Shown here piece by piece: positions 1-64,000 of a stretch of 64,000 nt of DNA. A program made the position numbers and the translations under genes. Under the pieces are notes generated by a model. The model was given only the letters and a program-made list of their open reading frames with translations, was not told the origin of the DNA and made no database searches. Origin of the DNA: an uncultured Burkholderiales bacterium (GTDB lineage: Bacteria; Pseudomonadota; Gammaproteobacteria; Burkholderiales; Burkholderiaceae_C). The stretch's first letter is position 1; every line of letters starts with the position of its first letter. The stretch is from NCBI GenBank assembly GCA_903838355.1, contig CAILYC010000030.1, forward strand, positions 62,001 through 126,000, written 5' to 3'.

Positions 1-633
1 TACCGCCCTGCCCGGCTCGACGACCAAGTGCCAATTGAAGACACCGTGGGGGCCATCGCCGACATGGTGAAGGCGGGCTATGTGCGCCACATTGGCCTGT
101 CCGAAATGGGCTCAGAGACCATTCGACGTGCGGCCGCCGTGCACCCGATTTGTGACCTCCAAATTGAATACTCCGTGCTTTCACGAGGCATTGAGGACTC
201 GGTCTTGAAAACCTGCCGAGCGCTGGGCATTGGCATCACCGCCTACGGTGTGCTCTCGAGGGGTCTCATCGGGGGCAACTTCAAGCCCAACCAATTTACC
301 AAAGGTGACTTCAGGAGTTACAGCCCCAGGTTTCAGGCTGGCAATTTGGAGCAAAACCAGACCCTCATCGATAGACTCCAAAGCATCGCGCAAGACAAAG
401 GTGTGAGTGTCGCCCAGCTGGCCATTGCTTGGGTGGCAGCCCAAGGCCCGGACATCTTGCCCTTGGTGGGCACTCGCCAAACCCACCGTTTGGCCGACGC
501 ACTCAAATCCCTTGATGTTGTTTTGAGCGCAAGCGACTTGGCCGCCATCGACCTGGCCGTTCCCAAAGGCGCAGCGGTGGGCACACGCTACGCCCAGCTT
601 CAGATGTCTCACCTCGACAGCGAGAGAGGTTGA
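1..633 (+). CDS. Aldo/keto reductase, C-terminal part (5' end outside window)
   Basis: The frame is open from base 1, so the start lies to the left of the window; about 210 C-terminal residues are present. They match the second half of an NADPH-dependent aldo/keto reductase barrel: the YRPARLD segment before a conserved IGLSE strand, the QIEYS motif, the AYGVLSRGL loop that holds the nicotinamide cofactor, and a late LVGTR segment expected to contact the cofactor phosphate. The catalytic Asp/Tyr/Lys part lies upstream and cannot be checked. The substrate is unknown. A DMT-type transporter gene follows 41 bases downstream on the same strand and may be cotranscribed. Confidence 0.88.
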
Positions 634-674
634 GCCTGAATTTTTAACATCAAACACGAAGCCCCCTTCAGCCC

Positions 675-1565
675 ATGAACACCCAGGTCCATTGGAGAGT
701 GAGCCATGCCGCGTCTTTGAACGCCATGGCGTGGATGTCGGGCGCCCTGTTCTCGTTTTGTTTCATGGCCATTGCGGCGCGAGAGCTCTCTCATGGCATC
801 AACACCTTGGAGATGTTGTTTGGTCGAAGCGTGGTGGGTTTGGTGGGCTCGGTGGGCCTCATCGTCGCCACGGGACAATGGGGGTATTTCAAAACCGAGA
901 AGCTTAAGTTCCATTTGGGCCGCAATATCTTCCATTATTTTGGACAATATGGCTGGTTTTTGGGGGTGTCACTGCTGCAACTCTCACAAGTGTTTGCCAT
1001 TGAGTTCACCTCCCCGCTTTGGACCACCTTGTTGGCGGCGGTATTTTTGGCAGAAGCCTTGACCCTGAAACGGGTGTTTGCTGTGGTTTTGGGCTTTGCT
1101 GGGGTTTACATCATCGTGAACCCAGGCCAAGGCTTGGTCAGTGCCAATGCCCTTTATGTCTTGGCCGCGGCCGTGTTCTTTTCTTTTGGCAATATTTTCA
1201 CCAAAAGGCTTGTAAAGACCGACAACCCTTTGACCATTTTGTTTTACATGTCGGTGATCCAATTCCCCATTGGGCTCACACTCTGCCTCTCGAACTTGAC
1301 AATGCCACAAGGCATTCAATGGGCATGGCTACTGGTGATCGGGGTGTCGTCCATGACCTCACACTTTTGCATGGCCAGAGCCATGCAAATAGCCGACATC
1401 AGTGTGGTGGTGACCTTGGACTTTTTGCGCCTGCCCCTGATCACAATGGTTGGCGTTTTGATCTACGCGGAGGCATTTCACCCCATCATGGTGCTGGGCT
1501 CCCTCATGGTGCTGAGCGCCAACCTCATCAATGTGTACCGGCCCACCTCAACTGCCAAGCACTAA
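675..1565 (+). CDS. EamA/DMT-superfamily inner-membrane transporter
   Basis: A 296-residue, strongly hydrophobic protein with about ten predicted membrane segments arranged as two similar halves, the usual size and layout of EamA (drug/metabolite transporter) permeases. The first half contains the FGRSVVGL helix and the FTSPLWTTLLAAVFLAE segment typical of the family. The second half repeats this with VVVTLDFLRLPLITMVG and ends after the last helix. Such proteins usually export small metabolites or amino acids across the inner membrane; the substrate cannot be deduced here. The ATG at 675 is the first one after the aldo/keto reductase stop. Confidence 0.85.
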   Translation: MNTQVHWRVSHAASLNAMAWMSGALFSFCFMAIAARELSHGINTLEMLFGRSVVGLVGSVGLIVATGQWGYFKTEKLKFHLGRNIFHYFGQYGWFLGVSLLQLSQVFAIEFTSPLWTTLLAAVFLAEALTLKRVFAVVLGFAGVYIIVNPGQGLVSANALYVLAAAVFFSFGNIFTKRLVKTDNPLTILFYMSVIQFPIGLTLCLSNLTMPQGIQWAWLLVIGVSSMTSHFCMARAMQIADISVVVTLDFLRLPLITMVGVLIYAEAFHPIMVLGSLMVLSANLINVYRPTSTAKH

Positions 1566-1569
1566 AGAC

Positions 1570-2391
1570 TTAAAGCTTCAACGCATAGGCACTCGCACCC
1601 GTGCCATTTTGCGTGCCCAAATCAAGCTGCAATGAGCTCCCATTGGGCAGCAACAAAGCCACGCCTGCCCCACTTAAACCGTCGGAACAGTTGGTGGTGA
1701 TCTTGATCGCTGCAAAGCCATGCGTGGCGTCGGGAACGACCATGCTGCCTTTTTGCAGAGAACAGATTTCATTGTTGGGTCCTTGCAAAGTGCCATTCAA
1801 ATTGCCACTGGCATCCACACTGAAATAGGTGTTGGCTTGACCCAAAGAAGTGCCCGAATAAGTACCAGCGAGCGACGCGGTACCCAAACTCAATGGCGAG
1901 TTGAAGATCGTCATCCCATTGGGCGTGCTGGACAAGGACAACACGACGCTGGGTGTATTGGCGCTCAGGACAGAGGAGTTGTCCACCGCAGAGCCCAGGG
2001 TCAAGGAAAACGAGTTGCTGCCCACTGTCGCAGCGGGCACAGAAGGATTGGAACTCGACAGACCAGGTACAACGCCCGAATTGCTGCTGAGCGACAAGGC
2101 GCCGTTGCTCACATTGAACACGCCAAAAAATGTACCACTTGGCGCGCTGACCCCCCAAAACTGATAGAACGCACCATTGGGCTGCACCAGCATGGTAAGC
2201 TGGCCGCCTGGCAAGGCACTGCCCGACCATAGGCCTTGAATGTCCTGCGTCGAGACATTCACATAGCCTTGCCCAAAATTGAGGGTCGCGCCCTTTTTGT
2301 CATCGTCTTCGTCTAGGCAAGCGCTCAAACTCAAAAGCATCCCAAAACCCAGGAAAAAACTCCGCCAGTGGCACCAATATAGGTTGATCAT
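1570..2391 (-). CDS. Putative lipoprotein of unknown function
   Basis: The frame extends to 2547, but the ATG at 2391 puts a classical lipoprotein signal at the N terminus: a hydrophobic stretch ending in the lipobox LSAC, then an acidic DEDDDKK linker. The mature part, about 245 residues, is rich in Ser, Gly, Asn and Thr, with short repeated segments such as LSLSSN and a G-T-Y-S-G-T pattern, suggesting a beta-structured surface or periplasmic domain. I do not recognise the family. It is convergent with the EamA gene (4-base gap) and divergent from the barrel protein gene at 2636. Confidence 0.6.
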   Translation of the reverse strand: MINLYWCHWRSFFLGFGMLLSLSACLDEDDDKKGATLNFGQGYVNVSTQDIQGLWSGSALPGGQLTMLVQPNGAFYQFWGVSAPSGTFFGVFNVSNGALSLSSNSGVVPGLSSSNPSVPAATVGSNSFSLTLGSAVDNSSVLSANTPSVVLSLSSTPNGMTIFNSPLSLGTASLAGTYSGTSLGQANTYFSVDASGNLNGTLQGPNNEICSLQKGSMVVPDATHGFAAIKITTNCSDGLSGAGVALLLPNGSSLQLDLGTQNGTGASAYALKL

Positions 2392-2635
2392 GAAGTTAGA
2401 TTGAAGTGTTTGCTCAAGGCAATATCGTAAAAAGGGGGCTTTTATCCCAACTCTGCACCCATCAAGCCTTTCAGCTGAGTATACGAGTATGGCCAAGAGG
2501 GGCCAAAGACACTTGTCCCAACTCAAACTGCTGCGCTTTGGATTCATACAAAGACCGCATTTGGGCGGTTGGGCACTGGTTTTCGCAACTTCAGAGCGCT
2601 ACAATTGCGACTTCCCCCCCTATATCGAACCCGAA

Positions 2636-3505
2636 ATGGCAAAACTAGTCCTCGCCCTGTCTTTGTTGTGTTTTGCCGCTTGTTCTCTGGCGCAAACGGC
2701 CAATTCCCCTAACCCATCACCAGAAAGTGCTCCAACGCCTTCAAAAGCAGCACAATCCACCCAGCCTCAGCCTTTTTTCAACAGCGACGGCTGGTTCTTT
2801 ACTTGGGGCTACAACAAAACCCACTTCAGCAACTCCAATATCAATGTGAGTCAACCCTCTTTGGGCAACAATTTCACGGTCAACGGCGTTCAGGGACACG
2901 ATGAATACCACTTCCCCACTTGCTGCAGTCCAGACAATTTAAGATTGGGTCGATACCTTGATGATGCCAAAACCATCGCTCTCGATCTGAGCTTGGATCA
3001 CACCAAATTCACCAGCACCATTGGCCAAGTGGCGAACGTGACCGGCACCAACAGCGGTGGTGTCGGCCCGCAAGTGCTGTCGACCCAGTATTTTTCCTAC
3101 ATGCTCCACAATGGCTTGAACCAAATCATGGCCAACTTGTCTTACCGTCAACCCCTGCTCGGCACGGTCGACGAGACCTCGAGTTTGTCCTTGATCAGCA
3201 AGGTGGGCGGCGGTATTGCCGTCGTACACCCTTGGAGCGAGATCAATGGCAACGAATACCAAATGCAAACCAAGACGCTCACCAATGCCTTGGGGTTCAA
3301 CAATGGTTGGTGGCGCATTGTCGGCACGTCGACCTCGGTTGAACTGGGAATGCGCTACGTGGTCTCCAAGCCGTACTATCTTGAGTTGAGCAACAAGCAG
3401 ATTTGGACCAGCATGAGCAATGTGCCGGTTTACCAAGGCAGTGCCTCACAAAAGTTGCGCTCCAACGAAATTATTTTCAGCTTGGGTTACGCGTTCAACC
3501 ATTGA
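2636..3505 (+). CDS. Predicted outer-membrane beta-barrel protein, unknown function
   Basis: The frame opens at 2489, but the ATG at 2636 begins a clear signal peptide (LVLALSLLCFAACSLAQ), so that start is preferred, giving 289 residues. A Pro/Ser/Thr-rich linker follows, then alternating hydrophobic and polar stretches with aromatic girdles (FFTWGYNKTHFSNSNI, MRYVVSKPYYLELSNKQIW) and a last strand IIFSLGYAFNH, all typical of a small outer-membrane barrel. The WGYNKTHF...VQGHDEYHF block looks like a conserved family signature, but I cannot name it. The dehalogenase-like gene follows within 20 bases on the same strand. Confidence 0.6.
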   Translation: MAKLVLALSLLCFAACSLAQTANSPNPSPESAPTPSKAAQSTQPQPFFNSDGWFFTWGYNKTHFSNSNINVSQPSLGNNFTVNGVQGHDEYHFPTCCSPDNLRLGRYLDDAKTIALDLSLDHTKFTSTIGQVANVTGTNSGGVGPQVLSTQYFSYMLHNGLNQIMANLSYRQPLLGTVDETSSLSLISKVGGGIAVVHPWSEINGNEYQMQTKTLTNALGFNNGWWRIVGTSTSVELGMRYVVSKPYYLELSNKQIWTSMSNVPVYQGSASQKLRSNEIIFSLGYAFNH

Positions 3506-3521
3506 AGTGGGGAGGGTGAAT

Positions 3522-4427
3522 TTGACGCCAGCGCTCGTGAACACGCCACCACTTTTTCCGGATTTCTCCACCCTCAGGCTTGACTTGGGCGATGTGCAAA
3601 TCAACACCTGCATCAAAGGCCATGGCCCGCCACTCTTGCTCCTGCACGGTCACCCCCAAACCCACGCCATTTGGCACCGAGTGGCCCCCACTTTGGCTCT
3701 CACCCACACGGTGGTCATGACCGACCTCAGGGGATACGGTGACTCTTCCAAGCCTCAAGGCCTGCCCGGCCACAGCAATTACGCCAAACGCACCATGGCT
3801 CTCGACTTGGTGAAGGTCATGAAGCAGCTCGGCTTTGACGCCTTTGATGTGCTCGCCCACGACCGTGGCGCTCGAGTGGCGCACCGCTTGGCGATTGATC
3901 ACCCCAACCGCGTCAAGCGTCTGATGCTGCTCGACATTGCCCCGACATTGGCAATGTACCGTCAAACCGATGAAGTCTTTGCCCGGTCTTATTGGCATTG
4001 GTTCTTTTTGATTCAGCCTTCGCCCATGCCCGAGCGCTTGATTGAGTGCAATCCTGGCGCCTACATCCGAGATGTGATGGGCAACCGCAGTGCTGGGATG
4101 ACACCTTTTGACCCCAGAGCCGTTCAAGAGTACGTGCGATGCTTGAGCCTGCCCGGTGCCGCACATGGCCTGTGCGAGGACTACCGGGCCTCATCGACCA
4201 TTGATCTCGTGCATGACCAAGACAGCCTCAACACCGGCATCAAAATCTCCCACCCGCTCAAGGTGTTTTGGGGGGTCGACGGCGTCATCCAAAAGTGTTT
4301 TGATCCATTGCGCGAGTGGGGCCAAGTCGCGTCACAAGCCTCAGGCAAAGCACTCCCGTGTGGACACTATGTTCCAGAAGAAGCCCCCCTTGAATTGCTC
4401 GAGGAGTGCGCGGTATTTTTCTCTTGA
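3522..4427 (+). CDS. Alpha/beta hydrolase of the haloacetate (fluoroacetate) dehalogenase family
   Basis: A cytoplasmic alpha/beta hydrolase of 301 residues if translation starts at the TTG at 3522, which has GGAGGG five bases upstream; an upstream extension would overlap the barrel gene. Family motifs are complete: oxyanion segment HGHPQTH, nucleophile Asp114 in HDRGAR with the carboxylate-gripping Arg115 and Arg118, Asp138, His159-Trp160 in YWHWFF, Tyr221 in EDYRA and catalytic His282 in GHYVPEE. These are the residues known in fluoroacetate dehalogenase (Asp110, Arg111, Arg114, Asp134, His155, Trp156, Tyr219, His280 in the Rhodopseudomonas enzyme). It probably hydrolyses haloacetates to glycolate. 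Defluorination is inferred, not shown. Confidence 0.8.
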   Translation: MTPALVNTPPLFPDFSTLRLDLGDVQINTCIKGHGPPLLLLHGHPQTHAIWHRVAPTLALTHTVVMTDLRGYGDSSKPQGLPGHSNYAKRTMALDLVKVMKQLGFDAFDVLAHDRGARVAHRLAIDHPNRVKRLMLLDIAPTLAMYRQTDEVFARSYWHWFFLIQPSPMPERLIECNPGAYIRDVMGNRSAGMTPFDPRAVQEYVRCLSLPGAAHGLCEDYRASSTIDLVHDQDSLNTGIKISHPLKVFWGVDGVIQKCFDPLREWGQVASQASGKALPCGHYVPEEAPLELLEECAVFFS

Positions 4428-4695
4428 AAGAATGGGCACACTCCGGCACAACAGGTGATGCCCTATTGAAGGCAATGTGCGCATTTTGAGTGACTGTTTG
4501 CCACTTTTTGATGTCTGACCCGCGCTAGGCCTGGGTGTCTTCGCTGTACAATGACAAGGGGTTGACATTCGTGATTTTAATGCTTTGGCTGCGTTTTGCT
4601 CACGCCATCGCATGATTAAACTCTAAGGCTTGCCCCGCAACGATGGCTTTGGGGGAAAGCATCCTTAAAGAGTCTTTTTCATGCCGCGAGTTCGC

Positions 4696-4723
4696 TTGAT
4701 TAAAATCTTGCACTTCTTATAAT
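4696..4723 (+). promoter_or_regulatory. Sigma70-type promoter candidate upstream of the DapA-like gene
   Basis: TTGATT at 4696-4701 and a perfect TATAAT at 4718-4723 are separated by 16 bases. The start codon of the DapA-fold gene at 4789 lies about 60 bases downstream. The 360-base gap from 4428 to 4788 contains no convincing gene. The TTGAT stretch also resembles half an FNR site, but the other half does not match. Confidence 0.5.
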
Positions 4724-4788
4724 GTATTCATGATTTCTCACGGCCAAACCTTATTTGATGCGACCCAGCATCCAGCAACAAATCCGCC

Positions 4789-5733
4789 ATGAACAATCCC
4801 GCTCCCGTCAAAGCAGGTTTCCAGGGCGTCTGGCCCGATGTCCTCACCCCCGTCAAAAGCGACCACAGTGTGGACTTGCGTCGACTGGAGTCCCATATCC
4901 GAACCTTGCTCTACAAAGGTGCCACTGGAGTTGTCTTGTTTGGTGAATCTGGAGAAGGCCCTAGTTTTTCTCATGAGGAAAAAACCCAAGCGCTGGCCCA
5001 TTTGGTCAAAGAAGGCATTCCCAGCAATGCCATCATGCTCGCTTGCGTTGACTCCTGCGCCCCCGCGGTGGCCAAGTTGATCCATTTGGCCGACTACTTG
5101 AAGCTGCAGGCCGTGCTCATCTCCTCGCCGTTTTATTACCAGGACCTGAGCGCCGATGGTTTGGTGAATTATTTTGATTTTTTATTTGAACACACGCAAA
5201 AATCCACCACCCACTGCTACCTTCATTTGTTGCCGAACAAGGTTCACCACGACCTGCCGGAAGCGGTCTTGAACACGGTGCTCGACAAACATCTCTCGCG
5301 CATTTATGGCATCGTCAATCAAACCGGCTCGAGCTCGCTCAATCAAGATTTATTGAAATCCTTTGCCGAGCACGTGCTCATCTATTCCTGCTTGGAGACC
5401 GATGTCAAAACCTTGAAGAGTACGGGCATCATCTCGGCCATGGCCAACATCATCCCCCAAGTCGTGCGCCATCAACTTGGGAGCAGTGATGTGACCCAAG
5501 CAGTTCAAATCCCCGGGCTCAAAGTCAAGAGTTCAGACGAGCGCCTTGTTGAGTTTCAAGGCGTTTTGGCACAGCACCCCAGCATCGCGACCTACAAATA
5601 CTTGCTGTCGCAAATCTATAAAAATCACGACTGGCAACTGGCCCGCCCTCCCTTGAGTGGACTGGACTCGACAAGCGTCGCAGCGCTTGACAAGAGCCTT
5701 GCCGCTTTTGGATTGAATCCCAACGTGGAATAA
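4789..5733 (+). CDS. DapA/N-acetylneuraminate-lyase-fold protein lacking the Schiff-base lysine
   Basis: Length (314 residues) and fold signature fit the dihydrodipicolinate synthase family: GVWPDVLTPV at the N terminus, LLYKGATGVVLFGESGEG, QAVLISSPFYYQ and an ETD segment near the C terminus. The catalytic positions are altered. The TT pair of the GTTGE loop is Glu53-Ser54, the tyrosine of the Y-N/H-x-P motif aligns with His146 (HLLP), and the Schiff-base lysine of the GIKD motif aligns with Val176 (GIVNQTG). It therefore cannot work as a normal class I aldolase of this family. It may bind a small acid, act by another mechanism, or be non-catalytic. It is followed 29 bases later by a 70-residue gene. 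Confidence 0.75.
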   Translation: MNNPAPVKAGFQGVWPDVLTPVKSDHSVDLRRLESHIRTLLYKGATGVVLFGESGEGPSFSHEEKTQALAHLVKEGIPSNAIMLACVDSCAPAVAKLIHLADYLKLQAVLISSPFYYQDLSADGLVNYFDFLFEHTQKSTTHCYLHLLPNKVHHDLPEAVLNTVLDKHLSRIYGIVNQTGSSSLNQDLLKSFAEHVLIYSCLETDVKTLKSTGIISAMANIIPQVVRHQLGSSDVTQAVQIPGLKVKSSDERLVEFQGVLAQHPSIATYKYLLSQIYKNHDWQLARPPLSGLDSTSVAALDKSLAAFGLNPNVE

Positions 5734-5762
5734 CACTTTACTTTTGTCGAAAGCACGCCTGC

Positions 5763-5975
5763 ATGGATTTCTCCAACACCTGGTTCATCATCGATCAACA
5801 CAAACAGCACGAGGTGATCTCTTACGAAGACTTGATAAAGCTCGACCCTCACACTTACACCTTGCTGCAAAACTTCAAAACCCACCAAGATGCCCTGACA
5901 GAAATGTCTCAACTTGTCCAACAAAGCATTTCAGCCGCCAATAAAAAGATCGACCACCTGAAAAAATCGAATTGA
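5763..5975 (+). CDS. Small conserved-looking hypothetical protein (70 aa)
   Basis: A 70-residue, mostly helical, charged protein with no signal peptide or membrane segment. The C-terminal half (MSQLVQQSISAANKKIDHLKK) could form a short coiled coil. It begins 29 bases after the DapA-like gene and ends about 100 bases before the crotonase gene, on the same strand, so cotranscription is likely. The family is not recognised. Confidence 0.5.
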   Translation: MDFSNTWFIIDQHKQHEVISYEDLIKLDPHTYTLLQNFKTHQDALTEMSQLVQQSISAANKKIDHLKKSN

Positions 5976-6073
5976 GGGTTCTCTTTGATTCCTAACCGTT
6001 CATATCACCTCAATGCACCAAAGCCCATCCAGGGGCAGATGCGACGATCCTTTAGCACCAACAAACCAAGCCC

Positions 6074-6778
6074 ATGGACCCATCCAGCTTGATCGTCGAC
6101 GATGCCTCGCACCCTGGAGTAAGAGTCCTCACCCTCAACCGACTGGGCAAAGCCAATGCGCTCGATGAAAACCTCTACCAGTTGATCAACCAAGCGTTCA
6201 GTGAGATCAAGACATCGTCCCACATTCGGTCTGTCGTGATTCAATCGGCGAGCCGCAAAATTTTCTGCGCGGGCGCTGATGTGAATGCCTTTGCTGATTG
6301 CCCCCCGATCGAGGCGCAAAAAAAACGACGCCAGCAGCTGGTGGTCACCTTGGGGCTGATCCTTGAATGCGAGAAACCTGTGGTTGCCGCCCTAGAGGGC
6401 AAGGTCATTGGGGCAGGTGCCATGCTGGCCTTGTGCGCTGACGTCATTGTTGCCACCGATAGCGTTACCTGGTCTTTTCCTGAAATTCACTTGGGGATGC
6501 CCTCGCCCATTGGTATTGCCATACTGAAAAAACGCGCCACTTACCACCACATCCATCGATTGATTCAACGCGGTGAAATACTCCAAGCTTCTGAGCTGAT
6601 GGATGCACACTTGATCGATCACCTGAGTGACTCCGATCACTTGCGGCCTGAGAGCATTCAATGTGCCGAGCGGGCGCTCAATGCCAAAGCGTTCAGCATC
6701 AACAAACGCTGGTTCAACCGCAGCACATTGGCCGAGATCAAGGACGCCCAAAACCACTTGGACCAACTCGCCACATGA
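6074..6778 (+). CDS. Enoyl-CoA hydratase/isomerase (crotonase) family protein
   Basis: A 234-residue crotonase-fold protein. It has the CoA-binding and oxyanion segment FCAGADVNAF and the second oxyanion turn GKVIGAGAMLALCADVIVA. At the position of the first catalytic glutamate of rat enoyl-CoA hydratase (Glu144) there is Met, whereas the second glutamate is kept in FPEIHLGMP. The C-terminal trimerisation helices are somewhat short. It should act on a CoA thioester in the cytoplasm, but simple syn-hydration is doubtful; an isomerase- or lyase-like reaction is possible. It ends the plus-strand run 4789-6778. Confidence 0.75.
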   Translation: MDPSSLIVDDASHPGVRVLTLNRLGKANALDENLYQLINQAFSEIKTSSHIRSVVIQSASRKIFCAGADVNAFADCPPIEAQKKRRQQLVVTLGLILECEKPVVAALEGKVIGAGAMLALCADVIVATDSVTWSFPEIHLGMPSPIGIAILKKRATYHHIHRLIQRGEILQASELMDAHLIDHLSDSDHLRPESIQCAERALNAKAFSINKRWFNRSTLAEIKDAQNHLDQLAT

Positions 6779-6949
6779 CGGAAAATTTTGAAGGCTGCGG
6801 TTTTAGTGTTTGGCAATGTTAAAAACTGCCGACAAAAAAATCCCTTGAGACCAAGAACCCTCGACTCCTTGGCATTGGCAGTGGAAGAGCCTATGCCATC
6901 CAATTGACTCAATTGGCTCTATTAGCTCATTTGGCTTAGACCGCCATGG

Positions 6950-7756
6950 CTAGACTTTTTTTTGAGCAATCGAAGAAGCAATTTTCTTTTTCCATTCTTT
7001 ATACCAAGCCTCGCCCTCGTTGAGCTCAACGGCTTTGGCATAGCGGTAAAGCGTCACTTCAAAGTACGAAAATGCAATGAAAAAACCTTGCCAGCCATCC
7101 AAGATTCCGAGCTTGAACACATAGTGCTTGAGAAACGCCCAGATTGCATGCCCCAAGGCTTTGGCAAAGCTTGAGTTTTGCTGCCTTTTTTTAACGGCGC
7201 CCAGTGTCGAGTAGCGGTTCATCTTGACGATGGATTCGGCCAAATTCTTGAAAGGAAACTGCCAAATGGCTTGTTGAAGATGGCCCACTTTGGCATTTCC
7301 TATCAACTCAAAACCCTCGTGCACGGGCAAGTTGTCGTACTTGAAGCAATGTTTATGAAAGAGCTGAGGCTGGCGGTAATTGGGATACCAGCCCGAGTGC
7401 TTGACTTCATGGCCTAAAAAGAAATTGCGCCTGGGGACATAAAACACATCATGGGATGGGTTGTCAATTTTCTGGCGAATTTCTTGTGCCACTTCAGGTG
7501 TACAAATCTCATCGCTGTCCAAACTAAACACCCAGTCATGCTGGCAGTGGCTCAACGCTTGGTTGCGCAAATCGCCAAAACCCTTGAACTCCACTTGCAC
7601 CACCTTGGCCCCCAAGGACTGCGCAATGCTAACGGTTTTGTCGGTGCTGAAAGAATCGATGACCAACACCTCATCGGACCATTGAACACTGCGAATCGCG
7701 TTTTCAATTTTGTCTTCTTCGTTGAAGGTGATGAGGTAGGTGCTGATCAAGGCCAT
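6950..7756 (-). CDS. Family 2 glycosyltransferase (WaaE/KdtX-like, LPS core)
   Basis: A 268-residue GT-A glycosyltransferase. The N terminus reads LISTYLITFNEEDKIENAIRS, then VLVIDSFSTDKT, and the metal-binding DSDE motif appears in VFSLDSDEI. A C-terminal amphipathic segment with aromatic residues fits a membrane-associated enzyme. The order and spacing resemble WaaE/KdtX beta-1,4-glucosyltransferases that act on lipopolysaccharide core heptose, at the cytoplasmic face of the inner membrane. The acceptor is inferred from similarity only. It stands alone, convergent with the crotonase gene and upstream of a terminator that serves the next minus-strand gene. Confidence 0.8.
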   Translation of the reverse strand: MALISTYLITFNEEDKIENAIRSVQWSDEVLVIDSFSTDKTVSIAQSLGAKVVQVEFKGFGDLRNQALSHCQHDWVFSLDSDEICTPEVAQEIRQKIDNPSHDVFYVPRRNFFLGHEVKHSGWYPNYRQPQLFHKHCFKYDNLPVHEGFELIGNAKVGHLQQAIWQFPFKNLAESIVKMNRYSTLGAVKKRQQNSSFAKALGHAIWAFLKHYVFKLGILDGWQGFFIAFSYFEVTLYRYAKAVELNEGEAWYKEWKKKIASSIAQKKV

Positions 7757-7810
7757 GGCTTAAGGATCTTATAAAAATGAACAAATACAAAGCGGCTCGA
7801 TTGTATCGCG

Positions 7811-7860
7811 CAATAAAAAAGCCACCTCACCCTGAATGGTTCAGTGAGAGGTGGCTTTAT
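7811..7860 (-). terminator. Rho-independent terminator after the LivK-type receptor gene
   Basis: AAAGCCACCTC pairs with GAGGTGGCTTT across a short loop. Read on the minus strand, the stem is followed by a T-run (CTTTTTTATTG). It lies about 60 bases beyond the stop of the 7922-9100 gene. Confidence 0.8.
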
Positions 7861-7921
7861 AACGGGAGGGGCCAGCGGTTCAGGTGTGAGCTAGACCAAC
7901 CTTGTCCTTGGCAATGCCTGA

Positions 7922-9100
7922 TCAAGGTTTTCTGGGATCTTTGACATCCTTGATTTCAGAGAATTCGACGTTGTAAATTTCGCCGTCGCCTTTGACGTTT
8001 CGCTCGGCCTTGCGAATATAGATACTTTGCACGATATCGCGGGTGGTGGCATCAATGAAGATTTGACCCCTTGGGCTTTCAAAAATATCGCCCTTCATGG
8101 CGGCGAGCAATTGATCGCCATTGCCTGTGCCTTTGGTCTTTTTGATGGCGTTGTAGATCACGTGGATGCCGTCGTAGCCAAAAACCGCCACCGCATTGGG
8201 CCGCATTTTGGGGTTGGCCTTTTTGAAGTCTTGGACAAACTTCTTGTTCATATCTGAGCCGTGAGCTGTGGAATAAGGATAGGCACTCACAATCCCTAGA
8301 GTAGCGTCACCCATGCCATTCAAAATGTCGTCGTCCACCACATCTCCAGTGCCAATCATTTTGATGCCCGCTTTGTCAAGGCCCCTCTCGGTGAACTGCT
8401 TCATGACGGCCGTGCCCACGCCAACCGGCACGAACACGAAGACGGCGTCAGGGGAGAGTTCTCTCACCTTTTGCAAGAAAGGCGCAAAATCATTGTTCTT
8501 CAATGGCACTCTGAGAGAGTCGAGCACCTTACCACCGTTGAGCATAAAACGATCTTTAAAAGATTCCTCGGCATCAATTCCGGGACCATAATCAGAAACC
8601 AAAGTCACCACGCGTTTGATGTTGTTCTTGGGTGCCCAGTCGCCCATGATGACGCTGGCTTGGGGCAAGGTCATGGAGACGCGAACCATGTAGGGCGTGG
8701 AGTTGATGATGGAGGAAGTTGCGGCCAACATGTCCACCAAGGGTATTTTGGCTTGGGTTGCCACTGGTGCCGCGGCCAAGGCCAACGGGGTCAAACCAAA
8801 ACCAGCGAACACATCAACATGGTCGTTGACGGCCAACTCTTGTGCAAGACGCTTGGTGGTTTCTGGCGACGCGCCATCGTCTTTGACAATCAATTGAATT
8901 TCACGTCCCTCAACCTTGTTGCCATGCTGGGCGATGTACAACTGGACACCGGCCAACATTTGCGCACCCGTTGAGGCGAAAGGCCCGGTCATGGGGGCGA
9001 TAAAACCAATTTTGAAAGGCTTGCCATCGGCTTGGGCCACTTGCATCATCCCCAGGACAGACAAGACACACACAGAGAGTATCAATTTCATTTTTTTCAT
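7922..9100 (-). CDS. Branched-chain amino acid-type ABC transporter periplasmic receptor (LivK-like)
   Basis: A 392-residue type I periplasmic binding protein. A signal peptide (MKKMKLILSVCVLSVLGMMQVAQA) precedes the family start KPFKIGFIAPMTGPFASTGAQML, and IQLIVKDDGASPETTKRLAQEL is characteristic of the Leu/Ile/Val receptor group. The ATG at 9100 has AAGGA six bases upstream. The permease and ATPase genes of such a transporter are not in the window, so this is an orphan receptor. In betaproteobacteria such orphans often bind aromatic or aliphatic acids rather than amino acids; the ligand here is unknown. Confidence 0.88.
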   Translation of the reverse strand: MKKMKLILSVCVLSVLGMMQVAQADGKPFKIGFIAPMTGPFASTGAQMLAGVQLYIAQHGNKVEGREIQLIVKDDGASPETTKRLAQELAVNDHVDVFAGFGLTPLALAAAPVATQAKIPLVDMLAATSSIINSTPYMVRVSMTLPQASVIMGDWAPKNNIKRVVTLVSDYGPGIDAEESFKDRFMLNGGKVLDSLRVPLKNNDFAPFLQKVRELSPDAVFVFVPVGVGTAVMKQFTERGLDKAGIKMIGTGDVVDDDILNGMGDATLGIVSAYPYSTAHGSDMNKKFVQDFKKANPKMRPNAVAVFGYDGIHVIYNAIKKTKGTGNGDQLLAAMKGDIFESPRGQIFIDATTRDIVQSIYIRKAERNVKGDGEIYNVEFSEIKDVKDPRKP

Positions 9101-9255
9101 TCAAGTTCCTTCATTTTCAAGTAATCGATAGGGTCCCCGCATCCTCGCAGGTCGTCCCAAATAGTCAATGGTAAAAGCACCCAGGCCAGCGTCAAACCGC
9201 CAACAAAGACGCCCAAAATAGACAAAAACACATCAAAGGCTCAAAAAAACGCCCC

Positions 9256-9362
9256 TTGACATCCTCCCGGCCCTGAAGAGACCGGGATTCCTACTGTGCT
9301 ACGCATGAGAAACCTCATGCGTAGTCACTTCAAAGCGTTGCTAAAAAGCTGTGAGGCAACGC
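9256..9362 (-). ncRNA. IS200/IS605-type right-end/omegaRNA-like hairpin array without tnpB (relic)
   Basis: Read on the minus strand there are three hairpins in series: GCGTTGC/GCAACGC (9335-9362), a perfect 11-bp stem CTACGCATGAG with a 4-base loop (9299-9324), and a terminal CCCGG/CCGGG stem (9266-9286) followed by GGAGGATGTCAA. GGAATCCCGG...CCGGGAGGATGTCAA is the typical right-end signature of IS605-family elements, where the 3' part of the TnpB guide RNA is encoded and the guide is read from flanking DNA. No intact tnpB or tnpA is present. Expression is not shown. Confidence 0.55.
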
Positions 9363-9613
9363 GCTAGGGTCGCCATCTTATTTTGCAGCCTCGTGTGGTG
9401 GCGCTCCGGTAGCGATCATTCCCCAAGACATCGAACAACATCGAACAACAGCAAATACCCAAACAGCCGACAACCCGAAACACCTTCGGTGTCCGCGCTA
9501 TTCATCCTCCCCATTAACGCAGAGGACTTCCGCGCACCCTGTTAAAAACGCTTCAAATCCAAAAAAAACGATGTTAACATCAAAGTCAGATCCATCAACC
9601 TTGAGATTTTTGC
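9363..9613. other. Intergenic stretch next to the omegaRNA-like relic
   Basis: About 250 bases between the hairpin array and the MetE-like gene hold no convincing gene. Short minus-strand reading frames broken by stops could be a decayed transposon gene end, but I see no recognisable TnpB zinc-finger or RuvC motif. A tandem CATCGAACAA duplication lies at about 9429-9449. A perfect 12-base palindrome, GATGTTAACATC (9570-9581), lies 32 bases before the next start codon and may be an operator. Confidence 0.4.
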
Positions 9614-10723
9614 ATGACTGTGAGCCTACCCGCCCGATACGACCATGTGGGCAGTTTTTTACGCCCCGAGTATTTGCTTGAAGCGCGACTTCAACAAGCC
9701 AAGGGCATCATTTCTTCAGACAAACTGCGTGAAATTGAAGACCAAGCCATTGCCGACATCATTGACTTCCAAACCGAGGTGGGTCTCAAATCCATCACCG
9801 ATGGCGAGTTCAGGCGCACCTATTTTCACATCGACTTTTTAGAGCAGCTCGGCGGTGTGGCCACCGACATTCCGGTCTCTGTCTTGAATCCAGACGGCAC
9901 CACTGAACCCTCACCCCCGGCCATTCGGGTGGTCGACAAAATCCGCCACACCAAGAACATCCAACTCGCTGACTTCAATTTTTTGAAGAGCCAAGTCGGG
10001 CCTACGCTCACACCCAAGGTCACCATTCCCTCCCCCACCATGCTTCATTTTCGCGGTGGTCGCGGTGGCATCAGCAAGACGGCCTACCCCACACTGGAGC
10101 CGGACTTTTATGACGACGTGGCGCGCGCCTACGCCGATGAGCTGCAGTCATTGGCCGATGCCGGTTGCACATATGTGCAAATGGATGACACCAATTTGGC
10201 TTATCTTTGCGACGAAAAAATGCGGGAAGCGGCGAGACTTCGTGGAGACGACCCCAATGAGCTGCCGCACCGCTACGCCGCCTTCATCAACAAAGTGGTG
10301 GCCTTGAAACCCAAAAACATGCTCTTGGCCATGCATTTGTGCCGCGGCAACTTCAAGAGCTACCATTTTGCCGAGGGCAATTACGAGCCCGTGGCCGAGG
10401 CGCTTTTGTCCGAGATGGACATTGATGCCTATTTCTTAGAGTATGACGATGACCGCAGCGGTGACTTCAAGCCCCTGCGTTTCTTACCAAAGGGTAAAAC
10501 CGTGGTTCTCGGTTTGGTCACCACCAAAATTGGCACCATGGAGAAAAAAGACGATTTGAAGCGACGCATTGATGAGGCGGCCAAGTACGCACCGATTGAG
10601 CAACTGGCCTTGTCCCCCCAATGTGGCTTTTCAAGCACCATCCACGGCAACAACATTGCGGTGGAAAATCAACGTGCCAAACTGCGCTTGGTCATCGAAA
10701 CCGCCAACGAAGTCTGGTCCTGA
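9614..10723 (+). CDS. Cobalamin-independent methionine synthase C-terminal-domain-like protein (YxjG type)
   Basis: A 369-residue protein corresponding to the catalytic C-terminal barrel of MetE and lacking the N-terminal MetE half. Motifs: YDHVGSFLRP near the start, ITDGEFRR, YVQMDDTNLAYLCD, MHLCRGN with His and Cys in place for zinc, and LSPQCGFSS with the second zinc cysteine. Stand-alone proteins of this type are often annotated as methyltetrahydropteroyltriglutamate-homocysteine methyltransferases, but several act in other methyl-transfer or C-S/C-O cleavage reactions. It is cytoplasmic. The partner genes around it do not settle the substrate. Confidence 0.8.
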   Translation: MTVSLPARYDHVGSFLRPEYLLEARLQQAKGIISSDKLREIEDQAIADIIDFQTEVGLKSITDGEFRRTYFHIDFLEQLGGVATDIPVSVLNPDGTTEPSPPAIRVVDKIRHTKNIQLADFNFLKSQVGPTLTPKVTIPSPTMLHFRGGRGGISKTAYPTLEPDFYDDVARAYADELQSLADAGCTYVQMDDTNLAYLCDEKMREAARLRGDDPNELPHRYAAFINKVVALKPKNMLLAMHLCRGNFKSYHFAEGNYEPVAEALLSEMDIDAYFLEYDDDRSGDFKPLRFLPKGKTVVLGLVTTKIGTMEKKDDLKRRIDEAAKYAPIEQLALSPQCGFSSTIHGNNIAVENQRAKLRLVIETANEVWS

Positions 10724-10771
10724 GTCGAGCCTAAAGGGCGCCCATGACAAACCCAATCAACGGCGACCGGC

Positions 10772-11626
10772 TCAGTGCGCATCGTCTTCGATGCCGTTTC
10801 TGAGAACACCAATCGCGTCGACCTCAATTTCCACCACATCGCCTGGCTTCATGAAGACTTGAGGCGTGCGCTTGTTGCCCACTCCGCCAGGTGTGCCCGT
10901 CACGATCACGTCACCCGCTTTGAGAGGGATCACAGTCGAGATGAAAGCCAATTGGCGAGGGATGCTGTGGATCATCATGTCGGTCGTCGTGCGCTGCATC
11001 TCCTGGCCGTTCAATTTGGTCGTCAAGGTCATGACTTGTCCCGGCGCGATCTCATCGGATGTCACCATCCAGGGACCGAAGCCACCGGTTTTGAAGAAGT
11101 TCTTGCCAGGAATCCATTGGGTCGTGAAGTTTTGCCAATCGCGCACCGAACCGTCGTTGTAGCAAGCGTAGCCGGCAATATGGTCCCAAGCATCGGACTC
11201 TTGAATGCGTCGACCGCCCTTTCCAATGATCACCGCAATCTCACCCTCGTAGTCCAAGCGGTGCGACTCCATGGGACGCACTATGTTTTGACCATGGGCG
11301 ACTTGTGAATCGTTCAAACGCAAGAAAATGGCGGGTTTTTCTGTCAAGTCACGTCCCGTCTCTTTAACGTGGTCGTGGTAGTTCAAACCCACACAGACGA
11401 TTTTGTCGGGATTGGGGATGACGGGCAACAGCGTCAAATCGACCAACTTCAAGTTCGGCTGATGAGAGGCCAACAAATCTTTGATGCGAGAAACCAAGTT
11501 TTTTTCAATCACGGTTTTCAAGTCAGCCGCTTCAGAGCCGAGCAAGGGCTTCAAGTCAAGCACGTTCTCACCCACAACAACACCAAAGCTAGCTGAGCCA
11601 GAACGCAAAAAACTGATCAATTTCAT
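10772..11626 (-). CDS. Fumarylacetoacetate hydrolase (FAH) family protein
   Basis: A 284-residue FAH-fold protein. The N-terminal domain (KLISFLRSGSASFGVV) is followed by the catalytic domain: KIVCVGLNYHDHVKETGR, then the metal-binding LDYEGEIAVIIGKGGR and GYACYNDGSVRDWQ. The end carries the LKAGDVIVTGTPGGVG motif. Family members hydrolyse or decarboxylate 2-oxo acids (for example acylpyruvates, ureidoglycolate, 2-hydroxyhepta-dienedioate) using Mg or Mn. An AAAGGTG site lies close upstream of the ATG. It is the last gene of the minus-strand set 15731-10772, with about 100 bases between it and the EutA-like gene. Confidence 0.85.
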   Translation of the reverse strand: MKLISFLRSGSASFGVVVGENVLDLKPLLGSEAADLKTVIEKNLVSRIKDLLASHQPNLKLVDLTLLPVIPNPDKIVCVGLNYHDHVKETGRDLTEKPAIFLRLNDSQVAHGQNIVRPMESHRLDYEGEIAVIIGKGGRRIQESDAWDHIAGYACYNDGSVRDWQNFTTQWIPGKNFFKTGGFGPWMVTSDEIAPGQVMTLTTKLNGQEMQRTTTDMMIHSIPRQLAFISTVIPLKAGDVIVTGTPGGVGNKRTPQVFMKPGDVVEIEVDAIGVLRNGIEDDAH

Positions 11627-11726
11627 TTCATTTCACCTTTAAACCATGGCTTGAGTCAAAAAACAGGTGAAGAATCAAGACGGCTTGACACTTCCTCTTC
11701 AGGTGGCCATTATACAAAGGACGTGC

Positions 11727-13238
11727 TCAAAAGAGCAGCGACTTCACCACCACCGGCACGACATGGGATTCATCGATCAAGGCCCCCATGTCAATGTAGT
11801 CCAACTCTTTGAGCTCAATGCCATCGATGCAGACCAAGGGACTCCGAAATTGAAGTTCCTCACGCAAGATTCGCCCCAAGGACAATGCCACATCGCCTTC
11901 GATCACCAAAAAAAGCGGCTCCAACCTTCCCCTCTCTTGCCCGAAGTAGCTTGCAATAGCTCCGGCCACCAGCAACAAGTTGCTGTGATCGGGCTCCAAG
12001 GTCCAGACCATTGACAAGGCCATGCGGTCCTTGGGGCTGAGGTCCAAGCGCTGGGCTTGATGCTCAATGCTTTTCTCGATCTTGCCCGCATCCAATGCCT
12101 CTAGGGCCCCAAGCTCAATTTTCACAACCGGCACATTGATGGCCGGTAAGGCCGTGGGTTCACTCAAAAAGAGGGTGTTGCCACTGACTTGAACGGTGAA
12201 TTGCGATGCTCCAATGACCGTGGCACGAATACGCTCGGTCACTTCAACCACAGGAATTTTGATCGACTGTTTAAATTGTTCAACGATCTCTTGAACCAAA
12301 AGGCGCGAGATATCCCCAAAGTCCGCTGTTTCAGCACCGAACAAATACTCCGACACCCCGCCTGAAAAGGTTAAATACGCGGGCGCTGGCGTGAAGCTGA
12401 GCTCGGGGGTCAGCATCAAGGACCGCGCCAAAGGTCCGAGAGGATTCGAATGGCTTTGTAAAATTTCCAAGAGTACGCCCCCATAGGCCTTGGCAATCAA
12501 GCGGCGATTGCTCTCTAGGGTCATGGACTGAGGTGTGCATTCAATCCCACAAGACTTGGCCAAAATGAGCGCATGATCATCCAATCGCGTCCACAGGCCT
12601 TCGGGATTTTGAGCCACCATGCGCCCGCCTCCCGCAAAGGCGCCTACGCTGAGAATCTCGCCTTGATCGATCAAGGCGAGTTTGGTGGTCCCCCCGCCTA
12701 TATCGATATGCAGTCCACATTGAGCACGGGATTTGGACAAAGCACAAGCGCCAGAGCCGTGGGCTGCGAGCATGGCCTCCAATTGGTGCCCAGCCGTTGC
12801 ACACACAAAACGTCCGGCGTCTTGCGCAAAAATTTGGTTGATGGCCCGTGCATTGTTTTTCTTGATGGCTTCACCCGTCAAAATGACAGCACCGGTGTCG
12901 ATGTCTTCACGCCTTAAACCAGCCGCCTTGAACGAGTCCTCAATGAAGTGCTCGAGCTCATGGGCGTCGATGCTGGCGTCGGACTTGAACGGTGTGAATA
13001 CAATCGGAGAGTGCCACATGACCTCGCGCTTGACCACCTCAAAGTGACTGCTCAGACCCTGGGGTTGACGGTGCAAATGCACCCGAGAAAACAGCAAATG
13101 ACTGGTGGAGGACCCAATGTCAATCCCAACGGTTTGAAACACCAAGTGGTCTTGATCCCAAATGGACTTTGCGTTTTTTTCGTCCAGAAGGCTCGACGCA
13201 TGCTCGTGTTCATGGTCAAGCTCAAAATCATGCGGCAA
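11727..13238 (-). CDS. eutA: EutA-like reactivating-factor ATPase (orphan)
   Basis: A 503-residue actin/Hsp70-fold protein. Phosphate-1 loop VGIDIGSSTSHLLFSR, the EutA-specific DIDTGAVILTGEAIKKNNAR segment, phosphate-2 loop LHIDIGGGTTKLALID and adenosine motif LTFSGGVSEYLFG are all in place. EutA reactivates B12-dependent ethanolamine ammonia-lyase by exchanging damaged cobalamin. No eutBC or other B12 enzyme is in the window, so the client is unknown. A TTG start at 13238 is supported by GAGGAG six bases upstream. The N terminus is rich in His and Glu (DHEHEH). The bicupin gene ends 39 bases upstream. Confidence 0.8.
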   Translation of the reverse strand: MPHDFELDHEHEHASSLLDEKNAKSIWDQDHLVFQTVGIDIGSSTSHLLFSRVHLHRQPQGLSSHFEVVKREVMWHSPIVFTPFKSDASIDAHELEHFIEDSFKAAGLRREDIDTGAVILTGEAIKKNNARAINQIFAQDAGRFVCATAGHQLEAMLAAHGSGACALSKSRAQCGLHIDIGGGTTKLALIDQGEILSVGAFAGGGRMVAQNPEGLWTRLDDHALILAKSCGIECTPQSMTLESNRRLIAKAYGGVLLEILQSHSNPLGPLARSLMLTPELSFTPAPAYLTFSGGVSEYLFGAETADFGDISRLLVQEIVEQFKQSIKIPVVEVTERIRATVIGASQFTVQVSGNTLFLSEPTALPAINVPVVKIELGALEALDAGKIEKSIEHQAQRLDLSPKDRMALSMVWTLEPDHSNLLLVAGAIASYFGQERGRLEPLFLVIEGDVALSLGRILREELQFRSPLVCIDGIELKELDYIDMGALIDESHVVPVVVKSLLF

Positions 13239-13277
13239 GGTTGACTCCTCGCGCGTCCATGACAGAATGCCAGGCCA

Positions 13278-14489
13278 TCACACCGCCAATCCCGTGCTCT
13301 TGGGCATTTTGATAACACCTTGTAGATCGTTTGCTGAGAGCTTGGCAATGGCGCCCTCGTCAAAGATCTCCCCCATCTCCGAGGGCACACCTGTGGTTTG
13401 GAGTTCTTGGAGCCATTTGTAATGAATTCTTGGGTCTTGATCCTCGTACTCCAACTGACGCCCGCCGTCTTGCAAAGATTTGGAACCCGCGCCTTCTGCG
13501 CTTTTTCTCCTGAGCGCAATGAAAGGATAACGGCGCGAACCCAAGCTGCAAGCCAAGTAGCGTGCAGGTTGTGGGCCCGTGTTGAAGTGTTGATGAAACA
13601 TCCAATAGGGCGGCGTGTACATGAAGCCGTGGGCCCAAGGAAACTCCTTGAATTCCGAGTCTCCCTCGTACCACAGCAAGGAGTAACCCGTGCCGTCCAC
13701 GGCGTGGACGTGGGTGCCCGCGGCGTGGCGGTGGGCTTTTTTGTACCGCCCCTTCGGAATTTGGGAGACATGGGCATGCATCGTGCCGTCCGCCAAAATA
13801 AAGCTGATGTTGCTAGACCCCTTGCCTCGGGCTTCGAGCTCGTAGAGTTTGAAGTGCGTGAGGTCGTGCACAAAATTCGTCTCCCACACATTGCGCGTGA
13901 CGCCCGTCTTGTGGGTATAGGCACTCAAATCCCCCTCTCCGTCAAAGTACTTGGCGTCGCCCACGCGGTCTTTGAAGACAAATGGGTTGTTGAAGACAAA
14001 TTCTTCGTTGTGGTAGAGGTTCAGGGTCAAGGGCGCATCGTGGGTGCAAGACACCCGCACCCGTTCAAGCCCAGAGCTATTGAAGAGCTGGTACTGGCAA
14101 TTGAGCGGAATGGCAAACATGGCCTTGGGGCCCCACTCAAACACCTTGGTTTGTCCATCGGGGAGCCACATCTTGGTGGACCCAAAGCCCTCCAAAACAT
14201 AGCAAAACATTTCATACAAATGCCGCACCGGTTTGGTCTTGGAGCCCTTGGCGACTTCGAGCACATAGTTGGCCATGAAGTCACCTGAGCCATGGGTGTG
14301 GGCGAAGCATCCCCGCGCCTCGTAAAGACCCCAGTGTTGTGTTTCCAAAGCCAGTAAGTTGTGACCAAAGTCCAAATGAACCGGAATGCCCTGAGACCGC
14401 ACCCAGTCGGCATAGGGGTCCATCAAAACGCGGGACTCAGGAACGGGTGAAGGTGTGTTTTGGGCTGGACTGGAGATGGGTGTGTTCAT
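13278..14489 (-). CDS. Large cupin-domain protein (bicupin), unknown function
   Basis: A 403-residue protein with two cupin-like segments. The first runs around RHLYEMFCYVLEGFGSTKMWLPDG with a short LNLYHNEEF part. The second runs around HAHVSQIPKGRYKKAHRHAAGTHVHAVDGTGYSLLWYEG, with several His in metal-binding spacing (H-R-H, H-V-H) and a late MFHQHFNTG. The arrangement recalls gentisate-dioxygenase-like or sugar-isomerase bicupins, but the exact family is not recognised. There is no signal peptide. It lies in a minus-strand set between the iron/solute receptor gene and the EutA-like gene. Confidence 0.7.
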   Translation of the reverse strand: MNTPISSPAQNTPSPVPESRVLMDPYADWVRSQGIPVHLDFGHNLLALETQHWGLYEARGCFAHTHGSGDFMANYVLEVAKGSKTKPVRHLYEMFCYVLEGFGSTKMWLPDGQTKVFEWGPKAMFAIPLNCQYQLFNSSGLERVRVSCTHDAPLTLNLYHNEEFVFNNPFVFKDRVGDAKYFDGEGDLSAYTHKTGVTRNVWETNFVHDLTHFKLYELEARGKGSSNISFILADGTMHAHVSQIPKGRYKKAHRHAAGTHVHAVDGTGYSLLWYEGDSEFKEFPWAHGFMYTPPYWMFHQHFNTGPQPARYLACSLGSRRYPFIALRRKSAEGAGSKSLQDGGRQLEYEDQDPRIHYKWLQELQTTGVPSEMGEIFDEGAIAKLSANDLQGVIKMPKSTGLAV

Positions 14490-14591
14490 AACGGCGTGGA
14501 GTGCTGGGGGCTGCCTTAATGCATCAAGCTCGGTGGCTCAAATGGTGAAGTCGCGCGATAAAGTAGGGTTCGAAATCCATTGTTGAAGCGT

Positions 14592-15731
14592 CTATGGCGC
14601 AGCGTTGGAGGGATTGACAAACAAATCGGTCCAAATTTTGTCCCATTTTTTATACTCATCCAACGTGACGGATGGATCAATCAGTTTGTACGGAAAATTG
14701 CTCAAGTGGCTGACCACCGCATTGCTGGCGGGTACCCTCTCGCGAGACTTGATGACCTCTTGTCCTTCTTTGGACAATGAAAAATCAACCCAAAGCAAAG
14801 CCGCATGGGGGTGGGCCACATTGCTCGCAACTCCCAGTGCGCCTGCCCTGCCCATGGTGGGTGCGAGAGCTCGCCACTCAATGGGGGCACCCGCCTTCAC
14901 CAAGCGTTCAGCGGCGTGATTGTAGAGAGCCACGGCGATGGGAATCTCACCCGCAGCCACCAACTCGGCCATCAGGGTATGGCCTTTGCGCATTTGTGGC
15001 TTGTTCTCTTTGAGGCGGTGAAAGTAAGCCAAGCCTTGCACCTCCCCCATGTTTTTCACCATCGCGGCAAACCAGTCGCTGTCGCCCGCCTCCAGTCCCA
15101 ACTTTCCACTCCAACGCGGGTTCAAGAGGTCTTGATAACTCTTGGGCGCCTCTTCAGGTTTGACCAAGTGGGTATTGAAGACCATGGTGAAAAAATTAAA
15201 TCGGTCGGCCACATAGAAATGACCTGGTTGAAATGCAGTAGCCGGTAAGTCTTTGAAGGCCGGACTGTAAAACTCTTGGAGCAGTTTTTCCCGGTATAAA
15301 GCCTCCAAAACCACGGCGTCGCTCTCAAAGACATCGGGGGTGAAGCGGTGCGCGTGCGCTTCGGTGACCGCACGCTGGATCACCTTTTCACCACTGGCGC
15401 GCCAAACCGTGACTTTGAGCTCGTATTTTTTTTGAAACGCATCCACCAAGGCTGAGGTGTCCTTGGGACTTTGTGAAGTGTAGAGGGTGAGTCCCCCCTC
15501 TTTTTTGGCTTCTTTGAGGAATTGAGCGTCCCGGTCCGGCCCTTGGTTCGTGAGGAGAGTCGCAGCGCCCAAGCCCCCCTCATTGGCGGCGTGTGCAGCT
15601 TGAGCCTGCAGCAAGGCAGAAAGGACAAGTCCCATCGAAAGAGCACTCAGGCCTTGAATTTTCAAACCCTTCAAGCTCGATCTTGATTGAAAAGAGATTG
15701 GAGGCGGGATTGAGATGGGGCAATTCATCAT
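14592..15731 (-). CDS. ABC transporter extracellular solute-binding protein (family 1, FbpA-like)
   Basis: About 379 residues from the ATG at 15731; the frame opens at 15809 and the true start is uncertain because no ribosome site is obvious. The signal peptide ends at AQAAHA. GGLTLYTSQSPKDTSALVDAFQKKY is the family-1 receptor signature, followed by RFTPDVFESDAVVLEALYREKLL, SYQDLLNPRWSGKLGLE and AVALYNHAAERL. Members bind ferric iron, spermidine-like amines or organic acids in the periplasm. The permease and ATPase genes are missing. The bicupin gene follows 102 bases downstream, so it may lead a four-gene operon. Confidence 0.8.
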   Translation of the reverse strand: MMNCPISIPPPISFQSRSSLKGLKIQGLSALSMGLVLSALLQAQAAHAANEGGLGAATLLTNQGPDRDAQFLKEAKKEGGLTLYTSQSPKDTSALVDAFQKKYELKVTVWRASGEKVIQRAVTEAHAHRFTPDVFESDAVVLEALYREKLLQEFYSPAFKDLPATAFQPGHFYVADRFNFFTMVFNTHLVKPEEAPKSYQDLLNPRWSGKLGLEAGDSDWFAAMVKNMGEVQGLAYFHRLKENKPQMRKGHTLMAELVAAGEIPIAVALYNHAAERLVKAGAPIEWRALAPTMGRAGALGVASNVAHPHAALLWVDFSLSKEGQEVIKSRERVPASNAVVSHLSNFPYKLIDPSVTLDEYKKWDKIWTDLFVNPSNAAP

Positions 15732-16321
15732 GATGGCGCGCAAGTTATTCAAAGTACACAATCGGCATAGGGGGAGCCGTAAGGCTGCTTGCCTGACACC
15801 ACCGAGCATACGGGTGCCGCGCTGGGCGGTTCGAGGAGTTGAGTTTCATGTGAGTCGGGGTGATCCAAGTTCGTCAAAGTACTTGATTGTCAGTACCATT
15901 TTGATCTGACCGTCGCTGTTTCTCCATCAGCAACTTGAATTTCCCGCAACCCTTGTTGGCCACGTTCTGCGACTCGCCCAGATTGCGGAGTTCTCGCTCT
16001 ATTGTACTGATACCGTCAGCCTTTCAGGCATAAAGTGAGAGATCCCCAGGTCAGAACACACGCCTTCACTGCACAAGCGCCAGATATACACCAGCTCGAT
16101 TTGATCACAAGTTCTTCTTGGTTTTTCGCCCAGTCGACCAGTCGACCAGTCGCCCTGCTTGGCAGTGAATCATCACCGACTCTAGTACATCGACTCACAG
16201 TTGATGCCGCACGATTGCTGTACCACACCGGTCGCCATCTTGCAGTTGCTTTTCACTTCGCTCGTCGTGATCAACTTGCGACGGGACTTGCACCCGTAGG
16301 CGTGCACCCATGCTGGGCAAA
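15732..16321. other. Long gap without a convincing gene; possible decayed mobile DNA
   Basis: Nearly 600 bases with only short overlapping frames that lack the codon bias of the neighbours. A GAGCCG...CGGTTC pair encloses a GC-rich stretch at about 15774-15831. An 8-base motif, CCAGTCGA, is repeated nearly three times in tandem at about 16132-16154. The composition differs from the flanking genes and may mark an old insertion. I could not identify the source. Confidence 0.35.
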
Positions 16322-16348
16322 CAAAAAAAAGTAGCCCGAAGGCTACTT
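16322..16348 (-). terminator. Rho-independent terminator of the porin gene
   Basis: AAGTAGCC-CGAA-GGCTACTT forms an 8-bp stem with a 4-base loop, followed on the minus strand by a T-run. It lies about 20 bases after the porin stop codon. Confidence 0.85.
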
Positions 16349-16368
16349 GAATCAGGAACGGATCAATA

Positions 16369-17613
16369 TCAGAATTTTACCTGTACACCAGCGGCAACGT
16401 TGGTGATATTGCCACCAATGGCACTGGAAGAAATGACGGCGTTGCTGGCATTCTTATTCACCGCATAAAGCATGAAGAGAGCCAATTCTTTGCTGTAGTT
16501 GTATTTCGCACCCACACTGGTCAAGCTGCCGCTCAGTCCATTGGTCGAACAAACAGCAGTGCCATTCAAAGTACAGGAACCGTCGGCTTCATAAGCGTAG
16601 TTGGCACCCAAGGTCCATTTGGCTTGCACTTTATATTCACCACGCAGAGCATAGGTGTTGTGGGTGTAGCTTGTGAATTTACCCGCGGTTTGGGCGTTTT
16701 CGGTGTACTTCAAGTTGGCAAACTCAGCCGCCACTGAATACAAGTCTTGATCAAATTGCAAACTCAAACGTGTTCCGGTGTCTTTTGACCCAGGGTTGGC
16801 ACTCACCAAGGTTGTCGCGGCTTCAGTAGCACCAGTGCCACTGAAGGTGCGGTAGTCGTTGTGAGTTTCTTGTTGCAATGACGCATAAAAATTCTCATTG
16901 CTCCAACGAATAGCCGCGGCTGATAGCCATTGGTTTTGTGTGGCGGTGCGGTTTTGATCTGGACGGTAGGAAAATCCGGCTTGGAACCCATTGACTTTGT
17001 CGCTCAAGAGGCGAATTTGGTTACCGATACGGGTATGAAAGGAGGTGGAGCCTCCTGCAGTTTTCCAACCGACGTTGGACAAGACGTTACTGGTTGAAAT
17101 AAAGTTCGATGAGCTCACGTCCAATAACCGTGTACGGTCACCAAATTCTTTATAGACCGTGTCCATCTGACCGAGCTGCATTGTGCCGATGTTTTTGAGT
17201 CCAATGGAGACATAGGCATCGCGTGTATCGGTGAACAAGCTTTGTGCGCCACCCGTTGACGAACTCGAATCGATGGTCTTGCCCATCACCCCTTGGAAAT
17301 CATAGCCAAAGGTGACATCGTCCACTCTTTTCTGACCCTTGAAACCAATGTAGGACTGTGACCAAGCAATCTGTGTTTTTTGTAAAGGAGTGGTTTGAGC
17401 AGCCAATGTACCAGGAACGGTTTTTTTACTTTGCATGGAGTTCGAGGCGCTTCCAGTGGCTGAGCCGTCCCCATAGGTGGTCACATCGTATTCAGGATAA
17501 AGCGAGCCATAAACTTCTAGGTTATCGCCAGCCACTTGGACGGCATGCACCTGAGACATTACCCCAAAAGTGGACAAGCACATCAAGGCAACACGGCTGA
17601 GTCTGAATTTCAT
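16369..17613 (-). CDS. Gram-negative porin (betaproteobacterial trimeric type)
   Basis: A 414-residue outer-membrane porin. A signal peptide (MKFRLSRVALMCLSTFGVMSQVHA) is followed by the first strand LEVYGSLYPEYDV. The sequence then alternates aromatic-rich beta strands and loops, contains a QLGQMDTVYKEFGDR segment in the position of loop 3, and ends with VAAGVQVKF, with the C-terminal Phe needed for barrel assembly. AGGAG precedes the ATG. Such porins pass small hydrophilic, often anionic solutes. The gene has its own terminator and diverges from the cytochrome-barrel gene; a degenerate FNR-like site lies between them. Confidence 0.92.
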   Translation of the reverse strand: MKFRLSRVALMCLSTFGVMSQVHAVQVAGDNLEVYGSLYPEYDVTTYGDGSATGSASNSMQSKKTVPGTLAAQTTPLQKTQIAWSQSYIGFKGQKRVDDVTFGYDFQGVMGKTIDSSSSTGGAQSLFTDTRDAYVSIGLKNIGTMQLGQMDTVYKEFGDRTRLLDVSSSNFISTSNVLSNVGWKTAGGSTSFHTRIGNQIRLLSDKVNGFQAGFSYRPDQNRTATQNQWLSAAAIRWSNENFYASLQQETHNDYRTFSGTGATEAATTLVSANPGSKDTGTRLSLQFDQDLYSVAAEFANLKYTENAQTAGKFTSYTHNTYALRGEYKVQAKWTLGANYAYEADGSCTLNGTAVCSTNGLSGSLTSVGAKYNYSKELALFMLYAVNKNASNAVISSSAIGGNITNVAAGVQVKF

Positions 17614-17749
17614 TTATTTCTCCTGAGAATTTGAATTGACAGTTGGTTTTCAACTTTACGTATTAGACACATCTCCAAGCCCTCATCGACTTCGGATTTA
17701 CCCCTGACTTTCTCTAATTTCCAACACTTTCCTAGCGTAAAACCACAAA

Positions 17750-17763
17750 TTGATTCAAAGCAA
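17750..17763. promoter_or_regulatory. Degenerate FNR-like site in the porin/cytochrome intergenic region
   Basis: TTGATTCAAAGCAA differs from the FNR consensus TTGATnnnnATCAA at one position. It lies 137 bases upstream of the porin start and 104 bases before the perfect site at 17867. It may be a decayed duplicate or a weak second site. Confidence 0.3.
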
Positions 17764-17866
17764 TACCCTTAAAGACCAAAGAATTCAAAAAAACCTTGTT
17801 GCAAGTCAAGTTCAACCCTCTTGAGCACCATTGTGCGATCAACCGACACACACCAATGAAGAACAG

Positions 17867-17880
17867 TTGATTCAAATCAA
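17867..17880 (+). promoter_or_regulatory. Perfect FNR box upstream of the cytochrome-barrel gene
   Basis: TTGATTCAAATCAA matches the FNR consensus fully and is identical to the box upstream of ccoI. If centred at -41.5 it predicts transcription from about 17915, and TAGGAT at 17903-17908 sits where the -10 element should be. This argues for the ATGs at 17940 or 17946 as start and against the GTG at 17883, which would lie upstream of the transcript. Confidence 0.75.
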
Positions 17881-17939
17881 GAGTGCCTCAAACCCCAAGC
17901 CCTAGGATGGATGCACCTTCAACCCATTGCCATCGGCCC

Positions 17940-19310
17940 ATGAACATGAGTTTGCCCCTTGAGTCCAAGTCCTCGGCCCAGTCAAGCCACAACTTGACGT
18001 CGGGGTGGCTTTTGTCAATCACCAGCACCCTCTTGGTACTGACACCCTCATCGAGCCAGGCCGTACCAGCATTTGCCCGGCAAACCGGTCAAAACTGCAT
18101 CGCCTGTCACGCTGGCGGTCAATTCCCGGAGCTCACCCCCTACGGTAGGCTTTTTAAATTGACAGGCTACACCATTGGCGAGCGCACCCTGCCCTTGTCG
18201 GTGATGGCGTCCGGTGGTCTCACAAGCGTCTCCAAGATCGCAGCCGTCAACCAAAGCCTGGTCAACAACACGTCTACGGGCTTGGATCTTCCGCTCAAAA
18301 ACAAACAAACCAGCCTAGACATCGCCAGTTTATTCATCGCGGGCAAAGTCACCGACAACATTGGGCTCTTTTCTCAAATCACCCATGACCGCTACAGTGA
18401 AGTCGACGACCAAGGCCTCAACAATCAAGGCCACACCACAGGGGATAACTTTGATTTGAGGTGGGCTGACCAATGGCTCTTGTCTGGTCGTGAATTCATC
18501 TATGGCGTGTCATTGAACAACAACCCCTCGGTGAGTGATCCTTGGAACACCAGTTGGGCGTGGATGCAATATGTACCCTCTTCATCTGGCCCAGGCGCCA
18601 ACGCTTATTTGGACGCCAACACACCCTACGCGAGTTCTGGCCTACCGGGCGACCTCTATTCAGGGCTCAGCACTTACCTGTTTTGGAACAAATCCTATTA
18701 CGGCGAAATCGGTTTTTATCGATCGGCCAGTCGCCTCTTGCACTTCATGAATTTTGGCAACGATCCCAACGCTTCCATTCTTCAAGGCAACAGCAACCGC
18801 TATTGGCGCTTTGCCTACAATCACGAGTGGGGGTCCAATAACCTCATGGTGGGCACCTCGGGCATGGCCGCCCACCCCTATGACAGTGCCAATGGGGTGT
18901 CGAGCAGTGACGCTTTGAGCTACCAAGGTGTGAAAAATGTTGGCGTGGACACGCAATACCAATACCTCTTGGATCCGCACACCTTCACCGTTCAAGCGGT
19001 CGTGCAAAAACAAAATTTCACGCCCTCGGTCTGGGACGCGACGCTCAATGGCAACACGCCAAGCACCACCCGCGTGAGTCGAGTGAAATTCTCCTATGTC
19101 CACGCCGCTCGCAACGGCGTGAGCTTTGCAAACTTCAATCAAAACGGCGGCTTTGCCAGTGCAACCCAAGGCAACACATTGGAGGTGTTTCACCTGCCCG
19201 TGCAAAATATTCGCATCGGCTTGCAAATGACTTTTTACAGCAAATTGGCCAACATCGACAGCCCCAGCAACGCCAACTCCGCCAGGCTTTACTTTTGGGG
19301 GGCGTATTGA
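17940..19310 (+). CDS. Cyc2-like fused c-type cytochrome/outer-membrane beta-barrel protein
   Basis: About 456 residues. A signal peptide ends near SSSQA, followed directly by a monoheme segment with Cys53-x2-Cys56-His57: PAFARQTGQNCIACH, then FPELTPYGRLFKLTGYT. This FARQTG...CxxCH...FPELTxxGRxFKLxGYT pattern is the hallmark of the N-terminal cytochrome of Cyc2, the outer-membrane iron oxidase. The remaining ~380 residues alternate amphipathic strands with Gly/Asn/Ser-rich turns and end in RLYFWGAY, like a 16-strand porin domain. It could pass electrons between an extracellular donor and periplasmic cytochromes. Iron oxidation is a hypothesis, since unvalidated homologues may have other roles. 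It is probably FNR-activated and cotranscribed with the next gene. Confidence 0.78.
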   Translation: MNMSLPLESKSSAQSSHNLTSGWLLSITSTLLVLTPSSSQAVPAFARQTGQNCIACHAGGQFPELTPYGRLFKLTGYTIGERTLPLSVMASGGLTSVSKIAAVNQSLVNNTSTGLDLPLKNKQTSLDIASLFIAGKVTDNIGLFSQITHDRYSEVDDQGLNNQGHTTGDNFDLRWADQWLLSGREFIYGVSLNNNPSVSDPWNTSWAWMQYVPSSSGPGANAYLDANTPYASSGLPGDLYSGLSTYLFWNKSYYGEIGFYRSASRLLHFMNFGNDPNASILQGNSNRYWRFAYNHEWGSNNLMVGTSGMAAHPYDSANGVSSSDALSYQGVKNVGVDTQYQYLLDPHTFTVQAVVQKQNFTPSVWDATLNGNTPSTTRVSRVKFSYVHAARNGVSFANFNQNGGFASATQGNTLEVFHLPVQNIRIGLQMTFYSKLANIDSPSNANSARLYFWGAY

Positions 19311-19979
19311 ATGAAAGGCCCCACCCCCATGACCCACTTTTTCAAATACTCTTGGTCCCTGTGCTTGGCGCTCAGTCTTGGGGCTTGTAGCAACATCGAG
19401 CGCTCGCGTGATTTGTCCAATCCCCGTGTGGCTGGTGCTACCTTGGCTCAACAAGTGTGCTCCACCTGCCATGGCGCAACGGGCAACTCCATCTCGCCCC
19501 AGTTTCCCAATTTGGCAGGACAGCAAGAAGCCTACTTGGTCAATCAGCTCCAAAACTTCAAAGGCCATCAGCGCATGGATCCGCCTGGGCCCGAGTACAT
19601 GTGGGGATTAAGCCGACGGCTCACCAATGCGCAAATTGAGGACATCGCCCACTACTTCGCAAACCAGGTCCACGTGGCCCGAACTGACCAGACCCCCATG
19701 AGCAAGACCGAACAGGAATACCAAATCGGCTTGAACATTTACACCCAGGGCATCCCTGAAAAGTCCATCCCAGCATGTCAGTTGTGCCATGGACCTCACG
19801 CCAAAGGCCTGGCCACCTTTCCAAGACTGGCGGGTCAGCACAAGGACTACCTGGTTCGACAGTTGCACGTGTTCCAAGAAACCGAGTTCAGACCCAACAC
19901 CCCCATGACGCAAATTACCCACCAATTGGATGCACAGCAAATGAGCGATATTGCCATCTATCTCTCAAGAATGCCCTAG
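19311..19979 (+). CDS. Diheme cytochrome c lipoprotein (c4-like)
   Basis: A 222-residue cytochrome whose ATG follows the upstream stop codon without a gap, so translation is probably coupled. The signal ends in a canonical lipobox LGAC (Cys26) with Ser next, which predicts anchoring to the outer membrane facing the periplasm. There are two class I heme sites: Cys50-x2-Cys53-His54 with PQFPNLAGQ, and Cys156-x2-Cys159-His160 with FPRLAGQ. This two-domain layout is that of cytochrome c4. It is well placed to take electrons from, or give them to, the cytochrome-barrel protein and to shuttle to a terminal oxidase. Confidence 0.88.
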   Translation: MKGPTPMTHFFKYSWSLCLALSLGACSNIERSRDLSNPRVAGATLAQQVCSTCHGATGNSISPQFPNLAGQQEAYLVNQLQNFKGHQRMDPPGPEYMWGLSRRLTNAQIEDIAHYFANQVHVARTDQTPMSKTEQEYQIGLNIYTQGIPEKSIPACQLCHGPHAKGLATFPRLAGQHKDYLVRQLHVFQETEFRPNTPMTQITHQLDAQQMSDIAIYLSRMP

Positions 19980-20032
19980 CCAGGAAGTCTGATGGCCCCT
20001 CTCAAACAGCTCCATAGGCCTGGTGCACGGTG

Positions 20033-20992
20033 CTATGCCTTGAGCTTGACGATGTTGGCGGGCGTGCCCTTGGCAAAAGCGTTGATGTTGTCAAAGGCCA
20101 TACCGAAATACAACTCGTAGTTGTCTTTCTCGACAAAACCCAGATGAGGTGTACACAAGCAATTGGGCAGCTTTAACAAGGGGTGATTGGCACCGAGGAC
20201 CGGTTCCTCTTCATAAACATCGACCGCGGCAAATCCGGGTCGCCCCATTTTGAGGGCCGCCTCCAAAGCACCGTGTTCGATCAACTCGGCTCTGGAGACA
20301 TTGATCAAGGTGGCTGTGGGCTTCATCAGGGCCAAGTCTGAGGCTGTCACCATTTGCAGGGTCTCAGGCGTCAATCGCAGCTGCAGTGTGAGGATGTCAC
20401 AGGTGCTGAAAAATGCCTCTCGACTGGCCGCCACCTCAAAGCCTTGATCGCAAGCCTTTTTCAATGTGCTCTCGCGTCCCCAAACGAGAGGCTTGGCACC
20501 AAAGGCTTTGACCAAATGACTCACCTGCGCACCCAAACGACCAAAACCCATGATGCCCACGGTTTTGCCATGGAGTTGATGGCCCAACGTGCCTTGCCAC
20601 AACCCCGCATGAAGACGTTGAGTCTCAGTCACCAAGTTGCGTAAACTCGCCAAGATGAGGAGCATGTTGAGCTCGACAGTGCAGGCCCCCGAACCCGATC
20701 CATCGCACACCATGACCCCCGCGGCTTGGCAAGCGGCGACATCCACATGGGTGTTGATTTTACCGGTTTGGGAGATGAGCCTCAAATTCGGTAACTTGGC
20801 CAAGAGTTCTCCCGTGATCAAGGTACGCTCACGGGTCAACACGATCGCGTCGGCAGGCCGAAAACGCTCGACCAACGCATCCAGTCCTTTGACGGTGTCG
20901 TTGTAAATGCTCACCTGGTGCTCGCGCAGTTTTTCAAAACAGTTCAGGTGTCGAACACAGTCTTGGTAGTCATCGGGAATCACAACATGCAT
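20033..20992 (-). CDS. D-2-hydroxyacid dehydrogenase (NAD-dependent, SerA-like fold)
   Basis: A 319-residue Rossmann-fold dehydrogenase. The dinucleotide loop is GIMGFGRLGAQV; the catalytic Arg lies in INVSRAELIEHGAL, the Glu in VYEEEPV and the His in CTPHLGF. The family reduces 2-oxo acids or oxidises D-2-hydroxy acids with NAD(H). The substrate could be phosphoglycerate, glyoxylate or hydroxypyruvate; the catabolic neighbourhood favours a degradative role. It is a cytoplasmic protein. The gene diverges from a Bug receptor gene and is separated by 53 bases from the convergent cytochrome gene. Confidence 0.85.
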   Translation of the reverse strand: MHVVIPDDYQDCVRHLNCFEKLREHQVSIYNDTVKGLDALVERFRPADAIVLTRERTLITGELLAKLPNLRLISQTGKINTHVDVAACQAAGVMVCDGSGSGACTVELNMLLILASLRNLVTETQRLHAGLWQGTLGHQLHGKTVGIMGFGRLGAQVSHLVKAFGAKPLVWGRESTLKKACDQGFEVAASREAFFSTCDILTLQLRLTPETLQMVTASDLALMKPTATLINVSRAELIEHGALEAALKMGRPGFAAVDVYEEEPVLGANHPLLKLPNCLCTPHLGFVEKDNYELYFGMAFDNINAFAKGTPANIVKLKA

Positions 20993-21226
20993 AGGGAGTC
21001 TTTGTTTAGAAAAGTTAAGAAGAACAAGTTCATTTTAGTCTGTGCGCGAAAGACGCCTTGGTTGAATCCCAACAATCTCCTAGAATGAAGTTCTGCCCAC
21101 GCGCACAGCACCGCGCCTTCTCATCGTCAAGACATGCGCTATTCGCCCCTAAGCCCCTGAGCCCCTGAATTGTCCGCCTTTCAAAAACAACGTCAACAAA
21201 CTGCACAACACGACAAAGGAAAAATC

Positions 21227-22243
21227 ATGGAAACACTTCAAAAATCTGCCCCAAATGTTTGCCATCTTTTGCAACGCACCGCACTGATCGCCTTGTTCAT
21301 GAGCGGCTTAGGCGCGCTGAGCATTGCACAAGCGGCAAGCGACGTCAATTGGCCCACGAAGCCCATCACCCTCGTGGTGCCCTTTGCACCGGGCGGCACC
21401 ACCGACATTTTGGCGCGCGACGTGGGTCAAAAAATAGGTGAATTCTTAAAGCAGCCCGTCATCATTGACAACAAGGCCGGTGCTGGCGGCACCTTGGCCG
21501 CGGGCATCACGGCCAAGGCGACCCCAGACGGCTACACCCTCTTCATGTCCACCATTGCCCACACCATTGCGCCGGGGCTCTATAAATCCTTGAACTACGA
21601 CTTCACGACCGACTTTGATCCGATTGGCATGGTGGCCATCACCCCCAATGTGCTGATCGTGAATAAAAATTTACCTGTCAAAAACGTGGCCGAATTCATT
21701 CAGTACCTTAAAGCCAATCCAGGCAAAGTCAACTACGGCTCGGCTGGCTCGGGCAGCACCGAGCACTTGGCCGGCGTCCTCTTTGGCATGCTGACGGGTA
21801 TCAACCTCACCCACGTGCCCTACAAAGGGGGCGCGCCCATGATGAACGACTTGATGGGCGGTCAAATTCAAATGGCCATTGAAACCAGCCCCTCAGCCTA
21901 CCCCCAGGTCAAAGCGGGCAACGTGACGGTCTTGGCCGTCACCACCCTCAAGCACTCGAGCGCCTATCCGGGCGTCCCAACGCTCGATGAAAGCGGCGTG
22001 AAGGGCTACGACTTCGTGACTTGGTTTGCCTTGATGGCGCCCCATGGCACACCAGCAGCAATTCAAACCCGCTTGGTTACCGAACTCGCCAAAACCCTCA
22101 AGGACCCCAAAGTCACCAAAGACTTTGAAGAGCAAGGTGTCAGTCCTGGGAATATGCCCACCGTACAGTTGGCCTCGTTCATCAAATCTGAAACCCTCAA
22201 ATGGGGCAAAGTGGTCAAAGAGTCGGGTGCGAGCGCCGACTGA
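21227..22243 (+). CDS. Bug-family tripartite tricarboxylate transporter (TTT) receptor
   Basis: A 338-residue periplasmic receptor from the ATG at 21227, which has AAGGA upstream; the frame itself opens at 21170. The signal peptide ends at SIAQA. The family start WPTKPITLVVPFAPGGTTDILAR is followed by PVIIDNKAGAGG, HVPYKGGAPMMNDLMGGQIQ and a late GVPTLDES. Bug proteins bind carboxylated compounds through the GGxxD loop and deliver them to TctAB-type membrane partners, none of which is in the window. Upstream, TTGGTT and TAGAAT at 21058-21086 with a 17-base gap form a possible promoter. Confidence 0.88.
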   Translation: METLQKSAPNVCHLLQRTALIALFMSGLGALSIAQAASDVNWPTKPITLVVPFAPGGTTDILARDVGQKIGEFLKQPVIIDNKAGAGGTLAAGITAKATPDGYTLFMSTIAHTIAPGLYKSLNYDFTTDFDPIGMVAITPNVLIVNKNLPVKNVAEFIQYLKANPGKVNYGSAGSGSTEHLAGVLFGMLTGINLTHVPYKGGAPMMNDLMGGQIQMAIETSPSAYPQVKAGNVTVLAVTTLKHSSAYPGVPTLDESGVKGYDFVTWFALMAPHGTPAAIQTRLVTELAKTLKDPKVTKDFEEQGVSPGNMPTVQLASFIKSETLKWGKVVKESGASAD

Positions 22244-22764
22244 TCTTGCCTCACCACACCCGACCTCTCCAACCCTGCGGCCAACGGCGTGAGCGCGCGT
22301 GACCTTTGTTGTGAGCGACGCCGAGCCTTGCGGATTGGTGCCACTTGACAAAACTCCATCTGTCCTCCATTTGCTCGGTCACCTCGGCGGTTTTTTTGAT
22401 CATTGCCCTAGGCTTTGGAGTGACCTGTCTTGGGGTTTTTTAAAAAGGAGGACATTCATCTTTTGGGTAAGTGGGTGCGCCCATTGCACCGATTGTCTTG
22501 GATAAATTGCTGCTCCACCCCGCTGCCGTGCTCGTCTCCACAGTGCTCTGCTTCTTTGCGCTCAGTGCGCTGCTGTATGGACTTGAACATCATCCAGGTT
22601 TTTGAGCACGTCAGCCTCACTAGACGTTGATTGAAGCGAGGTGCACTTTTTCAGCCCCATCAGCCCCATCAGCCACCACCTCAATCAACGGTGTTAGCCC
22701 TAGTGGCAAATCTTTTGCTCCTATCTAGAATGAGTGTTTTTGCAACTTCATCTCTAGAGTACCC
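22244..22764. other. Gap of about 520 bases without a supported gene
   Basis: Only short out-of-register frames are present. Homopolymer runs (around 22390 and 22437) and a repeated CATCAGCCC motif near 22657-22675 are visible. TAGAAT at 22726-22731 might be a -10 element for the GlcG-like gene at 22765, but no good -35 is present. Confidence 0.4.
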
Positions 22765-23235
22765 ATGACCATTATCTCCATGAAAGAAGCCGACGACATT
22801 TTGAATGCCGTCTTTATCAAAGCTCGCGAACTCAAACTACGCCCCATCTCTGCGGTGGTGGCCGAACCTGGCGCCATCCCCAAAGCCTACAAAAAAGAAG
22901 ATGGCTCGGCCATGCTGCGCTTTGAGATGGCCATGGGTAAGGCCTATGCCGCCTTGGCACTGGGACGATCAACCAGTCTCATTGTGGAGAGAGCGCACGA
23001 GCGGCCACTTTTCATGAGCTTCATGTTCAAAGCGTCTGAGGACAAAATCTTTGCTGAAGGCGGTGGCATGCTCATCCGTGACAAGTCCGGTGAAGTGATT
23101 GGTGCACTGGGCGTGACTGGCGACACGGCCGCCAACGACGAGTTGCTGTGCGCCTATGCCATTCGTGCAGCGGGCTTGCTCACCGACCACGATGCAGTCG
23201 CCTTGGGTGTTGAGGTAAGACTCACCAACATCTGA
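22765..23235 (+). CDS. GlcG/HbpS heme-binding family protein
   Basis: A 156-residue protein covering the whole GlcG/HbpS domain. It has the N-terminal helix ISMKEADDILNAVFIKAREL, the AVVAEPGAIPKAYKKEDGS strand pair, AMGKAYAAL, and the conserved GGGMLIRDKSGEVIGALGVTG turn with the CAYAIRAAG helix. Typical residues are present, but no signal peptide is. Family members bind heme or small ligands and often accompany glycolate or aromatic-acid catabolism genes. It lies between two Bug receptor genes on the same strand, which suggests a link to uptake of an organic acid. Confidence 0.82.
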   Translation: MTIISMKEADDILNAVFIKARELKLRPISAVVAEPGAIPKAYKKEDGSAMLRFEMAMGKAYAALALGRSTSLIVERAHERPLFMSFMFKASEDKIFAEGGGMLIRDKSGEVIGALGVTGDTAANDELLCAYAIRAAGLLTDHDAVALGVEVRLTNI

Positions 23236-23281
23236 GTCTTACGAATGCCGTTGAGCCACATTCTTTGAAAGGCAAATCAAC

Positions 23282-24322
23282 ATGTTCACCTATGGGCACA
23301 TCCCTGAACCACCCCGCACGAAGGCGTTCCATCGAATCCGTGCTTTGATCGGCACCTTGCTGCTTGCTAGCATTTGTGCCCTCACCGTTCAAGCCACGGC
23401 AAGTCTTGCCGTCCAGCCGAACTACCCGATCAAAACGGTGCATTTGGTGGTGCCCTTTGCCGCTGCAGGCGGGGTTGACACTGCCGCACGCATCATTGGA
23501 CAGCGCTTGTCTGAGGTGTGGTCTCAATCAGTCCTGATCGACAACCGAGCGGGTGCCAACAGCGTCATTGGCACCGACTTTGTGGCCAAATCGGTGCCCG
23601 ATGGACACACACTCTTGGTGGTGTTTGGACCGCCCTTCAACACGGTACAATTTTTTGCTAAAAACGTGCCCTACCAGGCCCTCACCGACTTCACACCAGT
23701 CTCAATTGTGGCCACCGTTCCCATGGTGGTGGTGGTTCCTCCGAGCCTGGGCGTCAGTACAGCCGCAGAATTGATCGAGTACGCCAAAGTTCACGCCGGT
23801 CAAGTTTCATTTGGGACCTCAGGAGCAGGCAGCTCACAGCAACTCGGTGGTATTTTGCTGGGCATTGCCGGTGGGGTCACATTCACCCACATTCCCTACA
23901 AGGGTGGATCGGCCGCATTGAACGATGTGCTCGGCGGCCATGTGCCTGTGGGCATTTTGGCGCTCTCCAATGTGATCCCGTATGTGAGGTCTGGCAAACT
24001 CAAAGCGATCGGGGTGATCGAATCTCATCGCAGCACCTCTGAGCCGCTCATTCCAACGATTGCTGAAGCGGGGGTGGCAGGTTTTGCGGTACCCGACACC
24101 TGGGTTGGGTTCCTTGCACCCGCAGGACTACCCAAGACCGTTTTGGACAAATTAAGCCAAGACATTGCTTTAGCAGTGGAGAGCGCCGAGGTGAGACAAA
24201 AACTCGAGGGAGCAGGCTTTGAGGTGTCGATCAAAGGTCCGGATGTTTTCAAAGACATTTTGGCCAAGAGCATCGCGTTGTACAAGAAGACCACCACAGA
24301 GGCAGGCATCAAACCGGAATAA
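23282..24322 (+). CDS. Bug-family TTT receptor
   Basis: A 346-residue receptor with AAAGG eight bases before the ATG. A longer N-terminal region precedes the signal segment (LIGTLLLASICALTVQATA). The family start is YPIKTVHLVVPFAAAGGVDTAARI, with Ala-Ala in place of the usual Pro-Gly before the GGxxD loop. SVLIDNRAGANS, HIPYKGGSAALNDVLGGHVP and PTIAEAGVAGF follow. It sits 46 bases after the GlcG-like gene and is probably cotranscribed. The ligand is unknown and no TctAB partner is nearby. Confidence 0.88.
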   Translation: MFTYGHIPEPPRTKAFHRIRALIGTLLLASICALTVQATASLAVQPNYPIKTVHLVVPFAAAGGVDTAARIIGQRLSEVWSQSVLIDNRAGANSVIGTDFVAKSVPDGHTLLVVFGPPFNTVQFFAKNVPYQALTDFTPVSIVATVPMVVVVPPSLGVSTAAELIEYAKVHAGQVSFGTSGAGSSQQLGGILLGIAGGVTFTHIPYKGGSAALNDVLGGHVPVGILALSNVIPYVRSGKLKAIGVIESHRSTSEPLIPTIAEAGVAGFAVPDTWVGFLAPAGLPKTVLDKLSQDIALAVESAEVRQKLEGAGFEVSIKGPDVFKDILAKSIALYKKTTTEAGIKPE

Positions 24323-24417
24323 GCAAAAGGGTGGCTTCGCAGCTTTTAGGCATTGGATAGAATTTTTCCGAATCAAAGGCAGGCTGCGGCACGACACCCA
24401 TTGACACGGCAAAGAGC

Positions 24418-25452
24418 TCACTGATCAATTGAAATTTTTGCCTGCTCGATGATTTTTCTCCAACGTTCTGTCTCAGACTTGATGAAGTTCTCGAACTGCA
24501 AAGCCGTACCAGGCATCGTTTCTGCTCCTTGAGAGAGCAGTTTTACTTTGAACTGTGGATTGGCCAAAATCACTTGCAACTCAGCATTGAGCCGTGTGCG
24601 AATGGATGGCGCCATGTTGGCTGGACCAATGAGACCATACCATGTCGCCATGTCATAACCCGGGACACCGGCCTCAGACATGGTGGGCACTTGCGGCGAA
24701 GCGTTCGACCTCTTGGCGGTGGTCACCCCCAAAGCGCGCAAGGTTCCAGCATTGACTTGGGGCAAAGCGCTTGGGATATTGGGGAAACTCATGTCGACCT
24801 GGCCCGAGATCAAATCGGGCATGGCGCTACCTGTGCCCTTGTAAGGGATGTGCACCATAGAAATGCCAGCCATTTTGGCGAACAACTCGCCCGAGAGGTG
24901 CACCGAGGTGCCGCTCCCGCTTGACGCAAACGTGAGCGCCCCAGGATGCGCTTTGGCAAAGGCCACCAGTTGTGCCACCGTGTGAAAAGGCGACTTGGCC
25001 GGCACCACCAACATATTGGGCGCTGAAAACACTCCCCCAATGGCGGTGAAATCGGCCACTGGATCAAAGCTCAAATTCTTGTAAAGCGTTGCATTGACCG
25101 CATGCCCAATGGAGGGGAAGTACAGGGTGTAGCCGTCAGCTTGAGCGCGCGCAACCATCTCGGCGGCGATGTTGCCGTTCGCGCCAGCACGGTTTTCCAC
25201 AATGACGGGTTGCCCCAAGCGAAGCGACAAATTCTCCGCCAGGGCTCGGCCCACCCCATCGGCCGATCCTCCAGGAGAAAAACCGACCACCAAACGAATG
25301 GGCTTGCTCGGGTAATTGGCCTCTTGCGCACAGCAGGAGAAAGCCAAGCCCAAACTGAGGCTCATGCACAATCCAAATTCCAAGAGCAGCTTGCCCCAAC
25401 CACCCATGAGAACTCGATTCGATGCTCGCTCTTCCAATTTCAAATGCTTCAT
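24418..25452 (-). CDS. Bug-family TTT receptor
   Basis: A 344-residue receptor. The ATG at 25452 has AAAGGAG seven bases upstream, so it is preferred over the frame opening at 25503. The signal segment LLLEFGLCMSLSLGLAFSCCAQ contains two Cys near cleavage but no standard lipobox. The family start YPSKPIRLVVGFSPGGSADGVGR is followed by PVIVENRAGANGN, HIPYKGTGSAMPDLISGQVD and PTMSEAGVPGYDMATWYG. It begins one base after the CoA-transferase B stop, so it is the third gene of a CoA-transferase operon; the ligand may be the acid that the transferase activates. Confidence 0.88.
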   Translation of the reverse strand: MKHLKLEERASNRVLMGGWGKLLLEFGLCMSLSLGLAFSCCAQEANYPSKPIRLVVGFSPGGSADGVGRALAENLSLRLGQPVIVENRAGANGNIAAEMVARAQADGYTLYFPSIGHAVNATLYKNLSFDPVADFTAIGGVFSAPNMLVVPAKSPFHTVAQLVAFAKAHPGALTFASSGSGTSVHLSGELFAKMAGISMVHIPYKGTGSAMPDLISGQVDMSFPNIPSALPQVNAGTLRALGVTTAKRSNASPQVPTMSEAGVPGYDMATWYGLIGPANMAPSIRTRLNAELQVILANPQFKVKLLSQGAETMPGTALQFENFIKSETERWRKIIEQAKISIDQ

Positions 25453-25453
25453 G

Positions 25454-26119
25454 TCAACTCCTTTGTGCCATAGCAACGCCCGTGAGATCGTGCAACTGCT
25501 CAAAACTCAAACCCTCAACCCAGTCAAGTGCGACGAGCCCTTGGGCGGTGACCTCAATGGTGGCAAGGTCCGTGTAAATGCAGTCAACTGCTTCAAGCGC
25601 GGTCAAGGGATAGGTGCAGCGCTCAACAATTTTGGATTGCCCCGACTTCGTCAAGTGCTCCATCATGACAAAAAGTTTTTTCACACCCAGGGCCAAATCC
25701 ATGGCGCCCCCTACCGCTGGAATGGCTTTGGGGTCTGCCGTTCGCCAGTTGGCCAAATCGCCTTTGACCGAAACTTGAAATGCCCCGAGCACACAACAAT
25801 CAATGTGCCCGCCTCGAATCATGGCAAAGGAGTCCGCGTGATGAAACAGCGCCGCGCCAGGCAGCATGGTCACCGCCTGTTTGCCTGCGTTCACGATATC
25901 GGGATCAATCTGCTCGCCCACGGCCAAGGGTCCCATCCCAAGCAAGCCGTTTTCGCTATGGAGCAAAATCTCACGGTCCGGGGGCAAGTGATTGGACAAG
26001 CTCATGGGCTGACCAATGCCCAGGTTGACATGCGCGCCATCCGGAATGTCTTGGATGATGCGTTGGGCGATTTGTGCCTGGCTGCGGCGCACAACGTTTT
26101 GAAGGAAGGCATGGGTCAT
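25454..26119 (-). CDS. 3-oxoacid CoA-transferase subunit B (ScoB/PcaJ type)
   Basis: A 221-residue beta subunit. It has the NLGIGQPMSL loop, the catalytic Glu in LLHSENGLLGMGP, and VKGDLANWRTADP, VGGAMDLALGVKKLFVMMEH and CTYPLTALEAVDCIYTDLA, all standard for subunit B. The ATG overlaps the subunit A stop as ATGA, which fixes the start at 26119 and implies coupled translation. With subunit A it transfers CoA from succinyl-CoA to an acid such as 3-oxoadipate or acetoacetate. The PcaD-like gene at 33058 makes 3-oxoadipate an attractive but unproven substrate. Confidence 0.88.
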   Translation of the reverse strand: MTHAFLQNVVRRSQAQIAQRIIQDIPDGAHVNLGIGQPMSLSNHLPPDREILLHSENGLLGMGPLAVGEQIDPDIVNAGKQAVTMLPGAALFHHADSFAMIRGGHIDCCVLGAFQVSVKGDLANWRTADPKAIPAVGGAMDLALGVKKLFVMMEHLTKSGQSKIVERCTYPLTALEAVDCIYTDLATIEVTAQGLVALDWVEGLSFEQLHDLTGVAMAQRS

Positions 26120-26793
26120 AGGGCACCTTGGGGCTGAACACAAACCACCCGTTGAACATAGACACCCGGGGTCACCACATGCTCCGGATTTAAACTACCC
26201 AAAGGCACAATGCGACTCACTTGCACCACGGTGCAAGCGGCAGCTGTCGCCATCACCGGTCCATAGTTGCGCGCGGTGCCGTGATAGATCAAATTGCCAT
26301 AGCGGTCCGCCAGCTCAGCTTTGATCAGCGCCACATCGGCCTTGATGGCTTTTTCAAACACCTGGTGCACGCCATCGATCACCTTGACCTCCTTGCCCTC
26401 ACCGAGCTCCGTGCCGTAGCCGGTGGGTGTGAAAAAGCCCCCGATGCCCGCACCTCCTGCTCGAATGCGTTCGGCCAAGGTGCCTTGCGGCACCAGTTCG
26501 AGTTCGATCTCTCCGGCACGGTAAAGATCATCAAAGGCACCCGACTCGGGCTGCCTTGGAAACGAGCAAACCATTTTTTGAACGCGCCGAGCAAGAACCA
26601 GCTTGGCAATACCCACACCCCCATTGCCCGCGTTGTTGCTCACGATGGTCAAGTTTTTGGCACCACTCTCGAGTAAAGCATCTAACAAGGCGAGCGGCAA
26701 GCCCGCCCCACCAAAGCCCGAGACCAAAATGCTCGAGCCGTCGGCCACCCCACTCACCGCGTCTTGAACTGTCGCGACTATTTTGTTGATCAA
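26116..26793 (-). CDS. 3-oxoacid CoA-transferase subunit A (ScoA/PcaI type)
   Basis: A 225-residue alpha subunit with the CoA-binding glycine-rich segment ILVSGFGGAGLPLALLDAL, SNNAGNGGVGIAKL, the ELVPQGTLAERIRAGGAGIGGFFTPTG block and ALIKAELADRYGNLIYHGTARN. The first codon is TTG at 26793, supported by GGAG eight bases upstream. It overlaps subunit B by four bases. The gene order on the minus strand is Bug receptor, subunit A, subunit B, Bug receptor, suggesting joint uptake and CoA activation of a carboxylic acid. Confidence 0.88.
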   Translation of the reverse strand: MINKIVATVQDAVSGVADGSSILVSGFGGAGLPLALLDALLESGAKNLTIVSNNAGNGGVGIAKLVLARRVQKMVCSFPRQPESGAFDDLYRAGEIELELVPQGTLAERIRAGGAGIGGFFTPTGYGTELGEGKEVKVIDGVHQVFEKAIKADVALIKAELADRYGNLIYHGTARNYGPVMATAAACTVVQVSRIVPLGSLNPEHVVTPGVYVQRVVCVQPQGAL

Positions 26794-26835
26794 TTCTTCG
26801 CTCCTCTTTTTACAAAACCACCGCGACCCAAGCCA

Positions 26836-27840
26836 TCAATCGAAATGCAGACCCGCCGCTTTAACGCTTTGTGCCCAAGCCGCCTGCTGAGCCTTGATGT
26901 AGGCCTGCACCTTGGCCGGCTCACCGCCAATGGGTGAACTGCCCTCCTCGGCCAATTGTGCGATGAATGCCGGGTCAAGCAAGACCTTTTGCACCGCAGC
27001 GTTGAGCTTTCTCACCACCTCTGGTGGCGTTGAGGCAGGGGCCACCACCACCTTCCAATCCACCGCCTCAAACCCAGAATAGCCCAACTCCGAGACGGTG
27101 GCCACACCTTGGAGGGAAGACACTCGCTTTGATGAGGTGCTTGCCAAAACCCGCAGACGTCCCCCCGCAATCAAACCCATGACCGCCTGGGGGGTGGCAA
27201 ACATGCAATCGGTCTGGCCACCGAGCAAATCGGTGATGGCTGGTGTCGCCCCCTTGTAGGGCACATTCAAAAATTCCAAGCCTGCGCGTTTGGCGAGCAT
27301 CTCTCCCGCCAAATGTCCCACGGTACCCGTTCCTGCCAATGCGAGCGAGATGCGCGCAGCCCCCACGGTTTTAACACTGGCGGCTTTGATCACATCGCCC
27401 AAACTCAGGTAAGGCGAATCCGCCTTCACCACCAAGACCGTGGGCAGTTCGGCCACCAAAGCCACCGGTAACAAATCGGTTTGTGGGTCAAAGGGCATTT
27501 TGAGCATGGCCGCGGGATTGATCGCCATGTTGGAGGTTTGACCCATGCCCAGGGTATAGCCATCGGGCTTGGATTTGGCCACCCCATCGAGGCCCAAGTT
27601 GCCACTGGCTCCAGCCCTGTTATCAATGATGAACACCCACTGCGTGTTAGTGCTCAAACGCTCCAATAAATGACGCGAGACCACATCGGTACCGCCGCCC
27701 GGCGTGAACGGCACGACGAAATGAATGGGTTTATCGGGCCAGGTATTTTGCGCATGAGACAGCGATGCAGCCAAGACGCCTGCCAGGCATATACCCATCG
27801 CTTGAGCCACTGGACCAAAAACTGTCCCAGAGTGATTCAA
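26836..27840 (-). CDS. Bug-family TTT receptor, overlapping the CaiB-type CoA-transferase gene
   Basis: A 334-residue receptor. The TTG at 27840 overlaps the upstream TGA as TTGA and has GGGAG seven bases before it, so start and coupling are well supported; the ATG at 27798 is an alternative. The signal segment ends at SLSHAQ. The family start WPDKPIHFVVPFTPGGGTDVVSRHL is followed by VFIIDNRAGASGN, NVPYKGATPAITDLLGGQTD and ATVSELGYSGFEAVDWK. The ligand is probably the acid handled by the CaiB-like enzyme. Confidence 0.87.
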   Translation of the reverse strand: MNHSGTVFGPVAQAMGICLAGVLAASLSHAQNTWPDKPIHFVVPFTPGGGTDVVSRHLLERLSTNTQWVFIIDNRAGASGNLGLDGVAKSKPDGYTLGMGQTSNMAINPAAMLKMPFDPQTDLLPVALVAELPTVLVVKADSPYLSLGDVIKAASVKTVGAARISLALAGTGTVGHLAGEMLAKRAGLEFLNVPYKGATPAITDLLGGQTDCMFATPQAVMGLIAGGRLRVLASTSSKRVSSLQGVATVSELGYSGFEAVDWKVVVAPASTPPEVVRKLNAAVQKVLLDPAFIAQLAEEGSSPIGGEPAKVQAYIKAQQAAWAQSVKAAGLHFD

Positions 27841-29081
27841 GGCTTCACTCCCAGGGCTTCGATTTCTTGGGCCGTGAACCCCAAGCCACGCAAAACCTCT
27901 TGGTTGTGTGCCCCCAAGGCGGGTGCCGATGACCTCACCCCCAAGCGTTGTCCTGCGAGAGTGATGGGCAAGAGAGGGGCCCAGGTTTGCACGCCATTGG
28001 CCAAAGTGATCGGGGCCAAACCGCCACTTGCCAACAAGTGCGGATCGTCAAAAAGATCCTGGGGCTTGGTGATCGGCGCAAAGGGCAGTCCATGCTGCTC
28101 GAAACATTCGGAGATTTGCCGCGCTGAAAAACCACTCAAGCGCTGTCTTAGGAGGGGCATCATCCACTCGCGCGCTTGCACCCTCAGGTTGTTGGTCGTG
28201 AGCCTTTCATCGGCCAGCAAGTCCTCAAAACCAAAGGCCCCACAAAAGAGGCCCCAAGCCGTGTCGGTCACCACCGCCAAGAACACTTGCTCGCCGTCTT
28301 TAAAATCAAACACATCATAAATGCCCCAGGCCGATACCCGAGCCGGCATGGGTTGAGCAGCCTTGCCCGTCACCGCAAACTGCATCATGTGCTGGGCCAT
28401 CAAAAAGACATTGTTTTCAAAAAGCGCGCTTTGAATCTCTTGGCCACGACCGGTTTTCTCGCGTTCGGCCAGGGCCGCCATCACTCCCAAGGCACCAAAC
28501 ATGCCGCCCATGATGTCGTTCACGCTCGAGCCCGCCCGCAAGGGGTCTCCGGGTCTGCCCGTCATGTAGGCCAAGCCCCCCATCATTTGCACGACCTCGT
28601 CCAAGGCAGTGCGATGGTCATAGGGTCCTGGCAAGAAACCTCGGTGACTCGCATAAATCAAACGCGGGTGCGCAACCTTCAAGCTCTCATAATCAAGCCT
28701 GAGTTTTTTCATGGCACCGGCCTTGAAGTTCTCGCACACCACATCGGCCGAGCCAATCAGTCTCTTGGCAGCAGACAAACCTTCAGGGGTATCGAGGTTC
28801 AAGGCCACGCTTTTTTTGTTCCGATTGAACATTGGAAAAAAACCCGCACCGGATCCTAGCAAATCGCGCGTGGCATCGCCTTTTTTCTGCCCCCCCAGCG
28901 GCTCGACCTTGATCACCTCGGCCCCCATGTCGGCCAAGATCATGCCGCAAGTCGGCCCCATCACCATGTGGCTGAACTCCACCACGCGAAGTCCAGCGTA
29001 AGGCTGAGGGAAGGTTGGCGGCTCGTTGACGCCGTTGTCTTCGTCACTGAGTTTGTCTGAATGGGCAACTGGGGACATCAT
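27837..29081 (-). CDS. CaiB/BaiF family (class III) CoA-transferase
   Basis: A 414-residue class III CoA-transferase. It has the N-terminal block GLRVVEFSHMVMGPTCGMILADMGAEVIKVEP, the SVALNLDTPEG segment, VVCENFKAGAMKKLRLDY, and the catalytic Asp161 in the HRTALDEVVQMMGG stretch that aligns with the Asp of formyl-CoA transferase. Such enzymes move CoA between acids (formate/oxalate, succinate/itaconate or mesaconate, carnitine). It probably forms interlocked dimers in the cytoplasm. It lies between two Bug receptor genes and is translationally coupled to the downstream one. Confidence 0.9.
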   Translation of the reverse strand: MMSPVAHSDKLSDEDNGVNEPPTFPQPYAGLRVVEFSHMVMGPTCGMILADMGAEVIKVEPLGGQKKGDATRDLLGSGAGFFPMFNRNKKSVALNLDTPEGLSAAKRLIGSADVVCENFKAGAMKKLRLDYESLKVAHPRLIYASHRGFLPGPYDHRTALDEVVQMMGGLAYMTGRPGDPLRAGSSVNDIMGGMFGALGVMAALAEREKTGRGQEIQSALFENNVFLMAQHMMQFAVTGKAAQPMPARVSAWGIYDVFDFKDGEQVFLAVVTDTAWGLFCGAFGFEDLLADERLTTNNLRVQAREWMMPLLRQRLSGFSARQISECFEQHGLPFAPITKPQDLFDDPHLLASGGLAPITLANGVQTWAPLLPITLAGQRLGVRSSAPALGAHNQEVLRGLGFTAQEIEALGVKP

Positions 29082-29100
29082 GGTGAAAAGTGAAAATCGG

Positions 29101-30090
29101 CTATTCGATGCGAATATTTTTGTCGTGGATGATCTTGGACCACTTTTGCGACTCGGATTTGATGAATAGCGAAAACTCTTCTGGCGAATTGCTCACGGGC
29201 TCCGTGCCCATGGCCAGCATGCGCTCGCGAATATCGGGCAAGGCGAGCACCTTGGCGATCTGCGTGTTCAACCGAGCCACCGCCTCTTTGGGCGTTCCCA
29301 TGGGCAGCACCATCCCATACCAATTGACGATCAAGTACCCTGGCAAGGACTCTCCCAAGGCAGGAACATCGGGGAGCACGCCCAAGCGCTCCTTGCCCGT
29401 GCTGGCCAATGCGCGCAAACGCCCGCTTTTGACATGCGGCAAGAGCGGTGCACCGGCCTCAAAGGTGAACTGCACCTGCCCTGAGATCACATCGCTGATG
29501 CTGGGCGCACTCCCTTTGTAGGCGATGTGCACCATGTCAACGCCCGTCATGCTCGAGAGCAACTCACCGGCCAAATGCGGAAGCCCACCCGTACCACTCG
29601 ACGAATAATTGAGTTTCCCGGGATTGGCATGGGCATAGGCAATGAACTCGGCCATGGTTTTGACGGGAAGCGCCGGGTTCACCACCAACAAAAACGGCAC
29701 CGATGCAATTTGCGTCAATGCCATGAATTGCTTGTCGAAATTGAAGGGCAAATTGGGATAGAAATTGGGGTTCACACTCAGGTTGCCCAAGGTACCCAAA
29801 AAAATTGTGTAGCCGTCGGGCGCCGATTTGGCCACCGCGTCCATCCCCAGCACCCCATTGGCGCCAGGCCGGTTGTCAATAACGACCGACTGACCGAGTA
29901 CTTCGGTGAGCTTAGGGGCCATCATGCGCGCCACAATATCAATTCCACCCCCAGGCGGGAATCCAATCACGATGCGAATGGGTTTATTGGGATAGGTGCT
30001 GGCAATGCTTTGTGCATGAGCACTAAAAGTCGCAAAGCACAAAATACCCAGGGTGACCCAAAACCAAGACAGAACGCGAGAGAAAAACAT
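29101..30090 (-). CDS. Bug-family TTT receptor
   Basis: A 329-residue receptor. The ATG at 30090 is preferred because AAGG lies seven bases upstream and it gives a normal signal peptide (FFSRVLSWFWVTLGILCFATFSAHAQ); a GTG at 30114 is the outer limit of the frame. The family start YPNKPIRIVIGFPPGGGIDIVAR is followed by SVVIDNRPGANG, HIAYKGSAPSISDVISGQVQ and PALGESLPGYLIVNWYG. It ends 19 bases before the CaiB-type gene. Ligand unknown. Confidence 0.88.
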   Translation of the reverse strand: MFFSRVLSWFWVTLGILCFATFSAHAQSIASTYPNKPIRIVIGFPPGGGIDIVARMMAPKLTEVLGQSVVIDNRPGANGVLGMDAVAKSAPDGYTIFLGTLGNLSVNPNFYPNLPFNFDKQFMALTQIASVPFLLVVNPALPVKTMAEFIAYAHANPGKLNYSSSGTGGLPHLAGELLSSMTGVDMVHIAYKGSAPSISDVISGQVQFTFEAGAPLLPHVKSGRLRALASTGKERLGVLPDVPALGESLPGYLIVNWYGMVLPMGTPKEAVARLNTQIAKVLALPDIRERMLAMGTEPVSNSPEEFSLFIKSESQKWSKIIHDKNIRIE

Positions 30091-30206
30091 AGCGGGCCTT
30101 GCAAAAAAGAACACAGCGAGATGGCTCCCTCGGATTGTGTTCTGAAAAGCCGGTCTTTGTCATTAGGAAAATAACCTAGCCAAGAGCGACCCAAGACACC
30201 CCCCCA

Positions 30207-31202
30207 CTACTGCGCTTGCACACCCGTGACTTTGATGATGTGATCCCATTTGCTGAACTCGGCCTTGATGAAGGCTTGAAACTCCCGGCCGACAAGGTCT
30301 GAGGTTTGCAGGCCCTGGGCCAACAACTCGCTCTGAACCTGAGGGTCTTGCAATGAGGCGCGCAAGGCGCGGGTCAGGCGCTCTGTCGCGATGGCCGGCG
30401 TGTCAACTGGGGCAAACAGGCCAAACCAGAGCACCGCCTCAAAGCCAGGAAAGCCCGATTCGGCAACGGTGGGCAGTTCGGGCAAGATGCTCAAACGCGA
30501 CTTGGACGTCACCGCCAAAGCGCGCAAATGACCACTTCTGATTTGGGTCAGCACCGGCGAGACCGAGGAGAACTGGAAATTCACGACGCCTGACATCGTG
30601 TCCGTCACCGACTGCGCCGAGCTCTTGTAAGGAATGTGTCGCATCTCGATGTGGGCCGCAAGAGAAAAAAGCTGGGCCGACAAATTACCCATGCTGGTCA
30701 CCCCGGCAGAGGCATAGGTCACCCGTCCTTTTTCAGCTTTGGCTTCGCTTAGAAAATCATTGAAATTTTTGAAACCATGCGCACCCGAGGTCACCAAAAT
30801 ATAAGGGGAAGAGGCCATCATGCCAATCGGCACAAAGTCTCTTGCAGCGTCATAAGAAATGCTCGAATTCAAAAGTGGCCCCACCACTTGCGTGCTCACC
30901 GTGCCCAGCAAAATGGTGTAGCCATCGCCCGCACTGTGGGCGACGACGTCTGAGCCAATGTTGCCACTGGCGCCAGTGCGATTGTCCACCACCACAGTTT
31001 GCGATAACAAGGCAGCCATCTTGTTAGCCACCACCCTGGTGGCAGCATCAGTCGCACTGCCGGCTTGAAACGGCACCACGAGCTTGATCGCACGATTGGG
31101 CCAAGCCCCTTGGGCTTGTGCACACTCACCCACCATGACAGCGCACAACACCAGCAAGCCTAACGTCCACAGGCTCGCAGTTTGGGAAAATCCAGTATTC
31201 AT
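30207..31202 (-). CDS. Bug-family TTT receptor
   Basis: A 331-residue receptor from the ATG at 31202; the frame opens at 31328, inside the neighbouring dehydrogenase gene, so the shorter form is more likely. The signal segment is TLGLLVLCAVMVGECAQAQ. The family start WPNRAIKLVVPFQAGSATDAATR has a variant loop (AGSATD in place of PGGxxD). TVVVDNRTGASGN, HIPYKSSAQSVTDTMSGVVN and PTVAESGFPGFEAVLW follow. It is probably cotranscribed with the upstream dehydrogenase and CMD-like genes. Confidence 0.86.
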   Translation of the reverse strand: MNTGFSQTASLWTLGLLVLCAVMVGECAQAQGAWPNRAIKLVVPFQAGSATDAATRVVANKMAALLSQTVVVDNRTGASGNIGSDVVAHSAGDGYTILLGTVSTQVVGPLLNSSISYDAARDFVPIGMMASSPYILVTSGAHGFKNFNDFLSEAKAEKGRVTYASAGVTSMGNLSAQLFSLAAHIEMRHIPYKSSAQSVTDTMSGVVNFQFSSVSPVLTQIRSGHLRALAVTSKSRLSILPELPTVAESGFPGFEAVLWFGLFAPVDTPAIATERLTRALRASLQDPQVQSELLAQGLQTSDLVGREFQAFIKAEFSKWDHIIKVTGVQAQ

Positions 31203-31275
31203 GCAAGAAACACCCAAGTTAAGTAAACAGCAACTCCAGATTGACGTCTTCAGGTCAACTTGGCTGCTCAAATGG

Positions 31276-32394
31276 TCACCTTGATCGCAGGTCCAGCGCC
31301 GCATCCATTTGATGCACCATTTGCTCAAAATCGAGCAAACCGTTTTGCCGGGGACTGCCCGCGGTGTGCGGGGTCAAGATGACATTGGGAAAGCCGAGCA
31401 ACTCGTCGTCATCGTCCCCTGGTTCCTGCCACAGCGTGTCAAGGGCAAAACCACCCAGTGTCCCATCCCTGAGGCCTGTCAATACAGCACCGCGCTCCAT
31501 GCATTGCGCGCGTGAGACATTGATCAAGCGCAGGCCTTTTTTCATGCGCCTGAAAGCCTCGCCATTGAGCAGTTCGTGGGTCGAGGGACCTGAGGGCAGT
31601 TGCACCACCAGCCAGTCGCTTTGTTCAAGCAGTTCTTCAAACGACACATACTTCACCTGGAGTCCCGACTCCAGCGCACGGTCAAGTTGCTCACGCTGCG
31701 AGTAAATCACCTTCATCTCAAATGCATTGGCACGCTTGGCAATGTCTCGACCCACTTCACCCAGGCCCAATATCCCCAGAGTCGCACCATAGAGGGTGTC
31801 CAAGTTGGGAATTCTCGCCCAGTTTGATGATGGGGTGTGACGGCGATCAAAAGGCGCGGGAGAAAATCCACCCTCTCGCAAACGCTTCAAGGAGGTCAAT
31901 TTGTTGATCTCGGGCAGTCGCTTGGCCAGCGCCAAAATCATCATCATGGCTTGCTCAGCGCAAGCGATATTGGCACGCCGACGGAGGGTGAGCAATTGAA
32001 CGCCGTGGCGAATGCACGCGGCTTCATCGATGTTGCGCACGATGTGGCCATATTTCTGAATCACTTGAAGCCTCGGGGCCTGAGACAACTCGCGCTCACC
32101 CACTTGCAAGGATTCAAGCACCAACACATCGGCGTCATGCAATGCCCTTTCAAGCTCATCTGAGGTGTTGACAAAACTCACCCGGCAGTCTTGCAAATGG
32201 CGAGTTTGCAGCCGCAGCCTCTTGGCCCAGTCTAAAAAGTCAGGTTGATCGTGGGCAAAAAAGTCTTGAAATGCCGCTAGCCTGTCTTTTTCACACTCGG
32301 CATTCAAGACGATGTCCAAGACCCGCATGAAGACATCGTTTTCGATCACAACATGAAGGCGCGCAGACAGCTCAAGGGTATGGGGCGTGTTCAT
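31276..32394 (-). CDS. D-2-hydroxyacid dehydrogenase (NAD-dependent)
   Basis: A 372-residue dehydrogenase of the phosphoglycerate/formate dehydrogenase fold. It has the nucleotide loop LGILGLGEVGRDI, the catalytic Arg in LINVSRAQCMERGAV, the Glu in LWQEPGDDDDE and the His in LTPHTAGSPR. The N-terminal substrate domain is longer than usual (about 60 extra residues). The ATG overlaps the stop of the CMD-like gene as ATGA. The two probably act in one pathway on a hydroxy- or oxo-acid, with the downstream Bug receptor supplying substrate. Confidence 0.85.
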   Translation of the reverse strand: MNTPHTLELSARLHVVIENDVFMRVLDIVLNAECEKDRLAAFQDFFAHDQPDFLDWAKRLRLQTRHLQDCRVSFVNTSDELERALHDADVLVLESLQVGERELSQAPRLQVIQKYGHIVRNIDEAACIRHGVQLLTLRRRANIACAEQAMMMILALAKRLPEINKLTSLKRLREGGFSPAPFDRRHTPSSNWARIPNLDTLYGATLGILGLGEVGRDIAKRANAFEMKVIYSQREQLDRALESGLQVKYVSFEELLEQSDWLVVQLPSGPSTHELLNGEAFRRMKKGLRLINVSRAQCMERGAVLTGLRDGTLGGFALDTLWQEPGDDDDELLGFPNVILTPHTAGSPRQNGLLDFEQMVHQMDAALDLRSR

Positions 32395-32936
32395 GAGGGG
32401 ATTGAGGATTTTTCTGGGTCAATTTTGAGGGCATTGATCATGCGGGTGTGCATGTTGTAGGCGCCAATCAACACGGAGAGCTCCACGAGTTCGCGATCAC
32501 TCCTGTGCTTTTGATTGGCCTCATGGGTGGCGTCACACACCTGTGCCCCCGTGGTCAACTCGTCCACATAACGGATGGCCCACTCCTCTGAAGGGTCAAA
32601 CACCCCGACGGGGATATCACGGATCAAGAGATGCTCACATTCACTCAGACTCAAGCCGTCGCCTTGGGCGAAATGGCCCATGTGAACATCGATCACGTAC
32701 TGGGCATCGTTCAAAAACGCCACTCGCAAAATCACCATCTCCCTTAGTCGCGCGCTCAAGGTGGACTTCCAACGCACGGCGTTGATGAAATGCATCCACT
32801 GCTCGGCAATCTCGGGGCTGTGCAAAAGCAATCCATACACGGGGATGAGCTTGCCCCGGCGCTCGCGCCGAATCGATTCGATCAAAGGGGTGAGCTCAGG
32901 GTTGCTGTGCTCATCGATGTAGGGAACTCGGGCCAT
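32391..32936 (-). CDS. Carboxymuconolactone decarboxylase (CMD) family protein
   Basis: A 181-residue, all-helical protein from the ATG at 32936. It has the LIPVYGLLLHSPEIAEQWMHF segment and the SARLREMVILRVAFLNDAQYVIDVHMGHF helix pair typical of CMD proteins. The CxxC of peroxidase-active AhpD members is absent, so an antioxidant disulfide role is unlikely. It may be a decarboxylase or isomerase. Its coupling to the hydroxyacid dehydrogenase and its closeness to the PcaD-like gene suggest aromatic-acid or lactone metabolism. Confidence 0.78.
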   Translation of the reverse strand: MARVPYIDEHSNPELTPLIESIRRERRGKLIPVYGLLLHSPEIAEQWMHFINAVRWKSTLSARLREMVILRVAFLNDAQYVIDVHMGHFAQGDGLSLSECEHLLIRDIPVGVFDPSEEWAIRYVDELTTGAQVCDATHEANQKHRSDRELVELSVLIGAYNMHTRMINALKIDPEKSSIPS

Positions 32937-33057
32937 GACAAGGGATTCGGTGAAATACAAATAAATAAAGAGCCAGACCTGCAAAACAAACCAGAGCTAA
33001 AGCAGCCAGACGGCAAGACGGCAAGATGGCCACATCGGCCAATGGGCTCTGCCCCGC

Positions 33058-33834
33058 TTAACTCAAGAAATCTCTCAAAGCCTGGGTGAACACCGCACTT
33101 TGCTCGACATTGGCAATGTGCGCTGCGCTGGGTATCAACACCGACTTGGACCCAGCAATTTGCTCGCCCATGAACATGGTGTTGCCAGCCGACGCATCTT
33201 GCTCACCGGCAATGGCCAATGTGGGGTGCTTGATGTCTTTTAATCGTTCGGTAAGGTTCAAGCTGGTCAAGGCGCCGATGCAGCCCATGAAACCCACCAA
33301 TGGGGTGTGGCGGATTTGGTCTCCAACTCTTAAGAGTGCAGGTGAGCGCTCGTTGTAGAAGGGCTCGGTGAACCAGCGCTTCAATGTGGGCTCAACCAAG
33401 ACCTCCAAACCATCCTTGACCGCCAAGTCAATGCGCTCTTGCCAAGCTGCGTTGGCCGCAGGCGTGGCTGCGTGTCCTGTGTCGGCCAGCACCAAGTGGT
33501 CGACCACCTCGGGGTGAGACAAGGCGAGTTGCGCACCCGTCATCCCGCCCATGGAGAGTCCGACAAAATGGGTTTTTGCAATACCCAGGGCTTGGAGCAA
33601 ATGGTAGACATCGCTCGCCAGCATCTGCACGTCGTAGGCCCCGGGGGTGGCTTCACTCAAGCCGTGACCGCGCGTGTCATAGACGAGCACCTGGAAGTCT
33701 TTGGAGAGGTCTTCGGTTTGCGCATCCCACATGCGAGTGCTGCAGGCCAATGAATGACTCAGGGTGATCCAGGGAGCACCTTTTTTGCCATGAATTTCAT
33801 AGTTCAGTGTGACGCCAGGCAATTTGATTTTCAT
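33058..33834 (-). CDS. pcaD: 3-oxoadipate enol-lactonase-like alpha/beta hydrolase
   Basis: A 258-residue alpha/beta hydrolase. It has the oxyanion segment TLSHSLACSTRMWD, the YDTRGHGLSE turn, the nucleophile serine in GLSMGGMTG, the family's MLASDVYHLLQALGI helix, catalytic Asp in AGEQDAS and His in SAAHIANVEQ. This pattern fits PcaD, which opens 3-oxoadipate enol-lactone in the beta-ketoadipate pathway; related carboxylesterases cannot be excluded. It is alone between the PAP2 gene and the CMD-like gene. The ScoAB-type CoA-transferase 7 kb away could use its product. Confidence 0.75.
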   Translation of the reverse strand: MKIKLPGVTLNYEIHGKKGAPWITLSHSLACSTRMWDAQTEDLSKDFQVLVYDTRGHGLSEATPGAYDVQMLASDVYHLLQALGIAKTHFVGLSMGGMTGAQLALSHPEVVDHLVLADTGHAATPAANAAWQERIDLAVKDGLEVLVEPTLKRWFTEPFYNERSPALLRVGDQIRHTPLVGFMGCIGALTSLNLTERLKDIKHPTLAIAGEQDASAGNTMFMGEQIAGSKSVLIPSAAHIANVEQSAVFTQALRDFLS

Positions 33835-33888
33835 GGGGCTAATGTTGTCTAATAAGCAAATAGGTTGGAAACCATGAAGAAATGGTAC

Positions 33889-34443
33889 TCAATTCAAGGG
33901 TTGAATCCAATTGAGCGCCAAACCACCTTTCATGGGAGTGGCGGTGACCTTGGTGGATTTGGGATCGGTCGCAACCCCGCTCATCAAGATGCCAATACCG
34001 CCCCCCGCAACGGTGTCTTTCCAGTAATGTTGACGAGCTTGAACTCGGGCATAAGAGGTTAAAACCGCCGCGGCGTAATAGAAGTCTGCACCTGCACCAG
34101 AATCTCGAATGTCCACATAACGTGCGGTCGCAAAAGAGACTGCCGCATGGTTTGAGGGAAAACTGTCATTGCCTGAGCGATCTGGGCGAATCTCGTGGTG
34201 TACATTTTTAAGTGCCTCATCGATGACGAGGGTCCCGAAAAGCGACATACCCAGATCTTTGACCCCTTCGTCATCGCCTTTGCGCCAAGAGTTGAATCCC
34301 GCCACCAACGGTGCGCCCGCCGACAACACGGTGGAGAGCTTGTCCCAATTGCCCGCCGCATCGGCCTGGGCCACATTCAAGGCGCTGAGCGTGACGGCCA
34401 AAAGAGTCGCTGAGCGAGCAAAGCCCAAGCTTAATTTCTTCAT
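33889..34443 (-). CDS. PAP2-family phosphatase, exported
   Basis: A 184-residue protein with a signal peptide ending near AQADA and all three PAP2 motifs: K-x6-R-P in KNVHHEIRPDRS, PSNH in FPSNHAAVSFA, and R-x5-H-x3-D in ARVQARQHYWKDTVAGG. GGAGA precedes the ATG. Such phosphatases dephosphorylate lipid phosphates such as undecaprenyl pyrophosphate, phosphatidate or lipid A 1-phosphate. The protein has few hydrophobic helices, so it may be a soluble periplasmic or peripheral form. The substrate is unknown. Confidence 0.82.
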   Translation of the reverse strand: MKKLSLGFARSATLLAVTLSALNVAQADAAGNWDKLSTVLSAGAPLVAGFNSWRKGDDEGVKDLGMSLFGTLVIDEALKNVHHEIRPDRSGNDSFPSNHAAVSFATARYVDIRDSGAGADFYYAAAVLTSYARVQARQHYWKDTVAGGGIGILMSGVATDPKSTKVTATPMKGGLALNWIQPLN

Positions 34444-34697
34444 AAAAACGTCTCCAATTGAGCTTGGATCTTATCAGGTTTACATTGTGAGCAAGAGACG
34501 GGCAACGTCACGCTCTTGGTCAGAAAACCAAGGGGTCACGTTTTCATTCAATTTTTTGATTAGGGAGTGGCTGAAGCTTTCTAGCCCCCCCAGGCCACAC
34601 CCTCCATGGATGGGCCGTCTCAAGTTTTGAAACACTGGGCCGATTCAAACACTGAGCACTTGCATTGCGCCCCATTGACCTCCACCAGACCCACACC

Positions 34698-34991
34698 ATG
34701 TTCAGCACCAACCCGGCACTTCAACATTTGTCAGATTCAGACAAAACCCGTCTTTGGGAGTTGACGCTGTGGATTTCTGAGCATGCCGATCAAACCGTGG
34801 GTTGGACCCAACTCATGCGGGGCACACAGATGAGCCACTGGGAACTCAACGCCCTCATGTCTAAAATCAACACCAACCCCATGGCTTACATAAAGTCGGT
34901 CAAAGAATACTTAAAATCCGAACACCAAAACCACTTCGCCCACGCGGCGACCCAGGCCAAAACCCCCAACAGGATTGCCCAACATGTCTGA
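34698..34991 (+). CDS. Small hypothetical protein with a possible HTH (97 aa)
   Basis: A 97-residue protein from the ATG at 34698. The middle (VGWTQLMRGTQMSHWELN, then TNPMAYIKSVKEYLKS) looks like one helix-turn-helix unit in the style of AraC second halves, but the match is weak. The C terminus is polar and basic. Its last eight bases overlap the start of a 25-codon membrane-peptide frame. It sits upstream of the ccoI promoter region, separated from it by a terminator. The family is not recognised. Confidence 0.5.
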   Translation: MFSTNPALQHLSDSDKTRLWELTLWISEHADQTVGWTQLMRGTQMSHWELNALMSKINTNPMAYIKSVKEYLKSEHQNHFAHAATQAKTPNRIAQHV

Positions 34992-35061
34992 ATTCGTTGT
35001 CAGCATGACCGTCATCACGATGCTGTTGATCTTTGTCTTCATGGCCATCGACAAAGGTTGA
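34984..35061 (+). CDS. Possible 25-residue single-span membrane peptide
   Basis: ATG at 34984 to TGA at 35061 encodes MSEFVVSMTVITMLLIFVFMAIDKG, written here in two parts: a hydrophobic span VVSMTVITMLLIFVFMAI followed by DKG. The start overlaps the end of the 97-residue gene, suggesting coupled translation, and a strong terminator follows at 35115. Size and layout recall small oxidase accessory peptides, and cco genes lie next door, but no family is recognised. Confidence 0.45.
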   Translation: MSEFVVSMTVITMLLIFVFMAIDKG

Positions 35062-35114
35062 GTCCGCGAGTTTGCCCCTCCCCCCCTTTTTTCTTTCTTA
35101 GTCTCTCTCCATTC

Positions 35115-35139
35115 AGACCCATTCGTGGGTCTTTTTTTT
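35115..35139 (+). terminator. Rho-independent terminator
   Basis: AGACCCA-TTCG-TGGGTCT is a 7-bp stem with a TTCG tetraloop, followed by a run of eight T. It ends the transcript of the two small genes and insulates the ccoI promoter. Confidence 0.88.
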
Positions 35140-35193
35140 GCTTGGGGTGATGCAAGATCTGGCCAAGTCGTCAAAAAAACAAGCAAAGTCCCG

Positions 35194-35248
35194 ACCACAA
35201 CGAGACCACAACGAGACCACAACGAGACCATAAAGCGACCATAATGCC
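35194..35248 (+). repeat. Five 11-base tandem repeats upstream of the ccoI FNR box
   Basis: Three exact copies of ACCACAACGAG (35194-35226) are followed by two diverged copies, ACCATAAAGCG and ACCATAATGCC. The period of 11 is close to one DNA turn, so any bound protein would line up on one face. The array ends 27 bases before the FNR box. Confidence 0.7.
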
Positions 35249-35275
35249 GCCATGGCTTGCTTTTTTGGGCATCAT

Positions 35276-35289
35276 TTGATTCAAATCAA
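35276..35289 (+). promoter_or_regulatory. Perfect FNR box upstream of ccoI
   Basis: TTGATTCAAATCAA matches the FNR consensus in both half-sites and is identical to the site at 17867. It lies 77 bases before the proposed ccoI start. No strong -10 element is visible at the expected distance; TACTTT at 35302 is slightly too close. Confidence 0.75.
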
Positions 35290-35366
35290 AAAGAACCGGT
35301 TTACTTTGGTCCCTGAGCCACACACGACTCCAAAAACCCAAGGGTTTTCCATAAAATGAGCCCTTC

Positions 35367-37832
35367 TTGAACCTTCTTCAAGTCGAGCCCTTGAACACGA
35401 ACACCTCAACTCAACCCAAAGCCGATGTGCTCCTTTCGGGGGCATTGGCTGAGGTCGATTGGTCGGCCTGGCGGGAATTCAGCTCTGCCCTCAGGCCTTC
35501 AACCGAGCCCAAGTCCCAGTCACCGCAAGAGTGGAGCACCCCTCTCAGAATCGACGGCATGCATTGCGCGGCCTGCGCCTTGCGGGTTGAAAACACCCTG
35601 CGCGCCCTTGCAGGTGTCTTGGACGCGCAGGTGAATTTTTCTGCCAACACGGCCCGCGTTCACTGGGCAGCGGGCGCGAGCACACCGCTTGCTTGGGTCC
35701 AGGCTTTGGAAAAAGAGGGCTACCGCGCCTCGCGCCTCCAGGACCAAGGGTCGCCACAACCCCAAGCGGCCAAGGTCAAAGAGAGCCGACTGGCCCTATG
35801 GCGCATGCTGGTCTCGGGATTTTGCATGATGCAAATCATGATGTACGCCGTGCCCACTTACCTGGCCACCCCGGGGGACATCCCTCCCGACATGGAACTT
35901 CTCCTGCGCTGGGCGAGTTGGGTTTTGGCACTGCCAGTTTTGTTGTTTGCCTGTGGGCCGTTTTGGAAAAGCGCTTGGCGTGACCTCCAAGAGCGGCATA
36001 TCAGCATGGACTTGCCCGTGGCGATGGGTATTGCCATCACCTTTGCGGTGAGTTCATGGGCCACCTTCAATGGACCTGCTGGGCTCAACACCCAGGTTTA
36101 TTTTGACTCCATGTCCATGTTTGTCTTCTTTCTCTTGGTGGGCCGTTGGTTTGAGCTCAAACTCAGAGAGCAAACCACAGGTTCACTAGAAGCCTTGATG
36201 AACAAAATGCCCCAAATGGCGGACAAGCTCACCCCCGCAGGTCTTTTCAAACGGGTCCATGTGAGCGCTTTGGAGATCGGCGACACGATCCGCGTCTTGG
36301 CCACCGAGGTCTTCCCCTGCGACGCTCAGGTTCTCCAAGGGGAGTCTTGGGTAGAAGAGGCACTGCTCACTGGAGAATCCAAGCCGATCGCCAAGGGCCC
36401 AGGCAAAGACGTCTTGGCGGGCAGTCACAATTTGTCGCAGACCTTGCAGCTTCGGGTGACGAAGCTCGGACAAGACACCCGCTACGCCCAAATCATCGAA
36501 TTGATGCTTGAAGCATCCTTTAGCAAGCCCCGCATGGTGAAGATTGCCGATCAAGTGGCCAAGCCTTTTTTGTTGGCCGTGCTAGTTGCGGCCTTTATTT
36601 GTGCCGCCTATTGGTGGGAGAGTGGTGCGGCACATGCCTTGATGGTGGCCGTCTCCGTCTTGATTGTCACGTGTCCATGCGCCTTGTCTTTGGCCGCTCC
36701 CGTGGCACTTTTGGCCAGTGCTGGCAATTTGGCCAGACACGGCATTTACGTCCGAAACCTCCACAGCTTGGAGGTCTTGGCCAAAACGCAGACCGTGGTG
36801 TTCGACAAAACTGGGACCTTGACCCAGGACCAGCAATCGATTGAGCACGTCTACACCCCAAGCGGTGAGATTGACTTTGCTCTCCCGAGTACCATCCAAT
36901 TGCAGGCCTTGCACTTGACGCTGGGTCTTGCTCAATCGTCTTGGCACCCCCTGTCGCGAACCCTTTTGAGGGACCTGAGTCTCAAGCTCGCACTGAGTGC
37001 CACAGGGGAAGACCTCCAAAGCTTTGCCGCACGACTGGGCAACATCCGAGAGACTTCTGGGCAAGGCTTGGAGGGTGATCGCTTGATCCCCGATTGGTCG
37101 GGCCTGGAAGGTGTCTCAAGCACTAAAACCTACCGACTGGGTTCACTTGCATTTTGCACTGCCTTGGTGAGCGAGCCCGACATGAAACAAGCGGCACACT
37201 TGGCCCAGGTGCATTTGGTGGGGCCCAGCGGTTGGATGGCCTCCTTCGTGCTGAGCGAGGACATCAGGCATGATGCCCAAAAAACCCTCAGCCAACTCCG
37301 ATCCACAGGTCAGAACGTTTTTGTGTTGTCCGGCGACTCGAGCGCCGCGCTCGCGCAGGTCGCCGATCAAATCGGCTTTGGCAAAGGCATGGTGCACTCG
37401 CGCATGAGCCCCGCTGACAAACTCAGTTTTGTGAGCGACTTGCAAAGGGGTGGCGACGTTGTCGCCACCGTTGGAGACGGCTTCAATGACCTGCCCGCCA
37501 TGGCCAAAACCGACGTCTCCATTGCCTTTGGCAAAGCCATCCCCATCACCCAAGCGCGCGCCGATGTGGTCGTGCTCTCGGACGAGCTCTGGGCAGTGCC
37601 CCTACTCTTGGCCTTGTCGCAAAAAACCATGACCGTCATCCGACAAAACCTCGTCTGGGCAGGGCTCTACAACCTCATTTGCGTGCCCTTGGCCGTGATG
37701 GGACTCTTTCCCTCTTGGGCTGCGGGCTTGGGAATGGCCGCGAGCTCACTGTGGGTGGTGTTTCACGCCTCACAACTGGCCAAAGAACGCGCCCTCATCC
37801 ACCCACATCACACGACACAAGCCACCCAATGA
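35367..37832 (+). CDS. ccoI: CcoI, copper-exporting P-type ATPase for cbb3 oxidase assembly
   Basis: An 821-residue P1B-type ATPase. The heavy-metal domain has GMHCAACALRVEN near residues 64-76, followed by a hydrophobic region with eight expected membrane helices. The transport motif TCPCAL lies near residue 435, the phosphorylation motif DKTGTLT near 479 and the hinge VGDGFNDLPAMAKTDV near 700. CcoI moves copper to the periplasmic side for the CuB centre of CcoN. The start is uncertain: TTG at 35367 is the longest form and a GTG near 35426 is an alternative. It is followed 75 bases later by ccoS, and the locus context fixes the identity. Confidence 0.92.
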   Translation: MNLLQVEPLNTNTSTQPKADVLLSGALAEVDWSAWREFSSALRPSTEPKSQSPQEWSTPLRIDGMHCAACALRVENTLRALAGVLDAQVNFSANTARVHWAAGASTPLAWVQALEKEGYRASRLQDQGSPQPQAAKVKESRLALWRMLVSGFCMMQIMMYAVPTYLATPGDIPPDMELLLRWASWVLALPVLLFACGPFWKSAWRDLQERHISMDLPVAMGIAITFAVSSWATFNGPAGLNTQVYFDSMSMFVFFLLVGRWFELKLREQTTGSLEALMNKMPQMADKLTPAGLFKRVHVSALEIGDTIRVLATEVFPCDAQVLQGESWVEEALLTGESKPIAKGPGKDVLAGSHNLSQTLQLRVTKLGQDTRYAQIIELMLEASFSKPRMVKIADQVAKPFLLAVLVAAFICAAYWWESGAAHALMVAVSVLIVTCPCALSLAAPVALLASAGNLARHGIYVRNLHSLEVLAKTQTVVFDKTGTLTQDQQSIEHVYTPSGEIDFALPSTIQLQALHLTLGLAQSSWHPLSRTLLRDLSLKLALSATGEDLQSFAARLGNIRETSGQGLEGDRLIPDWSGLEGVSSTKTYRLGSLAFCTALVSEPDMKQAAHLAQVHLVGPSGWMASFVLSEDIRHDAQKTLSQLRSTGQNVFVLSGDSSAALAQVADQIGFGKGMVHSRMSPADKLSFVSDLQRGGDVVATVGDGFNDLPAMAKTDVSIAFGKAIPITQARADVVVLSDELWAVPLLLALSQKTMTVIRQNLVWAGLYNLICVPLAVMGLFPSWAAGLGMAASSLWVVFHASQLAKERALIHPHHTTQATQ

Positions 37833-37907
37833 GACGGAACTTGCCTTTTGCATCTTTCTGACATCACAAAACCCCCTAAACCAACACACCCTTTGTTTAC
37901 AACCACC

Positions 37908-38045
37908 ATGGATATTTTGTTCCTCCTCATCCCCTTGTCGGTGGCTTTGGTTTTGCTCATCTTGGGCGGTCTTTGGTGGGCTATTCACAGCGGGCAATTC
38001 GAATCTCTTGAGAGCGAGGGCGCGCGCATTTTGGACGACGATTGA
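37908..38045 (+). CDS. ccoS: CcoS, cbb3 oxidase maturation protein
   Basis: A 45-residue protein from the ATG at 37908. A single membrane helix (LFLLIPLSVALVLLILGGL) is followed by WWAIHSGQFESLESEGARILDDD. The W-A-I-x-S-G-Q-F-x-x-L-E-x-x-x-x-x-I-L-x-D pattern is diagnostic of CcoS. The protein is needed to insert heme and copper cofactors into CcoN. It lies between ccoI and ccoN, and an FNR box follows 18 bases after its stop. Confidence 0.92.
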   Translation: MDILFLLIPLSVALVLLILGGLWWAIHSGQFESLESEGARILDDD

Positions 38046-38063
38046 CTGTGGATTTGGTTGAAT

Positions 38064-38077
38064 TTGATTTAAATCAA
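38064..38077 (+). promoter_or_regulatory. Perfect FNR box upstream of ccoN
   Basis: TTGATTTAAATCAA fits the consensus in both halves. Its centre lies 62 bases upstream of the ccoN ATG; a start of transcription near 38112 is expected. It gives ccoNOQP its own low-oxygen promoter independent of ccoI. Confidence 0.75.
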
Positions 38078-38132
38078 ACGCCCCCAAACCCAAAAATAAG
38101 ACAATTTCACAAAAATCACAAGGACGCTCGGA

Positions 38133-39575
38133 ATGCAATACCCAATGGACAACCAGCACTACACCGATGATGTGGTTCGACACTTTGCCATCATGGCGGT
38201 GGTCTGGGGCGTGGTCGGCATGCTGGTGGGGCTGCTCATTGCCTCGCAATTGGCATGGCCAGAGATGAATTTTGGCATTGCCTGGCTGAGTTTTGGGCGG
38301 TTGCGCCCCTTGCACACGAACGCGGTGATCTTTGCCTTTGGGGGGTGCACCCTGTTTGCCTGCAGCTACTATGTGGTGCAAAGAACGGGGCAGACACGTT
38401 TGTTTGCTCCAAAATTGGCGGCCTTCACGTTTTGGGGCTGGCAGGCGGTAATTTTGTCGGCCGCCATCACCTTGCCGCTGGGCATCACCACGGCCAAAGA
38501 ATACGCCGAACTCGAGTGGCCCATTGACCTGTTGATTGCTGTTGTGTGGGTGTGCTACGCCATTGTCTTTTTTGGCACCATTGGCATCAGGCGAGTGCGC
38601 CATATTTATGTGGCAAACTGGTTTTTTGGCGCCTTCATTTTGGCTGTTGCCATTTTGCACATCGTCAACAGCGCAGAAATTCCAGTGAGCTTTTGGAAGT
38701 CTTACTCGGCCTATGCCGGAGTGCAAGACGCCATGGTGCAGTGGTGGTATGGACACAATGCCGTGGGTTTCTTTTTGACAGCTGGCTTTTTGGGCATCAT
38801 GTACTACTTCATCCCCAAGCAAGCCGAGCGTCCGGTTTACTCCTACCGATTGTCCATCGTTCACTTTTGGGCCTTGATTTTCACCTACATGTGGGCTGGC
38901 CCCCATCACTTGCACTACACGGCGCTGCCGGACTGGACGCAGTCGCTGGGGATGGTGTTCTCCCTCATTTTGCTCGCCCCGAGTTGGGGCGGCATGATCA
39001 ACGGCATCATGACCCTCTCGGGGGCTTGGCACAAACTGCGAGACGATCCGGTTCTAAGGTTTTTGGTGGTCTCCTTGTCCTTTTACGGCATGAGCACATT
39101 TGAGGGCCCCATGATGGCCATCAAAACCGTCAACGCCTTGTCCCACTACACCGATTGGACCATTGGTCACGTGCACTCGGGGGCCTTGGGCTGGGTGGGC
39201 CTCGTCTCCATGGGGGCGATTTACTTTTTGATCCCCAAACTGTTTGGGCTCAAGAAAATGCACAGTGTGCCCGCCATTGAATTGCACTTTTGGAGTGCAA
39301 CGGTCGGGATTGTGCTCTACATCGCCGCCATGTGGATTGCTGGCGTCATGCAAGGCCTCATGTGGAGGGCCATGAACGAAGACGGCACCCTCACCTACAC
39401 TTTTGTTGAAGGTGTCAAAGCAACCTACCCCTATTACGTGATTCGCGTCATGGGCGGTGCACTCTATTTGTTTGGCATGCTCGTGATGCTCTGGAACGTG
39501 ATCATGACCGCCACCCAAGGCAAAGCGGCCTTCATCGCCATTCCAAGCTTGAAATCGGGAGCCGACCATGTCTGA
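38133..39575 (+). CDS. ccoN: CcoN, cbb3-type cytochrome c oxidase subunit I
   Basis: A 480-residue catalytic subunit with about twelve membrane helices. Ligands are visible: RPLHTN for the low-spin heme b, [11 protein letters not shown] for CuB with the cross-linked tyrosine, [16 protein letters not shown] for CuB, and [14 protein letters not shown] for heme b3 and heme b. AAGGA lies eight bases before the ATG. It reduces oxygen to water with high affinity and pumps protons in the inner membrane. The last eight bases overlap ccoO. Confidence 0.97.
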
Positions 39576-40191
39576 GCAAAAAGAATCCAACACCGGCCAC
39601 GCGCGCATCGAGACCAACAATGCCTTGATGATTGCGCTCATCCTCTTGGTTATCGCCATCGGCGGTTTGGTTGAGATCGTGCCTTTGTTTTTCCAAAAAT
39701 CCACCACCCAGGCTCTGCCTGGCGTCGTACCCTACAACGCCTTGCAACTCGCGGGTCGCGACATCTACATCCGTGAAGGCTGCTACAACTGCCACTCCCA
39801 GATGATCCGCCCGTTTTTGTCTGAGACGCTGCGCTACGGCCACTATTCCGAGGCTGGGGAGTTCGTTTATGACCATCCGTTTCAGTGGGGCAGCAAGAGG
39901 ACCGGCCCCGACTTGCACCGCGTGGGCGGCAAGTACAGCGATGAGTGGCACCGCATTCACTTGAACAACCCCAGAGACGTGGTGCCCGAATCCATCATGC
40001 CCGCCTACGCATGGCTGGCTGAGAGCACGATAGACCCTCAGAGCATGCCGCCCAAAATGCGAGCCCTTCGAACCGTGGGCGTGCCCTACAGCGACGAGGA
40101 GATTGCCGGCTCACCTGAAGCAGTCAAAGGCAAAACCGAACAAGATGCCTTGATTGCCTATTTGCAGTCCTTGGGGCACGCCTTCAAGTAA
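39568..40191 (+). CDS. ccoO: CcoO, cbb3 oxidase monoheme cytochrome c subunit
   Basis: A 207-residue subunit with an N-terminal membrane anchor ([23 protein letters not shown]), the heme site Cys72-x2-Cys75-His76 in [14 protein letters not shown], and the [23 protein letters not shown] segment characteristic of CcoO; the methionine ligand is probably in SIMPAYAWL. It takes electrons from CcoP and passes them to CcoN. It overlaps ccoN by eight bases and is followed 21 bases later by ccoQ. Confidence 0.97.
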
Positions 40192-40212
40192 ATCATTTTT
40201 CTGAGCAACACC

Positions 40213-40350
40213 ATGGACATCACCACCCTTCGAGTATGCGTTACCGTCGTGAGTTTCATCACGTTTTTGGGCATCATTGTTTGGACCCTGGACCGAAAAA
40301 AAACGTCCGATTTTGATGAAGCGGCTCAACTGCCCTTTTTAGATGATTAG
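40213..40350 (+). CDS. ccoQ: CcoQ, small cbb3 oxidase subunit
   Basis: A 45-residue protein too short for many gene finders. One membrane helix (VCVTVVSFITFLGIIVWTL) is followed by a charged tail DRKKTSDFDEAAQLPFLDD, which is typical of CcoQ. CcoQ stabilises the cbb3 complex, especially in air. It lies between ccoO and ccoP in the usual order. The ATG at 40213 is the only sensible start. Confidence 0.92.
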   Translation: MDITTLRVCVTVVSFITFLGIIVWTLDRKKTSDFDEAAQLPFLDD

Positions 40351-40359
40351 GAATTGCCC

Positions 40360-41271
40360 ATGAGTGACTTTATCTCCGAGTTTTGGTCCTACTACGTGGC
40401 CATCATTGCACTCGTTGGCATCTTCGCGTGTGCACTCTTGCTCTACATCAACGCCAAGAAAAAACCACTCACCGAGGTGGAATCCACCGGCCACGTCTGG
40501 GATGAAGATCTGAGAGAGATGAACAACCCCTTGCCGCTGTGGTGGGTGGGCCTGTTTGTGATCAGCATCGTATTTGGACTGTGTTATTTGGTGTTGTACC
40601 CAGGTCTGGGCGCCAACACGGGAGTCCTCAATTGGAGCTCCACCTCCGAGTACGAGGGTGAAGTGCAGTCTACCAACGCGGCCTTGGCACCCATTTACGC
40701 GCGTTTTGATGCCCTGTCCATTCCTGAACTCGCCAAGGATCCCCAGGCAAAGGCAGTGGGGAACAGGCTCTTCATGAACAACTGCTCGCAGTGCCATGGC
40801 TCGGATGCGCAAGGCTCCAAGGGTTTTCCCAACCTCACCGACCACGACTGGTTGCATGGAGGTGAGCCGGACAATATTGTGCAGACCATCACCCAAGGCC
40901 GCATCGGTCAAATGCCGCCCATGGCCGCCGCTTTGGGTTCATCCCAAGACGTGGGCAACGTCGCGCAATACGTTTTGAGTCTGTCGGGTGCGCCTCATGA
41001 TGCCGACAAAGCCCACGCGGGTCAAGCAAAATTTGCCGTTTGTGCGGCCTGCCATGGCCCTGACGGCAAGGGCAATGTGGTGATTGGCTCGGCCAACCTC
41101 ACTGACAAAATATGGCTTCATGGTGTCGGCGCACAAGCCATTGAGGCGATGATCAACCTGGGCAAGGTCAATCAAATGCCAGCCCAGGAAGGGCGTCTGA
41201 CACCCGCGCAAATCCATGTGCTCGCCGCCTACGTCTGGGGCTTGTCCAACAACTCTCCCCAAGCCCAATGA
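40360..41271 (+). CDS. ccoP: CcoP, cbb3 oxidase diheme cytochrome c subunit
   Basis: A 303-residue subunit from the ATG at 40360, with AGGAA nearby. It has an N-terminal membrane helix, the HVWDEDLREMNNPLPLWW motif and a second helix, and two heme sites: Cys142-x2-Cys145-His146 (NNCSQCHGSDAQG) and Cys228-x2-Cys231-His232 (AVCAACHGPDGKGN). GFPNLTDHDWLHGG and SANLTDKIWLHG repeat in each domain, showing the internal duplication. It is the entry point for electrons from soluble or lipid-anchored cytochromes c. Confidence 0.97.
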   Translation: MSDFISEFWSYYVAIIALVGIFACALLLYINAKKKPLTEVESTGHVWDEDLREMNNPLPLWWVGLFVISIVFGLCYLVLYPGLGANTGVLNWSSTSEYEGEVQSTNAALAPIYARFDALSIPELAKDPQAKAVGNRLFMNNCSQCHGSDAQGSKGFPNLTDHDWLHGGEPDNIVQTITQGRIGQMPPMAAALGSSQDVGNVAQYVLSLSGAPHDADKAHAGQAKFAVCAACHGPDGKGNVVIGSANLTDKIWLHGVGAQAIEAMINLGKVNQMPAQEGRLTPAQIHVLAAYVWGLSNNSPQAQ

Positions 41272-41379
41272 TGCAGGCCCTGGACATCGCAACCAAAATT
41301 CTGATGGCTTGGCGCACCGTGTGTCACCATTGAACAACCCAATTGTGTTGCTTTTCTTTTCATTGCAACGCTTCATGAC

Positions 41380-42819
41380 ATGGGTTTCCCCTTGATTCCT
41401 ATACACCCCATCAAACCCAAACCTGTCCTTGACGAGTCCACGCACGAATACTTGTACGCGGCCCACCAAAAAATCTACCCGCGCAGTGTGAGCGGTTTGT
41501 TTGCCAAGTGGAGATGGGCTTTGGTGATCTTGACGCAAATCTTATTCTACGGCCTTCCCTGGCTGGAATGGGGCCAACGCCAAGCCGTGCTTTTTGATCT
41601 GGGGGCGAGGCGGTTTTACATCTTGGGCTTGGTGCTTTATCCGCAAGACTTCATCTACTTGACGGGATTGCTCATCGTTTGTGCGCTATCCTTGTTTTTA
41701 TTCACCGCCGTGGCGGGTCGACTGTGGTGTGGGTTTGCCTGTCCGCAAACGGTTTACAGTGAGATCTTCATGCTCGTGGAGAGACTGATCGAAGGTGACC
41801 GAGGCGCGCGCATCAAACTTGACCACGAGCCCTTGTCGCTGTCCAAAGCCAGCAAAAAAACGCTCAAACAAATGGCCTGGGTGAGCATTGCGCTTTTGAC
41901 TGGCTTTAGTTTTGTGGGTTACTTCACCCCCATCAAGGCCTTGTCGCTGGAGTTAATGCATTGGAGCCTGGGGCCTTGGGAGATGTTTTGGATTTTGTTC
42001 TATGGCTTTGCGACTTACGGCAACGCTGGCCACATGCGTGAGCAAGTGTGCTTGTACATGTGCCCCTATGCCCGATTCCAAAGCGCCATGTTCGATCGCG
42101 ACACCTTGATCGTCACCTACGATGAATCCCGAGGTGAGCCCAAGGGTCACCGCTCCAAACACGAGGACAGCACCGCCAAAGGTTTGGGGGACTGTGTCGA
42201 CTGCACCTTGTGTGTGCAAGTCTGCCCCACGGGGATCGACATCCGCGATGGACTTCAATACCAATGCATCAGTTGTGGCGCCTGTGCAGATGTGTGCGAC
42301 AGCGTCATGGGAAAAGTCGGCTACGCCAAAGGTTTGGTGCGCTTCACCACGGAAAATGCCTTGCTTCTCCAACTGAGCAAAACGCAAATGTGGGAGCGCG
42401 TTTTGCGCCCACGCGTGATCATTTACGCCACCCTCTTGGGGGTCTTGGTGCTCTTGATCTCTACCTCATTGGCCCTCAGAGTGCCCTTCAAAATGGATGT
42501 GGTGCGAGACCGCGGTGCGTTGGCCAGATTCACCGATCACGACAGCTTGGAAAACGTCTACCGTTTGCAAATCATGAATGCGAGCGAAAGCACCAAGACT
42601 TTTCACCTCGACGTGACGGGGCTGCCCCATATCGCACTGAGATCCAATGCTGAAGTCATTGTCCCGCCCACTGAGTCAAGCTGGGTGGCGGTACAAGTTG
42701 ATGTGCCTTACCCCGACACATCGCTTGAAACAGGCTCACACCGCATTTGGTTTGAACTGCTTGACCAAGGCAGCCTAGTTTCCATCAAAGAGAGAAGCGT
42801 CTTCATCGTTCCGCGTTAA
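41380..42819 (+). CDS. ccoG: CcoG, cbb3 oxidase accessory polyferredoxin
   Basis: A 479-residue membrane protein. The N-terminal motif YAAHQKIYPRSVSGLFAKWRW and AGRLWCGFACPQTVYSEIFM are standard for CcoG/FixG. Two [4Fe-4S] sites follow: CVDCTLCVQVCPTGID and CISCGACADVCD. A C-terminal Ig-like domain covers the last 110 residues (DRGALARFTDHDSLENVYRLQIMN). CcoG is thought to reduce copper for CcoN assembly. It is separated from ccoP by 108 bases, which hold no clear promoter. Confidence 0.95.
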   Translation: MGFPLIPIHPIKPKPVLDESTHEYLYAAHQKIYPRSVSGLFAKWRWALVILTQILFYGLPWLEWGQRQAVLFDLGARRFYILGLVLYPQDFIYLTGLLIVCALSLFLFTAVAGRLWCGFACPQTVYSEIFMLVERLIEGDRGARIKLDHEPLSLSKASKKTLKQMAWVSIALLTGFSFVGYFTPIKALSLELMHWSLGPWEMFWILFYGFATYGNAGHMREQVCLYMCPYARFQSAMFDRDTLIVTYDESRGEPKGHRSKHEDSTAKGLGDCVDCTLCVQVCPTGIDIRDGLQYQCISCGACADVCDSVMGKVGYAKGLVRFTTENALLLQLSKTQMWERVLRPRVIIYATLLGVLVLLISTSLALRVPFKMDVVRDRGALARFTDHDSLENVYRLQIMNASESTKTFHLDVTGLPHIALRSNAEVIVPPTESSWVAVQVDVPYPDTSLETGSHRIWFELLDQGSLVSIKERSVFIVPR

Positions 42820-42852
42820 ACTTCACAGCCAAGAATCATTGTAAAAACCATC

Positions 42853-43200
42853 ATGACTAAACCTCCAAACAGACTCGATGATCGGCCTTGGTGGCACTGC
42901 CCAGAAGTGTGGCTGGTCATTGCTGGACCCCTGGTCGTGGTCATCGCGGCCATTGCAACTGCCGTTTTGGCGTTTCAAAATGACGACCTCATCATGAACG
43001 ATCAGCACCCCCCGAGTTTGAACGCTGTGCAACTCAAAAGTCTCATGCCTGAACAATTGGCCAAATCCCATGCCGGCGTCCCATTTGACATTGAACTCTT
43101 TAAAAAGACCAAGCAAGCCGCAATGGAGCACGCTCCAGACCCAGCACAAAACCCCAGTGCCCCCAACACAGATGCTCATCCAAGAGCCCTCCAGCCATGA
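42853..43200 (+). CDS. ccoH: CcoH (FixH-like) cbb3 assembly protein
   Basis: A 115-residue, single-span membrane protein with WWHCPEVWLVIAGPLVVVIAAIATAVLA at the N terminus and a polar periplasmic tail rich in Pro, Ala and Asn. Position after ccoG, length and the PWW...P-x-x-W-x-x-x-x-x-P pattern fit CcoH/FixH of betaproteobacteria. It stabilises and helps assemble the cbb3 complex. Its stop overlaps the next start as ATGA. Confidence 0.85.
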   Translation: MTKPPNRLDDRPWWHCPEVWLVIAGPLVVVIAAIATAVLAFQNDDLIMNDQHPPSLNAVQLKSLMPEQLAKSHAGVPFDIELFKKTKQAAMEHAPDPAQNPSAPNTDAHPRALQP

Positions 43201-43508
43201 GTAAGCAAGACATTGGCATTTCCACTTTGCTCACCATGATGGTGCTTTGGCCCTCTTTTCTCATGGCGGGCCTACTGGAAATGTTTGTCTTTGGGTTCGT
43301 GGACCCCATGAACATTGACTTTTTTGGTGCCGCCCAAGAGTTCTCACGAACGGGTATTTACACATTGGCGTTTTTTGTGTTTTGGGCCATCGCGAGTTGC
43401 GCATCGGGCCTCACGTTGCTCTTGGCTTTGCCCATCCTCAAAACCAGACTGGGGGTCTCAGACCAGCACGCTTCGAATTCAAGCCATCACAGCAACTCAC
43501 CCCCTTAA
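43197..43508 (+). CDS. Small membrane protein coupled to ccoH, unknown function
   Basis: A 103-residue protein with two or three hydrophobic spans (LLTMMVLWPSFLMAGLLEMFVFGFV, IYTLAFFVFWAIASCASGLTLLLAL) and a polar Ser/His-rich tail. Its ATG overlaps the ccoH stop, so translation is coupled. It is not one of the named cco genes. Coupling to ccoH suggests a role in oxidase assembly or stability, but this rests on position only. The 212 bases up to the convergent fnr gene hold no further supported gene. Confidence 0.7.
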   Translation: MSKQDIGISTLLTMMVLWPSFLMAGLLEMFVFGFVDPMNIDFFGAAQEFSRTGIYTLAFFVFWAIASCASGLTLLLALPILKTRLGVSDQHASNSSHHSNSPP

Positions 43509-43720
43509 GTGTCGTCGCAGCAAGGATGGGGCTCAGTGAGCGCTTGCGCAACCTCTCCAAACAATGGCTCGCGATCCTTTCGTTTTCTGCACTCATCTGC
43601 CCTGCATCAGCTCTCGAGCGCTCGAAATGCAATAGAAGAGACGGGGAAAAAGGACAAAGGGCTTTAGATGGGGGAGTCGTGTTTGGAGGGAGAACCGAGT
43701 TGAATTGGCAAATATATTGA

Positions 43721-44440
43721 TCAAGCGCAGGTTTGTGAATTCACTATCAAATTAAGGGCATCGGGGTCCAAAATATGAATATTGCGCTGCTTGACCGCAA
43801 TGACCCCATCGTCAGAGAGCTTGGAGAAGGTGCGACTCACGGTCTCGAGCTTGAGACCCAAGTAGCTGCCAATTTCTTCACGGGTCATTCGCAGCACCAA
43901 CTCTGTGCGTGAAAAGCCCCTGGCGTGAAGGCGTTTGACCAAATTAAGCAAAAAAGCCGCCAGTCTTTCTTCGGCGCGCATGCTGCCCAGCAGCAGCATC
44001 ACGCCATGTTCGCGCACGATTTCCTTGCTCATGATGCGGTGCACGTGGTGTTGCAAGGCCTTGACTTCACGCGAGAGGTATTCGATTTTGTCAAAGGGCA
44101 TGACGCAAATTTCCGCGTCTTCGAGAGCCACCGAATCACAACTGTGAAAGTCCGACACGATTCCGTCAAGACCGGTGATTTCACCTGCCATTTGAAAACC
44201 TGTGACTTGGTCGCGACCGTCTTCGGTGGTGATGCAAGTTTTAAAAAAACCGGTGCGAATCGCGTACAAGGAGGAAAAAGCGTCCCCATTTTGGTAGAGA
44301 TACTCGCCTCGCTTGATGCGACGCCGGCTCGCGACCAATTCGTCGATGCGCTCAATGTCGTCGTTGCTCAGCCCCATGGGCATGCAAAGCTCGCGCAAGT
44401 TGCAGTTTGAGCAGGCAATTTTAATGGCTTCAATATTCAT
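43721..44440 (-). CDS. fnr: FNR-type oxygen-sensing transcriptional regulator
   Basis: A 239-residue Crp/Fnr protein. The N terminus has Cys10-x2-Cys13-x5-Cys19, and Cys101 lies in DFHSCDSV, giving the four ligands of an oxygen-labile [4Fe-4S] cluster as in E. coli FNR. The dimer helix VKALQHHVHRIMSKEIV and the helix-turn-helix EEIGSYLGLKLETVSRTFSKL follow, with the E-x-x-S-R recognition residues that read TTGAT. It should be active at low oxygen and bind the boxes at 17867, 35276, 38064 and 44525. It diverges from hemN. Confidence 0.93.
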   Translation of the reverse strand: MNIEAIKIACSNCNLRELCMPMGLSNDDIERIDELVASRRRIKRGEYLYQNGDAFSSLYAIRTGFFKTCITTEDGRDQVTGFQMAGEITGLDGIVSDFHSCDSVALEDAEICVMPFDKIEYLSREVKALQHHVHRIMSKEIVREHGVMLLLGSMRAEERLAAFLLNLVKRLHARGFSRTELVLRMTREEIGSYLGLKLETVSRTFSKLSDDGVIAVKQRNIHILDPDALNLIVNSQTCA

Positions 44441-44524
44441 ATGAATTAATATAACTTAAATGTCACCGCATGTGGGTCAAATTTTGATCTGAAACAAAGT
44501 TTAGTGCCGCTTCGCACGCTTCGT

Positions 44525-44538
44525 TTGATGTAAATCAA
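44525..44538 (+). promoter_or_regulatory. Perfect FNR box upstream of hemN
   Basis: TTGATGTAAATCAA matches the FNR consensus in both halves. It lies in the 170-base gap between the divergent fnr and hemN genes, 72 bases before hemN and 85 bases from fnr, so it could also affect fnr itself. Confidence 0.72.
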
Positions 44539-44610
44539 ACTTTATTGGCAAATTGACGTTCCAATGCACAAAAGGGGTTTCTTTACCGAATTTCAGGAGT
44601 CTTTTTCCCA

Positions 44611-45978
44611 ATGTTGTCACTCTCGCAGGCCTTGCTCGAGCACTATGATGCGCAAGCACCCACCTATCAGACTTACCCAGGCTTTGAGCAATTCAAACAG
44701 GCCTTTGGTCCGCGCCACTATGCCCAAGCCCTCGAGCACCGCAGACAAAGCGTCTTGACCCGTCTCAAACCCTTGTCCATCTACGTGCACCTGCCTTTTT
44801 GTGAAAAACTCTGCTATTTTTGCAACCGCGACAAGATTGTCACCAAGCGCTACAGCAAAACCCTGGCCTACCTCGAGCTCATTGAGCAAGAACTCAAACT
44901 GCAAGTCGAGCACCTCGGGGGCAAACCCAAAATCTCACAACTGCATTTGACCGGTGGCACACCCACGTATTTGCACGAGTCCGAGCTCGAAAGCTTGGAC
45001 ACCATCCTCAAGTCCTATACGGTGTTCACACCCAACATCGACATGTCCTTGGACATCGATCCTCGAACCATCAACAACCACGGTTTGGCCGCTTTGCATC
45101 ACCTGGGCTTTAAGCGCTTGAATTTTGGCGTGCAAGACTGCGACGTGTCGGTGCAACGCGCGGTTCACCGGCTGCAAGACTTTGATGCCATTCAAGGCTT
45201 AATCGAACACAGCCGGGTGTTGGGCTTTGAATGCTGCAGCTTGGAGCTTCTTTATGGCTTGCCCAAGCAAACCCAAAGGAGTTTTGAGGCCACTCTGAGC
45301 CGTGTGCTCGAACTCGACAGCGACCGCGTCAAACTGACCCTCTACCGCCACCAGCCCGAACACTTTTCCCCTCAAAACAAGATCAAAGCGCAAGATCTGC
45401 CGTCCAAGCTTTTGGCCCTGAAGCTCTTCAACACAGCCCTCACGACATTGAACCAGGCGGGGTACGAGTACATCGGGCTTGACTTGTTTGCGAAAGATGG
45501 CGACCCACTGTCTGTGGCCAAACGCAGGGGGAGTTTAAGCAGAAACTTTTTGGGCTTTGGCCATCAACCCCATACGGACTTGATGGCGCTGGGGATGTCG
45601 GGGGTGGGCTCGATGGGTTCGACTTACAGCCAAAACGCCACCACACTAGAAGAATACCGTTTATTTTTAGAACGCAAACAGCTCCCCGTGGTCAAGGGCT
45701 GTGCCTTGAGCCGAGATGACTTGCTTCGAAAATCCATCATCATGACCCTCATGTGCCAAGGACACGTGAGCTTTGACGCCATTGATGAAGCTTATCTCAT
45801 TGACTTTGATGCCTATTTTGCCCAGGAGATGAAGCAATTAAGACGTTTGGAGGCCGAGGGCTTGGTAAAGCTCTCCGCCAAGAGCCTGGATGTGACAGAA
45901 TTGGGTCGCATTTTGGTGCGTACCATTGCCGCGGTGTTTGATCGCTATTGGACACCGGGGCTTTCTTCCACTGTTTGA
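44611..45978 (+). CDS. hemN: HemN, oxygen-independent coproporphyrinogen III dehydrogenase
   Basis: A 455-residue radical SAM enzyme. The cluster motif is Cys64-x3-Cys68-x2-Cys71 in YVHLPFCEKLCYFCNRDK. LTGGTPTYL, the SLDIDPRTINNHGLAAL segment, LNFGVQDCDVSVQRAVHR and GFGHQPHTDLMALGMSGVG are standard for HemN. It converts coproporphyrinogen III to protoporphyrinogen IX without oxygen and so supplies heme when cbb3 is made. FNR control is supported by the upstream box. Confidence 0.96.
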   Translation: MLSLSQALLEHYDAQAPTYQTYPGFEQFKQAFGPRHYAQALEHRRQSVLTRLKPLSIYVHLPFCEKLCYFCNRDKIVTKRYSKTLAYLELIEQELKLQVEHLGGKPKISQLHLTGGTPTYLHESELESLDTILKSYTVFTPNIDMSLDIDPRTINNHGLAALHHLGFKRLNFGVQDCDVSVQRAVHRLQDFDAIQGLIEHSRVLGFECCSLELLYGLPKQTQRSFEATLSRVLELDSDRVKLTLYRHQPEHFSPQNKIKAQDLPSKLLALKLFNTALTTLNQAGYEYIGLDLFAKDGDPLSVAKRRGSLSRNFLGFGHQPHTDLMALGMSGVGSMGSTYSQNATTLEEYRLFLERKQLPVVKGCALSRDDLLRKSIIMTLMCQGHVSFDAIDEAYLIDFDAYFAQEMKQLRRLEAEGLVKLSAKSLDVTELGRILVRTIAAVFDRYWTPGLSSTV

Positions 45979-46036
45979 GCGCGCAGCTCTTGTTTGCGAT
46001 CCTCTTTCTGATCTTCGTTGTGCCCATCTCAATCTC

Positions 46037-46831
46037 ATGCGTGAATCCTTGCTGCTCACTGCGCTCTTGATGGGCTTGGCTGGAGGCCCGCATTGCCTCT
46101 TGATGTGCGGACCGACCTGCGTGGGACTGAGCCAAATGATGCGGCCCATGAGCGTAAAAAGTCGATGGGGCACGGGCCTTTTGATGTTTCATGTCGGCAG
46201 AATGCTGGGCTACGCGAGCCTGGGTGCGGTGATGGGCGCCAGCTTCAAAGGTCTGGGGTGGCTGGCCAACCACAGTGCGGTGTTTCAACCGGCCTGGAGC
46301 TTGGTGCATGTCGCGGCGGGCGTCATGGGGCTCATGCTGTTCATCAAAGCCGAAGAACCCACATGGCTCACCGATCAAACACAAGTGCTTTGGCGGCGCC
46401 TTTCAAACGCCTCTCGCGCCTCTCGCGCCTCTCCCGACTTTGAGCCCAAGATTGAACCCGACAAGCATTGGGGCCCCAAAGGGCTTTTGGCGCTGGGACT
46501 GGTGTGGACTTTTCTGCCTTGTGGGTTGCTCTATTCCGCCTTGGGCGTGGCAGCGCTCAGTTCCAACGCTTGGGATGGTGGCTTGGTCATGCTCGCCTTT
46601 GCTGTGGGCAGCACCCTGGTGTTGGCCTGGGGACCCTGGATATGGCGCATGTTCAGGCTGCAAGGGCAGCACCACACGCTCGCTCGCCTCAAACCCCAAC
46701 TCTTGAATACACTTCAGGTGCAAACGTGGGGGATGCGCCTAGCGGGCTTATCCCTGGCCATTTTGTCAACCGTGAGTCTTTGGCAAGCCCTCTTCAACAA
46801 CCAAGCGCCTTGGTGCATCACACCGGTGTAG
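46037..46831 (+). CDS. TauE/SafE-like (DsbD-2 type) membrane protein of the cco locus
   Basis: A 264-residue membrane protein from the ATG at 46037, with about six helices. The GGPHCLLMCGPTC motif in the first helix, the FHVGRMLGYASLGAVMG helix and LVWTFLPCGLLYSAL in the fourth are characteristic of the group annotated as sulfite exporter TauE/SafE that sits in cco loci. Conserved Cys, His and Met in the first helix suggest metal (copper) handling, which is inference. It follows hemN by 58 bases and is probably cotranscribed. Confidence 0.8.
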   Translation: MRESLLLTALLMGLAGGPHCLLMCGPTCVGLSQMMRPMSVKSRWGTGLLMFHVGRMLGYASLGAVMGASFKGLGWLANHSAVFQPAWSLVHVAAGVMGLMLFIKAEEPTWLTDQTQVLWRRLSNASRASRASPDFEPKIEPDKHWGPKGLLALGLVWTFLPCGLLYSALGVAALSSNAWDGGLVMLAFAVGSTLVLAWGPWIWRMFRLQGQHHTLARLKPQLLNTLQVQTWGMRLAGLSLAILSTVSLWQALFNNQAPWCITPV

Positions 46832-46940
46832 AACTGAGAGACTCAAACCGTGCTCTGTTTGGATTACACTTTCCAATCACGATGGCCCAAGTTCAAAGGC
46901 TTGAGCTTTGCCCCGCATGGATTCATTAAAGGAGACAGTC

Positions 46941-47855
46941 ATGTCCACGCAAGACCATCACAAAACACCGCTCTCCCCCAGCGACAACCCAACCGTGATC
47001 GCCCCTCAAATTTATGAGCTCTACGATCAATACTGTCACAGTGGTATGGCCAGGCGTGAGTTTTTGACCCGCTCAAGTCTTTTGGTGGCAGGGGGCTTGG
47101 CCATGGCGCAGGCCTTGTTGCCCCAATACGCCAAGGCGCAAACCATCTCCTTTACCGACCCCCGCATCAAGGCCCATTACGTCAACTATCCTTCAGCAGG
47201 GGGCAACTCAGGTCAAATGCGCGGCTACTTGGTGCAACCGTCTGGCCTGGGGAAATTCCCATCGGTCTTGGTGGTTCACGAAAACCGCGGCCTCAACCCC
47301 TATATTGAAGATGTGGCTCGCCGCTTGGCCGCCGTGGGATTTTTGGCTTTGGCCCCCGATGGGCTCTCTCCCGTGGGTGGCTATCCCGGCAATGACGAAG
47401 AGGGCAAGGAGATGCAAGACAAGCTAGACCCCAGCCGTTTGCGCATTGACATGCTCAACAGCGCGCTTTACCTCAAACACCATGCGCTTTCAAGCGGCAA
47501 ACTCGGTGTGACCGGGTTTTGTTGGGGCGGGAGCACGGCGAACTATTTGGCTGGCGAACTCGGGGATCAACTCCAAGCTGCGGCACCTTATTACGGCGAG
47601 CCACCCAAGCCGGAAAAAATAGCCAAGATCAAATGTCCTCTCCTGCTGCATTTCGCCCAAAACGACGCCCGGGTGACCTCGCAGTGGCCAGGCTTTGAAG
47701 CGGCGCTCACGGATACCAAGATCCCTCATCAAGGGTTTGTCTATGCCGAGACCCAGCACGGATTTCACAACAACTCCACGCCACGCTACTCGAAGGAGGC
47801 GGCCGATTTGTCTTGGAGCAGAACGATCGAGTTCTTTAAAAAGGAATTGGTTTAA
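46941..47855 (+). CDS. Dienelactone hydrolase family protein with Tat signal
   Basis: A 304-residue protein. The ATG at 46941 has AAAGGAGA upstream. A twin-arginine signal (Arg38-Arg39 in MARREFLTRSSLL, then a hydrophobic stretch ending in YAKAQ) points to export of the folded enzyme. The catalytic triad is visible: Cys in TGFCWGGST, Asp in AQNDARVT and His in ETQHGFHNN, plus SVLVVHENRGLNPYI. It hydrolyses lactones or esters, possibly chlorodienelactones. It stands alone downstream of the TauE-like gene. Confidence 0.88.
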   Translation: MSTQDHHKTPLSPSDNPTVIAPQIYELYDQYCHSGMARREFLTRSSLLVAGGLAMAQALLPQYAKAQTISFTDPRIKAHYVNYPSAGGNSGQMRGYLVQPSGLGKFPSVLVVHENRGLNPYIEDVARRLAAVGFLALAPDGLSPVGGYPGNDEEGKEMQDKLDPSRLRIDMLNSALYLKHHALSSGKLGVTGFCWGGSTANYLAGELGDQLQAAAPYYGEPPKPEKIAKIKCPLLLHFAQNDARVTSQWPGFEAALTDTKIPHQGFVYAETQHGFHNNSTPRYSKEAADLSWSRTIEFFKKELV

Positions 47856-47949
47856 TCCTGGTTAGAGATTTTAATCTTTGCTTTGCAGGTTTGCCTGTGA
47901 ATCACGGTTAAACCTCAAAGAAAAAAAAGAGTTCAGGCGTGTTCATTCT

Positions 47950-48330
47950 TTAGTCTCGCACGCTCAAGGCCGCATGCAAGCACGCCAAGAGCGCCTCATT
48001 ATCCCAGGGCTTGTGAATGAAGCCCCACAACTGAGCATCATCAAGCGTGGGGTCTTGAGCAGCCAAATCCGAAAAGCCCGTGAGCAAAAACCGCGAAGTC
48101 TTCGGCCAATGGCGCCTCACCTCACTGAGAAGCTCAGCACCACTCATGCCAGGCATGCCCATGTCACTGATCACAGCATCAAAGTGCCGCGTTTGAAACA
48201 ATATCAAGGCCTCTTGCCCGCTCCCGGCTGTGCTCACCTCAAAGCCACTCATCTTTAAAAACCGCGTCAAAGCGCGCAAGATATTGGGCTCATCGTCCAC
48301 GCAAAGAATCTGTAAGCCTTGAGTAGACAT
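47950..48330 (-). CDS. Response regulator, single receiver domain
   Basis: A 126-residue receiver domain with no output domain. Acidic pocket LCVDDEP (Asp12, Asp13), phospho-acceptor Asp56 in VISDMGMPGMSG, Thr in FLLTGFSD and Lys in FIHKPWD. It begins five bases after the histidine kinase stop, so it is the second gene of the pair. Regulators of this kind act as phosphate relays or by protein contact. Its output target is unknown. Confidence 0.9.
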   Translation of the reverse strand: MSTQGLQILCVDDEPNILRALTRFLKMSGFEVSTAGSGQEALILFQTRHFDAVISDMGMPGMSGAELLSEVRRHWPKTSRFLLTGFSDLAAQDPTLDDAQLWGFIHKPWDNEALLACLHAALSVRD

Positions 48331-48335
48331 GGGGC

Positions 48336-50285
48336 TCAAGGTTGCTCTGGCAAGCTCTTTTGAGCCGCCTGCACCTGCGTGTGAGACTGCGTTGGCGCCA
48401 GCCCCGGTTCTTGAACCACAGGCAAGACCACTTTAAATCTTGTTCCTTGACCCAGGGTGCTCTTGACGGTGATGCTGCCGCCGTGGCGCTGAATGATGCC
48501 ATGAGAGACCGACAAGCCCAGACCCGTGCCCTGCCCAATGGCCTTGCTCGTGTAAAACGGATCAAAGATTTTGTTCAAGTTCTCAGGCGCGATGCCGCAG
48601 CCCGTGTCTTGAACCTCGACCCAAACAAGGCTGGCATCATCGTTCACGCCAGTTCGGATGGTGAGCAGCCCTTTGTGCCCCTCATCCATGGATTGGGAGG
48701 CATTCACGATTAAATTCAAAAAAACCTGGTTGAGCTGGGACGGCACACACTCAATGTCGGGCAAGGGGCAGAGATCAAGCACCAACTCGGCTTTGTATTT
48801 AAACTCGTGGCTGACAATGTTCAAAGTCGACTCGAGTCCATGGTTAATATTGGCCTTTTGCCAAGTGAGCTGGGTGTCGGTGCGGGAGAAGTTTTTAAGG
48901 TCTTGGATGATGTTTTGAACCCGCTCCAACCCTTCCAAGGTCTCGCTCATCAAGGGGTGTACATCGCCCTTCACATAGTCGTATTGAAGTTTGAGCTTCA
49001 AGGCCAAAACAGACTCAAGGGCGAGATTGAACTCCTCGCTGTTGAGAGCCGTGCCTCGGGGTTGAGGTTGGGGTTGGGCATCCAAAATTTGCTCGTAAAT
49101 GTCCATGTATTTCTTAAGCGTGCTGATGTTGGAGGCCACGTAAGCGATTGGGTTGTTGATTTCATGCGCAACTCCGGCGGAGAGCTGACCCAAGGCAGCG
49201 AGTTTTTCTGACTGGGTGAGCCGTTGGGTGAGCTCGAGCTTTTCATCGGTGGCTGATTGCGCTTGCTGATGGGTCACTACCAATTCATCATGGGTAGCTT
49301 TCAACTCCACATTGATGCGCGCAAAGCGGCGCAGCAATAAAAGTGAGGACGCGGCAAAGAGCAAGATCAACACCGACATCAATCCGCCAAAGAACACATA
49401 AGACCGCAAATGACTTTGATACTCCAACAAGGCATCAGACTCGGCCATGCCCACAAGCACCATCAAGGGTTGGTTATTGATGCGCTCAAAGGCGTAGAAG
49501 CGCTTGACATGGTCAAAGACTTGATCGGAAGTGAATGTACCCAGGGTCAAGCTCTTCACACTTTGGGGTAAATTCAGTGCAGGCAGTGCACCGTCAATTT
49601 GAGAATGCTCCCCCTCCACCAAGGTGCGAATGCCCCCGTCCAGACTCGCCATGGCGGTAAATCCGTGTGGGCCCAGATGAATCGATTTGTGAAAATTGGT
49701 GAAGTAATTGGGGTCAAAGGAGGCCACGGCCACCCCCTTCAAACTGCCGTCTGGGTTGCTCATGCGCCGAGTCACCTGGATGGACCACTTTTGGCTTATG
49801 CGACCGAGCACGGGTTTGCTGATGAAAATCCCATAGGGGTACGGCGTCAAATGGACTTTGAAATGCTCTCGGTCGGAGAGGTCTACTTTTTGGGTGGTTT
49901 TTTTCAAGTTCGAGAACACATACATGCCGCGCTCATCGATGATGCCGGTTTGATTGAAAAATTGCACATCCAACACTTGTTGATCAAAATAGTCTTTGAG
50001 CAAAGGAAAGTCCCGGTCCCCACTTCTCTCGTAATGGAATTGAATGATTCTGAGCAACTCATCGGCGTTGCTTACGGTATTTTGGGTGTGTTCTTTAAAG
50101 CTGCGGGCAATGTTGCGCAAATTGCCAAAGGCGGCTTGTTCAACCAAGGTCTTGTCTTGGTGGGCTCTCACAAACACAAACACCCAGACCAAAACCAAGA
50201 GCACCACTGCCACACCCGATAGGGGCAAGGTGGGGTCCATGTGCTTGGACAAAAAATTCATCCACCGCGGCAAGAGTCTGAACAT
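48336..50285 (-). CDS. Membrane sensor histidine kinase with extracytoplasmic PDC-type sensor
   Basis: A 649-residue kinase. An N-terminal membrane helix, then a periplasmic domain of about 240 residues resembling a double-Cache sensor (DREHFKVH, SKPVLGRISQKWSIQVTRR, GVAVASFDPNYF), then a second helix near residues 290-315. A coiled coil leads to the H-box AAGVAHEINNP with the phospho-His near residue 371. ATP-binding motifs are present: N-box LNLIVNASQSM, G1 VQDTGCGI, F-box DPFYTSK and G2 GTGLGLSV. It may sense an organic acid or amino acid. It pairs with the single receiver downstream. Confidence 0.9.
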   Translation of the reverse strand: MFRLLPRWMNFLSKHMDPTLPLSGVAVVLLVLVWVFVFVRAHQDKTLVEQAAFGNLRNIARSFKEHTQNTVSNADELLRIIQFHYERSGDRDFPLLKDYFDQQVLDVQFFNQTGIIDERGMYVFSNLKKTTQKVDLSDREHFKVHLTPYPYGIFISKPVLGRISQKWSIQVTRRMSNPDGSLKGVAVASFDPNYFTNFHKSIHLGPHGFTAMASLDGGIRTLVEGEHSQIDGALPALNLPQSVKSLTLGTFTSDQVFDHVKRFYAFERINNQPLMVLVGMAESDALLEYQSHLRSYVFFGGLMSVLILLFAASSLLLLRRFARINVELKATHDELVVTHQQAQSATDEKLELTQRLTQSEKLAALGQLSAGVAHEINNPIAYVASNISTLKKYMDIYEQILDAQPQPQPRGTALNSEEFNLALESVLALKLKLQYDYVKGDVHPLMSETLEGLERVQNIIQDLKNFSRTDTQLTWQKANINHGLESTLNIVSHEFKYKAELVLDLCPLPDIECVPSQLNQVFLNLIVNASQSMDEGHKGLLTIRTGVNDDASLVWVEVQDTGCGIAPENLNKIFDPFYTSKAIGQGTGLGLSVSHGIIQRHGGSITVKSTLGQGTRFKVVLPVVQEPGLAPTQSHTQVQAAQKSLPEQP

Positions 50286-50351
50286 AGGTGAGGTGCCTCT
50301 GAGTATCTGAGTCAGGGAGTATCTATCCTAACATCGAGGTTTTACAAATGA

Positions 50352-50375
50352 AGAGCCCCGACCCACTGGGGGCTT
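50352..50375 (-). terminator. Weak terminator-like hairpin after the P1 peptidase gene
   Basis: AGCCCC and GGGGGCT form a short stem. The T-run on the minus strand is interrupted, so activity is uncertain. Confidence 0.35.
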
Positions 50376-50404
50376 TGATTTTGGGCAGAAACACCGGTCT
50401 GCGC

Positions 50405-51415
50405 TCATCGAGACGGTGCCTGAAGGTCGTTGACACTTGGCCAAAACCGCTCCCCCAGACGCACACCACTGGCCGCCCTCACGGCATTCAAGACCGCCAT
50501 GGCGGTCACTTCAGCGGCCAAACTGCTCAACAGCATCATGTCCACTTCTGCCTCGACCTGTCCCGTGGCAAGGGCAAACAGGGTGTCACCATCGAGAGGC
50601 GTGTGAACTGGTCGAATGCTGCGTGCCAATCCATCGTGGGCGACCTGGGCCAAGCGCTTGGCCTGTACTTTGCTGAGTTGGGCGTCGGTGGCCACCACAC
50701 CAATGGTGGTGTTGAGCCCGGGCTGAGTGAGCAAGGGGGCTGTAACGCGCCCTTTGAGTTGTTCGGCGTGGGTGTCAAGCAACTCAAGGGCGTGAGGAGT
50801 TTTTCGAGCGCCCGCCACAATTTGGCCGTTTTGGGGATCGATCACGTCCCCGAGTGCATTGCAAACCACCAAGGCGCCCACTGTCAAGTTACCGACCCTC
50901 AATGCAGCACTGCCAAGCCCACCCTTCATCGCCAACTCACCACCAAAGACCTTGCCCACGGTGGCCCCGGTTCCCGCGCCGACATTGCCCTGAACAGTCG
51001 TGATACTTTGGGCGGCTTGACAAGCCGCATAGCCGTCATGCGACTGGGGGCGCACATGACCCTGACCCAAGAGCAAATCAAAGATCACCGCCCCAGGCAC
51101 AATGGGCACACAAAACTCTTGAATTTGCACTCCCCGCCCGCGTTCTTCTAACCATCTCATGACCCCTGAGGCCGCATCAAGCCCAAAGGCCGACCCCCCG
51201 GACAAGAGCACGGCATTGACAAAGGGCACGGTATTGATGGGATCGAGCAAATCGGTCTCTCTTGTGCCCGGGGCTGCCCCTCGCACGTCCACCCCCCCAA
51301 CGGTGCCAGGCGGACACAAGACCACGGTGCAACCTGTGTAGGCGGCAAGGTCGGTGTGGTGGCCCACGCTCAAGCCACTCACATCACAGAGAGTCAACGG
51401 TTGATCACGCTGCAT
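50405..51415 (-). CDS. P1-family (DmpA-type) aminopeptidase
   Basis: A 336-residue Ntn-hydrolase of the DmpA group from the ATG at 51415. It has the family start LTLCDVSGLSVGHHTD, TGCTVVLCPPG, the NAVLLSGGSAFGLDAASGVMRWLEE block and GNVGAGTGATVGK. The self-cleavage point, Gly-Ser in KGGLGSAALRVG, makes the serine the new N-terminal nucleophile of the beta chain. Such enzymes release N-terminal D- or L-amino acids or beta-alanine, or act on nylon-like amides. It is cytoplasmic. The adjacent genes do not give a substrate. Confidence 0.85.
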   Translation of the reverse strand: MQRDQPLTLCDVSGLSVGHHTDLAAYTGCTVVLCPPGTVGGVDVRGAAPGTRETDLLDPINTVPFVNAVLLSGGSAFGLDAASGVMRWLEERGRGVQIQEFCVPIVPGAVIFDLLLGQGHVRPQSHDGYAACQAAQSITTVQGNVGAGTGATVGKVFGGELAMKGGLGSAALRVGNLTVGALVVCNALGDVIDPQNGQIVAGARKTPHALELLDTHAEQLKGRVTAPLLTQPGLNTTIGVVATDAQLSKVQAKRLAQVAHDGLARSIRPVHTPLDGDTLFALATGQVEAEVDMMLLSSLAAEVTAMAVLNAVRAASGVRLGERFWPSVNDLQAPSR

Positions 51416-51516
51416 CAATTAAGTCCAGTGTTCGTCAATTCTGAGTTTAGCTTCAAAATTCAGCCACCTGTGACAATAAAGTCCGCGAGTGATTCAAAAA
51501 GCCGAGAACGGCCACA

Positions 51517-51990
51517 CTATTCGTGAGATTCGGCGGTGTCTTCGGCATGAACATCGACGTCAAACAAGTCCCCAGCTTGGAAAAAGTCTTCGATCGTTCT
51601 GGGTTCGTATTGGATTTCCCACCAGTTGTAATCCAGGTCTTGTTGATAAAAACCGTAGGCACCGTGGCGTTCGCGCACACTTTGAATTTTTCGAATGCCA
51701 TAGACATCCTTTAGCGCCAATGCTTTGTTGTAGGCCTGGTCCACCTCCTCTTTGGTCTTTACATTGAGTCCCCAATGAGTGAGCACATGCTGCTGCGGCA
51801 CCCTCTCGCCTATGCACACACAGACCACGTACATGTCTGAGTGCAGTCTCACCATCATGGCAGGTTTTGCATGGCGCACCACTTCCAGGCCCAAATACTC
51901 TTCATAATATTTGCGCGTGTTTTGCAAATTGCGAGAAAGCAAAGTTCCGTGCGTGAGCTTAAAGGGCTTGACAATCGATGTCTGGCTCAT
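51517..51990 (-). CDS. VOC-superfamily (glyoxalase/dioxygenase-fold) protein
   Basis: A 157-residue VOC protein. HGTLLSRNLQNTRKYYEEYLGLEVVRH gives the first His ligand, HVLTHWGLNVKTKEEVDQAYNKA the second, and the end DLDYNWWEIQYEPR resembles the Glu-bearing last strand. GGAGG precedes the ATG by about ten bases. It may be a glyoxalase, an extradiol dioxygenase or an isomerase. It is paired with a small cupin gene 49 bases downstream on the same strand. Confidence 0.8.
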   Translation of the reverse strand: MSQTSIVKPFKLTHGTLLSRNLQNTRKYYEEYLGLEVVRHAKPAMMVRLHSDMYVVCVCIGERVPQQHVLTHWGLNVKTKEEVDQAYNKALALKDVYGIRKIQSVRERHGAYGFYQQDLDYNWWEIQYEPRTIEDFFQAGDLFDVDVHAEDTAESHE

Positions 51991-52039
51991 GATTCAAAAT
52001 CCTCCAATAAAAATGGTTTCTAAGAATACGCGTTGTTGG

Positions 52040-52468
52040 CTAGACGCGCTCGCTAGGGGTGGTGATCACCAAAAATACCAATTGACCCACACCCGTGTTG
52101 CTCAATGCATGCGGCAAGTGAGGCGCAATAAAAGCAAACTGATGAGGGTGCACCACGGTTTTCTCGTCTCCGAGCGTCAAAAGTCCCGTGCCTTCCAGGA
52201 AATAATAAATTTGCTCCTTGCTCTCGTGCAAGTGCATGGCCACATGGGCGCCTGGCAAATAGCTAGAAATCCGAAAATCCAAAAAAGCCGAACCCCTGGA
52301 TTGACTCACCAATATTTTGGACAATGCCCCATCGAAATGCCCAGGTGACTGCTCCCACATGAACTCGGCAATTTCTCGCACCTTGGAGACATGTGTTATG
52401 GCGCGCGTTGAAGTGGGTGTCACCCTTGATGATGCTTTGGTCTTTGTTTTTGTCGTCATTAGGGCCAT
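52040..52468 (-). CDS. Small cupin-domain protein
   Basis: A 142-residue protein with one cupin. The metal site is HLHESKEQIYYFLEGTG in the first motif and APHLPHALSNTG in the second. The N-terminal region is rich in Lys and Thr. The start is uncertain, since neither the ATG at 52468 nor the ATG at 52459 has a clear ribosome site. It may bind a metal and act as a dioxygenase or isomerase, or serve as a sugar- or acid-binding protein. It is a neighbour of the VOC gene. Confidence 0.75.
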   Translation of the reverse strand: MALMTTKTKTKASSRVTPTSTRAITHVSKVREIAEFMWEQSPGHFDGALSKILVSQSRGSAFLDFRISSYLPGAHVAMHLHESKEQIYYFLEGTGLLTLGDEKTVVHPHQFAFIAPHLPHALSNTGVGQLVFLVITTPSERV

Positions 52469-52564
52469 GATCAAACTGTTTTGTTGAACGATAGGAACGG
52501 CTTACTTTGCTGATGAAGGCAGTAACCGTTAATTGAGTTTTTTAATGCAATAGAAGCTTTAACT

Positions 52565-53566
52565 TCAATCCACCACTTCAAATTTGACCTTTTCCGCCAA
52601 CTTACTCCACTTGCCCACTTCGGTGCGCAAATACGAGTCCAATTGGCTGGGTGCGCCGCCAATGACGTCCGAGCCCAAGGCCTTCAATCGAGTTTGGACC
52701 TCGTGATGCTTCAAGGTGGTGTTGAAGGCGGCATTGAGCTTGTCGATCACCGCTTGCGGTGTGTTGTTGGGCGCAAAGACACCCACCCATTCGGTGACGC
52801 TAAAGCCCGGGTAGCCCGACTCTGCCACCGTGGGCACATCAGACAAAGCCGAGTTGCGACTGCTGCTGCTGACCGCCAAGGCCCTCAGTTTGCCCGTGGT
52901 GATGAAGGGGTAAGCGGTGGGCAAGACTGCAAAAACAAAGGTGATGTGACCCGCCACCAAGTCGGCCATCACTGCACCACCTCCTTTGTAAGGGATGTGC
53001 TGAACATGAATGCCGGCAGCATTTTGAAAGACCTCGGCGGTAAGGTGGTTACCACTGCCGTTGCCCGCAGATCCGTAATTCATGCTGTCGGGTTTGGTTT
53101 TGGCCTGAAACACCAACTCTTTGATGTTTTGAATCGGGTTGGCATCGGGCACCACCAAGACCGTGGGGACGGTGGTGAGAAAGCTCACACCCATCAAGTC
53201 CCGCATGGGGTCATAAGGAATATTTTTAAAGAGAATGTGATTGGCTGCCAATGCTGAGGAGGTCAAGAGCAAAGTGTAGCCATCGGGCTTGGCCTTGACC
53301 ACTGCGTCGGTCCCCACAATGGAGGCACCACCCGCACGGTTGTCCACCACGACCGATTGACCCAATGCCTCACTCAAGTGCGTGGTCACGATGCGTGCGG
53401 TGATATCGGTCACCCCACCAGGGCTGTAAGGCACGATCATGCGGATGGGCCGATTGGGGAAATCCTGACCGAGAGCACTCAGCACGAATCCAAAACCAAT
53501 CCCCAAGCACATCAGGCCTAAGAAAAAGAAGAAACAAGTGCGCTGGGTGGGTTTTATTTGGGTCAT
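52565..53566 (-). CDS. Bug-family TTT receptor
   Basis: A 333-residue receptor. The ATG at 53566 has AGGA seven bases upstream. The signal segment FFFFLGLMCLGIGFGFVLSALG is followed by the family start FPNRPIRMIVPYSPGGVTDITAR, then SVVVDNRAGGASI, HIPYKGGGAVMADLVAGHIT and PTVAESGYPGFSVTEW. It is a lone receptor 100 bases downstream of a maleate-isomerase-like gene, which suggests a dicarboxylate ligand, although this is only a positional hint. Confidence 0.88.
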   Translation of the reverse strand: MTQIKPTQRTCFFFFLGLMCLGIGFGFVLSALGQDFPNRPIRMIVPYSPGGVTDITARIVTTHLSEALGQSVVVDNRAGGASIVGTDAVVKAKPDGYTLLLTSSALAANHILFKNIPYDPMRDLMGVSFLTTVPTVLVVPDANPIQNIKELVFQAKTKPDSMNYGSAGNGSGNHLTAEVFQNAAGIHVQHIPYKGGGAVMADLVAGHITFVFAVLPTAYPFITTGKLRALAVSSSSRNSALSDVPTVAESGYPGFSVTEWVGVFAPNNTPQAVIDKLNAAFNTTLKHHEVQTRLKALGSDVIGGAPSQLDSYLRTEVGKWSKLAEKVKFEVVD

Positions 53567-53666
53567 GTCTGTCCTCACAGAGAAGTCGGCATTTTAAAAA
53601 AGAGCGAACCGGGGCGATCAGCCAAGGGGGCTGGCTTTTGTTCTAACAAAGTTGTTGCGTCCTTGA

Positions 53667-54350
53667 CTAAACTTCACCGGTCTTGAACAACTTGAGCGCT
53701 TGTTCAATCGTGCCGCAGTTGGAAGAAAACACGGGTTTCCCCATAACCTCTCGCAACTGCACCAAAATGGATTGAGTCGGCAGTTGCGCGCAAGCGATGA
53801 ACATCGCCTCGCAGTCTTGGGTCATGGTTTTGAGCGCCAAATCATAGACTTCTTTGGCGGTGATGGCCCCCAAACTGTCCACATCGGGGGTGTAAAAACT
53901 ATCAAAGCTCATGACCTCGATGCCGCCATCTAAAAGAAACTGCTTGAGTTGCACATTGACCGCGTCCAAATAGGGTGTGATCAAACCAATGCGTTTGACC
54001 CGAGCCTCTTGGAGCGTTGCCACCATCGAATGTGCGGTGGTGACCACCGGTTTGCCACTGACTCGGCTCATATCGCGCGCGAGCTGAGCGTCGCCTTCGG
54101 GCCCATCGATGAAGCCCGCTGCAGTGCAACCATAGGCCACCACGTCGACATCGGTGTTGGCAAACCTGGCCCCCAATGCCAGCGCTTGCTCCTTATAAGA
54201 ACCGATGGTCTGTGGGGTCAATAGCCCCTTTCCACGTGGGATTTTAAAAACCGTTTGCTTGGAGCCTGGCGTCAGCCACCCCAGGGCTTCACGCTCAAAG
54301 GTGGTGTTGTTAATGGGCACCATGAGTCCCACATGAATGGCTCGGGTCAT
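53667..54350 (-). CDS. Maleate cis-trans isomerase / Asp-Glu racemase superfamily protein
   Basis: A 227-residue protein. The ATG at 54350 has AAGGA upstream. It has the family start IHVGLMVPINNTTFEREALGW with the conserved Asn, Cys75 in VAYGCTAAGF and Cys187 in FIACAQLPT; these two cysteines and their motifs match those of maleate isomerase and arylmalonate decarboxylase, which act on dicarboxylates. The protein is cytoplasmic. The Bug receptor gene downstream might import its substrate. The exact reaction (maleate to fumarate, or a related isomerisation) is unproven. Confidence 0.82.
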   Translation of the reverse strand: MTRAIHVGLMVPINNTTFEREALGWLTPGSKQTVFKIPRGKGLLTPQTIGSYKEQALALGARFANTDVDVVAYGCTAAGFIDGPEGDAQLARDMSRVSGKPVVTTAHSMVATLQEARVKRIGLITPYLDAVNVQLKQFLLDGGIEVMSFDSFYTPDVDSLGAITAKEVYDLALKTMTQDCEAMFIACAQLPTQSILVQLREVMGKPVFSSNCGTIEQALKLFKTGEV

Positions 54351-54412
54351 GATTGGATCCTTGGGTAACAAAGTCGCGTTCAATTCAATTTCAATTCGTT
54401 TTCATTTTGCGT

Positions 54413-55465
54413 TCAAGCCACACTGTCCACATCTCTTGCCTTGATGGCTCGGCGCGTGATGGCATGTTCGGCTTGTCTTGCCCCTTGGGGCAACTGCCTC
54501 CAATGCAAGGCTCTGAGCTCTCCAAACTCATGGGGCAAGTGCTCAAAGGTGAGCCCCGCATCCTCGCTTTTGAAGATCTGTCCCAAATTGGTACACAAAA
54601 AAATTAAGTTGGGGTTGTCCACATGGGTGCTCACACACCACAAGGTGCTATTAAGCTCGGTGGGCAACTCGATTTCCTGCCAATCAAAGCCGTGGTTGGT
54701 GCTGCGCAAGAGTTTGCCGTCATTGCCCGGTGGGCCATTGCCATTGGTTAAAAAAACCACTGATGGGTCGTCCGCTTTGTGCACCACTGCACGGGTGTAT
54801 TGCCAAGGGGACTGGAGTGGTACAAAAGTCCATGATTGACCACAATCCAAGCTGCGGTGAAGACCCATGTTGGTGGTGGCATACATCACTCTGGAGTCGT
54901 CATGCTGGGGCAGCACCGCAATACCATGCACGTCACTCGAAACCAGTCCCTGGTCGCACAAGGCCCACGTCTGTCCTTTGTCTTTGCTCCAATAAATTCC
55001 GCCAATCTCCACCGTGGCCCAAACCCAATCCGAGTCCAGGGGATCGAACAAGATCTGGGTGACGCGCGTGGGCCCCATATTGACCGTGGAAAATTGGCTG
55101 ATACCCGGTGCACTCAAGGCCCTCCAAGTGAGTCCCGAATCTGTCGAGCGATAAAACCCTGCCGGCCTCGTGCCCGCGATCAAGGTCTTGCAATCTTGAG
55201 GATCTTGGGCAATGGCCCACACATCCGCCATCGGCGAGGGCAACGCCTGCCAGCGCGCACTGGACTCCTCCCAACGAAAGAGCCCCATGTCCGTGCCAGC
55301 AAATACGTGGGATGGGTCTTGGGGGTGACTTGAGAAGCACCACACCCGCGCCTCCAAGTACATGCCCGAATGGCTATTGGGGTGTAACCAAGTGTGTCCT
55401 GTATCCTCGCTGAACCAAGCCGAATGGCCCGCGGTCCCAGCATAAACGTGTATCAATGAGTCCAT
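54413..55465 (-). CDS. BNR/Asp-box repeat beta-propeller protein
   Basis: A 350-residue protein with repeated Asp-box motifs: SEDTGHTW, STDSGLTW, SKDKGQTW, SLDCGQSW, STNHGFDW and SEDAGLTF, about one per propeller blade. There is no signal peptide, so it appears cytoplasmic, unlike secreted sialidases. The catalytic Arg triad and Asp/Glu/Tyr of sialidases are not evident, so a glycosidase role is unlikely. Similar proteins are often annotated as photosystem stability/assembly-like or exo-alpha-sialidase. The function is unknown. Confidence 0.75.
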   Translation of the reverse strand: MDSLIHVYAGTAGHSAWFSEDTGHTWLHPNSHSGMYLEARVWCFSSHPQDPSHVFAGTDMGLFRWEESSARWQALPSPMADVWAIAQDPQDCKTLIAGTRPAGFYRSTDSGLTWRALSAPGISQFSTVNMGPTRVTQILFDPLDSDWVWATVEIGGIYWSKDKGQTWALCDQGLVSSDVHGIAVLPQHDDSRVMYATTNMGLHRSLDCGQSWTFVPLQSPWQYTRAVVHKADDPSVVFLTNGNGPPGNDGKLLRSTNHGFDWQEIELPTELNSTLWCVSTHVDNPNLIFLCTNLGQIFKSEDAGLTFEHLPHEFGELRALHWRQLPQGARQAEHAITRRAIKARDVDSVA

Positions 55466-55753
55466 GATGTGCTCAACAATGAATTGAAAACATTCTTAGG
55501 CAGATGTTCTTGCATGTCAATGTGACAAGCCCTAGGCTGCCCAGGGCTCCAAGCTCCAAGTAGCGTGAACCCCATGAGGTTAGACCCGCCTCTAGCACTG
55601 GCGAGATCATTGGCTTTTTGGCAAAAAAGGGGAGCGTAAACCAGAGAAGCACCCGATGGCGAGGCACGATGCTTGGCGCTTTACAATAAGGCAGTCGCCT
55701 GCTTAGGTGCTTGAACTGAACTTCAAACACCCCCTTTGCTATCCTTGGACTCC
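55466..55753. other. Intergenic gap between divergent genes
   Basis: About 290 bases between the BNR protein and the periplasmic-binding-like protein gene. It probably holds the two divergent promoters, but no clear -35/-10 pair stands out and no small gene is supported. Confidence 0.35.
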
Positions 55754-56461
55754 ATGAGCCTACCCTCCCTTCAGATTTTGAGCGTCTCAGCGGTTGCCGT
55801 GGGGTTACGACACGCGGTGGCCCTCTATCAAAAAGAAACGGGCATCCAGTGCACGGTCCAATACCAAACCAGCACACAAATGCGTGGCTTGGATTGGCAA
55901 ACCCCCGTCTGGGACTTGGTGATCACGTCACAGGCCTTGGCCATGGAGTTGAGCCGCCATGGGGCCTTGGAGCCTCGCACTTGCGTTTCGCTCGGTGGGG
56001 TGGGTGTTGGCATTGTCGTTCATGAAAGTGTGGAACTGCCCACTCCGCTCAGCGCCAGCGCGTTTACCCAGATGCTAGAGGCCGCGCGCACCGTGGTCTA
56101 CAACCGGGCTTCCAGTGGGATGTACTTTGACGTGTTGTTTGAAAGACTCGGACTGTGGCCTATGCTTGAGCACAAAACCCAACGTGTGATCGATGGCCAA
56201 GCGCTGTTGAAAACCATTGCACAAGCCCCCGAAGCCGAAAGGCTTGTGATCGGACTGGGCGCAGTTTCAGAAATCTTAGAAGTGCAAGGTTGGGGCATCA
56301 AACTTGCTGGCGAACTACCCCGCGAAATTCAGCACGTGACGGCTTACCAAGCGTTGGCCACATCACAAAGCGCGGCCAAGCTCGAAGTTCAAGCCTTCTT
56401 AAAGAGCTTTGAGGATCCTAGGATCAAAACCATCTTGCAATCCAGTGGCGTGAGGTCATGA
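55754..56461 (+). CDS. ModA-type substrate-binding-fold protein without signal peptide
   Basis: A 235-residue protein whose sequence follows the molybdate-binding/type II binding-protein pattern: LQILSVSAVAVGLRHAVALYQKETGI, then VWDLVITSQALAMELSRHGAL, YNRASSGMYFDVLFERLGLW and GLGAVSEILEVQGWGIKLAGELP. The N terminus has no signal peptide or membrane helix, so it should stay in the cytoplasm. It may be a ligand sensor or an odd solute-binding protein whose signal was lost. No transporter genes adjoin it. Confidence 0.65.
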   Translation: MSLPSLQILSVSAVAVGLRHAVALYQKETGIQCTVQYQTSTQMRGLDWQTPVWDLVITSQALAMELSRHGALEPRTCVSLGGVGVGIVVHESVELPTPLSASAFTQMLEAARTVVYNRASSGMYFDVLFERLGLWPMLEHKTQRVIDGQALLKTIAQAPEAERLVIGLGAVSEILEVQGWGIKLAGELPREIQHVTAYQALATSQSAAKLEVQAFLKSFEDPRIKTILQSSGVRS

Positions 56462-56502
56462 AAACGCTTGAAGCCTCGCGCTGAAAAGTCTTAACACGCA
56501 CT

Positions 56503-57576
56503 TTATTGCAATGGAATTTTTCTGAAATCAATTACTTTTTTCCACCTCACGATATCGGCCTCCACGGATTGCTTGAGGTCAAGCGAAGTGCTCCCCGCAC
56601 TCACCGCACCGATGTCGGCAAAGCGTTTTTTGATCTCAGGCGTGGCCAACACCACCCGCAGTTCTTGGTTGATTTGCTGCACCACCTCGGCGGGCATACC
56701 CTTGGGGCCTGCCAAGGCTATCCAAGATTCATATTCAAACCCCGAAATGGTTTGGTTGAGGGTCGGTACCCCCGGAAAATCATCGCTGGGTTTTTTGGCG
56801 CTCACCGCAAGGGCGCGCAATTTGCCTTGTTTGACTTGCTGCAAGGCAAAGGTGGCGGTATCAATCATCACATCCACTTGGCCACTGAGCACATCCACCA
56901 AAGCCCCGGGAGAGCCTTTGTAAGGAATATGGACCATCTCCAACCCCAACTCTGAATTGAGCCACTCGCCAATCAAATGGTGGGCGGTTCCAATGCCCAC
57001 CGAAGAAAAGCTCACCCGACCAGGATTTTGCTTGGCATAGTTCACCAAATCATCCATGGACTTGATGGACGAATTGGGAGAGACCGCAATCACCATGGGG
57101 TAAGTGGCGATGGTCGAAATCCACGTGAAGTCGCCCACCGCATCGAAGGGGGTGACTTTGCGGATGGCCGCTCCAATGGAGTGATTGGCTGCAGTGATCA
57201 CGAGGCTCATGCCATCGGGCTTGGAGGCAATGATGTTTTGCAAGGCCAAAAGCCCACCCGCACCAGGGCGATTGTCAACGATGATGGTCTGGCCCAAACG
57301 CTCGCCCAAAGCGGGCGAGAGAAGTCGCGCCACGATGTCGGTGCTGGTGCCGGGAATCGAGCCACTGACGATGCGGATGGTTTTGGTGGCGTAGGAGTTG
57401 GCCGGGATCGGGGGCTGTGGTGGGTTTTGGGCTTGGGCTTGGGCTTGCGCCGTCCATGAGCAGAACTGAAAGAGTAAAACACCCAGCACGCATCGCAATC
57501 GCAAGTCGAGGGAGCCCCTAAATTTGACTCGCGAGGGCCTCAAGAACATGAACGCTCGCTCAAAATCTGTGGCCAT
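56503..57576 (-). CDS. Bug-family TTT receptor with variant ligand loop
   Basis: A 357-residue receptor. The ATG at 57576 has GGGAG upstream. A long charged N-terminal region precedes the signal segment CVLGVLLFQFCSWTAQAQAQAQ. The family start YATKTIRIVSGSIPGTSTDIVARLL has IPGTSTD in place of the usual PGGxxD, so the ligand loop differs. TIIVDNRPGAGG, HIPYKGSPGALVDVLSGQVD and PTLNQTISGFEYESW follow. It ends 42 bases from the ModA-like gene on the opposite strand, and an aldolase gene lies upstream. Confidence 0.86.
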   Translation of the reverse strand: MATDFERAFMFLRPSRVKFRGSLDLRLRCVLGVLLFQFCSWTAQAQAQAQNPPQPPIPANSYATKTIRIVSGSIPGTSTDIVARLLSPALGERLGQTIIVDNRPGAGGLLALQNIIASKPDGMSLVITAANHSIGAAIRKVTPFDAVGDFTWISTIATYPMVIAVSPNSSIKSMDDLVNYAKQNPGRVSFSSVGIGTAHHLIGEWLNSELGLEMVHIPYKGSPGALVDVLSGQVDVMIDTATFALQQVKQGKLRALAVSAKKPSDDFPGVPTLNQTISGFEYESWIALAGPKGMPAEVVQQINQELRVVLATPEIKKRFADIGAVSAGSTSLDLKQSVEADIVRWKKVIDFRKIPLQ

Positions 57577-57634
57577 ATAAGCTCCCAACGTAAACTAAAG
57601 ACCCAAGCAACGACTGCGCGATCAATGACTGCGC

Positions 57635-58393
57635 TTATTTGAACAAGTTGGGGTTCTCTTCGACGACTTTGCTCACCTCATAGTTCCAAACACCCATGTA
57701 GGATTTTTCCATGGCTTTGAAGCGACGTGCACGAAGGGCTTCGTCGTGACCCAAGAGTTTGAGCTTGCCAGCAGCCATGGCCTTGAGTTGGACGCCGGCT
57801 GAAATCTCAACTTCCTTGGTTTTGACCACGACCTCTTGAATCGATTGGCCACAAATCATGACCCCGTGGTGCTGCATCATCACGCAATTTTTGGCCCCCA
57901 AGGTGTCGACAAAGTCTTTGGCAGCAAGAGGATCTTGGTGTGCATTGTCAAAGTCTTCCAAAAGCACCATGTCGTCGTACACGCGAGCGGCAGAACGTTC
58001 AAAGGGATGAACGATTTCACCAATCGAGCCAAGTGCCAAGCAGTTGTCGCTGTGGTGATGGGTGATGCACAGCACATCCGGTCTTGCGTGGTAAAGGTGA
58101 CCCTCGATTTTGAGGGAGTCGTTGACCTCACCGTCGTTGGTGATCACATTGCAATCGAAGTCACACTCACGCAGGCCATCCATCGTGACACGCTCAAAAC
58201 TGTCTCCCCACTGGTAGCTCCAAAAGGTATGGGCACCCGGCAGCCTTGCGGTCAAGTGCCCCAAAAGACCCACGCCAATACCGTAGCGCGCCAAAATGCG
58301 GTAACCCAACACCAAGTTCATCTTGAGCACTCTCAAGGCCTCAGAATCTTGGGTTTTATTTTTGCGAATCGGCGAAACTCTTGACAATGGCAT
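57635..58393 (-). CDS. Class II aldolase/adducin-domain protein
   Basis: A 252-residue protein. The ATG at 58393 is preferred because AAAGGAG lies nine bases upstream; the ATG at 58420 has no ribosome site. The fold signature is LVLGYRILARYGIGVGLLGHLTARLPG. The metal site has Glu in KIEGHLYHA, the His cluster in CITHHHSDN and the last His in MMQHHGVMICG. Enzymes of this type are aldolases, epimerases or decarboxylases of sugar phosphates and hydroxyacids. The Bug receptor gene downstream on the same strand may supply an acid substrate. Confidence 0.82.
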   Translation of the reverse strand: MPLSRVSPIRKNKTQDSEALRVLKMNLVLGYRILARYGIGVGLLGHLTARLPGAHTFWSYQWGDSFERVTMDGLRECDFDCNVITNDGEVNDSLKIEGHLYHARPDVLCITHHHSDNCLALGSIGEIVHPFERSAARVYDDMVLLEDFDNAHQDPLAAKDFVDTLGAKNCVMMQHHGVMICGQSIQEVVVKTKEVEISAGVQLKAMAAGKLKLLGHDEALRARRFKAMEKSYMGVWNYEVSKVVEENPNLFK

Positions 58394-58563
58394 GTTCTGG
58401 GTCTCCTTTGTTTTTTTCATCGTAAAAGAATCTTCACTTGCACGTCAAGCGTGCATACCCCATTGACGCAAGGACCGCAAGAAACTTACGATACGCTCAG
58501 ATGCGTGCTGTTGTCAGCTTGTGTCATCTCTTTTTTTGTGAACTTTTTCATTAGAGGTCTACG

Positions 58564-59484
58564 GTGAGTCAATTCAAAATATTAAATTTCTCCCTACCCG
58601 TTACGCCAAACGATGTGCGAGCCGGCATATTGGTGGATGAGAAGTGGGTGATTGATCTAGAGAAAGCCCTGCCGCACACGCCTTGGGCACGCTCGACCAT
58701 GGACCTCTTTGAAGTGTGGCAAGACGCCGAGCCCGCTCTGAACGAATTGGCCTCGCAAGGGCATGCCAATGGCATTGCCTTAAAGGACGTCAAACTGCAT
58801 GCCCCTTTGCTCTACCCGGCAGCCATCTACTGCACAGGGGCCAATTACATGGAGCACGCCAAAGAGATGTCAAGCGAAGGCACCGGGGTGGACAAATCGA
58901 AGACCCAACCCTATTTGTTCTTGAAAGCCTCTCGCCACTGTGTGATCGCCACAGGTGAAGACATCCGTATACCCAATGTGACCAATTCATTGGATTGGGA
59001 AGGCGAGTTTGCGGTGGTGATTGGCAAATACGCGAGAAACGTGAGTGTTGAAAATGCCATGGACTATGTTGCGGGCTACACCATCATGAACGACTTGTCG
59101 GCCAGAAACCTGAGCCGTCGCGAAGACTGGCCACGCTGGGGCATCGACTGGTTTGGTCACAAGAACTTTGACGGTGCAGCGCCCATGGGCCCTTGGATCA
59201 CCCCTGCGAGTCAAATCTTGGACCACACGCAATGCCACTTGCAGTTGTGGGTCAATGAGGAGAAAAAGCAAGACACTTTGGTCGATGGCTTGATTTTTAA
59301 AGTCCCAGAACTCATTGAATATTTGAGTCGGCGCATGACCTTGAGACCCGGTGACGTCATTGCCACGGGCACACCTTCAGGAGTCGGACGCCCCAAAGGG
59401 ACATTCTTAAAGCCTGGGGACAAAGTGAAGGTGCAAATATCGGGCATTGGCGTTCTAGAAAATCCAGTGGTTCAAGGCGTTTAA
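58564..59484 (+). CDS. Fumarylacetoacetate hydrolase (FAH) family protein
   Basis: A 306-residue FAH-fold protein with a GTG start and GAGGT upstream. It has YCTGANYMEHAKEM, the metal-binding SLDWEGEFAVVIGKYAR, GYTIMNDLSARNLSRREDW and RPGDVIATGTPSGVG. It belongs to the same family as the protein at 10772 but is clearly divergent. Likely reactions include hydrolysis of acylpyruvates or decarboxylation and isomerisation of unsaturated 2-oxo acids in aromatic catabolism. It diverges from the class II aldolase gene, and a Bug receptor lies nearby, which suggests one catabolic unit. Confidence 0.86.
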   Translation: MSQFKILNFSLPVTPNDVRAGILVDEKWVIDLEKALPHTPWARSTMDLFEVWQDAEPALNELASQGHANGIALKDVKLHAPLLYPAAIYCTGANYMEHAKEMSSEGTGVDKSKTQPYLFLKASRHCVIATGEDIRIPNVTNSLDWEGEFAVVIGKYARNVSVENAMDYVAGYTIMNDLSARNLSRREDWPRWGIDWFGHKNFDGAAPMGPWITPASQILDHTQCHLQLWVNEEKKQDTLVDGLIFKVPELIEYLSRRMTLRPGDVIATGTPSGVGRPKGTFLKPGDKVKVQISGIGVLENPVVQGV

Positions 59485-59654
59485 AAGCGTTGAGGCTTCT
59501 CAACTCTTAGGGCTCCAAGTACCCTCTTGGAGACCTCAGTTCAGGTCCCTACACGTTACTGCTGTCCCACTTCACAGTCGGTTGGGGGCTCACTACAATC
59601 AACTTCCAGCTTTGCGCTTCCTTGCAAAGCGTCTATCTTTGGAATGGGCCGCCC

Positions 59655-60230
59655 ATGAACACCCGCCTTTTCTTGTTGCTCGCCTTGTGTGTTGGCCTGT
59701 GTTGGGGTTGTGTGAGCGCTCCTAAAAAACCCAGCCCAGAGCCTGAGTTTGCCATGGAGACATTCCTGCCTCCACCGATTCTTGATCTGGGCCCCAAAAC
59801 GCATTCGGGCTTCGAGCCTGTCAACGAGAGCAAGGAGCCAAATACAAAAGCGTCCATCCTACCTCCCCCCCAAGAGAGTGTGCATTTTGAATTCAATCAA
59901 TCCAAGCCCAACGACAGAGAATGGGACGTCTTAAAAAACCATGGTGAGTATTTGCTTCAAAACCCCAATGTGCGTGCAAGACTTGAAGGCAATACCGATG
60001 AAAACGGCAGTGATGAGTACAACTTGCAATTGGGTCAGAAACGCGCCCAAGCGGTCAAAGACAGTTTGATCAAAATGGGCGTTGAGGACGAACGTCTAGA
60101 GCCGAAATCTTGGGGTAAAACACAACCCTTGAACCCGGCACACCAACGAGAGGCTTGGCGCCAAAATCGTCGCGTTGATATTCGCTACTTCGAGAACAAT
60201 TCAATCTCAAAAGAAACCAACTCAAAATAA
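59655..60230 (+). CDS. OmpA-family peptidoglycan-associated lipoprotein
   Basis: A 191-residue protein from the ATG at 59655. A hydrophobic signal ends in a lipobox-like LCWGC, then a Pro-rich linker (APKKPSPEPEF and ILPPPQESVHFEF). The C-terminal OmpA domain shows VRARLEGNTDENGSDEYNLQLGQKRAQAV and the REAWRQNRRVDIRY motif, whose Asp and Arg residues bind diaminopimelate in peptidoglycan. It probably ties the outer membrane to the cell wall, like Pal. No tol genes are nearby. Confidence 0.85.
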   Translation: MNTRLFLLLALCVGLCWGCVSAPKKPSPEPEFAMETFLPPPILDLGPKTHSGFEPVNESKEPNTKASILPPPQESVHFEFNQSKPNDREWDVLKNHGEYLLQNPNVRARLEGNTDENGSDEYNLQLGQKRAQAVKDSLIKMGVEDERLEPKSWGKTQPLNPAHQREAWRQNRRVDIRYFENNSISKETNSK

Positions 60231-60263
60231 AAAAACCCAACTTGACTCTGCTGCCAAGTTGGG
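60229..60263 (-). terminator. Rho-independent terminator of the His-rich protein gene
   Basis: CCCAACTTG and CAAGTTGGG form a 9-bp stem. On the minus strand a run of seven T follows. It lies 80 bases beyond the His-rich gene's stop; on the plus strand it also sits just after the OmpA-type lipoprotein's stop. Confidence 0.8.
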
Positions 60264-60342
60264 ACTACCCGTCAAAGCTTGAAGGAAAGAGTCCGTAAGG
60301 ACAGAATCGGTAAAGGAAAAACTTGCCTACCGATGCCTGCCA

Positions 60343-60591
60343 TTACTTGTGACCGTGGTGCGCGTGGTGGTCGGCGTGCTCTGGATGATGGTGTGAGTGA
60401 GCTTTGGTGTGTGCCTTGGTGGCGTGCTCGTGGTGATCGTGTGCGTGCAAAGCATGGCCATGGGCCATTTTGTGATGATGCGCCGCTTTGTGGTGATCGC
60501 CTGCTTCGTGCGCTTTGTGCGCTTCGTGATGGTGATGGGCTGCAGCCTCGTGGTGCTTGGCCGCATGGTGATGGTGATCGTGCTTGGACAT
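60343..60591 (-). CDS. Histidine-rich small protein, probably metal-binding
   Basis: An 82-residue protein from the ATG at 60591, which has GGAGA eight bases upstream; 36 of its 82 residues are His, the rest mainly Ala, Lys, Glu and Asp. Blocks such as DHHHHAAKHHEAAAHHHHEAH repeat without a strict period. There is no signal peptide. The composition suggests binding or storage of nickel, zinc or copper, or a metallochaperone. It has its own terminator. The start, the ribosome site and the extreme but coherent composition argue that it is a real gene. Confidence 0.72.
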   Translation of the reverse strand: MSKHDHHHHAAKHHEAAAHHHHEAHKAHEAGDHHKAAHHHKMAHGHALHAHDHHEHATKAHTKAHSHHHPEHADHHAHHGHK

Positions 60592-61136
60592 GGGGTGTTC
60601 TCCAGTTAAATTCAGCAACATTGCTGAGGAGTAATCATGAATGTCAAATATGACAACTCATATAGTGGAACCCCTAGATTTTAAAAAAAGTATCAAGTTG
60701 ATCTCCAATTTGATCCAATGTCATTAATTGCACGGCCCAAGCAAAGTTAAAGTCATTCAATCTTCATCAAAACAATCCAAACGTTCACCTCACAAAGACG
60801 CATTCTCAACAATACACCTATCACTTGTAGTGTCATTCATGGTTTTGACAGATGGCAGTGGGCTTTTTGATGGTTTTTGATTGTCGATGCGGGTCACTTG
60901 GCAAGACATCCCGAGCTCACCTTGGAGGGCTTGTCTTTTTAGGCCAACAGATACGCCTTTGGGTTCTTGATACGCGGTAAACGCCACAACATGAATAAGC
61001 ATTAAAAGGGTATAACCTAGGTTTCTTCTATCGGACGAAAGATACAATTTATAACTGTATTTTCCCGCAATCATTGATCAATTCTCTCTTGAACAATCTT
61101 CGTTTGTATTTAAACAATTTCTTCAAAACTCTAGGG
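60592..61136. other. AT-rich gap between the His-rich gene and the cytochrome gene
   Basis: About 545 bases, visibly richer in A and T than the surrounding DNA. One minus-strand frame of 94 codons (60790-61074) is listed separately at low confidence. ATTGATCAAT lies at 61073-61082, but no FNR box was found. The cytochrome promoter should lie here. Confidence 0.4.
60790..61074 (-). CDS. Doubtful 94-codon ORF
   Basis: ATG at 61074 opens 94 codons. The N-terminal third has a weak hydrophobic stretch (LGYTLLMLIHVVAFTA) that could act as a signal, followed by a polar region with two Cys. No ribosome site is visible and no family is recognised. It could be a real small secreted protein or a chance frame in AT-rich DNA. 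Confidence 0.25.
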   Translation of the reverse strand: MIAGKYSYKLYLSSDRRNLGYTLLMLIHVVAFTAYQEPKGVSVGLKRQALQGELGMSCQVTRIDNQKPSKSPLPSVKTMNDTTSDRCIVENASL

Positions 61137-61772
61137 ATGAGCAGATGTCTTCATAAGAGACTCACTTTTGACATTGGGTTTATCCTTTTATTGGGTCAAA
61201 TTTTCATGTCACCTCTGATGGCTCAGGGGCAGACCAAGACCCTGAACCCATTGCCCACCAGCGTGGACATCCACGTTTGTGGTGAATGCCATGGAGAAAA
61301 TGGCAACCCCAAGGATGAGAAATTACCCATCATTTGGGGACAAAGTGCGGTCTATTTGGAAAAACAGTTGAGAGACTACAGATCAGGACAACGTGAAAAC
61401 CAAATCATGAATTCCATGGCCGAGAGCGTTCCCAAAAAGGACCTGGGCCTCTTGTCCCAAGCCATCGCCTCTAAAGCCTGGCCCCAATCCAGACCCCAAC
61501 CCAACTTGCATGACAACCCAAGCGAGTCCACAAGCGCGACGACCAAGACCGATGCACAAACTTGCCTCACCTGTCACGCACAAAACGCGAGTGGCGAATC
61601 GTTCTACACAGGGGCGCCTCGACTTTATGGCCAAAATGCCGATTATTTGCTCGACCAAATGTTGGCATGGATGAACCAAGACCGCAACAACAGCGAGGTC
61701 ATGAGCGTGCTGCTCAAAAATAAAACGAAAGAACAAGCCAAAGCTCTGGCGCTTTACTTTGCATTTCACTGA
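61137..61772 (+). CDS. Periplasmic diheme cytochrome c
   Basis: About 211 residues from the ATG at 61137; a TTG at 61074 is the outer limit of the frame. The signal ends near SPLMAQ. Two heme sites are present: HVCGECHGENGNP and TCLTCHAQNASGE. Each domain carries a W/YGQ segment (IIWGQSAVYLEKQL, RLYGQNADYLLDQML), as in c4-type carriers. It precedes the PQQ-type sugar dehydrogenase gene by 56 bases and is its likely electron acceptor in the periplasm. Confidence 0.85.
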   Translation: MSRCLHKRLTFDIGFILLLGQIFMSPLMAQGQTKTLNPLPTSVDIHVCGECHGENGNPKDEKLPIIWGQSAVYLEKQLRDYRSGQRENQIMNSMAESVPKKDLGLLSQAIASKAWPQSRPQPNLHDNPSESTSATTKTDAQTCLTCHAQNASGESFYTGAPRLYGQNADYLLDQMLAWMNQDRNNSEVMSVLLKNKTKEQAKALALYFAFH

Positions 61773-61828
61773 TTCGACTGAAAATTCAAGCGTCAACGGT
61801 TTAATTCCATCACAACAAGGAAAATTCA

Positions 61829-63229
61829 ATGAGACAAAAAACTGCTCGACAACAATTCCAACGCACACTCTGCGCTTGGGTCTTGGGGGCGACGGCACTG
61901 CCCTTGACGCTTTGGGCTCAAAACGTCCTCAAAGGCAGAGACGCCATGGGCGACTGGCACAACGATGCCCCAGGGGTCACCCGACTTATCACCCATGACG
62001 ACGTGGTGGCTCCCCTAGAGAGCCCCTCGGCTGCCAACCGCTCGACCACCGTTGCCAAGCCCAGTGACGCCGAGATCAAAACCATGGCGGGCTTCAAGGT
62101 CGATGTGTTTGCGAGCAACGTCGATGGCGCACGCGTGATCCGTCAAGCCCCCAATGGCGACATCTTTGTCTCTCAAAGTCGACCGGGCAACGTCAGGGTG
62201 GGTGATAAATACCAGTTTGAAAAAGGCAAAATCACTGTCTTGCGCCCATCGCCCGATGGTCGACAAGTCGAAAAAATGGAGACCTTTGTTGCGGACTTAA
62301 AAGATCCTTATGGCATGGCGTTTTACCCGCCAGGACCCAAGCCCCAATGGCTTTACGTGGGCATGCAAGGCCAGATCTTACGCTATCCCTATCAAAGCGG
62401 CGATATGAAAAGCACAGCTGAACCTGAAGTCATTGTGAGTGGACTGCCCACGGGCGGGCACTGGACCCGAGATATCGGCTTTTCTCCGGACGGCAAAACG
62501 CTCTACTTGAGCGTGGGTTCGGGCAGCAATATCGCCATCGACATGGAGGATCGCCCCGCAGACTTAAAAGCTTGGCAAAAGGTGCATGGCCTAGGGGGTG
62601 CTTGGGGCAATGAAACCGACCGCGCGACAGTTTTGGCTTTCTCTCCAGACGGCAAAAACCGCCGAGTCTATGCCACAGGTGTGAGAAACTGCTCTGGCCT
62701 CACGGTGCAACCCAAGACAGGCGTGGTGTTTTGCTCGACCAATGAGAGAGACTTGCTGGGGGACAACACACCGCCCGACTATGTCAGCAGCATCAAGCCA
62801 GGCCACTTTTATGGCTGGCCCTGGATTTATCACCAAGACCACGAAGATTTGAGACCCGGCGGTGGCCCACGACCAGACCTCAAAGGCAAAGCCACCCAGC
62901 CCGACGCATTGATTCAACCGCACTCGGCCCCGCTAGGCATGGATTTCAATCCAGGTGGCATGTTCCCTGCCGAATGGACAGGAGACGGTTTTGCGGCACT
63001 CCATGGGTCTTGGAACCGGGCTTTTCACACGGGCTACAAAATCATCCGTTTGCCTGCCAAATCAAACCAATTGGTGGGGTCTTATCAAGATTTTGTGATG
63101 GGATTCACCGCAGGCGAAGATTCTGTCTGGGGTCGACCCGTTGATGTGAAATTCCTCAAAGACGGCTCCATGCTGTTTTCCGAAGACGTGAACGGCACCC
63201 TCTACCGTGTCACCTATAGCAAGCCTTGA
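61829..63229 (+). CDS. PQQ-dependent sugar dehydrogenase (sorbosone dehydrogenase-like)
   Basis: A 466-residue exported six-blade beta-propeller. AAGGA precedes the ATG. The signal peptide ends at LTLWAQ. It has GFKVDVFASNVDGARVIRQAPNGDIFVSQ, DLKDPYGMAFYPPG, HWTRDIGFSPDGKTLYLSVGSGSN, ATGVRNCSGLTVQP, GHFYGWPWIY and FAALHGSWNR, which match the soluble aldose/sorbosone dehydrogenase family that uses PQQ and calcium. It oxidises an aldose to its lactone, passing electrons to the adjacent cytochrome c. PQQ biosynthesis genes are not in the window. Confidence 0.87.
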   Translation: MRQKTARQQFQRTLCAWVLGATALPLTLWAQNVLKGRDAMGDWHNDAPGVTRLITHDDVVAPLESPSAANRSTTVAKPSDAEIKTMAGFKVDVFASNVDGARVIRQAPNGDIFVSQSRPGNVRVGDKYQFEKGKITVLRPSPDGRQVEKMETFVADLKDPYGMAFYPPGPKPQWLYVGMQGQILRYPYQSGDMKSTAEPEVIVSGLPTGGHWTRDIGFSPDGKTLYLSVGSGSNIAIDMEDRPADLKAWQKVHGLGGAWGNETDRATVLAFSPDGKNRRVYATGVRNCSGLTVQPKTGVVFCSTNERDLLGDNTPPDYVSSIKPGHFYGWPWIYHQDHEDLRPGGGPRPDLKGKATQPDALIQPHSAPLGMDFNPGGMFPAEWTGDGFAALHGSWNRAFHTGYKIIRLPAKSNQLVGSYQDFVMGFTAGEDSVWGRPVDVKFLKDGSMLFSEDVNGTLYRVTYSKP

Positions 63230-63273
63230 GCCATGCGGGACAACAAACCCATCGAATGGAGTGTGCCGTTTAG

Positions 63274-64000
63274 CTACTGCTGATGGCTCACTTCTGCAAT
63301 CCCTTGGTAAGGTGTGGACACTGCAAAAACACCACCTGCCAAGGGTTGGTCTGAGAGATCAATGCCGTCAGGTCGGATCGACGTCACGAACAAGGTGTCC
63401 ATCTTTTCACCACCAAAAGAGCACATGGATGGCTTTTTAACCGGCAGGGTGATGGTCTGATCGATCTCTCCGCGGGGTGTGATGCGGTACACCACGCCAG
63501 CATCGTTGCCACAAATCCAATAGCAGCCATCGGTGTCCACCGCAGCACCGTCGGGGCGCCCTGGAATGACTTGCATGTCCAAAAAAAGTTTTTGCTCGCC
63601 AATGGCTCCTGTTGCGGTGTCGTAGTCAAACGACCAGATTTTTTGCACCTTGGGGTGTGAGTCTGACAAATACATGATTTTGCCATTCGGTGAAAACGCC
63701 ATGCCGTTTGGGGTGATGAAGCCGTAGAGGCATTGGGTCAATCTCCAATGATCTTGATCACGCTCCAAAGCGTAAACGGCACCTGCTGAACTTGCCAACG
63801 ACATGTCGTTCACCATCGTACCCGCTAAAAAACGACCTTGGCGATCAAGCCTACCATCGTTAAAGCGCATAGAAGGTTCTTGGTGAAGAACCTTGGACAA
63901 TTTCTCCCACTTGAACTTCCCACCAGAATCACCCTTGAATCTAAAAACGCCACTCTCGGCACCCACAATCCAATGATCACTTTCAAAGTCTGGGGCAATG
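63274..64000 (-). CDS. SMP-30/gluconolactonase family protein (5' end outside window)
   Basis: The frame is open to base 64000, so the N terminus is missing; about 240 residues are visible. Propeller motifs of the SMP-30/gluconolactonase/LRE family are clear: MRFNDGRLDRQGRFLAGTM, TPNGMAFSPNGKIMYLSDS with the calcium-site Asn and Asp, GRPDGAAVDTDGCYWICG and KMDTLFVTSI near the end. It hydrolyses aldonolactones, the product of the neighbouring sugar dehydrogenase, to aldonates. It is convergent with that gene, separated by 44 bases. Confidence 0.85.
   Translation of the reverse strand, partial: IAPDFESDHWIVGAESGVFRFKGDSGGKFKWEKLSKVLHQEPSMRFNDGRLDRQGRFLAGTMVNDMSLASSAGAVYALERDQDHWRLTQCLYGFITPNGMAFSPNGKIMYLSDSHPKVQKIWSFDYDTATGAIGEQKLFLDMQVIPGRPDGAAVDTDGCYWICGNDAGVVYRITPRGEIDQTITLPVKKPSMCSFGGEKMDTLFVTSIRPDGIDLSDQPLAGGVFAVSTPYQGIAEVSHQQ

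Follow-up and report, generated by a model that had tools for sequence, protein, structure and literature searches.

Cyc2 proteins are defined, in the available text of Keffer et al. (PMC8406198), by the motif AXPXFAR[Q/K][T/Y] just ahead of CXXCH, a PXL motif four residues after CXXCH, a single heme, a signal peptide, a length of at least 365 aa and a 16-stranded porin C-terminal to the cytochrome, with OprP and OprO named as templates. Cluster 2 cyc2 genes are described for the Sphaerotilus-Leptothrix group, with Cyc1 homologues in several Leptothrix genomes (PMC11412304, accessible portion), and Sulfuriferula isolates capable of growth on Fe(II) have a Cluster 2 Cyc2 plus Cyc1, with Cyc1 homologues in four strains (PMC12285272, accessible portion). 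The window analysed here, a DNA stretch of 64,000 nucleotides, holds a cytochrome-porin gene of this family directly followed by a diheme cytochrome gene.

A cytochrome-porin gene and its diheme neighbour

The features of the locus, with positions in the window, are as follows.
17750..17763, + strand: imperfect FNR-like site TTGATTCAAAGCAA with one mismatch, upstream, which could be chance
17867..17880, + strand: perfect FNR box TTGATTCAAATCAA, a letter-for-letter copy of the ccoI box
17903..17908, + strand: putative -10 element TAGGAT at class II spacing, 36 bases past the first base of the FNR box
17940..19310, + strand: P0002, Cyc2-like fused monoheme cytochrome-porin, 456 aa (ATG at 17940, stop at 19310)
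18060..18086, + strand: Cyc2 motif AVPAFARQT, compared with the consensus (PMC8406198)
18096..18110, + strand: heme c attachment site CIACH, then AGGQFPEL (PXL motif after five residues)
18195..19304, + strand: predicted 16-stranded outer-membrane barrel
19311..19979, + strand: P0001, diheme c4-type lipoprotein cytochrome and Cyc1-like partner, 222 aa, two CxxCH
19377..19388, + strand: lipobox L-G-A-C followed by S rather than D at +2, with the family linker NIERSRDLSNP next
35276..35289, + strand: FNR box identical to TTGATTCAAATCAA, ahead of a ccoI-type copper ATPase gene (35367-37832)
38064..38077, + strand: perfect FNR box ahead of ccoN (38133-39575), ccoO, ccoP and ccoG (cbb3 oxidase)
43721..44440, - strand: fnr, a CRP/FNR regulator with N-terminal CxxCx5C cysteines (NF008365 Fnr, 227.4 bits; cut-off 228)

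The first-pass annotation had proposed that the gene at 17940 joins a monoheme segment to an outer-membrane barrel in the manner of Cyc2, and the closer analysis bears this out. In P0002, AVPAFARQT is followed by GQN and then by CIACH, the only CxxCH of the protein, giving the Cyc2 arrangement AVPAFARQT-x3-CxxCH; its 456 aa lie above the published minimum length, and its signal peptide, which ends in SQA, looks cleavable as judged by eye. The barrel modelling and strand count that the annotation had suggested returned an AlphaFold2 model, built without heme, with 16 barrel strands, a pLDDT of 84.7 and a pTM of 0.84. The VIA-align matches listed for this model include porins, OprP/OprO among them, and the predicted porin lies C-terminal to the cytochrome as in Cyc2; Cyc2 itself is absent among the 50 matches listed, an absence that carries no weight as evidence. 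Sequence searches with P0002 returned no Pfam family, a single NCBIfam match far under its cut-off and, in the PDB, an antibody chain at E 0.12 as sole match. The heme segment is the best-conserved stretch of the protein. PEL sits five residues past CIACH (AGGQF) rather than the four of the published consensus; the spacing is five in 79/79 relatives (best 80 of 424), four in the Cluster-1-like rows and three in the Cyc2 of a rusticyanin-type operon, so the exact PXL spacing varies within the Cyc2 family. In silico, P0002 is shown to be a monoheme cytochrome fused to a modelled 16-strand barrel and to belong to the Cyc2 family but not to Cluster 1.

The signature of P0002 is CHAGGQFPELTPYGR. 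In a quick tree with SH-aLRT supports, P0002 groups with L077 and L078 (support 99). It is separate from the Cluster-1-like proteins and shares its side of the tree with the Cyc2 of the rusticyanin-type operon, whose own position has a support of 80-90. Eleven Cluster-1-like rows form a side of their own (support 100); the Cluster 1 label was assigned from the motif, the tree does not include the three validated Cyc2 sequences, and a warning of long-branch attraction was raised for L169 meeting the Cluster-1-like rows. Rows labelled A (CHAGGQ type) are not one clade but require three changes on the tree. Going by the tree, P0002 does not belong to Cluster 1, the well-validated neutrophilic type. 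On the non-Cluster-1 side of the family, the best functional evidence comes from an acidophile. The signature of P0002 recurs in a Sulfuricella sp. T08 protein and in Sphaerotilaceae and Sulfuricellaceae proteins, and we know of no protein bearing it for which Fe(II) oxidation has been demonstrated; Keffer et al. advise caution for distant Cyc2 homologues (PMC8406198, available text).

The operon Cyc2 used as reference (L187, genome G1154) aligns with P0002 in a full-length BLASTP match (26% over 441 columns, E 5e-32). The neighbourhood of the L187 gene includes genes for a rusticyanin-like protein and for an oxidase subunit I, for which G1154 scores 136.4 bits (below the cut-off of 146.7) and 434.7 bits (below 670.75), respectively; heme A synthase is a weak match at 41.1 bits (cut-off 550), and the 200-aa gene adjoining this cyc2 has neither a CxxCH nor an NCBIfam family. 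A rusticyanin search over 398 genomes gave none above the cut-off, and one over 369 genomes gave one above it, with three more at E 1e-15 or better. The genome with rusticyanin above the cut-off, G1100, was rejected as a Cyc2 reference, having no Cyc2 match; its rusticyanin contig stops shortly upstream, and oxidase genes there were guessed from frame lengths alone.

P0001 starts at 19311, directly after the P0002 stop at 19310, and the annotated picture of a gapless diheme neighbour with a lipobox was confirmed by its 222 aa, two CxxCH and LGAC. Pfam Cytochrom_C matches it in two stretches, and its best solved relative in the PDB is cytochrome c-552 (1h1o, E 5e-33), which we take to be the Cyc1 of Acidithiobacillus, with cytochromes c4 ranking next; P0001 thus has two c-type heme domains related to c4 and c-552. 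The lipobox with a residue other than Asp at +2 (LGAC-S) is that of a lipoprotein, and since the Asp(+2) inner-membrane retention signal is absent, the periplasmic face of the outer membrane is the expected location. From these sequence features, P0001 should be a diheme c4-type lipoprotein on that face. Its nearest paralogue in the genome, L195, is 37% identical and has an ordinary-looking signal peptide without a lipobox.

The proposed partnership is supported by the relatives (best 80 of 424, with a motif match in 79/80 loci, the exception being L091). A diheme frame lies 3' of the cytochrome-porin gene in 73/75 of those with enough flank, the two exceptions being L105, with two hemes in two separate frames, and L149. 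A lipobox-like Cys with an RSR-like linker is present in 75/75 of the relatives in which the diheme frame was found (56 called by pattern and 19, L152 among them, by eye), and none of these 75 has Asp at +2 (again best 80 of 424). Among the neighbour families clustered, the diheme carrier was the only constant neighbour and none beyond the pair was strongly conserved; the next largest families occur in 16, 12 and 11 loci. By position, the family in 16 loci is a frame antisense to the pair, and the family in 11 loci lies 3' of it, with a start that we take to read like YceI.

FNR boxes ahead of the pair

The box at 17867-17880 has the same 14 bases as that at 35276-35289, as the first-pass annotation had it, and a perfect TTGAT-N4-ATCAA also lies at 44525, ahead of hemN. 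With one mismatch or fewer, the palindrome occurs at 10 sites in the window versus 2.8 expected by shuffling, and the 14-mer TTGATTCAAATCAA has five matches versus 0.09 expected, two of the five being both strands of one place. The centre of the box lies 41.5 bp upstream of a putative start site at about 17915, a position derived from the spacing. Across 38 boxed promoters, that of the window included, the highest mean TATAAT match (2.0-2.1 of 6) falls at offsets 35-36 past the box start; offset 41 reaches 2.0 too. This -10-like signal is a modest one. TTGAT-N4-ATCAA at a class II position (start site estimated) in a genome that encodes fnr is the sequence pattern of an FNR-regulon member. Boxes of this kind could also serve another protein of the CRP/FNR family, such as an NO sensor.

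Among the 77 relatives with enough flank (best 80 of 424), a perfect box lies 180-330 bases before the heme codon in 14, and the relaxed box TTGAY-N4-RTCAA in 37. A control set of 386 other starts in these loci, all with intergenic DNA upstream, predicts 1.4 perfect and 3.6 relaxed boxed loci (p 1e-10 and 1e-28); the p values treat the loci as independent, although they are related. This control was counted over a wider stretch (250 bases) and may include true FNR targets, and both the relaxed definition and the 150-base position window were settled once the first counts were known. Whole-locus density would predict 0.04 and 0.15, a comparison too lenient for promoters. An FNR-type box is therefore roughly 10 times commoner before the pair than before other genes of the same loci, and with fnr itself in the window the annotated FNR link of the pair holds up. 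On the tree, the box requires 19 changes for 23 boxed rows of 80. It is absent, even in relaxed form, from 40/77 relatives (best 80 of 424), so FNR control is not universal.

Cluster-1-like loci carry the box in 0/12 cases and are followed by a diheme gene in 1/10. GFGP-type relatives have the partner in 0/8 and the relaxed box in 3/8, so the box can also occur without the pair. These counts leave out the window, duplicate identical proteins, loci with less than 330 bases upstream, the truncated locus L027 and loci whose protein did not match the motif used (L026, L028, L048, L091, L168 and L173 among them). Judging by promoter sequence, the fnr product encoded at 43721..44440 likely regulates the pair, which is probably switched on at low oxygen.

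Electron donor, direction of flow and host

We lean towards reading the two genes as an FNR-induced electron-entry module of the Cyc2/Cyc1 type that feeds the cbb3 oxidase, with Fe(II) as the likeliest donor; Fe(II), inward flow and the cbb3 link are what we infer from the parts. At low oxygen, FNR would turn on the pair along with hemN and the cbb3 genes. An external soluble donor, most likely Fe(II), would reduce the heme plug of the barrel, which would hand the electrons to the anchored diheme lipoprotein; this could pass them to the oxidase directly or via a soluble c4 paralogue encoded elsewhere in the genome. The annotated 16 kb between pair and oxidase agrees roughly with the map, in which the ccoI-type gene starts 15.4 kb, and ccoN 18.2 kb, past the end of the pair.

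The host is apparently a heterotroph. RuBisCO gave no match in the genome, which is 87.6% complete, so iron oxidation would be auxiliary, and on this search a lithoautotrophic iron oxidiser is unlikely. In such an organism the pair would supplement respiration, as mixotrophy or as iron detoxification at an oxic-anoxic boundary, rather than support autotrophy; dissolved iron may be an electron source for an ordinary-looking heterotroph. Six receptor-like genes, presumably of the Bug type, lie beside the pair. The cytochrome-porin gene is absent in the two genus mates examined; horizontal acquisition was considered and left no signal, the GC content of the pair (0.540) being close to that of the window (0.535).

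The strongest competing account, which we consider unlikely, keeps the same wiring and replaces Fe(II) with reduced humic substances, Mn(II) or another soluble reductant of the oxycline. The heterotrophic appearance of the host, with no RuBisCO match and the presumed Bug-type genes by the pair, would suit it; most of the named relatives kept (best 80 of 424) are MAGs of Burkholderiales or related groups, of which few, to our knowledge, are iron oxidisers. Keffer et al. allow for additional Cyc2 functions, but the available text of the same source reports Fe(II) oxidation shown biochemically for one Cyc2 from each of three clusters (PMC8406198), and Sulfuriferula strains with a Cluster 2 cyc2 grow on Fe(II) (PMC12285272, accessible portion).

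We regard as improbable the reverse direction of flow, in which the FNR-induced pair would dump respiratory electrons from periplasmic c4 through the barrel onto an outside acceptor. FNR usually activates alternative respiration, and P0001 has a weak NCBIfam match to PdsA, a periplasmic diheme shuttle that acts in outward electron transfer (37.9 bits; cut-off 330); nevertheless, inward flow is favoured by the Cyc2/Cyc1 pairing and by cytochrome c-552 being the best match, and the outward conduits known to us use multiheme cytochromes. Least plausible of all is a redox-gated porin, for an anion for example, in which the heme is structural or a sensor and the barrel no electron conduit: the protein is mostly barrel and its model has an OprP/OprO-type and general porin fold, but an electron carrier is its only constant neighbour (73/75; best 80 of 424) and the heme segment is its best-conserved part.

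An FNR-induced entry module would have implications beyond this genome. The published motif is found in 56/79 relatives and misses 23/79, the residues FAR being replaced by FNR in 21, FAN in 1 and FAT in 1 (best 80 of 424), so this Cyc2 type would be undercounted. Whether a widespread Cyc2 type of Burkholderiales and their kin, with an outer-membrane-anchored diheme lipoprotein and FNR wiring, makes iron oxidation an inducible auxiliary respiration of heterotrophs is in our estimate evenly balanced; were it so, facultative heterotrophs would carry out part of the iron oxidation at the oxycline. The conserved pair with its predicted outer-membrane-anchored carrier offers a concrete, testable account for one such Cyc2 group, and because cultured isolates (Ramlibacter ginsenosidimutans KACC 17527, R. 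aquaticus, Roseateles saccharophilus DSM 654 and Paraburkholderia ultramafica) carry the cytochrome-porin gene, its expression and deletion can be tested without recourse to an obligate iron oxidiser. The locus of R. ginsenosidimutans (L103) has a perfect box.

Comparison with described systems

Among the literature matches listed, none was found to link cyc2 to FNR control, PMC7236192 being the only listed paper in which both terms occur, and none was found on a lipoprotein partner of a Cyc2-type protein. The Cluster 2 systems of Sphaerotilus-Leptothrix and Sulfuriferula resemble the present pair in being betaproteobacterial with reported Cyc1 homologues, but the accessible portions of the two reports mention neither FNR control nor a lipoprotein partner (PMC11412304, PMC12285272). 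Cluster 1 Cyc2 (Mariprofundus, Gallionellaceae) shares the fused layout and core motif, but the Cluster-1-like rows, mostly CxxCHxQHFPxLN, stand on their own side of the tree and largely lack the diheme neighbour and the box. With cytochrome c4 and Cyc1 (c-552, 1h1o), P0001 shares its two hemes and paired Cytochrom_C stretches, and it differs in its lipobox and RSR linker.

P0002 itself is a known kind of protein. The closest likeness is to Cluster 2 Cyc2 of the Acidithiobacillus ferrooxidans rus operon type, with which it shares the motif ahead of CxxCH, the 16-strand barrel, full-length similarity to the Cyc2 of a rusticyanin-type operon and an adjoining diheme c4-type gene, as for cyc2-cyc1 in the rus operon (PMC10654088, accessible portion). 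In contrast to that operon, neither rusticyanin nor aa3 oxidase genes are among the ORFs listed alongside the pair, the PXL motif comes after five residues, the host is apparently heterotrophic and Burkholderiales-like, the diheme partner is a predicted outer-membrane lipoprotein, and the pair is preceded by an FNR box.

A cytochrome-porin gene and its diheme lipoprotein partner

The host genome (2.74 Mb in 72 contigs, 87.6% complete, with the window forming part of contig 30) encodes a monoheme protein of 456 residues directly followed by a 222-residue diheme cytochrome with a lipobox, and a perfect FNR box identical to that of the ccoI-type gene lies upstream. The first-pass annotation had described both the abutting genes and the box, and each is present as described.

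17867-17880: perfect FNR box (TTGAT-N4-ATCAA), letter-identical to the box before the ccoI-type gene
17940-19310: cytochrome-porin gene, 456 residues, single CxxCH within AVPAFARQTGQNCIACHAGGQFPELTPYGRLFKLTGYT
19311-19979: diheme cytochrome gene, starting on the base right after the cytochrome-porin gene, 222 residues, two CxxCH motifs, lipobox

Within the same family, 26 of 200 genomes have a homologue of the window protein, as do 81 of 349 in the order (the window's own genome counted); the two genus mates among the genomes listed have none. Just downstream of the pair, positions 21170-31328 hold a cluster of six tripartite-tricarboxylate (Bug-type) receptor-like genes, with CoA-transferase-like genes among them or nearby; both names are our reading of the sequences.

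Relatives were taken as the best 80 of 424 from a scan of a named genome collection; they include Ramlibacter, Roseateles, Rhodoferax, Polaromonas, Rhizobacter, Sulfuricella sp. T08, Paraburkholderia ultramafica, a Gallionellaceae metagenome-assembled genome (MAG) and numerous other MAGs. A comparison of neighbour families across their loci identifies the pair as the only strongly conserved part of the neighbourhood. A diheme frame comes next in 73 of the 75 relatives (from these best 80) whose downstream flank is 800 bases or longer, the exceptions being L105, in which the hemes are split over two frames, and L149, which has no diheme frame. In all 75 relatives with a diheme frame, whatever their flank, the product has a lipobox-like Cys and, a few residues on, an RSR-like linker (56 called by pattern and 19 by eye, L152 included). 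None of these 75 lipoproteins carries Asp at position +2, so that under the E. coli Lol rule they are predicted to reside in the outer membrane.

The best solved relative of the diheme protein is cytochrome c-552 (1h1o, E 5e-33), which we take to be Cyc1 of A. ferrooxidans, followed by cytochromes c4, of which entries 8smr and 8snh are presumably complexes with cbb3 oxidase. Because its nearest paralogue in the host genome (L195, 37% identity) lacks a lipobox and carries what looks like an ordinary signal peptide, the copy in the pair looks like a dedicated protein. At 11 loci (e.g., L141) a third gene follows the pair, and the start of its product resembles what we assume to be a YceI-type periplasmic protein.

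Position within the Cyc2 family

Rusticyanin genes were searched to obtain an anchor near a validated protein. Behind the anchor cyc2 (L187) come genes matching oxidase subunit I, heme A synthase (weakly) and rusticyanin, each with a score below its curated cut-off; its product and the window protein share 26% identity over 441 columns (E 5e-32). A quick maximum-likelihood tree with 82 rows groups the window protein with L077 and L078 (support 99), and these three join 21 more CHAGGQ rows in a set of 24 (support 99). The 41 tree relatives with the window signature form no single strict clade (3 changes, with the window scored as its own group). Eleven rows resembling Mariprofundus/Gallionellaceae Cyc2 (Cluster-1-like; three family codes, f25, f38 and f39), which we infer to be Gallionellaceae and kin, fall on the opposite side of the deepest branch (support 100), and the anchor lies on the window protein's side, closer to other types (support 80-90). 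This position fits Cluster 2, a likely label read from the tree and not a score from the published cluster models.

The motif PXFAR[Q/K][T/Y] is kept in 56 of 79 relatives from the best 80 of 424, with the residues FAR replaced by FNR in 21, FAN in one and FAT in one; the five-residue PXL spacing is present in 79 of 79. A published Cyc2 screen discarded sequences without this motif (PMC8406198), and would, judged from the sequences, drop 23 of these 79. Since those 23 (among L077-L156) deviate, motif-filtered surveys would undercount such proteins.

Several more distant loci were also encountered. L162 has a Cluster-1-like cytochrome-porin (1182-2576) followed by a diheme gene, which is absent in the nine other Cluster-1-like loci with enough flank. 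Divergent cytochrome-porins with CHVGGxxPQLTxLGR precede a diheme lipoprotein-like gene at L065 (1468-2916) and L166 (1364-2800), in a group (f43) of mostly small genomes (1.5-3.3 Mb) of the same order. L036 (CP084173.1, labelled an Acidithiobacillus ferrooxidans plasmid) carries a plasmid-borne cytochrome-porin adjoining a transposase, and in tblastn the Acidiphilium cryptum plasmid NC_009469.1 equals it in bit score and identity.

FNR boxes in the window and across relatives

A compact low-oxygen island (35276-45978) comprises a ccoI-type ATPase, ccoN, ccoO, ccoP, ccoG, fnr and hemN. The products of ccoN, ccoO, ccoP, ccoG and hemN all score above NCBIfam cut-offs, the ATPase is identified by NCBIfam as a copper-type P-ATPase and named ccoI-type here, and perfect FNR boxes precede the ccoI-type gene, ccoN and hemN.

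43721-44440, minus strand: FNR gene, scoring 227.4 bits with NF008365 (cut-off 228)

Its product reads N-terminal cysteines CSNCNLRELC and a helix ETVSR, which we take, from E. coli FNR, to be the characteristic cysteines and recognition helix. Shuffling predicts 0.09 occurrences of the box 14-mer, at most one mismatch allowed, in the window. A plausible start site lies 41.5 bases downstream of the centre of the box before the pair, and TAGGAT stands at offset 36 from the first base of that box.

Among the 77 loci with at least 400 bases upstream (best 80 of 424), 15 carry a perfect box no more than 500 bases from the heme codon; with at most one mismatch allowed, 36 carry one. Restricting the search to 180-330 bases before the heme codon and relaxing the pattern to TTGAY-N4-RTCAA, both fixed after the first box counts had been seen, gives 14 of 77 perfect and 37 of 77 relaxed boxes. 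Whole-locus density predicts 0.04 and 0.15, respectively; a control set from these loci, made up of 386 further starts preceded by intergenic DNA, 250 bases scored for each, predicts 1.4 (binomial p 1e-10) and 3.6 (p 1e-28). With this latter control taken as the fair one, the enrichment is about tenfold. By heme-segment type over the loci collected (duplicates dropped), relaxed boxes occur in 42/104 CHxGGxFP, 3/10 short, 3/8 GFGP and 0/4 other loci, and in none of 12 Cluster-1-like loci. The GFGPQL-type loci, of which L020, L021 and L030 have a box, lack a diheme neighbour.

Over 38 promoters the best mean TATAAT match falls 35-36 bases after the box start (2.0-2.1 of 6; offset 41 gives 2.0), close to that typical of FNR promoters of class II. 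The box is missing from about half of the relatives (best 80 of 424), and with 19 changes on the tree for 23 boxed rows of 80 it has been gained or lost repeatedly.

A proposed electron-entry module

In our view the two genes probably encode a module for inducible electron entry; computation supports the family, the fold, the pairing of the genes and the promoter. Electrons from an external donor would pass to the heme in the barrel mouth, then to the anchored diheme lipoprotein, and on to c4 or cbb3; this donor, direction and oxidase we infer. We favour Fe(II), as the donor shown for Cyc2 proteins and because, at neutral pH and low oxygen, organisms can oxidise Fe(II) faster than it reacts abiotically. 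RuBisCO had no match in the 87.6% complete host genome, so the module would supplement heterotrophic life.

The literature searched yielded no link between cyc2 and FNR control, and the parts of the Cyc2 literature consulted yielded no description of a lipoprotein partner. Already known are Cyc2 itself, the Cyc2-Cyc1 pairing and the presence of Cluster 2 cyc2 in Burkholderiales; Cluster 2 cyc2 is reported in Leptothrix-Sphaerotilus (PMC11412304) and in Sulfuriferula, isolates of which grow on Fe(II) (PMC12285272).
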